From: a virus
Virus record (IMG/VR): IMGVR_UViG_3300008217_000038
Coordinates: 1 to 32,027 of that record
Reading direction: 5' to 3' (one strand)
DNA: 32,027 nucleotides
The position numbers and the translations under genes are program-made. The notes beneath the pieces were generated by a model, which was given only the letters and a program-made list of their open reading frames with translations, was not told the origin of the DNA and did no database searches. Of this stretch, positions 1-32,027 are shown piece after piece (positions within the stretch are counted from its first letter, which is position 1; each line of letters opens with the position of its first letter).

Positions 1-3000
1 ATACTGAATTATCACCCACACGTAAAGAAGCAGATAGTATAGAGTGGTATACCAATCCAACTGATCCTCTCCATGAAGTTACCCTTTCAGAACAAGACAC
101 AGTTGAAGTGTGGGATTTATTAACTAAAAAGAACAAAGGGGAACGATACCAAAGAGTACATAAACCAGCTCGAGCAAAAGAAAAGAATGTTTTCAAGGAA
201 GCTCGTGCTGCTTTGTTATATTTTAAATGGCATCAGAACCCAAGCAACGCTATTGATGAAATAGTCCACGAAGTTGTATACGGTCTTGGAGACCCTACTA
301 AAACTACAACAGGTGTTTATAGAGCGGCTGAAGGAGAAAGTGCCGCCCAAAAACAATATCTCCGTGGAAAAGGTAAACCAACTGCAGAAAAAGCACTACG
401 GTGGGTACGATATACATTTGATGCAAAAACCGTTAAGCAGATAGAAACGGCTATAAAAGAAGAAAGGCGTGCCTTCATTGCAACAAAAAGCGCAGAAGCC
501 CGAAAAATTGATACTAATGTACTAACTCCAAGACAGAAATCATTCCAAAAGGGAGAAAGAGAATTTAAAAGGGGGTTAACATCAGACATCATAGCAGAAG
601 CTATGGAGAACGAAAATATTTACGTAGACCCGCAAACTGGTGAACTCAAAGACGATCCTATATCAGAAGATACGGACGATTTAAAAGTATTTGAAAATCT
701 ACAGGCTGCTTTAGGAAACGAAGATTTTCTTGCAGCAGACGCCGTTGTTAATCTCGATACAAAAATTCATCCTGTTGTGGAACAGTTACTTGGTTCATCA
801 GAAAAACCCGGTAATATTAAAGAAGCCCTGCGTTTACTAGCAGCTACAACATCCAGTCCCCGCCTAGCTCAAGCAGCTAGAAAATTAAGTGAGAAAATAG
901 GGGACACTAAAGTGGTAACTGTTCTTGACCGAAAAAATGCGGCAGGGGAGCGTGTAGCTGGATCATTTGATCCCGAAACTAATACGATTTATTTAGACCG
1001 TAATATTGGTATGAACGCGCATACAATATTACATGAATCCACACATGCATTAACTTCTGCCACACTTGCTAACAAGTCATCACCATACACTAAACAATTG
1101 GAGAAACTCTTTAATGAAGTCAAAGATTCTTTAGATAGTGCGTATGGCGCAAGGTCTGTAGATGAATTTGTTGCGGAAGCCTTTGGAAATCAGGAGTTTC
1201 AACAAACTTTAGCAAGTATAGTCCCCAAACATACATACATAAAGAATGGTAGACCTGTAACTGCACTGGAGAGATTTTTCACCACTATACGGAATCTTGT
1301 ACGACGCCTGTTCGGGTTAGAAACCAAATCCCCTGATTCGGTATTGGATCAGACCGATCAGTTTATAGAAGCTATACTATCTCCTGCGCCAGATTCACGT
1401 TTGGCCGGAGAGCTGTATATGGATTCTACAAGATCAAGAGCAGAGCAAGTGTTAGGGAGAATGGGTGATGTACAAAAATCATTCCCTGAACTTACTGAAA
1501 AATTTAGACAGAAATATGTCGATGACGCGGTTGATTTTTTCAGCGGAGCTTCGACTTCCCCCCTTGCCAAAAAAGCAGCAGTATTTTTTGCTCCCTTACA
1601 GGCATTGACAGATGTAGCAAGACATTATGGACTCCATACAGCCCAGAAGTTTCACAAAACTGTTCATGAGATGGTAGGTGAACAACACAAAGCAGAAGTA
1701 GCTGTAGATATTACTTTGAAGAAATTACAGGTTTGGTCAACAGCTAAAGATACCACTAAAGATATGATAAAAGCTTTTAATTACGTTGTGAATACAAGTA
1801 CAACAGAACAGATAGATCCTTATGGAAAACAGCCGGAAGCTACACGTAAAGAGCCGTTGAACTATGATAGCAAGGGACGTAAAACCAATGCTGATAAAGC
1901 TGATATATGGAAAGATATGCAGAAGGATGTTGCTCTTATAGGAAAAGGAGGTAGAGCTAATTATTTTACGTTATTAAAATCATATGAAAGACAATTTGCA
2001 AGATTAAAGGAAATTATTTTTGGTAGGATTGATAATTTGCCAGAGCTTAATACTAAACAAAAACAAACACTTAAAGATACTGTTTATAAAAAATTATTTG
2101 AAAAAGGAAGAATATATCCATACTTCCCGTTAACGCGGAAAGGACATTTATGGTTAGAGTTTACAGCTATTGATGAAACCGGTAAGCCGGAACAAGTATT
2201 CATGGCGTTTGAATCGAGGAGAGCCAGAAATAGATTCATACGGGAACAAGAACATAACCCTGAAATAAAAGAAGGTAGTGATGGTATCAAGTTTAGGGAG
2301 TACCAAAAAATATTCAACGATAAGATAGGTTCAAAGGCACCTGCGACATCATTTGTCGGGGAAACACTAGGAATACTACGTGAAAACAACGTTGCTCCGG
2401 AAGTACAACAGGAATTTGCACGTTTATTCCTTGAGGCACTTCCTGAATCTTCTTTTGCTAAATCTCTTACTAAACGTGGTAATGAGGGGGCAGGTAAAGC
2501 AGGGTATATAGAAGACGCAGAGACCGCGTTTAAACAGAAAGCCTATAGTCTAGCCGCTCAAATAGAACGGATGAAATATAGTGCTCAATTGGATGAAGTA
2601 CTGGATGAATTAAGAGCGCAATATGAAAAACTCCAACAAGATACAGCAGCAGATCAGGAAAGTGCAAAAATACTGTTTGATGAACTTCAGAAGCGTGCTG
2701 ATTTTGTAAAAAAACCCCCTCACGACCGTATTGCTGCTAACCTTAATCGTATGGCTTTTATAGGGACCATCGGGTTCAACGTATCTTCTGCAATAGTAAA
2801 CCTATCGCAAATCCCTCTTATGATGTACCCAATTTTAGGGGGTAAATATGGGTATAATGAATCTACTCGTGCTATAGGGGAAGCAATGAGGTTATTTGGG
2901 AATAGTGGTACCACTCGTAAATTATCTCCCGTGCTCCAAGATGAACTCGTAAAAACACGGGGATCGCCCTCTCTCGATAATTATTTTCAAGACAAAGTAA

Positions 3001-4418
3001 CACAAATCAAAGACAAAGACGGCAAGATTATTAGAACAGAAGTTTCCCTAGAATTACGTCCTGAAAAAGCCAAAAAAATGACCAGTGATGAAATAGGGTA
3101 TATGAATGAATTAATACCGTTGGTTGAAATGGCTTCTAGGGAGGGGCAGCTTAACCGTTCAATACATTATGATACCTTGGGTTTAGAACCATCAGGCAGA
3201 GACAAAAATATTTGGGATTATACAAGTGCTGGTTCAGCCTTTATGTTCCATCATGTAGAACGTTTTAATCGTCAAGTAGCTATGACATCCACGTATTTAC
3301 TGGAAATACAAAGGATGAAGAAAAATCTGGCTAAAGGAGCTAAACTCAGCCCACAACAATATCAAGAAGCAGCGGCTCAATCTATAATCCAATCACAAGA
3401 AATGAATGGGGGTGCATTTTTAGCCACAGCTCCTCGGGCAGCTCAACAGGGTGTCGGGCGCGTTGCTTTAATGTACAAGGGCTTTGGTATACAGATGTAT
3501 TATACCTTGTTCAAAACAATACGCGCTGCAACAATGGGCCTTACTCCGGAAATTAGAAACATTGCTAGAAAACAACTTGTTGGCATAGCGGGGTCATCCA
3601 TATTCCTAGCGGGAGTACAAGGGTTGCCTTTTGTCGGAGCGTTCTTGGCAATGTGGGATTTACTCAAGGACGACGACGAAGAAGATGCTGAAACCATAGT
3701 ACGTCAATATATGGGAGAAGGTTGGTGGAAGGGTTTTATAGAATCTTCCACAGGTTTTAATGCAGCGGATCGTTTCGGGTTAAGTAATCTTCTATTCAGA
3801 AATAATCCATATGCTCGTAATTTATCCGGCGTAGAAGTAGCCGTGCAAGCAATGGGGGGTCCTGCATGGAGCGTAGCTACACAATTTAAACGGGGTATGG
3901 AAGATATTATAGTTAACGGAGAAACCCAACGCGGGATAGAAAATATATTACCAGCAGCCATACGTAATATGGCAAAAACGAAACGTTACGTGCAGGAGGG
4001 GGGAGCCTATACAAGACGCAATGACCTTATAATGGGACCGTTTCATACTCACGAATTAGTTGGACAATTTATAGGTTTTGCTCCTAGCAGGTACACTCTT
4101 AAACAAGAAATGAATATGTCTTCTAAAAATATAGAACGCGGTGTAAATGAAAGACGTACTAAATTACTCCGAAAACTATATATAACACAAAGGATGGGTG
4201 ACGGAGAAGGGTACAACGAGGCTATGAAAGATATACATGACTTTAATTCGGACCATTCTGTATGGGCTATAGATCATAAATCTTTCATGAAATCTATGAA
4301 CCAACATATGAAGTCTTCGGCCTTAATGGTGGGAGGAATAACTTTAAACCCACGTTTACGCGCATTACTTTTAGATCACCAACAAGCGTATTGGGGGGGC
4401 CATTGGCTTAGTGACTAA
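1..4418 (+). CDS. Large virion / ejection-type protein with HExxH metallopeptidase motif (5' partial)
   Basis: The frame is open from base 3, so the gene begins before the window; about 1,471 codons are visible. A GTG at 108 is an internal in-frame codon, not a supported start. An HESTH motif (bases 1032-1046, in the context ILHESTHAL) followed by a conserved acidic stretch (DEFVAEAFGN) is a zinc metallopeptidase signature. The rest is long, helical and charged. Near the C-terminus a hydrophobic segment (roughly bases 3570-3665) is followed by an Asp/Glu run. This architecture is typical of very large phage polyvalent or internal virion proteins that are packaged and ejected with DNA. The role in the virion is inferred; the catalytic motif is seen. 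It is the last gene of the rightward late module and converges on the leftward genes. Confidence 0.8.
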   Translation, partial: TELSPTRKEADSIEWYTNPTDPLHEVTLSEQDTVEVWDLLTKKNKGERYQRVHKPARAKEKNVFKEARAALLYFKWHQNPSNAIDEIVHEVVYGLGDPTKTTTGVYRAAEGESAAQKQYLRGKGKPTAEKALRWVRYTFDAKTVKQIETAIKEERRAFIATKSAEARKIDTNVLTPRQKSFQKGEREFKRGLTSDIIAEAMENENIYVDPQTGELKDDPISEDTDDLKVFENLQAALGNEDFLAADAVVNLDTKIHPVVEQLLGSSEKPGNIKEALRLLAATTSSPRLAQAARKLSEKIGDTKVVTVLDRKNAAGERVAGSFDPETNTIYLDRNIGMNAHTILHESTHALTSATLANKSSPYTKQLEKLFNEVKDSLDSAYGARSVDEFVAEAFGNQEFQQTLASIVPKHTYIKNGRPVTALERFFTTIRNLVRRLFGLETKSPDSVLDQTDQFIEAILSPAPDSRLAGELYMDSTRSRAEQVLGRMGDVQKSFPELTEKFRQKYVDDAVDFFSGASTSPLAKKAAVFFAPLQALTDVARHYGLHTAQKFHKTVHEMVGEQHKAEVAVDITLKKLQVWSTAKDTTKDMIKAFNYVVNTSTTEQIDPYGKQPEATRKEPLNYDSKGRKTNADKADIWKDMQKDVALIGKGGRANYFTLLKSYERQFARLKEIIFGRIDNLPELNTKQKQTLKDTVYKKLFEKGRIYPYFPLTRKGHLWLEFTAIDETGKPEQVFMAFESRRARNRFIREQEHNPEIKEGSDGIKFREYQKIFNDKIGSKAPATSFVGETLGILRENNVAPEVQQEFARLFLEALPESSFAKSLTKRGNEGAGKAGYIEDAETAFKQKAYSLAAQIERMKYSAQLDEVLDELRAQYEKLQQDTAADQESAKILFDELQKRADFVKKPPHDRIAANLNRMAFIGTIGFNVSSAIVNLSQIPLMMYPILGGKYGYNESTRAIGEAMRLFGNSGTTRKLSPVLQDELVKTRGSPSLDNYFQDKVTQIKDKDGKIIRTEVSLELRPEKAKKMTSDEIGYMNELIPLVEMASREGQLNRSIHYDTLGLEPSGRDKNIWDYTSAGSAFMFHHVERFNRQVAMTSTYLLEIQRMKKNLAKGAKLSPQQYQEAAAQSIIQSQEMNGGAFLATAPRAAQQGVGRVALMYKGFGIQMYYTLFKTIRAATMGLTPEIRNIARKQLVGIAGSSIFLAGVQGLPFVGAFLAMWDLLKDDDEEDAETIVRQYMGEGWWKGFIESSTGFNAADRFGLSNLLFRNNPYARNLSGVEVAVQAMGGPAWSVATQFKRGMEDIIVNGETQRGIENILPAAIRNMAKTKRYVQEGGAYTRRNDLIMGPFHTHELVGQFIGFAPSRYTLKQEMNMSSKNIERGVNERRTKLLRKLYITQRMGDGEGYNEAMKDIHDFNSDHSVWAIDHKSFMKSMNQHMKSSALMVGGITLNPRLRALLLDHQQAYWGGHWLSD

Positions 4419-4448
4419 TAAAAAAAGCCCCTGTTTAAAACAGGGGCT
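4419..4448 (-). terminator. Rho-independent terminator of the leftward module
   Basis: On the minus strand the stem AGCCCCTG / CAGGGGCT, with a seven-base loop, is followed by a run of seven T. There is no T-run on the plus side, so it mainly serves the leftward transcripts that end with the small gene at 4496. It sits between the convergent late and early modules. Confidence 0.85.
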
Positions 4449-4495
4449 AAGTTAGGAGAACGAGAGACAGGGAGGTGACTCTCTACTAAATAGTA

Positions 4496-4723
4496 TCATA
4501 CTGTTCTCCATATGCGAATACCTAATATTTTGTTCTCTATAACCACTTTTATTTCAGTTTTGTAACCTTTATCTGCCACTATTTTAATAGCTTGCTTCAT
4601 TGCTTTCTCGGTATTTACACAGGGTATGAACACAGAAGCTCCTGCAACCATCTCATCCCACTTGACTATGATCCGTATCCCGTCGGGATTAAGATCACTT
4701 TTCTTCAATACCCCCTGCTTCAT
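4496..4723 (-). CDS. Hypothetical small protein (75 aa)
   Basis: This is an unrecognised last gene of the leftward operon. The ATG at 4723 is preceded by GAGG at suitable spacing; an ATG two codons upstream is also possible. It overlaps the end of the primase-helicase gene by 29 bases, implying translational coupling. The product is lysine and isoleucine/valine rich with alternating hydrophobic residues, so it looks like a small alpha/beta fold. There are no membrane segments and no catalytic motif. A terminator follows about 50 bases downstream. Confidence 0.6.
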   Translation of the reverse strand: MKQGVLKKSDLNPDGIRIIVKWDEMVAGASVFIPCVNTEKAMKQAIKIVADKGYKTEIKVVIENKILGIRIWRTV

Positions 4724-7517
4724 GTTCATCCTCAACAGAGCAATTAACAACGATAACGTCCGTGGGGGGTAACTGCATATGAGTCCCCTTGCTTAAACGT
4801 ATTTTTGTTTTGGTCGCCCCTAGTTTTGTTTTCAAATCCTGAAGAAACGCGGCGTAGTTAATCTGTTGTTCACTGCACCACACCCTAAGAAATTTAGGTA
4901 TAAGATAAGCTCTCTTGAGATCTGTTTCGTACCGTGCCACCAACTTACCGCGAGGGAGAGCATCTGGCACAACGAGAGCGTCCAATCCGTTATCGTTTTG
5001 TTTCCGTAAATCATCCGTGCTCTTTATCCATAACACGTTATTGTAATGTTCATGTATATAGTCATTAAGAATTTCCTCAACAGACGTACTCATATCCGAC
5101 ACGTAATTTTTATTATCTTTGAGCATCCTTATAGCCCATTTGAATAGCTTCCCTATGTCGTATTCAATAAGCCCTGCTTTCTTCGCTATAACCAATCCAA
5201 CCATAGTATTAGTCACAAATGCAGACCAGAATCGGTTTTCCGATGTGAGTCCTGCTTCTGTATCTATTTTATTACCTGTTTCATCGAGTAACTTCCTAAC
5301 GCCCTCTAGGTTGTTCATAATATATTGCACATAGATTTTCCCTGCGTGCCCGTAATGATTGCCTACAGCAACACTAAATTCATCTTGTTCTTCTTTTTCT
5401 CCGGACTCACTGAATAGACGATCCACTTTAACTTCAAGTATGCGTTGGGCTTCCGCTTTCGGCATTGATTTAGTTATACCTACACGTTCAATAATGCTTG
5501 TATTACCGGTAGTTACTGCAAGCAACCGCCATGCTTCTCCACGATATCTTTCCGCATTACCTCCGCTGACCATACGCCCCCTTTGCCGACCACCCGTTAA
5601 CTGGTAGGCCAGATTACTTAATTCGTTAGAACGGCTATTGGTAAGTTCATCCATATACAACGGTAGGTTGTGGTATATCTCCCCCCTATGCATCTTGGTA
5701 TTATATGTATCACGTTCATTTATTATAAGGTCTTCGGGACGGCCCCATACTGAAGCGGCGGCGGCAATCGCTGTTGTTTTACCTACTCCTGACTCCTTAC
5801 TGTGTAAATGAAGTGTGGCACAATTTACGGGGGATAAAATCATAAGAGCAGAACCAAAGGCTGAACCGACGACAAATTGATGGAGTTCAAAATCATCACG
5901 GTTGTAGAAATTTATGGTTTCTTTGCAGCCTTCTAAAGTACCCTTTGGCTCGAAAGAGGGGAATAGTGAAGCTGTTTGTGCGGAGGGAGGATTAAACTCC
6001 ACCTTGTCTTTAAGTATCTCCTGATTACCTAATATAAAAGAATCACAATTATCATTAACCCAACCGAACTGTTTATGTGCTTCATCTGCCATACTATTAG
6101 CCTGTAATTCGTTAACCCATTTTGTTGTGTATTGCCTAATGTCACCCATCTTATCTACTGCCACACCATATTTAGACATCTCCTTACGAAATTCTTCCTG
6201 TGAATTTACTGCAGAAAACGGCACTGTAAATTCCCGTACACCGTCAAGTGGAAGATGAAGTCGCATTACTAGCGACTCACCTAATTCAGCGTCCCATAAA
6301 CGTCTGACTACATATAAGTCATTATGGTATATTTGTTTTTCACCAATTTCGCCGTCTTTCTGCGTTATCCGTATATAGATACCACCGTTAGCTCCCCTGA
6401 AATAAGGGGCTGGGTACATAGGTATATTATAAGTTGTTACAGGTTTATCAGGTAAGTCCATCGACGGAGCTTCGACAATATTATCTTCTTCCGTAGCTTC
6501 TTTTATCCGGCTACCGAGGCTTATAGGAGATTTTATCTTACCCCAATTAGGACATTCTCTACATACGTTAGGATTAAGTCCATCAAAACTATCACAGCCA
6601 TACGGACCCTTTATGAGATCCATCTTTTTCATTGTATCTTGTGGAGTGTATTCAGAGTGGTTTTTAGATAGAAGATGAGCGGCTTTCTTACCATCATCGC
6701 AAAATTTAGCTATGGATAATCCAGCCCTCCATAAGGGTTCCGATATTTCTTCCTGATTCAACAATATATTTTTTAACTGTTCGCAACCATTCCCTGCGCT
6801 TGTTTTTATAAGTATATCTTTAAATATATTTTTTCTGTTGCCAAGCAACACATCCATTACAGCATTACTGCCAGCAGGAATATGTTTAGTAGCAACTGGT
6901 ATCAATTCGCTATCAAAATATCCAGTAAATTTATCAAGGGGTATAGGTTCAGGAACGTCCATACCAAGAAAAATTACCTTGGAAGGGGGATCTGATTTAT
7001 AATTATGAGTTTCCGGTATACGAAGCACACGTGCAGCATCTGCGGTTACAGCAGCATCTGCTAACAACTTATATTTTAAACAAGAACGTTTAAGGACCCG
7101 GGCTGTTCGCAACCATTCGTCTAGGTTAACAGGTTGTGACAAGAACCAATATACATGCACCCCGTTGCCCGAGTTGACAAGAAGAGGTTTAGGTAACGAA
7201 AGTTTTTCACAAAATCCTTTCAGAGCGACAATAGCTTCCGGCTGGTTTGGATAATCTTTATTAGGACCGCAATCTAAGTCTAGGAAAAATGTTCGGAGTT
7301 GTTCAACGTTATCTACCTTACGTGAACCTTCTTTTTTAAATGTAGCTAATGCAAAATAAGTATCAAACCCAGCTTTATCATACTCGTAAGCAAAATCTAT
7401 TACAGCATCTATAGAACTATAAAATTTTTGTGCTGGTGGATGGCTATCTGATTTATAGAAAACACAGTAAAAGCCATTCTCCCCCAATGCTCTCCGTAGA
7501 AATTCTTTTGTATTCAT
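4695..7517 (-). CDS. Primase-helicase: AEP-type primase fused to a P-loop helicase
   Basis: The 940-residue product is probably the replicative primase and helicase. The N-terminal part has the archaeo-eukaryotic primase pattern: a DLD pair at residues 80-82 (FFLDLDC), SGNGVHVYWF at 116-125, and an RIP motif at 166-168. A cysteine cluster (C308, C319, C322) resembles the zinc element of primase C-terminal domains. The helicase part has a Walker A (ESGVGKTT, about 575-582) and a Walker B (LYMDE, about 620-624), as in DUF927/D5-type helicases. The ATG at 7517 is chosen over upstream in-frame codons because the longer form would run back across an inverted repeat into the preceding gene. No strong Shine-Dalgarno sequence is visible. 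Confidence 0.85.
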   Translation of the reverse strand: MNTKEFLRRALGENGFYCVFYKSDSHPPAQKFYSSIDAVIDFAYEYDKAGFDTYFALATFKKEGSRKVDNVEQLRTFFLDLDCGPNKDYPNQPEAIVALKGFCEKLSLPKPLLVNSGNGVHVYWFLSQPVNLDEWLRTARVLKRSCLKYKLLADAAVTADAARVLRIPETHNYKSDPPSKVIFLGMDVPEPIPLDKFTGYFDSELIPVATKHIPAGSNAVMDVLLGNRKNIFKDILIKTSAGNGCEQLKNILLNQEEISEPLWRAGLSIAKFCDDGKKAAHLLSKNHSEYTPQDTMKKMDLIKGPYGCDSFDGLNPNVCRECPNWGKIKSPISLGSRIKEATEEDNIVEAPSMDLPDKPVTTYNIPMYPAPYFRGANGGIYIRITQKDGEIGEKQIYHNDLYVVRRLWDAELGESLVMRLHLPLDGVREFTVPFSAVNSQEEFRKEMSKYGVAVDKMGDIRQYTTKWVNELQANSMADEAHKQFGWVNDNCDSFILGNQEILKDKVEFNPPSAQTASLFPSFEPKGTLEGCKETINFYNRDDFELHQFVVGSAFGSALMILSPVNCATLHLHSKESGVGKTTAIAAAASVWGRPEDLIINERDTYNTKMHRGEIYHNLPLYMDELTNSRSNELSNLAYQLTGGRQRGRMVSGGNAERYRGEAWRLLAVTTGNTSIIERVGITKSMPKAEAQRILEVKVDRLFSESGEKEEQDEFSVAVGNHYGHAGKIYVQYIMNNLEGVRKLLDETGNKIDTEAGLTSENRFWSAFVTNTMVGLVIAKKAGLIEYDIGKLFKWAIRMLKDNKNYVSDMSTSVEEILNDYIHEHYNNVLWIKSTDDLRKQNDNGLDALVVPDALPRGKLVARYETDLKRAYLIPKFLRVWCSEQQINYAAFLQDLKTKLGATKTKIRLSKGTHMQLPPTDVIVVNCSVEDEHEAGGIEEK

Positions 7518-7536
7518 TTTTACACCCAAGAGAGGA

Positions 7537-7564
7537 CCGCGGCCATACAACGATACAGCCGCGG
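7537..7564. repeat. GC-rich inverted repeat between SSB and primase-helicase genes
   Basis: Arms CCGCGGC and GCCGCGG are perfect and separated by 14 bases. The element lies in the 62-base gap between two leftward genes. No T-run follows on either strand, so it is probably an mRNA hairpin or a protein site rather than a terminator. Confidence 0.5.
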
Positions 7565-7579
7565 TTATATAAATAGAAA

Positions 7580-8266
7580 CTAATCGTCCCAATCATCTAC
7601 GATAGCATCTAACTCTGGGTCTTTAGCTTTTGGCGTAGCGTTCTTTTTGGCTACTTTTTTCGGCTCTTTGATTTCTCCGTTTTCTTCAGGTGAACTTACT
7701 ATTGCAAACGGGTTGCCATCTGAAGCCTCAAAACCATCTGTTGTATCGAAGGGGGAACGTGACTCCATTGGAACATACTTCAAAACCTGTACCGCTCGCA
7801 ACCTTAGAGACACACCATTACCCATACTCCCCCCTGCGTTATAGGGCACAAAAGATACGGCAACATTAACAGTGCTTCCTGTGGTCAAGAGAAACTCATC
7901 ATCCAGCTTTGTGTTTTTTGAATCGAACTGAGCTGGTTTACGAGTAGCATCTTTACCGTAAGCTCCTTTCAGGCTGGCCTTAAAAGTAAAGGTACCTTCT
8001 TCTTCCTCAATAAAAGGACTTGCAAATTTCTCAGGCCAATTTTTTTCTGTTGCAGTCTTTTCCTTGTAAGCCTGAATCATAGCTTTACGTAAATCCTTGG
8101 CTTGTGTTTTGGACATACGAAAATTGATTCCATATTGTGCTCCTTCGTCAAAAGGATCACAGGGAACAGACCGTTTCTCTTTATTGTCATACCGATAGGT
8201 ACCATTAAGGCGAGGCCATAAGGCTTCTACTTCGTTAATAAGATAGGTAGGGGCATATTCAGCCAT
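7580..8266 (-). CDS. Single-stranded DNA-binding protein, DUF2815 / T7 gp2.5-like
   Basis: The 228-residue product has the layout of phage SSBs of the DUF2815 family: an OB-fold-like middle with the segment GVSLRLRAVQVL (about residues 150-161) and a strongly acidic C-terminal tail ending in DDWDD, which in SSBs recruits replication partners. A good AGGAG Shine-Dalgarno precedes the ATG. The start overlaps the end of the upstream gene by eight bases. Its place next to the primase-helicase fits a role in coating single-stranded replication intermediates. Family assignment is by recognition of sequence pattern, not by search. Confidence 0.8.
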   Translation of the reverse strand: MAEYAPTYLINEVEALWPRLNGTYRYDNKEKRSVPCDPFDEGAQYGINFRMSKTQAKDLRKAMIQAYKEKTATEKNWPEKFASPFIEEEEGTFTFKASLKGAYGKDATRKPAQFDSKNTKLDDEFLLTTGSTVNVAVSFVPYNAGGSMGNGVSLRLRAVQVLKYVPMESRSPFDTTDGFEASDGNPFAIVSSPEENGEIKEPKKVAKKNATPKAKDPELDAIVDDWDD

Positions 8267-8957
8267 AAGATTTCTCCTGTTTATTTAATTGAAACCCATC
8301 TGTGATTCCAAATGGGGACGTTTTCATACCCTCAAGTGGTGGCGTAAAATCCAAAGTGATAGCATCTACCGTATTCGGATGAGCTTTCATTTTTGAAACC
8401 ACCTGTAACTCTTCCTCCCTGAGAGGGCGAATAGGTTTAAAGAAGAGTTTTGGTGTTTCGCTATTTGTGTCGAAATATATTTGAGTAACAACAGCAATAG
8501 CGGAAGTATTATGTTCCGTTAAAAAACGGGCGTAGGATTGCAGGGGCATATTTCCATCTCTTGTTTCCCCAAAAATAGAAGTAGCGGGTAATCTGAGTTG
8601 GTATATTATCTCCAGATGGTCCTCCATAGTAATGGCTAAACGCTGTGAAAACCTGCAAGCCCTACTGCTCCCGTAACCAGAACCTCTTATATTCTGTTTA
8701 CAATCCAGACATCTGGTTGCCTGACGTTGTTCTTCTGGAACTTTTACTGAAGGAATTTGTGTATCCGATGACCAACAGGTAGGAACTGTTAATTTATCAG
8801 GGTCATAGTTATTTTCATAGTATGAACGCGATATAGGAGCCGCATCAATAACCACAATATTCTGAGAGCTTGAATTACTTATAGGTATTTCCTCACCCCG
8901 TGTGACTTCACTGAATTTCTTATCACGGATACCTAAACGTCTTATAGGTTCTAGCAT
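8259..8957 (-). CDS. Phage protein of unknown function with a four-cysteine cluster
   Basis: This is a 232-residue protein of a type often found beside phage SSB genes. Cysteines at 61, 83, 86 and 101 (contexts PTCWSSD, CLDCKQN, ACRFSQRLA) could bind zinc or another metal. The C-terminal half looks like mixed alpha/beta. Its ATG overlaps the stop of the HTH gene (ATGA), and its end overlaps the SSB start, so the three are coupled. A part in replication or recombination is inferred only from position. Confidence 0.65.
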   Translation of the reverse strand: MLEPIRRLGIRDKKFSEVTRGEEIPISNSSSQNIVVIDAAPISRSYYENNYDPDKLTVPTCWSSDTQIPSVKVPEEQRQATRCLDCKQNIRGSGYGSSRACRFSQRLAITMEDHLEIIYQLRLPATSIFGETRDGNMPLQSYARFLTEHNTSAIAVVTQIYFDTNSETPKLFFKPIRPLREEELQVVSKMKAHPNTVDAITLDFTPPLEGMKTSPFGITDGFQLNKQEKSYG

Positions 8958-9202
8958 CAGAGGTCTCGGTCCTCATCATTAATAGGTTTATCCAAAGACA
9001 TAATACCTTCAGCAACTGGATCAATTTGTTTTGGTTTAGACAAAGCTTCAACTACATCTTTCACAGAAAATCTATAGGTGTTACCTACTTTAATGTAAGT
9101 ATGTTCAGGGATATGATTTTTTCTGATCCAACCACGGATGGTGGAAATTGATACTGAAAAATGTTTTGATAAATCTTCAATAGGTACATACGGTCCACTC
9201 AT
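8957..9202 (-). CDS. Small helix-turn-helix DNA-binding protein (excisionase/MerR-like)
   Basis: The 81-residue product has an N-terminal winged helix-turn-helix of the HTH_17 type: residues about 6-55 include IEDLSKHFSVSISTIRGWIR, followed by a wing-like TYIKVGNTYRF and a second helix. Such proteins act as excisionases or transcription regulators. No integrase is seen in the window, so a regulator is more likely. Its start overlaps the stop of the upstream gene at 9202, placing it inside the replication operon. It is one candidate reader of the palindromes found at 16-24 kb; this is a guess. Confidence 0.75.
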   Translation of the reverse strand: MSGPYVPIEDLSKHFSVSISTIRGWIRKNHIPEHTYIKVGNTYRFSVKDVVEALSKPKQIDPVAEGIMSLDKPINDEDRDL

Positions 9203-9591
9203 TATTTTTTCCTAACTGATATGAGGTATTCGCTGTCCACATTTAAACCCTTCGGAACAGCTTCAGGGTTCTCCTCAAGAAATTGTTTTACATTACCTTG
9301 GTTAAGACGCTTTTCAAGAAACTCGGGAACATCATGCTCTTTTATAAAATCGTACATATGCTCCCAATCGCTTGTCCAATAACGTGTTCTAGTTGTCCTA
9401 TAAAACAACCCTTCAGAAGTTCTCACACTTTCAACATTGTGTTTCTTACAATGATCCAGTAGAGCTTGCTTAATTTTATCTTGTTGGGATTTAAGTTCGT
9501 CGTCTTCTTCTTTAAACGCTGCGGATAATTCACTACGCTTATTTTTAATTTTTAAAAAAACCTTGGTTAATGTCTCCAATTGAACACCCAT
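9202..9591 (-). CDS. Hypothetical coiled-coil phage protein (129 aa)
   Basis: The N-terminal half (about residues 5-50) is charged and helical, as in a coiled coil; the C-terminal half contains YRTTRTRYWTSDW and a proline-rich end. The shape recalls Gam or Gp157-like proteins that protect DNA ends, but no firm family could be named. The ATG has AGGAG nearby. It is followed without a gap by the HTH gene. A 61-base gap separates it from the SNF2 helicase gene upstream. Confidence 0.55.
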   Translation of the reverse strand: MGVQLETLTKVFLKIKNKRSELSAAFKEEDDELKSQQDKIKQALLDHCKKHNVESVRTSEGLFYRTTRTRYWTSDWEHMYDFIKEHDVPEFLEKRLNQGNVKQFLEENPEAVPKGLNVDSEYLISVRKK

Positions 9592-9652
9592 CCTCGTCTC
9601 TCCTGATCTTTTAAATCTTTATAGAGAACGCATATTAGTGACAGGATATGGG

Positions 9653-11188
9653 CTAGTCAAGTAATTTCTTGTATAAATCTACAATTTGTGTGTGAACGTC
9701 TATTTTACTGTCTAACAGACTGTAAACGTGTTTCTCTACAACTGACCCCTGTAACTGTATCACAGTACATTTATGCTTCTGTCCTGTTCGATGTACTCGT
9801 GCATTAGCTTGAGAGTATGTTTCAAGAGAACTTGTTGGCCCCCACCACACTACCGTATTGGCAGCGGTCAAGGTTACGCCATGAGCGGCGGCGGCAGGTT
9901 GAAGGATAAGAACCCGTGGATTATCTCGTTCTTGGAAGGCTTTAAATACTTCAGTACGCTTGCGAACAGGTACATTACCTTGGATTATTTCGTTGCTAAT
10001 TCCATCCTTCCTGAGTTTATCAGCAAGAATACCTATAGTGTGTTTGAAGGTTACAAAGATAAGTACCTTCCGGCTGGATTCATCAATAACTTCCCGAAGC
10101 ACCTTGTACCTGTGCTTTATATCAAACTCCAATGCGTTGCCTTTATCGGTATAGATCGCACCAGAACTTATTTGCAGGAGTTTATTCATGTTAACCGCGG
10201 CATTCACGGCGGTAATTTCCTCCCCCGCCGCTTGCATAACCATGCGATTACGTAATTCCTTATAATATTTCTTTTGTTGACGGGTAAGTTCTATCTCACG
10301 TTTGACGTAAATCATATCAGGGAGGTCTAGACAGTCGTCTTTTGTAAAACGTATTGCTGGCTGTAGTACATTGAAAACTGTTTTCGTGGCACTGTCTTTC
10401 GGTACCCATTTAAAATTGGATACTTTATACATAACCAGATCACGGAATGAACCAAAAAAACGGGGGACTGCCATAGGATTGACAAGTTTCGCCAGACCAT
10501 AAGCATCCAAGGGGCTTTGCGCGGCAGGGGTTCCTGTCATCATCCAAAGCCAAGTATCAGGCTTCATTACAGAATTAAGAACTTTCCAGCGTTTTGTCTG
10601 GGCGTTTTTATAATGGGTAGCTTCATCCGCAATTATGAGATCGAAACCCCCTTTACTTATAGCATCTGCTACGATTTCTACCCCGTCATAGTTTATAATT
10701 ACATATTCAGCGTCACCTTCGATAATTCTCCGTCTTTTATCAGGGGAGCCGTAGGCTACATCCACACTACGATGCATGGCAAATGTAAACAAGTCAGCAC
10801 GCCATGCACTATCCATAATCGAGAGCGGGCAGATAACTAACACCCGCGCTATTCGCCCCTGTTGTATTAGAAAATCAGAAGCCCAGATTGCAGACGCAGT
10901 TTTACCTGTACCTTGTTCGTTAAAACAAAAAGCTTTCCTGTTCATCGTTAGGAAAGCCGCCGTGCTCCTTTGGTGGGTAAATGGTTTATACTGGCCGGGC
11001 CACTTATAACGTCCTTCTATAGGTGATGGCACGTTTATATTTAATTTTTTAAGTGTGTGGCTTTCATCAACTCCCCATTTTACGAGCACGTTATTATCTC
11101 CCACTATATGACTTTTAGGTATAACTGTCGTTACTTGCTGAGGATTTCGCAGTTTCAGCAACACAGCCTTGTTCTTAATGATCTGCAA
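9653..11188 (-). CDS. SNF2-family DNA helicase / translocase
   Basis: The 511-residue product is a superfamily 2 helicase. It has Walker A (EQGTGKT, residues 91-97), motif II DEATH (188-192), motif III (MMTGTPAAQ), and a C-terminal RecA-like lobe with motif VI (ETYSQANARVHRTGQ). The size and motif set fit phage SNF2-type helicases found beside primase and polymerase genes. The start is TTG, supported by AGGAG eight bases upstream; no ATG lies near. It probably remodels DNA during replication or recombination. Confidence 0.88.
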   Translation of the reverse strand: MQIIKNKAVLLKLRNPQQVTTVIPKSHIVGDNNVLVKWGVDESHTLKKLNINVPSPIEGRYKWPGQYKPFTHQRSTAAFLTMNRKAFCFNEQGTGKTASAIWASDFLIQQGRIARVLVICPLSIMDSAWRADLFTFAMHRSVDVAYGSPDKRRRIIEGDAEYVIINYDGVEIVADAISKGGFDLIIADEATHYKNAQTKRWKVLNSVMKPDTWLWMMTGTPAAQSPLDAYGLAKLVNPMAVPRFFGSFRDLVMYKVSNFKWVPKDSATKTVFNVLQPAIRFTKDDCLDLPDMIYVKREIELTRQQKKYYKELRNRMVMQAAGEEITAVNAAVNMNKLLQISSGAIYTDKGNALEFDIKHRYKVLREVIDESSRKVLIFVTFKHTIGILADKLRKDGISNEIIQGNVPVRKRTEVFKAFQERDNPRVLILQPAAAAHGVTLTAANTVVWWGPTSSLETYSQANARVHRTGQKHKCTVIQLQGSVVEKHVYSLLDSKIDVHTQIVDLYKKLLD

Positions 11189-11213
11189 GTTATGTTCTCC
11201 TGATTACCTTGCG

Positions 11214-11468
11214 CTATGTTTTTTTCGTCTTCCTCTTACCATTGTTTGCACGGTTTTTACTGGGACTCATTAGTCTATACCCGTCTGCATTAGTGCCACC
11301 ACTACGGAGTGGTTTATTGTGGCTTATATCTTTACCTTTTCGGTTGACACCTTTTTTATCCAACGCCCGTCTAGCTTTTTGACGTTCCATACGCGCCCCG
11401 TGTTCGCCACGTTGTTTTTGTAATTGGTATTCACGTTTATAAGGTCGAGGGGATTTAGTATAAACCAT
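11214..11468 (-). CDS. Small basic protein, possibly HNH-related
   Basis: This 84-residue, very basic protein ends with GKDISHNKPLRSGG followed by a segment like MSPSKNRAN. Similar small phage proteins carry HNH-type DHxDGNxxNN and RSKNR elements. Here the key second histidine and asparagine are degenerate, so nuclease activity is doubtful. Its ATG overlaps the stop of the Cas4-like nuclease gene (TAATG). DNA or RNA binding is inferred from charge. Confidence 0.6.
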   Translation of the reverse strand: MVYTKSPRPYKREYQLQKQRGEHGARMERQKARRALDKKGVNRKGKDISHNKPLRSGGTNADGYRLMSPSKNRANNGKRKTKKT

Positions 11469-12133
11469 TAGTTTCTCCCATTATGGGCACATTCGGTAAC
11501 AGCACAATGTCGTCTACATAACCCGCTGGGTCGTGGATTCCATACATTATTTTCAAAAGCCTGTTCCATATTAGAATAATCAGACAACCATTTATTCCAA
11601 AGTATTTTTTCTGTATCCCGCATATATACATCTTTTATTAAATCTTTGGACACCACAAACAATAATCCAGCCCGTACCTTTTCAATCTGTGGAAAATGCT
11701 TAAAAATAGTAAGGGCCATTAGCTCTAACTGACCTTTATCAGCGTACCGAGCAGACTTCCCAGTTTTATAATCCACTACCCACGCAGAATTTTCATCCAA
11801 TATAATTAGGTCTGCTATACCTCGGAACCAAACATCTCCATCATCAAACCCGCAGGGGTCTAGGTTCTTCGTAAGCCCAAACTTGTACTCACATAATTTA
11901 TGCCCCTGCTTTGATTTTAAACTGTCCAGCGCGGCAACAGCATAATCAAATCGGGCTGGCATTGATTTACCATCTTTTATATAAGCCTCTGCGGCCTCAT
12001 GAAACGCGGTACCGTATAACATAGCTTCAGTTTCAGATTCAGCATAATCCTTGGCAATCCTCATGTGATAGAATTGCTTTGGGCATTGTTCAAATGCCTT
12101 TATTTTACTGAAAGACCAAGGATCAATGCTCAT
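11468..12133 (-). CDS. PD-(D/E)XK exonuclease, Cas4/RecB-like
   Basis: The 221-residue product has the RecB/Cas4 nuclease core: an early FEQCPKQFY motif with C17, the catalytic Asp of GIADLI (D108), and DYKTGK (121-126) with the catalytic Asp and Lys. Three cysteines near the C-terminus (C206, C210, C215), together with C17, match the iron-sulphur ligands of Cas4-type nucleases. It likely processes DNA ends for recombination-dependent replication. ATGA-type overlap with the upstream zinc-ribbon gene indicates coupling. Confidence 0.85.
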   Translation of the reverse strand: MSIDPWSFSKIKAFEQCPKQFYHMRIAKDYAESETEAMLYGTAFHEAAEAYIKDGKSMPARFDYAVAALDSLKSKQGHKLCEYKFGLTKNLDPCGFDDGDVWFRGIADLIILDENSAWVVDYKTGKSARYADKGQLELMALTIFKHFPQIEKVRAGLLFVVSKDLIKDVYMRDTEKILWNKWLSDYSNMEQAFENNVWNPRPSGLCRRHCAVTECAHNGRN

Positions 12134-12471
12134 TTTTTTACAAGGCTTAAATGGCTAGGGGATTCTGACTTATCATCCCAAGTAACTTGAACTGTAAATC
12201 CGCCCATATTGTTCTTGGTAGTTTTACTTGTAAACCCATCTCTATGGCTACATCTCCAACACAAGGTCTTAAACCTAGCAACTCCTGTATCTACCTCAAT
12301 AGTTTCAGTAAACTCTGCAAAACCCCCACATTTTCTGCAGTCGGCAAACGTATCAAGAACTTGTCGTAACGTAGCCTCGGACGTAGATTGCGTGAAAAAG
12401 TTTTCAGTTATACCTCCTAAAGTCGCACGGTGTGCAACATGTTCCTCACCTAAATCTAGTTTTTTTGTCAT
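12130..12471 (-). CDS. Hypothetical zinc-ribbon protein (113 aa)
   Basis: Two CxxC pairs, C45/C48 and C71/C74, separated by 22 residues form a probable zinc ribbon in the middle of this 113-residue protein. No further family is recognised. It is squeezed between the polymerase and the nuclease genes, overlapping both by four bases (ATGA). This suggests a co-translated replication accessory, an inference from position only. Confidence 0.65.
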   Translation of the reverse strand: MTKKLDLGEEHVAHRATLGGITENFFTQSTSEATLRQVLDTFADCRKCGGFAEFTETIEVDTGVARFKTLCWRCSHRDGFTSKTTKNNMGGFTVQVTWDDKSESPSHLSLVKK

Positions 12472-14315
12472 TCACAATCTCCATAAGATTTGCCTACGCC
12501 CGATTCACAATCTATCGGGAGTCCGTCGGCCCAATCAGGCACCTCGCGCATACAAGTTTCGATGTAGTTTTGCGCTTCTTCTACTTCCTCGTCGGCTACA
12601 CAGCACACAACCGAGTCATGCACCGTCAGCACAACCTGATATTTCTTTGATATTTTTAACATTTGGTCCCCGATTATGCAACGCGCAAGAGCTTGGCATA
12701 CATTCTCTATAACTTTACCGCCGTATATACGAGTGCGACCACGCCGTGTTTGATAAGATAATTCCAACCCAGTTCCAAAATTAGCTTGACCCGCATAGCC
12801 TTTCTCATTTTGCAGATCGGCGTATCTCAACAACAAACCAGACGGGAGCTGCAGTGCACTATGTTCTACATCTACTGTTAACAAGTTGCCACGTCCGAAC
12901 GAAAGGGCGTCCCCTCGTGATAGATATACCAACATATTCTGAGCGGCCCTCCATAAATTATATATGTCGTAATTGGCCTCTCTATATATCTTTATAACTC
13001 TCTGTGCTTCCCACTTGTCTATTTTGGTCCCGAAGTTCTTTAGCTGTTCCCGAAACCGAACCGCGCCCATGCCATAACCAGCCCCAAGGATAGTGGTCTT
13101 GCCTACAAACCTCTGTGCGGCTGACACATCTTCCTCCCCTATCCCGTAAATACGAGAGGCCATTTTCTTATAAACATCTTCACCGTTGGCAAATGCGCTT
13201 ACCAAGTCCTCTTGCTCGGCAAGCCACGCCAGAATACGTGCCTCTATCTGGGCGGAATCGGCGTCGATCAGGGAATGTCCTTCGGGGGCTAGTATGCTCC
13301 GCTTTAACTTCTTACCTTGTGTGCCTCTACTTGGAAGATTCTGTAGATTAATCTTATCGTCACCACCCCACCTACCTGTATGCGCGGCGTAGTATTTAAC
13401 AGGTACCGGCAGCAGCCCACGTTTAGCAATATCTATAAACCTCTGTGTACGTGTTTCTTCTAACGTACTTTTGTTCCCAAGACGGGCCGCGATTAAAGTT
13501 TGTACCCTTGGGTCTTCATGATCCATGAGAGCTATAAATTCCTCATCAGATTTAGCGAAAGCAAATGTTTCCTTACCTGTCGTTTGGCTTATTTTTATTG
13601 GAGGTGTAACCCCAGACTTCCTCAAAAGCCCCGCAAATTTAAGGTTGCTCATTAAAACTTCCCTATCAACCCCCGCTGCCCCCAATAACTTGTTCTTGTG
13701 GTCACGTGTTTCCACAAGATGTTGTTCCAATAGCTCCAGATCTAAACCCAACGTAGGATTTATAAACATGCGTAAACTAAGGTCTATAAGTTTTAATTCT
13801 TTTATGGGAAAATCTTTACCAAGAACTTTAAACAGAGCATAAGTCAAATCCACATCATTTATACAGTAGTCACCGTATCGTGAGAGTTCTCTTGGTGAGA
13901 AATCCGCTCGGTGCTTCCCGAGTGCGTTGATGACTTCGGTGCCTTTAACGCCGAGAGAATACCTTTCAACCAACGCTTTGAGACTTCCACTAACTTCCAC
14001 CCCATCCACAGCACGGGCGATACACAAAGTATCGGCATAAGCCCGAGGATGAATATCAAACAACCAACTAGCAATAGCCCCATCAAACATAGTGTTATGA
14101 GCAAGAAACATAGTCTCGTCCCAATCGAATGTTTGTAGGAATTTCTTAATCTGTTCTTTCGATCCACTAGCCCACTCCGTTCTCTCGCTGTTTATCTTAG
14201 TTCCTACCCCAATAACTTCAAAACGGGGGTCACGGATATACTCCTCCGTTGTCATTTTCGATAATGAAAACTCTTTATCGTAATAAGTTTCAAAATCTAC
14301 AGTTATTAAATCCAT
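12468..14315 (-). CDS. polA: DNA polymerase, family A (with 3'-5' exonuclease)
   Basis: The 615-residue product begins with a 3'-5' exonuclease domain: DFET with D7 and E9, HNTMFD with D78, and YCIND with D154. The polymerase domain has motif A DSAQIEAR with D353 and motif B RFVGKTTILGAGYG with R402, K406 and Y414. Motif C is VHDS with D567; the family usually has HDE here, so the residue after the Asp is Ser568. The position equivalent to E. coli Phe762 is Leu410. There is no 5' nuclease domain, as usual for phages. It is the replicative polymerase of this genome. Confidence 0.93.
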   Translation of the reverse strand: MDLITVDFETYYDKEFSLSKMTTEEYIRDPRFEVIGVGTKINSERTEWASGSKEQIKKFLQTFDWDETMFLAHNTMFDGAIASWLFDIHPRAYADTLCIARAVDGVEVSGSLKALVERYSLGVKGTEVINALGKHRADFSPRELSRYGDYCINDVDLTYALFKVLGKDFPIKELKLIDLSLRMFINPTLGLDLELLEQHLVETRDHKNKLLGAAGVDREVLMSNLKFAGLLRKSGVTPPIKISQTTGKETFAFAKSDEEFIALMDHEDPRVQTLIAARLGNKSTLEETRTQRFIDIAKRGLLPVPVKYYAAHTGRWGGDDKINLQNLPSRGTQGKKLKRSILAPEGHSLIDADSAQIEARILAWLAEQEDLVSAFANGEDVYKKMASRIYGIGEEDVSAAQRFVGKTTILGAGYGMGAVRFREQLKNFGTKIDKWEAQRVIKIYREANYDIYNLWRAAQNMLVYLSRGDALSFGRGNLLTVDVEHSALQLPSGLLLRYADLQNEKGYAGQANFGTGLELSYQTRRGRTRIYGGKVIENVCQALARCIIGDQMLKISKKYQVVLTVHDSVVCCVADEEVEEAQNYIETCMREVPDWADGLPIDCESGVGKSYGDCE

Positions 14316-14317
14316 GT

Positions 14318-14674
14318 TCAGCCACCCCTATTCAATGCTTCCTCCTCGACGTCCAATCTTTTGGAAACAAGTTCAGCACCGCAAGCCAGATAACCACATC
14401 CATCAACCCAGTTATCCCAATTTGGTTCATTGTTTTTCAACCGAGCGATCTTCAATAATGTCATCATAACGGCTACATCCACCGCTGAAACATGAGTACC
14501 CAGATGTTCGGACCAATATTTAGCAATAGTGCCAAAATTATCTTCCATATCTCCATGCTCGTCTGCCCTGTCTCTAACAATATATTTTTCCGCTGTACGT
14601 AACACGTTTGCACGTACATCAGGGCGTTTCGGGCCTAGTGGTTCATTAAAAGGAAGTTCAAGTTGTTCTGCCAA
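14318..14674 (-). CDS. DUF6378-like phage protein
   Basis: The 118-residue product carries the pattern HGDMEDNFGTIAKYWSEHL, then VAVMMTLLKIARLK and a WVDGCGYLACGAEL segment. I recognise this as the DUF6378 family of phage proteins; its function is not known to me. Some members are placed near nucleotide metabolism genes. The start is TTG with AAGGAG seven bases upstream, an exact Shine-Dalgarno that decides the start. The gene ends two bases before the polymerase start, so the two are probably co-translated. Confidence 0.7.
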   Translation of the reverse strand: MAEQLELPFNEPLGPKRPDVRANVLRTAEKYIVRDRADEHGDMEDNFGTIAKYWSEHLGTHVSAVDVAVMMTLLKIARLKNNEPNWDNWVDGCGYLACGAELVSKRLDVEEEALNRGG

Positions 14675-14713
14675 TTTACTTCTCCTTATATGTTAAATTA
14701 TATTTTCAATGGT

Positions 14714-14911
14714 TTAATCAATCAGTGGGGATGTGTGTACGCGCCACATGATGTTTGCTACCACAGTGAAGCAAGTAGCACATCTAACCCTTCCATCATC
14801 TACCAAATGCCCAGATGTGTGACCACAATCAAATATCATTACTTCTATTTCTTCTGGAGGCGTAGACTTTGTATTCCGAGGAAACTCTATAATATTATCA
14901 ATTTTTTTCAC
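14714..14911 (-). CDS. Hypothetical small metal-binding protein (65 aa)
   Basis: A GTG start at 14911 has AGAGG five bases upstream. The product contains DCGHTSG and CATC (C29, H31, C44, C47), which could form a one-zinc knuckle. No family is recognised. It lies directly after a terminator, so it is the first gene after a transcriptional break and leads into the polymerase operon. Confidence 0.55.
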   Translation of the reverse strand: MKKIDNIIEFPRNTKSTPPEEIEVMIFDCGHTSGHLVDDGRVRCATCFTVVANIMWRVHTSPLID

Positions 14912-14936
14912 GCTATCCTCTTTTAATTCTTATTCC

Positions 14937-14960
14937 AAAAATGCCCCCCATTTAGGGGGG
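14937..14960 (-). terminator. Rho-independent terminator
   Basis: On the minus strand the stem CCCCCC / GGGGGG with a five-base loop is followed by CATTTTT. It ends the unit carrying 15127-15772, just before the small gene at 14714-14911. Confidence 0.75.
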
Positions 14961-15126
14961 ACTAACGTAGCGTGCTTACCCGACAACAGCATTAAGGGAA
15001 AGGATAATAACGGGGCAAGCTCTCTCGTTGCAGGAAGCCGCCCCTCTAAAACCAAAACCTGTTGTTGCGGGAGGATAATTTTCGGCCTCTCTCCCACTTA
15101 GCCGCCCATGCACAATCAGACATGGG
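14961..15126 (-). other. Untranslated stretch before a terminator, possibly structured RNA
   Basis: About 165 bases separate a stop codon from a terminator, which is long for this compact genome. It starts with a hairpin (CCCATG / CATGGG, 15105-15126). It also has inverted ACAACAG / CTGTTGT segments 68 bases apart and two copies of AGGATAAT followed two bases later by CGG. It could be a 3' structured region or small RNA. A reading frame crosses it but overlaps the gene upstream in another frame. Confidence 0.3.
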
Positions 15127-15498
15127 TTACTCGTTGTAAGAAGTTTCATCTTCATCTCTTTGTTTGATGAATTTACGATAAGCCTTTTTCTTGTATTTCT
15201 GCCTTTGCTCACTACGTTCAGCCCCGCTCCTAAAATTAGGATTGAAGTCAGGAATGTCAGACCAATCAATTTCGTCATCAAGAATCCAATCATTAAAAAC
15301 TTGCAGGGGGGGCCATAAATCACATTTATATATACCTTTTTTTGCCCTGCTTAATGACCTTCCTTGAATTTCGTTTGCTCTCAAAGCATCATTCAAACGG
15401 CTATATGCTTCCGCAGTGTTACCTGCCATTTCCAGTTGGCTTGCTTCTTTGAGTAATAAATCCTCAAGGCAATAATTATGTTTTAATACCGAGACCAT
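15127..15498 (-). CDS. Hypothetical protein (123 aa)
   Basis: An unrecognised, charged, mostly helical protein. The N-terminal part (LLLKEASQLEMAGNTAEAYSRLNDAL) looks like a helical hairpin of the TPR sort. The C-terminus is rich in Lys, Arg and Glu. The ATG at 15498 lies inside the end of the VRR-NUC gene (23-base overlap), so translation is probably coupled. No Shine-Dalgarno stands out. A competing frame on the same strand (14976-15323) is judged a shadow. Confidence 0.6.
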   Translation of the reverse strand: MVSVLKHNYCLEDLLLKEASQLEMAGNTAEAYSRLNDALRANEIQGRSLSRAKKGIYKCDLWPPLQVFNDWILDDEIDWSDIPDFNPNFRSGAERSEQRQKYKKKAYRKFIKQRDEDETSYNE

Positions 15499-15772
15499 TC
15501 AACTTATCCGAAACTCCAGAAACATTTTCCTCATTGACTACCCAGCTCAGGCCGTTTGCGTTTTGAATATCTGTTAAGTTCTTTTGCTGTAGCGGTGTGG
15601 GTTTATTCTTACCTGCTTTACATTCAATCCCAAAGAAGTATCCATTGTAGCATCCGACTATATCCGGTACACCGCTTCTTCCGTACCCTCCGGTCATGGG
15701 AAAAAAATAATATGCTCCCAACTCTTTGAGTTGTTTTGTTACCGCTTTCTTAACTTTGCCTTCAGGGGTCAT
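15476..15772 (-). CDS. VRR-NUC domain nuclease
   Basis: The 98-residue product is almost entirely a VRR-NUC (PD-(D/E)XK) domain. It has the pattern GYGRSGVPDIVGCYNGYFFGIECKAGK, in pieces: the catalytic Asp of VPDI and the ExK of ECK. These enzymes are structure-specific nucleases, often Holliday-junction or flap type. The ATG at 15772 is preferred. An in-frame TTG at 15799 would put the start inside the 47-base terminator repeat, so that repeat ends only nine bases upstream of the start. It is the third PD-(D/E)XK enzyme in the leftward set. Confidence 0.82.
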   Translation of the reverse strand: MTPEGKVKKAVTKQLKELGAYYFFPMTGGYGRSGVPDIVGCYNGYFFGIECKAGKNKPTPLQQKNLTDIQNANGLSWVVNEENVSGVSDKLNGLGIKT

Positions 15773-15780
15773 TCTTGTTT

Positions 15781-15827
15781 CCAAAAAAACTGGTTTCAAA
15801 AAGGGAGAGGCCGAAACCCCTCCCTAA
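15781..15827 (-). repeat. 47-base terminator cassette, copy 1
   Basis: This stretch is identical to 16389-16435. It contains the box AACTGGTTTCAAAAA (plus strand) and a terminator hairpin. It lies between the wHTH-like gene and the VRR-NUC gene. Confidence 0.9.
15798..15824 (-). terminator. Terminator in cassette copy 1
   Basis: On the minus strand GGGAGGGG pairs with CCTCTCCC (one G-U pair) around a TTTCGG loop, followed by TTTTT. It ends the unit of the gene at 15848-16327. The VRR-NUC gene starts just downstream and must use read-through or a promoter in the repeat. Confidence 0.75.
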
Positions 15828-15847
15828 AAGGGGGTTATGCGCCCCCG

Positions 15848-16327
15848 CTACTCATCCCCGCTATCTTCATTTTTCTTGCGAAGTCCCCATAAATGTACGG
15901 GGCGTTTAAGCTCCTTATTATACTCGTCATCAACTAAAACAGATTCGATTTTTCCAGCATTTTTAAGCCGTCCTAACGAGTGATAAACTCGCTTATATTC
16001 TACTTTATTGTATGGTAATTTTGGCCCCAACATTTCTTTCATCAAATCTGTTGTCGTTATTGGGTCTTCTAAATTATTTAAAATTTTTGTATTTAAAATA
16101 TCTTGGTCTAAAAACGAACCATTAAGCCCCTCAGAAGTACCGTTGGACACTTTGTCTGTGCCCATTTTTACTACAAGTTCAGTCTTCGTTAACGCTTGAA
16201 ATGTTTTGTTGTCAATAACAACAATGTCACCTTCATCTTTAACAAATAAATAGTCACCCTTTTTTGCGCGGATTGCGTTTGTTACAGGTACAACAGTCGC
16301 GCTCGTATTTAGGTTAATTTTATGCAT
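15848..16327 (-). CDS. Hypothetical protein with winged-helix-like C-terminus (159 aa)
   Basis: The C-terminal half (about residues 88-152) has a winged-helix pattern: ITTTDLMKEML, then VYHSLGRLKNAGKIESVLV and a closing strand HLWGLRK. The N-terminal half is beta-rich (SATVVPVTNAIRAKKGDYLFV). It could be a phage regulator. The ATG has AGGAG upstream. A palindrome lies 40 bases before the start and a terminator cassette follows its end, so it is probably a single-gene unit. It is a candidate binder of the palindromes, by inference only. Confidence 0.65.
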   Translation of the reverse strand: MHKINLNTSATVVPVTNAIRAKKGDYLFVKDEGDIVVIDNKTFQALTKTELVVKMGTDKVSNGTSEGLNGSFLDQDILNTKILNNLEDPITTTDLMKEMLGPKLPYNKVEYKRVYHSLGRLKNAGKIESVLVDDEYNKELKRPVHLWGLRKKNEDSGDE

Positions 16328-16366
16328 ATAAGTTCTCCTAGAACATTAAAGTTTTGTTAAAATTTT

Positions 16367-16384
16367 GTTAGGGATGTCCCTAAC
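16367..16384. repeat. Palindrome family copy 1 (centre TG)
   Basis: Arms GTTAGGGA and TCCCTAAC are perfect around a two-base centre. It is 40 bases upstream of the wHTH-like gene start. Confidence 0.9.
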
Positions 16385-16388
16385 AATC

Positions 16389-16435
16389 CCAAAAAAACTG
16401 GTTTCAAAAAGGGAGAGGCCGAAACCCCTCCCTAA
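16389..16435 (-). repeat. 47-base terminator cassette, copy 2, bracketed by two palindromes
   Basis: This stretch is identical to 15781-15827. The terminator hairpin is at 16411-16432 with its T-run (minus strand) at 16406-16410. It ends the unit of the 85-residue gene at 16458. Palindromes begin five bases before and three bases after it. Confidence 0.9.
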
Positions 16436-16438
16436 TTT

Positions 16439-16456
16439 GTTAGGGACGTCCCTAAC
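16439..16456. repeat. Palindrome family copy 2 (centre CG)
   Basis: A fully self-complementary 18-mer GTTAGGGACGTCCCTAAC. It abuts the stop codon of the gene at 16458. Confidence 0.9.
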
Positions 16457-16457
16457 A

Positions 16458-16715
16458 TTATTGTGGTTGCACAACCCAAAAAGAATTTTTGTCAATAGAC
16501 TTACCAAAATCTCCATAATATATATTGGGTTGCACAACTAACAGCACCGCTAACCTTTCCTGCATCCATTGCGGCAATTCTTCTATGCTACTGTAGACAC
16601 CTCCCACATCAGTGTCAAGCCTATTCATACCAATACATGACACATGAATACAATTTGTATCTGGGTTTAGGTAAACGTGATATACGTTATCGTTAAACAT
16701 CTTCCTGTACGACAT
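16458..16715 (-). CDS. Hypothetical protein (85 aa)
   Basis: An unrecognised small protein with the segment IEELPQWMQERLAVLLVV, common in short phage proteins of unknown role. The ATG at 16715 is chosen because GGAG lies about ten bases upstream; a GTG at 16736 is in frame. It overlaps the end of the upstream gene by 23 bases. Its C-terminus holds two similar VVQP pentapeptides. Confidence 0.55.
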   Translation of the reverse strand: MSYRKMFNDNVYHVYLNPDTNCIHVSCIGMNRLDTDVGGVYSSIEELPQWMQERLAVLLVVQPNIYYGDFGKSIDKNSFWVVQPQ

Positions 16716-17652
16716 AAAAACAAGTCTCCGTTGCACGATAACCTACGTTATCAAAATACTGCCCATTCTTACCCATACTCAACACCGATAATTTTCCCAT
16801 TAGAGCTTCGGGGATATTTTCTGAATTATATCTCTCCCCCTCTACCCATTTTGTTTTCCATTCGGATATATCGTCTGTTAAAGCTGTGCAATATAAGTCG
16901 TTACCATGAAAATCTTTCTCCACACTCACTAACAGCATACGTTTTGTACGCCCTTCAAGACGCTCTTTATGCTCCCTGTGAGCATCCAGAAACTCGGTAA
17001 CTTTTTGACCAAACTCAGGGTCAATAAAATTGTAATCCGAATTTTCTACAGACAACAATTCCCTCAGAAGTGGATCATTCCCTCCATCATCAACAGTAAC
17101 ATTGCGCCGTGCGTTACTCAGCTTTTTTCGCATGGCTTCATCGGTGTTACTCCACCCTCTACGACATTCATTACTTTCTTTAGAAGCAACTTCTACTGCA
17201 CTATAATCACGCAAGTATTTTCGAACATTACGTAATGCAACTTTTAAGTTTACACTACTGACTGAATGGTGTTTCCAATTATAAGAAGCATATTTCTCAT
17301 TAGATATCCTTTTTGAATACACTATATATTGCGGCTTATTATTTTTTCCGTTTTTCTGGTCGTATGGTCTTATGTGCAGAGATACCCACCCCATACAAAG
17401 AGGTTTATACGCATGGTAAACCCAAAAACTGTGGGGTTGCTGGTAGACGTTACTCCCCAATGGACTTGCATGTACATCCTGTCGAAGTCGCGTTTGCGAG
17501 TTTTCCCCCCTCTGCGAAAAACTACACTTAGGAAAAATTTTTCGGATTTCATTTATAAACTTTTTAAGGGGCAACGGGGTTCCCCACTCGGAAAGTTCAC
17601 TATCAGTCACAGCAGTACAGTCTGCCGTCCATTGCTCATGAGTTCTAGACAT
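16693..17652 (-). CDS. Hypothetical protein (319 aa), unrecognised
   Basis: No family is recognised. The product is soluble-looking, with many aromatic and charged residues and no membrane segment. It starts with ATG just after the stop of the upstream gene (TAG then TATG), with AGGGG as Shine-Dalgarno. Residues encoded at 17479-17502 (SQTRLRQ region) come from a 24-base sequence that recurs exactly in the upstream gene in a different frame. It forms a unit with its two neighbours. Confidence 0.6.
   Translation of the reverse strand: MSRTHEQWTADCTAVTDSELSEWGTPLPLKKFINEIRKIFPKCSFSQRGENSQTRLRQDVHASPLGSNVYQQPHSFWVYHAYKPLCMGWVSLHIRPYDQKNGKNNKPQYIVYSKRISNEKYASYNWKHHSVSSVNLKVALRNVRKYLRDYSAVEVASKESNECRRGWSNTDEAMRKKLSNARRNVTVDDGGNDPLLRELLSVENSDYNFIDPEFGQKVTEFLDAHREHKERLEGRTKRMLLVSVEKDFHGNDLYCTALTDDISEWKTKWVEGERYNSENIPEALMGKLSVLSMGKNGQYFDNVGYRATETCFYVVQEDV
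17479..17502. repeat. 24-base exact repeat, copy A
   Basis: It is identical to 18382-18405 and lies inside the 319-residue gene. It contains TCGC-GTTT-GCGA, a small inverted repeat. Confidence 0.85.
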
Positions 17653-17653
17653 A

Positions 17654-18655
17654 CTATTTACCCCTTGTTATATAGTTAAAATCAAAAATTCTGTTCGCCC
17701 ATTTATTAAACGCGGCTTTAAAAGAACGGACATCTTCTTCTGTATTGAGTTGTTTTATATCATTTAGCATCAAAAACATTGAAGCGAGATGTATACGTAG
17801 TGGATGATTATAATCCGTTAGAACACTTAGCGCAAGTTTTGGACCCATATGTAAACTGCCTCGGCTATAAACCGAATTATAATCAACATCATTTTCCAGA
17901 AATTCTTTATGCTCGGAAACGTATTCATTTACTTCCGTCTGCATGTAAGACAAGGTAGGAAACGAAAACTCATCTCTCTCAATCTTCAGCAGTGGGCCTG
18001 TCGCACATAGCCAAGTAAAGAAAGACGCTATATCTTCTTTAAGTGCTTTTTTTGCTTCCTTGTTCACACGTATTTTCGGGGTGTTATGTTCCTCGCTACA
18101 TAATTGCCAGAGACCCTTGTTCTCGCGCTTGAATGTCAAAAAATAATCCTTGTGGCTTCCAGCATAATTTTGGGTGGGTTTTGTAAATTCGGGACGCGGT
18201 AGGTAATAACGGTTCACACGCATCCTACTAGCACCCAGACTTGGATCATATACATTGACGAAATGCTTCCCTATTTGTGTCCAGTTATCAAACTCAAGAC
18301 CAAGGGGGAGCCAGAAACGAAGAAAATTATATCTAGATGTATCATACCCTTCAGACACAGCCCCACGCACAGTAACAAATTCTGTCGAAGTCGCGTTTGC
18401 GAGTTGTCGCTCCCATACAATCGGGGGTCTCCTTAATGCCCTTCTGTGCCAATCAGACCCCCAACTGCTAGGGTTTCGTGGTAACACGTCATGCAACACA
18501 TATTTATCTGGCGAGCCTTTCTCCACACGTTCCCATTTTCGGCTTCTCCTACCGATAGGTCTTACATCTTCTTCGCGGGAATGAACGCCGCTCACAAGAA
18601 CACGTGTTTCGTCGTAACGCTTTTTTACATCTTCAAATGTATTTAAATCACCCAT
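17654..18655 (-). CDS. Hypothetical protein (333 aa), unrecognised
   Basis: No family is recognised. The product is basic, with tryptophan-rich stretches (SSWGSDWHRRALRRPPIVWERQ, in part) and a helical C-terminus. The ATG at 18655 has AAGGAT nine bases upstream and is preferred. An ATG at 18751 would add 32 residues and has a poor ribosome site. If the longer form is used, the palindrome at 18771 sits 20 bases before it. The gene carries copy B of the 24-base repeat. Confidence 0.6.
   Translation of the reverse strand: MGDLNTFEDVKKRYDETRVLVSGVHSREEDVRPIGRRSRKWERVEKGSPDKYVLHDVLPRNPSSWGSDWHRRALRRPPIVWERQLANATSTEFVTVRGAVSEGYDTSRYNFLRFWLPLGLEFDNWTQIGKHFVNVYDPSLGASRMRVNRYYLPRPEFTKPTQNYAGSHKDYFLTFKRENKGLWQLCSEEHNTPKIRVNKEAKKALKEDIASFFTWLCATGPLLKIERDEFSFPTLSYMQTEVNEYVSEHKEFLENDVDYNSVYSRGSLHMGPKLALSVLTDYNHPLRIHLASMFLMLNDIKQLNTEEDVRSFKAAFNKWANRIFDFNYITRGK
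18382..18405. repeat. 24-base exact repeat, copy B
   Basis: It is identical to 17479-17502, here read in another frame as part of LANATSTE. Confidence 0.85.
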
Positions 18656-18770
18656 TAGTTTATATCCTTTTCGGTTAAATTTCTTTCTAGCGTATACCCG
18701 ATCTAATCTGACACAGGCACATGAGTTATTTTTTCGATGGTTAAAGTCCATTTTTTTATCTTCAAATTTT

Positions 18771-18788
18771 GTTAGGGACGTCCCTAAC
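18771..18788. repeat. Palindrome family copy 3 (centre CG)
   Basis: A self-complementary 18-mer. It contains the stop codon of the 44-residue gene at 18784. Confidence 0.9.
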
Positions 18789-18918
18789 CATTTCTAACCT
18801 TATTGAAAGCATCTTTCACCTTTTGGACTTCCTGTTCTGAACACCCCTCCTGCCGCATACGGTCAAGGGTGGTTTCTAATACTTCCTCAAATAATCTTAA
18901 TGCTTCTTTGTATTCCAT
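18784..18918 (-). CDS. Small hypothetical protein (44 aa)
   Basis: This short gene has an ATG that overlaps the stop of the hydrolase gene (TAATG) and AGGAG seven bases upstream. The product is a charged, probably all-helical peptide beginning MEYKEALRLFEEVLETTL. Its TAG stop is formed by the first bases of the palindrome at 18771-18788. Coupling to the hydrolase gene is clear; the role is unknown. Confidence 0.65.
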   Translation of the reverse strand: MEYKEALRLFEEVLETTLDRMRQEGCSEQEVQKVKDAFNKVRNG

Positions 18919-19340
18919 TATCTTTCTCCTGTTTTATAAAACACGTGATCACCAATTCTGACGGTCACTTTCATTGTATGCCTCCACACTGGGGACACTT
19001 GGGTTGAATGGTAGAATGTAGCTCCCTCGGAAACATCGAGGGGGTAGAAACTGGTATCGGTTACAGCGGAGGCGATACGCAACGCCATCTCCCACGCATC
19101 CTTGTTCACGGGACGTTCGGGTTTACCATCACACCAGAATGAGAACTGACACATATTACGTCGAGGGTGGCCGGATGGGTACACCGGCCCCTCCATAACA
19201 ACTTTACACACGGTATCTGGATGGCGACGGGACTGGACACGGTTAATCACCACTTGAGCCACCGCCAATTGCCCTGCTGTCGGTTGGTTACGAGCCTCGA
19301 AATAAACAGCCATAGCCAAACAAGTTATTGCACTTAGCAT
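18918..19340 (-). CDS. Cell wall hydrolase, SleB type (candidate endolysin)
   Basis: The 140-residue product is a bare SleB/Hydrolase_2 domain. It has the YFEARN motif with the likely catalytic Glu15, then AVAQVVINRV, a CQFSFWCDG core and a closing ATFYH...VSPVW segment. Such enzymes cleave peptidoglycan, as lytic transglycosylases in the family. There is no clear signal peptide, so release would need a holin. Its ATG overlaps the stop of the VWA gene (TAATG) and has GAGGGAG upstream. Finding a lysis-type enzyme in the leftward early-type operon rather than with the late genes is unusual. Confidence 0.85.
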   Translation of the reverse strand: MLSAITCLAMAVYFEARNQPTAGQLAVAQVVINRVQSRRHPDTVCKVVMEGPVYPSGHPRRNMCQFSFWCDGKPERPVNKDAWEMALRIASAVTDTSFYPLDVSEGATFYHSTQVSPVWRHTMKVTVRIGDHVFYKTGER

Positions 19341-20557
19341 TACAACTCCCTCGAACTGACATGTATACAGGTACCAACGGTGGGTTTGGCTCCCTTGTTA
19401 TCAACAACAACCCACAAGACAGGACAATCCCATTCCCCCCATGAACCGCCGAGATACCCATCAGTTATAACAATTGCGGCCTGTGCCTTGATGTTGTTAT
19501 CGGTCATATGTTTGGGGACGCACTCGACATCGGTGCCGCCGCCGCCCTTTGGCTTGGTAGACTTTACAAATTGATCCAGTTGGTGTTGTTCGTATTTCTC
19601 ATCTGAACATACCACTGTGTCCCAATACAACATACGCACCCAATTAGGATGAACGGTATCGAACATTTGTTTAGCCTCGGTGAGAATGACAGCCTGTTCA
19701 CGTTGCCCGATGGAACCAGACATGTCGCCAGCAACGACAACACCCTCGACGCTTTCGGATATACCACTCGGCATAAATATATCGGCTGATAGGAAACGCC
19801 TGTTAGGTCGTCTGTAGGTGGAGTAGTCGTTGCCTGAACAAGTCATCGTAATAAATTCCCGCATGACTTCCCGCCAATCCACTTGCGGTTTAAGCAAATC
19901 TTTTAATTCACGATCTGCCCCTGTACCTAACTTGCCAGCGATCAACGCACCCTGCCGTATGGCTTCGTCGATATCCCGTCCAAGTTCCCGCTTCTCCTCT
20001 TCGGAAAGTTCCTTTGCGCTTTCCCAATCATGCTCATCGAAACCTTGTGGTAACGACTTTCCATTTGAACCATTACCTGTCCCGGAATTGTCGGGATGAT
20101 TATTGGAAGGAGTATCCTGCTTTAAGATGTCAAACACCTGTGCGCTATCCATCCCGCGAAACTGCTCATCCAAAAGACCTTCTTTTGGCATCACCGCAAA
20201 ACCATCCTTGTTATCATCGGTTATCTTTAGGTTAATGACGTAATCACAGGCCATGTTTGCAAGTTGCGGGTCTTCTTCGTACAGATGCCTCCACGTGGTA
20301 AGATGTTTGTAGAGTTTGTGGTAGCACTCATGAAGTGTAAGGAATCGTAATTCTGGGTCAGAAAGTTTATCGACAAATTCCCTACCGTACATCTCATCAC
20401 GTCCATTCGTACACGCGGTAGGTATGTCGTCACGTACACTCCGGTCTCCAATCATAAGTATGCCAGCCAAAGCCACATACTTTTCGTTACTCATAATAGA
20501 CACAACAGCTTTCGATAATCGCTGTTCAGTGGTGAGTGATTTACCTAATGTTAACAT
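19340..20557 (-). CDS. HExxH metallopeptidase-like / VWA domain protein (partner of MoxR ATPase)
   Basis: The 405-residue product has two parts. The N-terminal part resembles the DUF2201 putative metallopeptidase domain, with LHECYH (H76, E77, H80) and CDYVINLKI. The C-terminal part is a VWA-like domain with a complete MIDAS: DMSGS (D278, S280, S282), then GGGGTD (T342, D343) and ITDG. A Gly/Ser/Asn linker (about 150-170) lies between. Proteins of this kind work with MoxR AAA+ ATPases, and the ATPase gene is directly upstream. The ATG has GGAAGGAT upstream. A palindrome and a hairpin (20581-20601) lie in its leader. The substrate is unknown. Confidence 0.85.
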   Translation of the reverse strand: MLTLGKSLTTEQRLSKAVVSIMSNEKYVALAGILMIGDRSVRDDIPTACTNGRDEMYGREFVDKLSDPELRFLTLHECYHKLYKHLTTWRHLYEEDPQLANMACDYVINLKITDDNKDGFAVMPKEGLLDEQFRGMDSAQVFDILKQDTPSNNHPDNSGTGNGSNGKSLPQGFDEHDWESAKELSEEEKRELGRDIDEAIRQGALIAGKLGTGADRELKDLLKPQVDWREVMREFITMTCSGNDYSTYRRPNRRFLSADIFMPSGISESVEGVVVAGDMSGSIGQREQAVILTEAKQMFDTVHPNWVRMLYWDTVVCSDEKYEQHQLDQFVKSTKPKGGGGTDVECVPKHMTDNNIKAQAAIVITDGYLGGSWGEWDCPVLWVVVDNKGAKPTVGTCIHVSSREL

Positions 20558-20580
20558 TTGCTTTTATCCTTCCAGTTAAG

Positions 20581-20601
20581 GGGTGGAGCGATACCCCACC
20601 C
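20581..20601 (-). other. Leader hairpin before the VWA gene
   Basis: On the minus strand an eight-pair stem with one G-U pair and a five-base loop forms between the palindrome and the ribosome site. There is no T-run, so it is not a normal terminator. Confidence 0.4.
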
Positions 20602-20608
20602 TGATTTT

Positions 20609-20626
20609 GTTAGGGACATCCCTAAC
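20609..20626. repeat. Palindrome family copy 4 (centre CA)
   Basis: It lies between the MoxR gene and the VWA gene, sharing one base with the MoxR stop codon. Confidence 0.9.
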
Positions 20627-21720
20627 TATTTCTTATCCCCCGCAAACATATAGTTGTTTGCCATAGCCCAATCGGTGAATTTCTTATTGGTCATCACCAT
20701 AGACTGCTTGGAGTATTTGGGAGCGCGAACACCGTTGGCGAACATACCCTGCGCTTCCTTGTCGAGGCGCACCATGTATTCCATCCACGGGTTAACCCAC
20801 TCCTTGTCTAAACTTGCTAACGTGCGATACACAACCATACACACCGCGCTGGCACTGTCTGGCACCTTAGCGTTTTTCGGGTCTTTCTTGATACTTTCGA
20901 GTGACGGTAGCTGATCGGCTAACTTGACAAACGCCATCAAGTCCATCGCCCCGCGTTCCCCGATGGTTCCCATGAGCAGACCTGTCAGCGTTTGATCGTC
21001 AAAGTGTTCCCGCTGTTTGAGCCAATCACTTGCCGCTTCTGCGGAACGTGGTGTGAAGAACGCTGTCCTTTGTGCTTGTGGGTGGTAGATATAAGGGTTT
21101 TCGTCTGGGTCTTTGATATCCTCAAACGAGGCGAACAACTGTGGATTATCCTTGCACCACCCCAATAATGTATGGTCGATTTCATTGCTTATTCCCCATT
21201 CTATCCATTCAAGGTTGGTTGATTTCCGCATCTGCACAACGGCCATACGGTTACGGGCATGTGGTGGTAACAAGTCACCTACACCTTCGGAACCAAGGTT
21301 GGTCGTCGCAAAAATTATAGTGTCTGGGTGCAGTTTACTTGTGCCTATCTTTCTCTCCTGCATCAGTCCGGTGAGCGCAAGTTTTACGGAGGGGTTGGCT
21401 TTGCCATATTCATCAACCATGATAATAAGCGGCTTGCCTAAATGTACGCCAAGTTCCTCGTTGGTAGCGAAACGAACATAATCTTTACCATCCAAGTCTT
21501 TCAGCTTGGGTAACTGGATATCACCCAAATCTTTCGTCGTGCAGTCAAAGTAGCAGGGTACGTGGTTCGGTAAATCTTCTGCTAACATCTTTAGGATAGA
21601 AGACTTACCCGTGCCCATGTGCCCCTGCACCAAAATGGTGCGCTTGTTACCACCTGTACGTATGGCGGTGGCGATCTGGTCGATGTTTAGTGCGTACATC
21701 CGTATAGCTGAATTACTCAT
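20626..21720 (-). CDS. MoxR-type AAA+ ATPase
   Basis: The 364-residue product has Walker A GHMGTGKSS (residues 33-41), Walker B LIIMVDE (98-104), sensor-1-like IIFATTN and a following PPHARNRM segment, all in the order of MoxR/CobS-like AAA+ proteins. These hexameric ATPases act as chaperones that remodel or insert cofactors into partner proteins, with a VWA protein as adaptor. The next gene encodes such an adaptor. AAAGGAA precedes the ATG. A palindrome lies 26 bases upstream and another at its stop codon. Confidence 0.88.
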   Translation of the reverse strand: MSNSAIRMYALNIDQIATAIRTGGNKRTILVQGHMGTGKSSILKMLAEDLPNHVPCYFDCTTKDLGDIQLPKLKDLDGKDYVRFATNEELGVHLGKPLIIMVDEYGKANPSVKLALTGLMQERKIGTSKLHPDTIIFATTNLGSEGVGDLLPPHARNRMAVVQMRKSTNLEWIEWGISNEIDHTLLGWCKDNPQLFASFEDIKDPDENPYIYHPQAQRTAFFTPRSAEAASDWLKQREHFDDQTLTGLLMGTIGERGAMDLMAFVKLADQLPSLESIKKDPKNAKVPDSASAVCMVVYRTLASLDKEWVNPWMEYMVRLDKEAQGMFANGVRAPKYSKQSMVMTNKKFTDWAMANNYMFAGDKK

Positions 21721-21745
21721 AAGATTTTTTCCTTTTATGTTTTTT

Positions 21746-21764
21746 GTTAGGGACCATCCCTAAC
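21746..21764. repeat. Palindrome family copy 5 (centre CCA)
   Basis: The same arms surround a three-base centre. It lies between the small membrane gene and the MoxR gene. Confidence 0.9.
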
Positions 21765-21767
21765 AAA

Positions 21768-21944
21768 TTATTTCCAGTAACCGTAAGTTACTTCGTAAGG
21801 GATAAACAGACATTCGCCTGTTATCCAAGTTCCATTCGGGTAGTAGGTTTTCTCACCGCAACCGATGAGCCATTCCATAACAATAATAGTGATGAGGAGT
21901 ATTATTCCCCCCATCACAACCATTCCCAATAGACGCCCACCCAT
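21768..21944 (-). CDS. Small single-pass membrane protein (58 aa)
   Basis: The ATG at 21944 comes one base after the stop of the gene upstream, which suggests re-initiation. Residues about 5-27 (LLGMVVMGGIILLITIIVMEW) form one membrane helix. The rest is a short tail with two cysteines and several tyrosines. No family is recognised. It could be a holin-like or membrane-anchor partner of the MoxR-VWA genes or of the hydrolase; this is position only. Confidence 0.55.
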   Translation of the reverse strand: MGGRLLGMVVMGGIILLITIIVMEWLIGCGEKTYYPNGTWITGECLFIPYEVTYGYWK

Positions 21945-21945
21945 T

Positions 21946-22875
21946 TTATATATCCAAACTCGGTAAGGATTTAATAACATCGTCCATTGCTTTTTTCGTT
22001 ACGCCGCGCAGATAGTCGTCCTCACGCAGTGCGTCGGGAGTAACGCTGTACATGGCTTCCTCCAATTTAAGTCTTGCCGCCGACATCTGGCTGTCTCCCG
22101 TCACATTACACGTATCGAGTAAACCGATTATATCCACGACATTACTAACGATACTGTCCCGAAAGATTTTCTTGTTATCACTGTTCGTATAGTCGAGCCG
22201 TTCTGACATCTTGTTCAATGCGCTGTACAACCGCGACCATATATCATCCATCGCGTTTTTTATCTGGCGTGAATAATATTCTCCATAACCCCTAACGATT
22301 TCGGCTTTAGCCTCATTCCCGATGTCAATACGAAAATCTCCAGTTTCGGGGATCGGTATGTAAGTGAGATTGAAAGAGAATTTTCCCTTGAGGGTATCTA
22401 CGGTTGGGTATTCGTCACGGTAGAACAAGTTACCCAGCTTTGCCTCGGCCTTGCTGATTTCCCAATTGTAGGAGTTTAAAAAAGCCTCGACGGTTTTATA
22501 CCATTCGTTCTCCATCTCGGTCATCTGCTTGTGGTAGTTGAAATATTGTTTCGTGGGCAGGAGGCGCATCCCTATATCGCTCCACGGCATTGTCATAGCG
22601 TAGTGCATGTTGCGGATGTTACCCGTCATTTTGTGTACCGCATCAAGTTCGGGACAATCTCCGAGAAGTTTCTTGTGGACGTTTGCGACACCGGAAGCGG
22701 CGTTGTTGTTTGCTGTAACTTCTTTTGATGCCTTGCGGTCCTTTTTGCGGCCCCCCCACTGACTGATGGATAATTCCGAGAGACAGGCTGATGACGCGAT
22801 AGAGGGTGCGGCTGTTTCGGGTTCAAATTTTGTTAGGGACTTCCCTAACATTTCTTCGTTCAATTGCGTATTCAT
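21946..22875 (-). CDS. Possible DUF3150-like protein associated with MoxR-VWA
   Basis: The product is largely helical with about 309 residues and no catalytic motif. In size, composition and position beside MoxR and VWA genes it resembles DUF3150 proteins, which accompany such pairs in phages and mobile elements; this is tentative. The ATG at 22875 has AGGAG eight bases upstream. An in-frame ATG at 22938 also has GAGGAG and would add 21 residues, so two starts are possible. A copy of the palindrome lies inside the coding region and encodes LGKSLT (residues 10-15). A consensus promoter lies about 35-65 bases upstream of the longer form. Confidence 0.6.
   Translation of the reverse strand: MNTQLNEEMLGKSLTKFEPETAAPSIASSACLSELSISQWGGRKKDRKASKEVTANNNAASGVANVHKKLLGDCPELDAVHKMTGNIRNMHYAMTMPWSDIGMRLLPTKQYFNYHKQMTEMENEWYKTVEAFLNSYNWEISKAEAKLGNLFYRDEYPTVDTLKGKFSFNLTYIPIPETGDFRIDIGNEAKAEIVRGYGEYYSRQIKNAMDDIWSRLYSALNKMSERLDYTNSDNKKIFRDSIVSNVVDIIGLLDTCNVTGDSQMSAARLKLEEAMYSVTPDALREDDYLRGVTKKAMDDVIKSLPSLDI
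22832..22849. repeat. Palindrome family copy 6 (centre CT), inside a gene
   Basis: The same arms as the other copies, but located in the coding sequence near the N-terminus of the DUF3150-like gene. Confidence 0.88.
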
Positions 22876-22972
22876 TTCTTTCTCCTTTTGTTTTAGGTTG
22901 TGGTTTGTACGCGGTGCTGAAGAATTTTCGTAGGACATTTATTTCTCCTCTAAACAATTTATATTATACACA

Positions 22973-23001
22973 AGTATAGCATATATATCAGTTAATGTCA
23001 A
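22973..23001 (-). promoter_or_regulatory. Sigma-70 promoter for the DUF3150-MoxR-VWA unit
   Basis: On the minus strand there is TTGACA, exactly 17 bases, then TATACT. This is close to the bacterial consensus. It faces the DUF3150-like gene, 35 bases from the ATG at 22938. A TGTGTATAAT box, shared with two other leaders, follows directly. Confidence 0.75.
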
Positions 23002-23048
23002 GTTTTGTGAAAACGTGTTGTATTATACGTATACATGTTAAAACGTAT

Positions 23049-23126
23049 AATGTTCTGTAATGTTCTGTAATGTTCTGTAGTCGGGGTCTGTAACCCATTG
23101 AAAAATATAGAATGTTCTAATGTTCT
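23049..23126 (+). repeat. AATGTTCT iterons, left group
   Basis: Three perfect tandem copies of AATGTTCTGT occupy 23049-23078 with a 10-base period. Two more AATGTTCT units are back to back at 23111-23126. Confidence 0.9.
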
Positions 23127-23167
23127 TTTTTTTCCGATTTTGGAGAGTGATATTTGGGTGAAGTTTT

Positions 23168-23185
23168 GTTAGGGACGTCCCTAAC
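23168..23185. repeat. Palindrome family copy 7 (centre CG)
   Basis: A self-complementary 18-mer between the left iterons and the AT-rich core. Confidence 0.9.
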
Positions 23186-23425
23186 ACTCCGCGTCCAAGG
23201 GGGTCGAAAATATCGCTTTATAATTTTTTAAAAAAAGAACATTACATACTATATAATAAATACATATAAATTGATAAGTTTTGATAAGCACTTCTCCACA
23301 GAATTGCATACAAGCTGACACGAATTGCTACAAAAACATAATGTTCTCTCGTTACAGAACATTACGGAACATTACCCCCCAAAACCGGAACATTCCTTAT
23401 TTATCAATAACTTAACACAGAACAT

Positions 23426-23484
23426 TGGCTCACCGCTCATGGAGAAACTGGTTTCAAAAATTGTTAGGGACATCCCTAACAAAA
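23426..23484. repeat. 59-base direct repeat, copy 1
   Basis: It matches 23627-23685 at all positions except the two central bases of the enclosed palindrome (23463-23480, centre CA). It includes one 30-base bipartite element at 23427-23456. Confidence 0.9.
23463..23480. repeat. Palindrome family copy 8 (centre CA)
   Basis: Part of the 59-base repeat copy 1. Confidence 0.9.
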
Positions 23485-23626
23485 TATCAGGAAGCTGTTT
23501 GTATCATCACTACAGGTACATAGAACATTGCTATGGGTACACAGTGCACCGGTAATACTGCTGTAGGGTATACACTATAACTTGTTATGACATGAAGTTT
23601 ATGGTCGCCACATTTCAGGTACTTAA

Positions 23627-23685
23627 TGGCTCACCGCTCATGGAGAAACTGGTTTCAAAAATTGTTAGGGATGTCCCTAACAAAA
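23627..23685. repeat. 59-base direct repeat, copy 2
   Basis: It lies 201 bases after copy 1. It includes a 30-base bipartite element at 23628-23657 and a palindrome with centre TG. Confidence 0.9.
23664..23681. repeat. Palindrome family copy 9 (centre TG)
   Basis: Part of the 59-base repeat copy 2. Its centre is the reverse complement of that in copy 8. Confidence 0.9.
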
Positions 23686-23692
23686 ATTAGGC

Positions 23693-23720
23693 AAAAAAAA
23701 GCCACCCCCGAAGGGGTGGC
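23693..23720 (-). terminator. Rho-independent terminator with UUCG loop
   Basis: On the minus strand GCCACCCC and GGGGTGGC pair around TTCG, followed by eight T. It ends the unit of the gene at 23738. Confidence 0.9.
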
Positions 23721-23737
23721 CAGTTGGGGGTAACAAG

Positions 23738-24289
23738 TTATTTTTTGTCGATTGTTTTGGCAATCTCTTTTAGGTCTTCGATAATTGGGGTAGCCTCAAA
23801 GTGTGGGTCTTCCCAGTTTTGGATTTTAGTGATAGCAACATTCAAACTTGCTAAAACTTGTTCCGCTGCAGTTTTTCTGGGTGCCACATAACCCTCCGCT
23901 GCCTCAGCCTCTTTTTTCTCAGCCTTGAGCAGAATTTTTCGGCTGTCGCTGATCTTCGCGCCGATAGCCTTTTGGGCATTGCTTCGGACAAGTTTGTCAT
24001 TCTCCGACAGTCCCTTGTTACTTTCTAGGGCAACAAGTTTCTGCTCCCGTACTTTTAGTTGCTGGGTTGCCATTGTTCGGAGATATGCCCAAAGTTCTGG
24101 AGTGCAAGTTGAACCATTAGGGTTCTTAGTATGTGGACTGAGAAACGTATTTGCCGTCCACCCTTCTTTTTTAGCCAATTTTCCCCACAACCCGCGTTCC
24201 TTTTTTACACCGGCCTCTTTGTTCCACAATTTAAGGGTGGCTGTTTCCATTTGCTCGGAAACGGGAGCATTTCTTGTAGATGTGTTCAT
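23738..24289 (-). CDS. Hypothetical lysine-rich protein, paralogue A (183 aa)
   Basis: An unrecognised, basic, helical protein. The segment QKAIGAKISDSRK (residues 106-118), preceded by a long charged helix, matches QQAIGARVSDFKK in the gene at 25292-25819, so the two are paralogues. The ATG at 24289 has AAAGGAAG upstream; an upstream in-frame codon lies inside a palindrome and is rejected. It has its own leader with a conserved promoter box and hairpin and its own terminator, so it is a single-gene unit. DNA binding is inferred from charge and from its place beside the iteron region. Confidence 0.65.
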   Translation of the reverse strand: MNTSTRNAPVSEQMETATLKLWNKEAGVKKERGLWGKLAKKEGWTANTFLSPHTKNPNGSTCTPELWAYLRTMATQQLKVREQKLVALESNKGLSENDKLVRSNAQKAIGAKISDSRKILLKAEKKEAEAAEGYVAPRKTAAEQVLASLNVAITKIQNWEDPHFEATPIIEDLKEIAKTIDKK

Positions 24290-24308
24290 AACACTTCCTT
24301 TGGTTTTT

Positions 24309-24327
24309 GTTAGGGACAATCCCTAAC
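24309..24327. repeat. Palindrome family copy 10 (centre CAA)
   Basis: It lies 20 bases upstream of the paralogue A start, in the leader. Confidence 0.9.
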
Positions 24328-24370
24328 AAGTTTACATCAACCCTCACGCTTTGTTTTGCGCCGTGTTGAT

Positions 24371-24423
24371 GATGTACATTATACACATATTCCTTGTAAT
24401 TAAAAGGGATAGTATGACAAGTT
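24371..24423 (-). promoter_or_regulatory. Conserved promoter box of paralogue A
   Basis: On the minus strand TGTGTATAATGTACA contains a TATAAT at 24378-24383. Upstream lie CTATCCC and TTGTCA. About 43 of 53 bases match the box before paralogue B. No canonical -35 lies 17 bases from TATAAT, so a phage activator may be involved. Confidence 0.55.
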
Positions 24424-24455
24424 ATGATAAGTTTAAATAAAGTTTGGTATATTTT

Positions 24456-24474
24456 GTTAGGGACAATCCCTAAC
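24456..24474. repeat. Palindrome family copy 11 (centre CAA)
   Basis: It lies upstream of the paralogue A promoter box and four bases before a bipartite element. Confidence 0.9.
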
Positions 24475-24477
24475 AAC

Positions 24478-24507
24478 GGCGCACCGCATCAAATAAAACT
24501 GGTTTCA
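24478..24507. repeat. 30-base bipartite element, copy 3
   Basis: GGCGCACCGC, nine variable bases, then AACTGGTTTCA. It has the same spacing as copies at 23427-23456, 23628-23657 and 24551-24580. Confidence 0.8.
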
Positions 24508-24550
24508 TAAACTATTGTGTGAGGGAGGGAAACCAAAGTCGAGATCGAAT

Positions 24551-24580
24551 GGCGCACCGCGTTCGGGAGAACTGGTATCA
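24551..24580. repeat. 30-base bipartite element, copy 4
   Basis: GGCGCACCGC, nine variable bases, then AACTGGTATCA. On the minus strand it follows directly after the T-run of a terminator. Confidence 0.8.
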
Positions 24581-24585
24581 AACAT

Positions 24586-24612
24586 AAAAAAAGGAGGGAC
24601 CGAAGTCCCTCC
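24586..24612 (-). terminator. Rho-independent terminator with UUCG loop
   Basis: On the minus strand GGAGGGAC and GTCCCTCC pair around TTCG, followed by seven T. It ends the unit of the gene at 24621. Confidence 0.9.
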
Positions 24613-24620
24613 CCTGTAGT

Positions 24621-24848
24621 TTAACTACCCTTATTTTCTTTTATGTGCTTGTTAAGCTCTCTAGCTTCCCTAAACAGAAAGGGTTTGTACTTAGCCACCC
24701 CGCCTTGGAACACTACATGGAGATGCATGAACTCATTTTCTTGTTCATCGTGGATGAACATGCTGTAGGCACATTTTGAAGGATGCACGGAGTATTTATT
24801 CCACGGTTTTGTATCTTTAACTATATGCACTTTAAATCTGTCTTCCAT
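24621..24848 (-). CDS. Hypothetical protein (75 aa)
   Basis: An unrecognised small protein, rich in His, Lys and Phe, with FMHLHVVFQGG in the middle and a charged helical C-terminus. The ATG has AAAGG upstream. A GC hairpin sits just before the ribosome site, and a terminator follows its stop. It is the last gene of the unit that starts with paralogue B. Confidence 0.6.
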   Translation of the reverse strand: MEDRFKVHIVKDTKPWNKYSVHPSKCAYSMFIHDEQENEFMHLHVVFQGGVAKYKPFLFREARELNKHIKENKGS

Positions 24849-24868
24849 GTCTTACCTTTCTGGTTGTG

Positions 24869-24886
24869 GGGGGGCCGAAGCCCCCC
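24869..24886 (-). other. GC-rich hairpin with UUCG loop, no T-run
   Basis: GGGGGGC and GCCCCCC pair around TTCG between two short genes. Without a T-run it may be an RNA processing or stability element, or a weak attenuator. Confidence 0.55.
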
Positions 24887-24892
24887 GGTTAA

Positions 24893-25063
24893 TTACTTTC
24901 CAAGTATGGCACCGAGACCATGTTTACTGTTAAGACGATTACGTTCTGCCTCGGCTTCTTCTCTGGTCTCGAATTGAGCGGTAGCGTAGTGGTCACCATC
25001 TTTTACGACGTAAAAAATATCGTAGAAGTGATTGATTTTGTAGGGTGCTAATGTTTCTACCAT
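24893..25063 (-). CDS. Small hypothetical protein (56 aa)
   Basis: The ATG at 25063 has AGAGGCAG upstream and overlaps the end of the membrane gene by seven bases. The product reads as a small alpha/beta domain, IFYVVKDGDHYATAQFETREEAEAE, in pieces: two strands then a helix. This pattern is common in short phage proteins of unknown role. It has no catalytic motif. It is coupled to its neighbour. Confidence 0.65.
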   Translation of the reverse strand: MVETLAPYKINHFYDIFYVVKDGDHYATAQFETREEAEAERNRLNSKHGLGAILGK

Positions 25064-25236
25064 TGTCTGCCTCTTATACTACGTAAGCCGCAAGTTAAAC
25101 TGAATTGCCCAAGGATAAGAGCTAATAAAAGAACTAGATCTTTTGGGTTTCTCACATGCTCTAGGATATTCATCAGAACTAATGTTAACATTGCAGTTCC
25201 GAATATTATTGCGACTATTGTTAGACATTTATCCAT
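25057..25236 (-). CDS. Small two-helix membrane protein (59 aa), holin-like in size
   Basis: The ATG at 25236 has AAGGAAGG upstream. Two hydrophobic segments, residues about 4-21 (CLTIVAIIFGTAMLTLVL) and 34-50 (LVLLLALILGQFSLTCG), are joined by a charged turn, giving a membrane hairpin with a basic C-terminus. Class II holins look like this, but the early-type location argues for another role, such as membrane takeover or superinfection exclusion. The T-run of the upstream terminator touches its ribosome site, so it depends on read-through. Confidence 0.6.
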   Translation of the reverse strand: MDKCLTIVAIIFGTAMLTLVLMNILEHVRNPKDLVLLLALILGQFSLTCGLRSIRGRQW

Positions 25237-25252
25237 TGTCTTTCCTTCCTTT

Positions 25253-25279
25253 AAAAAATGGGGGGGCCGAAGCCCCCCC
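25253..25279 (-). terminator. Terminator or attenuator with UUCG loop
   Basis: On the minus strand GGGGGGGC and GCCCCCCC pair around TTCG, then A and six T. It lies after paralogue B and directly before the next ribosome site, so partial termination is likely. Confidence 0.8.
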
Positions 25280-25291
25280 GTAGTTGATAAC

Positions 25292-25819
25292 CTAGCGCTT
25301 CGATACCTCATCTTTTGCCTTTTTCAGCAAATTGATTGTTTCTTCGCAATCAAACAAGGTATTTTCTGCCGCCTGTAGATATTCAATCAGCTCGACCAAC
25401 GTGGTCTCGGTCCTTTCTTCTACAGATTTTGGAACCCGAGGTTTTTTCTTAACACCATTTTTGATGTCTTCTCGACGTTGGAGTTGCTTTTTGAAATCGC
25501 TTACGCGTGCTCCGATAGCTTGTTGAATGCCCCGCTTCTCGATCTTTTTCGTGTCATCCAACTCCTTGGTGTTCTTTTCCAAGAGCTTCTGTTGGGACGC
25601 TGTGAAACCCGCGACAACTGCGAGTTTTAATGCCGCATAGCGCTGTTTATGTTCAGCGCTTGTTTGTTCACCCTTCTTTGGAGCGGTACAAAACATGGCG
25701 GTATACCCAGCTTTTAGCAAGGCATCTACAGCTAAACCGTAAGTTTTTATACCTAAATAATGCTTACGGACAGCTTTTACAACGCTCCCACGCGTTGTCG
25801 TTGGCAATTCATAGGACAT
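25292..25819 (-). CDS. Hypothetical lysine-rich protein, paralogue B (175 aa)
   Basis: A relative of the 183-residue gene at 23738: QQAIGARVSDFKK (residues 99-111) and the preceding charged helix align with it, and both have a variable N-terminal part. The ATG at 25819 has AGGATTAGG close upstream; longer in-frame starts run into the leader hairpins and are rejected. The leader carries a conserved promoter box and two strong hairpins. No catalytic motif is seen. It is the first gene of a unit of four small genes. Confidence 0.65.
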   Translation of the reverse strand: MSYELPTTTRGSVVKAVRKHYLGIKTYGLAVDALLKAGYTAMFCTAPKKGEQTSAEHKQRYAALKLAVVAGFTASQQKLLEKNTKELDDTKKIEKRGIQQAIGARVSDFKKQLQRREDIKNGVKKKPRVPKSVEERTETTLVELIEYLQAAENTLFDCEETINLLKKAKDEVSKR

Positions 25820-25835
25820 TGTCCTAATCCTTTCT

Positions 25836-25863
25836 GGCGCTTCTGAACGACGCCAGAAGCGCC
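25836..25863 (-). promoter_or_regulatory. Ten-base-pair hairpin next to the ribosome site of paralogue B
   Basis: GGCGCTTCTG and CAGAAGCGCC are perfect arms with an eight-base loop. The ribosome site begins a few bases downstream on the mRNA, so translation control is plausible. Confidence 0.6.
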
Positions 25864-25870
25864 GGTTATT

Positions 25871-25912
25871 ATCGAACGTTAAATCAAACAACATCATGTT
25901 GTGCCGTTCGAT
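25871..25912 (-). promoter_or_regulatory. Hairpin at the expected 5' end of the paralogue B mRNA
   Basis: Outer arms ATCGAACG and CGTTCGAT enclose the inner palindrome ACAACAT / ATGTTGT. It starts about seven bases after the TATAAT, near the likely transcription start. Confidence 0.55.
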
Positions 25913-25964
25913 GGTGTACATTATACACATATTGTTTGATATTAGTAGGGATAGATTGACATGT
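25913..25964 (-). promoter_or_regulatory. Conserved promoter box of paralogue B
   Basis: It shares the TGTGTATAATGTACA core (TATAAT at 25920-25925), CTATCCC and TGTCA with the box before paralogue A at equal spacing. The core is itself an imperfect inverted repeat, so it may also be an operator. Confidence 0.55.
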
Positions 25965-26121
25965 TTTGGTACTAATAGATATTAACTGCTAAGATTTAAT
26001 AGTATATATAGCTCGGGTACCGGTAAATTTATATTGATTGACCCCACCCCTACCCCATGACCCCGTAGAATAAATGAGCCTCGTGGCGCTCCTATATAAT
26101 ACTAATAGCCCCGAATATTTT

Positions 26122-26454
26122 TCATATTTCTGGTTTTAGATCTTCTTTATTGATCCGGGGTACCACGTGTACTTTATGGGTGTCCATGTTTACATAGGCT
26201 ATGCGAACTCCAAACAGTTTTTGTTCTTCTGTCAGTACACGGTGGATTCTATGGGGTACGTTGCGGCCTTTAAGATATCTTTTTGTATCCTTCTTTGCGT
26301 CGAACAGATACACTTTCCCTGTTTCCCCTGATATACCTATTACATCTACGGGGCCGAACCCTGCGGGAGGTATGAATACATAGAAACCACGCCGCATTAA
26401 ATATTCTGCAAGGATCGTTTCACAAATTTGTCCCTCTAGGTGTCGTTTATCCAT
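26122..26454 (-). CDS. PD-(D/E)XK nuclease, Holliday-junction-resolvase-like (110 aa)
   Basis: The product has HLEGQICETILAEYLMRRG with E7, GPVDVIGI with the catalytic Asp, and YLFDAKKD with the Asp-x-Lys of the active site. This is the layout of small PD-(D/E)XK resolvase-like nucleases of phages. The ATG at 26454 follows a GGGGG ribosome site; an in-frame TTG upstream is less likely. It is the first leftward gene and is transcribed divergently from the terminase genes. It may resolve junctions before packaging. Confidence 0.75.
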   Translation of the reverse strand: MDKRHLEGQICETILAEYLMRRGFYVFIPPAGFGPVDVIGISGETGKVYLFDAKKDTKRYLKGRNVPHRIHRVLTEEQKLFGVRIAYVNMDTHKVHVVPRINKEDLKPEI

Positions 26455-26489
26455 ATATAGAAGACCCCCCCTTTGGAGTCCCAAACTTC

Positions 26490-26518
26490 TTGTGAAAACT
26501 TTTTATTTTTGATATATG
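26490..26518 (+). promoter_or_regulatory. Possible promoter of the late module
   Basis: TTGTGA, 17 bases, TATATG upstream of the small terminase gene. Each hexamer matches four of six consensus bases, so this is weak. Confidence 0.3.
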
Positions 26519-26552
26519 TTGCACAACGGTTAATTACCTGCGGAAAAAATTA

Positions 26553-27155
26553 ATGACTTTAGTTATAGAACCTGAATTGGGAGTTCCTTTTTCCCCGGAC
26601 ATCCCTTATGTAGATCTGCGGGAGCGAGCTGAAGCTGCTTGCAACACGGCTTCTAAATTATCTGAACACGGGTTGGACATAAAACCTACCAAGGAAGATA
26701 AAGATATAGCGGCTAAGTTAGCTGTAGCTTACGCAGATAACCCCGAAAAAGTCTCTAAAAAAGTTTCAGCAAAAAAAGCAGCTACTTTAACCCCTGCATC
26801 CTTGCTTATGACAAACAGTATTCTGCAGGAGTTTGGCCGGTCGGTTGTAGAGAGTGCCATACAGATACGGCATATGGTCACAAACAAGCTTGTTCTTGAA
26901 ACGGATAACCCTGACCCCCGTGTACGTATCCGGGCCTTGGAGCTGTTGGGAAAAATTTCCGATGTAGGTCTGTTTGCAGAAAAGTCCGAGGTCACTATAA
27001 CACATCAGTCGGCGGATGATTTGCGGGACAAGTTGAGATCCAAGCTGGCAAAACTTGTAAACCCCAAGGAGGAAGACGAAGTTATTGTTATAGACGGTGA
27101 AGCAACGGATATTGATACTGCTCTTGAATTAAAAGAACCTTCTGATGCCGGATAG
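26553..27155 (+). CDS. terS: Terminase small subunit
   Basis: The 200-residue product precedes the large terminase and overlaps it by 11 bases. Its middle, RIRALELLGKISDVGLFAEK in part, is a pattern I know from small terminase subunits. The C-terminus is acidic, as expected for contact with the large subunit. It recognises phage DNA for packaging. The ATG has GGAA upstream. It is the first gene of the rightward late module. Confidence 0.8.
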   Translation: MTLVIEPELGVPFSPDIPYVDLRERAEAACNTASKLSEHGLDIKPTKEDKDIAAKLAVAYADNPEKVSKKVSAKKAATLTPASLLMTNSILQEFGRSVVESAIQIRHMVTNKLVLETDNPDPRVRIRALELLGKISDVGLFAEKSEVTITHQSADDLRDKLRSKLAKLVNPKEEDEVIVIDGEATDIDTALELKEPSDAG

Positions 27156-28707
27156 CATGATACTGGGAGAGAGTATTTCAAGGGAGGATGTTCAGCATAT
27201 GTTGAACAACCTTGATAAGTTTTCTTCGGAAGAGCTGTCAGAGATTGATACCCTTGTAGATGAACTTTCTATCAGACACCGTAATAAGGAAGTACGCGAT
27301 GACCTGCTGGAATTTTGTAAATACATGCAGTCGGATTACAAGGTAGGCAAACATCATAGTATTCTCGGTAATATGCTCATGGATATAGAGCGCGGGGGCA
27401 AGGATCGTATCTGTGTTAACATCCCTCCGCGGCATGGCAAGTCGCAATTGGTGTCTATTATGTTCCCTGCATGGTATTTAGGGAGGAATCCGGGCAAAAA
27501 AGTGATGATGGTGTCCCATACGACTGACTTGGCGGTGGATTTTGGCCGTAAAGTACGTAATTTAATTGCAACAGACGCCTATAAGACCATTTTTCCTACC
27601 GTTTCGCTCGCAGTTGACTCAAAATCTGCCGGTAGATGGAATACAAGCGTTGGTGGGGAGTATTATGCGTGCGGTATAGGGGCATCTATCGCGGGTCGTG
27701 GTGCAGATTTGCTGTTGATTGATGATCCGCACTCGGAACAGGACGTTATTAATGGTAATTTCGGGGTTTTCGAGAAAGCTTATGAATGGTTTACCTATGG
27801 TGCCCGTACCCGTCTTATGCCGGGGGGTAGTGTGGCGATTATCCAGACCAGATGGCATATGGATGACCTGACTGGACGTGTTGTTGCCGATATGTCCCAG
27901 AATACCAAGGCTGACCAGTATGAAATAGTGGAATTTCCTGCTATACTGGAGGTACCGGATAAAAAAGGCCCCGATTATGTACAAAAACCGTTATGGCCTG
28001 AGTTTTTTGATCTGGACGCACTGCTTCGTACCAAGGCTTCGATGCCTACATTCCAATGGAATGCCCAGTACCAGCAGGAACCTACGGCTGAAGAAGCTTC
28101 TATTGTAAAAAGGGAATGGTGGCAGTCGTGGGGGGATAAGGAAGCGCCGTTGTGTGAGTATATTATAATGTCTCTGGATGCAGCGGCGGAATCACATAAC
28201 CGGGCTGACTTTACGGCGCTTACTACATGGGGTGTTTTTTTAAATGAAGATACAGATGCCTATAATATTATCCTGTTGAATAGTATTAAAAAGCGTCTGG
28301 AGTTTCCTGAACTAAAAGAATTGGCTATGGAAGAATATTCAACATGGGAACCGGACTCTTTTATTGTGGAGAAAAAGAACTCCGGTACAGCTTTGTATCA
28401 GGAGATGCGTAGGATGGGTCTGCCTGTACAGGAATATACCCCGCATAGAGGATCAGGTGATAAACTTGCACGGTTAAATTCTGTTTCCGATATTGTGTCA
28501 TCAAGTTTAGTATGGGTACCGGCTACACGTTGGGCGGAAGAACTTGTAGAAGAGATTGCAGGGTTTCCGTTTATGAGTCATGATGATCTGGTTGATTCCA
28601 CAGTTATGGCTCTTATGAGATTCCGGCAAGGTGGGTTTATCAAATTACCTTCTGACGAACCGGAGCCAATACGGTATTTCAAGCAACGTAACGGTGGGTA
28701 TTATTAG
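27145..28707 (+). CDS. terL: Terminase large subunit
   Basis: The 520-residue product has the packaging ATPase Walker A PPRHGKSQ (residues 94-101), Walker B LLLIDDP (189-195), and a C-terminal RNase-H-like nuclease with SLDAAAE and HDDLVDS acidic residues. It cuts and pumps the genome into the prohead. The listed ATG overlaps the small subunit gene; an ATG four codons later is also possible. The length is normal for the family. Confidence 0.93.
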   Translation: MPDSMILGESISREDVQHMLNNLDKFSSEELSEIDTLVDELSIRHRNKEVRDDLLEFCKYMQSDYKVGKHHSILGNMLMDIERGGKDRICVNIPPRHGKSQLVSIMFPAWYLGRNPGKKVMMVSHTTDLAVDFGRKVRNLIATDAYKTIFPTVSLAVDSKSAGRWNTSVGGEYYACGIGASIAGRGADLLLIDDPHSEQDVINGNFGVFEKAYEWFTYGARTRLMPGGSVAIIQTRWHMDDLTGRVVADMSQNTKADQYEIVEFPAILEVPDKKGPDYVQKPLWPEFFDLDALLRTKASMPTFQWNAQYQQEPTAEEASIVKREWWQSWGDKEAPLCEYIIMSLDAAAESHNRADFTALTTWGVFLNEDTDAYNIILLNSIKKRLEFPELKELAMEEYSTWEPDSFIVEKKNSGTALYQEMRRMGLPVQEYTPHRGSGDKLARLNSVSDIVSSSLVWVPATRWAEELVEEIAGFPFMSHDDLVDSTVMALMRFRQGGFIKLPSDEPEPIRYFKQRNGGYY

Positions 28708-28720
28708 TAATGGTGTTGAT

Positions 28721-29017
28721 ATGGAATGGTTGATTCAAACTCTTGGAGCTAAGTTGTGCTGCATCATAAGTTCCTCAGTGGGCGGCTCAGTGAACGTTCT
28801 TGTTAAGAGGCAGTTTGACTGGATGGGTCTTAAAGGTGTCGGCATTGCAATTATTGTCGGTATTATCGCAGCGGAGTGGTTTATTCCGCCTATTATGAAG
28901 CATTGGGAACTGGATATGACATGGGGGCCAGCTATGGCTTTTGTTATCGGTTATTGCGGGATTCGTTTATTACCGGCAATCGAGAACCGTCTAAAGAAAG
29001 TAATCAAAGATGGCTGA
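28721..29017 (+). CDS. Putative holin (98 aa, two membrane helices)
   Basis: The ATG at 28721 lies 14 bases after the large terminase stop; a longer frame would overlap that gene and is rejected. The ribosome site is weak. Residues about 38-58 and 69-84 are hydrophobic, the N-terminus is amphipathic, and the C-terminus is basic (ENRLKKVIKD). This matches small phage holins. It would let the SleB hydrolase reach the cell wall. Holin identity is inferred from shape. Confidence 0.6.
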   Translation: MEWLIQTLGAKLCCIISSSVGGSVNVLVKRQFDWMGLKGVGIAIIVGIIAAEWFIPPIMKHWELDMTWGPAMAFVIGYCGIRLLPAIENRLKKVIKDG

Positions 29018-29897
29018 ACGTAAAAATTCAGTATCTAAGCATGAACAGGCACGTGCGGCTCTTAGAAAGAGTGCAGAAATAGATGAATTGCTTCGACAGA
29101 GTATCCAACTTGGGGATACCGAGTATGTGGCAGGTATACCTTTGGAGGGTAATTTTATTTCGCAATTAGGGATTGAAGATACTCAACGAAGAGCAGACAA
29201 AAAAGGGCCATTGGGTCTTTCTGAATATATACATCATATTATGAGAACTAATACAGGCGAAATAATTAACCCAGTTCCAGAAGAAAGGCTATATGGCACC
29301 GGGGTTCGAGGGCGATATTTCCCCACAGAAAATCCTCCCCACGTGGCCGGTCATATGTATATTAATACTACAGATATAGCCGACAAGTTTGGTCCCACTA
29401 CATTAACTGGGCGACTTGCAAAAGATCAGGCAGCATTGGAGGCACCTCTGAGTGGTAATCCAGTTGTGGCACATGAACTCGGGCATACCGGATTGAATGC
29501 ATTACGATATTCTCATCCTGATTTGATAGCAAAGGGGAGAAAGTTAAAGTTATCGGAGGAAGATATTTTAGAGGTTATAGATGCGCAGAAGAATTATATA
29601 GGTAAAAAATTCCCTGAAAGATTACTCTCAGGGGTAAAAAATAAGGCCGCACGAATTAATCTAGTTGATGAGGCTATGAATCCAACCAATATAAGAATGG
29701 CTAAGGCTTTGGCATCTGGGCCAGAGAATAAAGGTGTATGGGGGTCATTTATTTCTTTATTTAAAGAGGCTTCTGAAAAGAGAAAAAAAGGGGAAAAATT
29801 ATCTTCTCGTGAACAGGCGATAGTTGATTATATAAGACGTTTACAAAAAGCTGCTCGTGCAGAGCAACTCAGGAAAAGGGCTAAATCATGGCAATAG
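29010..29897 (+). CDS. Virion-associated HExxH metallopeptidase-like protein
   Basis: The 295-residue product has VVAHELGHTG (H155, E156, H159), a zinc metallopeptidase active site. A long basic and helical C-terminus follows. It overlaps the holin gene by eight bases and the portal gene by ten, so it is co-expressed with head genes. It may be packaged, mature head proteins, or act on the host on entry. The large protein at 1-4418 has a comparable motif. Confidence 0.7.
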   Translation: MAERKNSVSKHEQARAALRKSAEIDELLRQSIQLGDTEYVAGIPLEGNFISQLGIEDTQRRADKKGPLGLSEYIHHIMRTNTGEIINPVPEERLYGTGVRGRYFPTENPPHVAGHMYINTTDIADKFGPTTLTGRLAKDQAALEAPLSGNPVVAHELGHTGLNALRYSHPDLIAKGRKLKLSEEDILEVIDAQKNYIGKKFPERLLSGVKNKAARINLVDEAMNPTNIRMAKALASGPENKGVWGSFISLFKEASEKRKKGEKLSSREQAIVDYIRRLQKAARAEQLRKRAKSWQ

Positions 29898-32027
29898 AAA
29901 AAGCATTAACTCCTCTACCTGATATGGTTGGTGAAGAAGCCGTCGGGGAAGAGCTTGAGATTGAAATTGTTAATCCTGATATGGTTACTCTTGATGATGG
30001 TAGTGTTGAAGTAACGCTTATCCCCGGTGAGGACACCAAGGATGGTTCTTTTGAAGATAATATTGCTGACACCTTAGAAGAAACTGAATTACAGAACCTC
30101 GCTAATGAAGTTATAGGACTAGTTGATGCCGATGTCGATTCCCGCAAGGATTGGGCTGATACTTTTGTTAAAGGACTTGATGTTCTCGGGTTTAAATATG
30201 AAGAACGGACAGATCCGTGGGATGGCGCGTGTGGGGTGTATTCTACTATCCTTGCTGAAGCGGCTATTCGTTTTCAAGCGGAGACAATGAGTGAAACTTT
30301 TCCTGCTTCCGGGCCGGTGAAATGTAAAATACTCGGGGAAGAAACCAAGGAGAAGGAAGAAGCGGCTGATCGTGTCAAGGCGGATATGAATTATGAGTTA
30401 ACGGAACGTATGGTTGAATACCGTCCGGAACATGAGCGTATGCTTTATAGTTTAGGTCTTGCGGGGTCTGCTTTCAAGAAAGTTTATTTTGATCCTACTA
30501 TAGATCGTCAAATCGCTGTTTATGTTCCTGCTGAAGATGTCATTGTACCTTACGGCGCGTCTCATATAGAGAGTGCGGAACGTGTTACACACATTATGCG
30601 TAAGACTAAGAATGATCTGAAAAAACTTCAGGTAAACGGGTTTTACCGGGATATAGAACTTGATGACCCGCAACCTTTTCATACGGATATAGAAGAACGT
30701 AAAGCAGAAGAGGGGGGTTTTTCCGTAACGGATGATGATCGTTATGCAATATATGAAATACATGCTGACTTAATTATTGAAGGAATTGATGATTCTGAGG
30801 AAGAGATAGCAAAACCGTATGTAGTTACTATAGAACGTGGTACTTCCGAGGTGTTGGCTATACGTCGAAACTGGAATCCTGATGACCCCCTTATGTTAAA
30901 GCGTCAGCATTTTGTACATTATGTATATGTACCGGGGTTCGGATTTTATGGTTTGGGCCTTATTCATATTATAGGAGGTTATGCTAAGGCTGGAACGAGC
31001 CTTATTCGCCAGCTTGTCGATGCTGGCACTCTGTCGAATTTACCGGGGGGTATAAAAGCCCGTGGTCTCAGAATAAAAGGGGATGATACTCCGATAGAGC
31101 CGGGGGAATGGCGTGATGTAGATGTGCCGTCAGGGAGTATACGTGATAATATTTTACCCCTCCCGTATAAAGAACCGAGTCAAACACTTCTGGCGTTGCT
31201 TAATCAAATCACGACTGAAGGGCGTCGTCTCGGGGCTATCAGTGATATGAACATTTCTGATATGTCGGCCAATGCTCCTGTGGGTACAACATTGGCATTA
31301 CTTGAACGTACTCTTAAACCTATGGCCGCAGTACAGGCCCGTGTTCATTACGCGATGAAACAGGAGTTCAAACTTCTTAAAGCAATAATGGCCGAATATG
31401 CGTCTGAAAAATATGATTACGAGCCGCTTCGCGGGGAAGTATGTGCGCGGAAAGAAGATTACGAGACTACCGATGTAATTCCTGTAAGTGATCCTAATAG
31501 TTCTACTATGGCGCAGCGGGTTGTACAGTATCAGGCTGTGCTCCAGATGGCTCAATCTGCACCCCAGATATATAACCTGCCCCAATTACATAGGCAGATG
31601 ATAGAAGTATTAGGTATCAAGAACGCAGATAAACTTGTTCCCACAAAAGATGATATAGTTCCCACAGATCCTGTGAGCGAAAATATGAATGCGCTTATTG
31701 GAAAACCGATGAAAGCATTTATATATCAGGATCAAGATGCTCATATCGGAGCACATATGGCGTTTATGCAGGACCCGCAAGTTGCCCAGTTGATAGGACA
31801 GAATCCACAGGCGCAACAGATCATGACATCATTGCAAGCACATATCGCAGAGCATTTGGGATTTAATTACCGTAAACAGATCGAAGAGAAACTTGGTGTT
31901 CCGCTTCCACCACCAGATCAGCAATTATCTGAAGAAGTTGAAGTTAATCTTGCACGACTTGTTGCAGATGCAGGTAAACAACTTACACAGGCACACCAGC
32001 AAGAGGCAGCGCAGAGAGAGGCAAAAC
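29888..32027 (+). CDS. Portal protein (3' partial)
   Basis: The ATG at 29888 overlaps the stop of the previous gene, and the frame stays open to the window end (713 codons visible). The N-terminus is acidic. The core has DPWDGACGVYSTILAEAAIRFQAE, in part, GFGFYGLGLIH and a helical stem region (APVGTTLALLERTLKP), as in large podovirus-type portals. The C-terminal part is rich in Gln and Ala, as often seen in portal barrels. It forms the ring through which DNA is packaged. The length beyond 713 residues cannot be seen. Confidence 0.82.
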   Translation, partial: MAIEKALTPLPDMVGEEAVGEELEIEIVNPDMVTLDDGSVEVTLIPGEDTKDGSFEDNIADTLEETELQNLANEVIGLVDADVDSRKDWADTFVKGLDVLGFKYEERTDPWDGACGVYSTILAEAAIRFQAETMSETFPASGPVKCKILGEETKEKEEAADRVKADMNYELTERMVEYRPEHERMLYSLGLAGSAFKKVYFDPTIDRQIAVYVPAEDVIVPYGASHIESAERVTHIMRKTKNDLKKLQVNGFYRDIELDDPQPFHTDIEERKAEEGGFSVTDDDRYAIYEIHADLIIEGIDDSEEEIAKPYVVTIERGTSEVLAIRRNWNPDDPLMLKRQHFVHYVYVPGFGFYGLGLIHIIGGYAKAGTSLIRQLVDAGTLSNLPGGIKARGLRIKGDDTPIEPGEWRDVDVPSGSIRDNILPLPYKEPSQTLLALLNQITTEGRRLGAISDMNISDMSANAPVGTTLALLERTLKPMAAVQARVHYAMKQEFKLLKAIMAEYASEKYDYEPLRGEVCARKEDYETTDVIPVSDPNSSTMAQRVVQYQAVLQMAQSAPQIYNLPQLHRQMIEVLGIKNADKLVPTKDDIVPTDPVSENMNALIGKPMKAFIYQDQDAHIGAHMAFMQDPQVAQLIGQNPQAQQIMTSLQAHIAEHLGFNYRKQIEEKLGVPLPPPDQQLSEEVEVNLARLVADAGKQLTQAHQQEAAQREAK

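Follow-up and report, generated by a model that had tools for sequence, protein, structure and literature searches.

Eleven palindromes in the window, i.e., the whole 32,027-nt stretch of viral DNA analyzed here, are probably DNA operators of a phage-encoded regulator, and sequence comparisons point to the protein family of two minus-strand genes, fam2 (23738-24289) and fam1 (25292-25819), as its most likely source. The palindromes are probably binding sites of this family because the fast-changing fam protein changes along with the palindrome version.

The eleven palindromes were confirmed at the coordinates originally predicted. All have perfect 8-bp arms and share the core GTTAGGG-N4/5-CCCTAAC. 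In 100 dinucleotide-preserving shuffles of the window no such palindrome arose; thus, the sites are not due to chance. As predicted, paired arms were confined to positions 16367 to 24474, with no further copy in the 32 kb of the window record. The original prediction placed the sites at gene junctions, often 20–50 bases before a start. Placement at junctions held for most, but not for 22832-22849 (centre CT), which lies within reading frame 21946-22938 (minus strand), in the N-terminal coding part of this DUF3150-like gene. The distance held for five of the eleven: 16367-16384 (centre TG on the plus strand; 39 nt before the start of 15848-16327), 18771-18788 (CG; 19 nt before 17654-18751), 20609-20626 (CA; overlapping the stop codon of the preceding AAA ATPase gene and 51 nt before the VWA gene), 21746-21764 (CCA; 3 nt past a stop and 25 nt before the AAA ATPase gene) and 24309-24327 (CAA; 19 nt before fam2). 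It did not hold for the others. Sites 16439-16456 (CG) and 24456-24474 (CAA) lie 111 and 166 nt from a start, the latter that of fam2, while 23168-23185 (CG), 23463-23480 (CA) and 23664-23681 (TG) lie 229, 524 and 725 nt ahead of the next large gene, with a minus-strand T run after each of the last two. Site 23168 is located upstream of the promoter-like sequence TTGACA-17-TATACT (11/12; 23001-22973, minus strand), which precedes the DUF3150-like gene and separates this site from 22832. Promoter-like matches in the region overall showed no excess over shuffles.

Across 111 related loci, the repeated unit consisted of 7-bp arms around a centre of four (285 copies), five (30) or three (13) bases, and no other length was found when centres of 0 to 14 bases were scanned. 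Counted with 7-bp arms, the centre is 4 or 5 bases in the window and 3 in many relatives, and the half-site centres are 10–12 bp apart. A dimer would read one 7-bp half-site per subunit, from one face of the helix. Between neighboring sites, 10.5-bp helical phasing was absent in every distance range; a 10.0-bp signal (p 0.0001, up to 400 bp) was set aside, since eight pairs spaced 251 bp apart accounted for at least part of it. The palindromes are tolerated within coding sequence, and their flanks vary from copy to copy, with no larger element around them.

The palindrome core recurred in about 100 IMG/VR contigs encoding relatives of the window genes. At equivalent junctions, related uncultured phages carried the arms GTTAGTG, GTTAGTC, GTTATAC, GTTATAG or GTTAGGC; the arms follow the form GTTA-NNN. 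Arms were nearly uniform within a genome and differed among lineages, and the 79 loci selected by their AAA gene (20626-21720, minus strand, in the window), which served as the anchor for comparing relatives, were type-pure. About 180 loci have typed arms, those of L036, L038, L264, L265, L065, L262 and L274 having been assigned by hand. From 118 viral loci, L025, L051, L066, L090, L103, L121 and L126 were dropped for having no relative of a window gene; L094 and L196 are copies of the window and were excluded from most counts.

The positions of the sites were conserved. Of 92 fam genes, 78 had a site in the 200 nt upstream, as did 88 of 106 AAA genes and 45 of 92 VWA genes; none of the 39 DNA polymerase and 72 TerL genes had one. 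Copies at AAA, VWA and other early-gene junctions support the earlier idea of module-wide operators resembling stoperators in placement. Relatives keeping the genes with random sequence at the sites had been named as a refutation; instead, relatives showed a different, internally consistent palindrome or losses of single sites. As to the other refutation named, many copies across the host genome, the palindrome family and these genes were not found together in host genomes. In a sister pair with 97% identical AAA proteins, GTTAGGG sites of one phage were matched by GTTATAC sites at the same positions in the other, indicating a switch in place, and the flanks could still be aligned across the switched sites.

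In order to compare fam with the arms at matched divergence, 70 genomes were binned by AAA identity, with pairs above 98.5% omitted. In the AAA bins of 95–100, 90–95 and 85–90%, fam identity was 0.89, 0.69 and 0.49 between same-arm genomes (25, 60 and 33 pairs), as opposed to 0.30, 0.32 and 0.35 between different-arm genomes (8, 8 and 13 pairs). No such gap was observed in the top bin for DUF3150 (0.96 v 0.92), TerL (0.97 v 0.93) or the fast-evolving 17654-18751 family (0.70 v 0.71). Above 90% AAA identity, every different-arm pair traces to one event, GGG v TAC. In the sister set of GTTAGGG-N3 and GTTATAC-N3 phages, fam identity was 82.5% within groups but 32.1% between them, and no other coding-strand family dropped as far. 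An opposite-strand ORF (10012-10587 in L237) with a larger drop was judged spurious, since it overlaps two coding-strand ORFs and occurs in only six loci; two more opposite-strand ORFs ranking above fam overlap the VWA and 17654-18751 genes.

From two fam members, the palindrome of additional, newly retrieved contigs could be predicted. Where fam was at least 80% identical to the GTTATAC type, five of six contigs had a palindrome, all five GTTATAC; at 66–74% identity to the same type, seven of eight had one, all GTTAG[GTC]C. The four contigs with fam at least 54% identical to the GTTAGTC type all carried GTTAGTC. With fam2 of the window as query, no new contig was found. Between two genomes with two fam copies each, the window (GGG) and L200 (GTG), fam1 was 44% and fam2 19% identical. 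The L200 fam2 was 34–41% identical to three or four GTG-type members, and the window fam2 30% to the GGG-type L211. Genomes with two copies were left out of the tree and partial-correlation analyses, in which a partial Mantel test of fam against arms, given AAA, TerS and DUF3150, yielded 0.279 (p 0.001). The fam tree did not require fewer arm changes than the AAA tree (9 v 7); its counts against the DUF3150, TerS and VWA trees were 9 v 10, 8 v 10 and 9 v 10. At 0.62–0.74 identity, fam spans both GTTATAC and GTTAGGC. A search for specificity columns separating GGG from GTG proteins gave one column above the permutation limit, and the window's own protein breaks its pattern.

The fam proteins form an orphan, basic, all-helical family, present in 69 of 70 loci having both TerS and DUF3150. 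The candidate binding protein fam2 (183 aa, pI 9.5, all-helical model with pLDDT 90) is flanked by palindromes on both sides; its paralogue fam1 (175 aa, pI 9.6, pLDDT 92) is without a palindrome directly upstream in the window. Foldseek gave no fam match in the PDB at E 0.001 or less, the fam profile matched no PDB sequence, and HTH families matched just one of 63 fam members each in Pfam and PHROGs. An uncharacterized viral model (A0A6J5RDQ4) was rejected despite a probability of 1.00, with E 0.0074 and TM 0.36, as was the best VIA-align Z for fam (6.4), which is within the range common for helical models. For the fam member of L248, a search of 50,697 phage records gave no match at E 0.01, and no fam HMM hit went below E 0.58 in the searched parts of Pag-Yong1, HTVC023P and DSL-LC04.

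Another phage protein is an improbable reader of the sites. The candidates are the small-terminase-like protein TerS (26553-27155) and the protein encoded at 8957-9202, whose match to Pfam HTH_17 exceeds the cut-off. Small terminases bind DNA, and the partial correlation of TerS with the arms remained at 0.243 (p 0.002) once fam, AAA and DUF3150 were accounted for. Across the GGG/TAC switch, however, TerS is 87–96% and the HTH protein 94% identical, as compared with about 30% for fam. Promoters facing TerS at the divergent site were as frequent as in shuffles (10 matches each). The two HTH proteins put forward for binding tests by the original prediction fared poorly: the 94% identity of 8957-9202, over 87 residues between GTTAGGG and GTTATAC phages, makes it unlikely to determine specificity, and a relative of 15848-16327 was found among the 118 loci only in L094, the window copy (tblastn, E 1e-5). 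A caveat on the former is that, in the text available from a study of Cluster A mycobacteriophages, repressors with identical helix-turn-helix domains are reported to have distinct motifs (PMC6550527).

Readings as RNA hairpins, terminators or host-factor sites fit poorly. It is unlikely that the sites are RNA hairpins at junctions, recognized by a phage RNase or RNA-binding protein and serving translation or the processing or stability of mRNA. The sites do lie near starts and stops, with perfect stems and loops of 3–5 bases, and a loose scan scored six of the eleven as a hairpin plus T run, two of them on the sense and four on the opposite strand. Yet in 21 of 74 regions the site nearest the fam gene precedes a promoter-like sequence and is therefore probably not transcribed there; the far side scored below shuffles. 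Moreover, the mismatches in imperfect sites disrupt pairing (17 are G-U, 10 are A-C and 51 are of neither kind), the strand bias of centres does not exceed that of flanks (A/(A+T) 0.55 v 0.61), and Rfam gave no match above the gathering threshold in 15700-26600. Placement upstream of promoter-like sequences, mismatches that do not favour G-U and centres with no more bias than their flanks thus speak against the RNA processing sites suggested earlier. Intrinsic terminators were rejected, as a GC-rich stem with a sense-strand T run occurs at only two of eleven sites. In N4-like phages, hairpin promoters of 5–7 bp with a 3-nt loop upstream of early starts serve a giant virion RNA polymerase; no RNA polymerase was found among the window genes searched against PHROGs, the window being a fragment. 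Binding by a host regulator or nucleoid protein is very improbable. These phages seem to use sigma-70-like promoters, but sister phages have different arms, and the exact palindrome occurred in 63 stretches among 84,980 species, none with a relative of a window gene. Several Acidimicrobiales and Elusimicrobia MAGs carry repeated copies, but these have a CWG centre and, in Acidimicrobiales, longer arms (TGAACA...TGTTCA), and belong to a different family. It is likewise very unlikely that the palindromes are small mobile or copy-number-driven elements (REP/MITE-like) of no regulatory role. Uniformity per genome, variability among genomes and tolerance in coding sequence would fit such elements, but the same junction positions are kept in relatives with different arms, and there is no larger surrounding element.

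If the palindromes are operators of the fam family, the regulator may control its own gene via the site upstream of fam, and sites within operons could, like stoperators, serve as road-blocks by which early transcription is damped or shut off. The weakest step is the sign of regulation: repression has a nearly even chance, use of the sites in partition, replication or DNA organization is possible but doubtful, and activation is rather unlikely. Tentatively, fam may be an unrecognized all-helical DNA-binding family that rewires a whole regulon at once in related lytic-looking phages. In each genome the protein would change along with its roughly ten operators; the AAA tree would hold at least seven such changes, through at least eight arm types, with the protein being replaced or diverging first and the sites at each junction then changing or being lost. 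If true, this would explain how a many-site regulator changes specificity without loss of its regulon, would add a new class of phage regulator and a new family of proteins for the control of early phage genes, and would rank among the larger natural series in which a regulator and its operators co-evolve. With several arm classes and one candidate family, the case is directly testable.

Dispersed phage operators are known from a few cultured groups, and a search of the open-access literature showed no report of the present sites. The Planktothrix phage Pag-Yong1, a distant relative sharing the AAA, VWA and DUF3150 genes, has 19 copies of the palindrome GGTTCA-N3-TGAACC, which differs in sequence and spacing; no fam member was detected in the 49 kb examined. 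In the available text on Cluster A mycobacteriophages, stoperators resemble the present sites in being many, dispersed, mostly off promoters and lineage-specific in motif, correlated with the repressor Rep (PMC6550527). However, they are asymmetric 13-bp sites oriented with transcription, whereas the present sites are symmetric and unoriented beyond a flank bias; likewise, they are bound by an HTH repressor of temperate phages that blocks elongation, whereas the candidate fam has no recognized HTH (PMC6550527). Cluster K start-associated sequences are likewise repeated short sites near gene starts, but are tied to translation starts in the sections available (PMC4351075), while the present sites are also found past stops, within coding sequence and ahead of promoters. 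The closest precedent is the 17-bp repeat TGTTCGG-N3-CCGAACA of Cluster O mycobacteriophages (Corndog). As described in the same partial source, it has invariant 7-bp arms, a variable 3-bp centre and no orientation; its authors considered a transcriptional role unlikely (PMC4351075). The arm sequence is not shared, as the present arms are GTTA-NNN, and the copy number is 34 as opposed to 4–13 here (PMC4351075). One arm sequence in five close phages means that no co-evolution is visible there (PMC4351075). The Cluster O repeats resemble the present sites in further respects: they number in the dozens and cluster in a leftward operon, many of them between genes and roughly one in three inside coding regions, they are absent from the host M. 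smegmatis, and they are predicted to bind a dimeric protein (PMC4351075).

The eleven palindromes named in the original prediction were recovered: copies of GTTAGGGA-N2/3-TCCCTAAC start at 16367, 16439, 18771, 20609, 21746, 22832, 23168, 23463, 23664, 24309 and 24456, none occurred in shuffled sequences, and the paired arms were absent from the rest of the record, as had been claimed. Their proposed location between genes held for ten sites, which lie outside large reading frames; the eleventh lies within the N-terminal coding part of the DUF3150-like gene (21946-22938). As judged from sequence comparison, selection is acting on the nucleotides of the sites. Among 50 distinct cases in DUF3150 homologues, the coding-region site was found in two reading frames (39/50 and 11/50), encoding VR/VS... 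or LG..SL. The junction positions were retained among related loci. A site was present at most 200 nt upstream of 88/106 AAA genes (window 20626-21720; median 38 nt), 78/92 genes of the candidate regulator family fam (putative site-binding proteins), 45/92 VWA, 29/77 VRR-nuclease, 11/22 helicase and 4/102 small-terminase genes (TerS; 26553-27155). None was found within this distance upstream of 39 DNA polymerase, 33 exonuclease, 15 HTH and 72 large-terminase genes.

An exact-palindrome scan of IMG/VR yielded at least 118 stretches, and 111 of the 118 listed encoded at least one relative of the window proteins (E 1e-5). These 111 represent 101 contigs, including one copy of the window among the matches listed. 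Across the listed stretches, protein identity to the window ranged from about 25% to 80% with identical arms, in part because exact matches were required. When mismatches were allowed, the core GTTAGGG-N3..5-CCCTAAC was invariant, and a centre of four bases was most frequent. Exact sites were clustered in whole records, with all nine of G003 (61,783 bases) within 27,843-35,822 and all six of G002 (58,858 bases) within 29,033-37,382; G001 (62,851 bases) was clustered in part, with four near 46-48 kb and three more at 301, 52,814 and 58,975. The original prediction had counted many copies across the host genome against itself; in the genomes of 84,980 species the palindrome occurred in 63 stretches, and relatives of window genes were found in none of the 63. 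Repeated copies with a CWG centre in several Acidimicrobiales and Elusimicrobia MAGs look like another family. Repeated TGAACAGTTAGGGACWGTCCCTAACTGTTCA palindromes were seen in the Acidimicrobiales MAGs L132, L134, L137, L138, L154, L160, L164, L182, L186, L190 and L191, and are probably an unrelated chromosomal family.

Relatives were also fetched via the AAA protein rather than the palindrome (best 80 of 286, 79 of them new loci). The majority of these bore a palindrome unlike that of the window, chiefly GTTAGTG-N3/4, and also GTTAGTC-N4, GTTATAC-N3, GTTATAG-N4 and GTTAGGG-N3; TTACGGA arms occurred in one locus, and GTTAGGC-N3 was seen in contigs fetched later. None of the 79 loci combined two listed arm types. 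One off-type copy was present in a few palindrome-selected loci (L021, L038, L043, L054, L107), and some imperfect sites combined GTG and GGG half-sites. The centre comprised 3, 4 or 5 bases in 857/864 perfect GTTA-anchored palindromes. Pag-Yong1, a distant cyanophage relative, carries GGTTCA-N3-TGAACC 19 times.

Sequence comparison gives good support to the sites being operators with a phage-encoded partner, which is likely to be fam. Most core proteins of the sister phages G036 (GTTAGGG-N3) and G044 (GTTATAC-N3) share 70-97% identity; the lone broadly conserved protein to diverge further, to 32%, is a relative of window 25292-25819. At the switched sites preceding AAA and DUF3150, the flanking DNA of the two phages can be aligned; other G036 sites are lost or decayed in G044. 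Among families present in at least 5 of 11 such loci, fam showed the largest coding-strand drop, with an identity of 82.5 within and 32.1 between arm groups. Three opposite-strand ORFs with a bigger drop were judged spurious. The fam profile had 118 members among 7,157 ORFs, and fam was present in 69/70 loci having TerS and DUF3150 (exception L038). Across 70 genomes at equal AAA identity, fam was far more similar in same-arm than in different-arm pairs, a gap not seen for control proteins; all different-arm pairs at AAA identity >90% came from the GGG/TAC event. Partial Mantel correlations with arms, which like the pair comparison remove shared ancestry incompletely, were, given AAA, 0.394 for fam (p 0.001), 0.322 for TerS (p 0.001), 0.153 for DUF3150 (p 0.048) and -0.035 for VWA. 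When each protein was controlled for all the others, a correlation persisted for fam (0.279, p 0.001) and TerS (0.243, p 0.002), and values for DUF3150 and AAA were near zero. TerS adjoins fam and may co-travel with it; across the sharp GGG/TAC switch TerS is nearly unchanged. Arm changes were not fewer on the fam tree than on other trees.

Members of fam were also tried as predictors of the palindrome in new contigs; four served as queries, and new contigs came from two of them. With the GTTATAC member, six new contigs were obtained at ≥80% identity, five with palindromes, all GTTATAC; at 66-74%, seven of eight new contigs had palindromes, each fitting the pattern GTTAG[GTC]C. With the GTTAGTC member, all four new contigs at ≥54% carried GTTAGTC, and all eight loci at 34-35% carried GTTAGTG. 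The window fam2 and GTTATAG-member queries recovered their own contigs and no new ones.

The two window members, fam1 (25292-25819) and fam2 (23738-24289), are 23% identical, and palindromes lie directly upstream of fam2 only. Locus L200 has the window layout with GTTAGTG arms; its fam1 is 44% and its fam2 19% identical to those of the window. Among those compared, the closest to window fam2 was GGG-type L211 (30%), and the closest to L200 fam2 were GTG-type L248 and L208 (41%). Both window proteins are basic (pI 9.6 for fam1, 9.5 for fam2) with confident, all-helical predicted structures (pLDDT 92 and 90); fold, profile and family searches did not place them in any known fold or family. Both genes have an upstream stretch ATGTGTATAATGTACA (~25920 and ~24370, minus strand), as if a gene had been duplicated together with its promoter.

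The motif GA[AT]ACCAGTT, which often adjoins palindromes and has GCGGTGAGCC- or GCGGTGCGCC-like sequence after it, occurs eight times on the minus strand of the window (6894, 15788, 16396, 19049, 23446, 23647, 24497, 24570) and 308 times in 197 related loci, versus 9 in reversed sequence. AATGTTC/GAACATT repeats (18 in the window versus 6 in the reversed control) cluster at 23049-23523, within non-coding DNA that precedes the DUF3150-like gene, and may mark an origin or a further operator set. A conserved G-rich, GGGGTCATGGGGTAGGGGTGGGG-like run and a ATTAGTAATA-like element occur in the window at ~26040-26105 (minus strand), and many relatives have them upstream of both the palindrome and the promoter of fam. 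The AAA, VWA and DUF3150-like genes (19340-22938) are also neighbours in relatives and in Pag-Yong1, a set that resembles CobS/CobT-like pairs. The 1436-aa protein at 108-4418 has C-terminal matches to a DarB-like antirestriction PHROG and to giant unknown proteins; it is possibly an internal virion protein and may be cut by the window start.

The original prediction had also considered RNA-processing sites. A sigma-70-like promoter (≥9/12) was found between site and fam in 21/74 distinct regions, and 12 of these 21 have the -35 hexamer 26-36 bases past the site; the best score between site and fam averaged 3.7, versus 2.2 for shuffled sequence and 0.7 for the opposite side of the site. The site would be near -75 and outside the transcript in those regions, and neither mismatch types nor centre composition showed an RNA signature; both argue against RNA processing. 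As operators, the sites, with half-site centres 10-12 bp apart, would fit a dimer on one DNA face. At operon junctions a transcription road-block might be guessed, because the gap from site to start leaves little space for a promoter. A site near -75 would also fit activation or looping.

The suggested likeness to stoperators stood for placement and failed for membership, since the sites are symmetric and unoriented, and stoperators, as described in the available part of that account (PMC6550527), are asymmetric and oriented with transcription. Compared with the Cluster O repeats, as far as the available part of their description goes (PMC4351075), the sites differ in sequence but are alike in anatomy.
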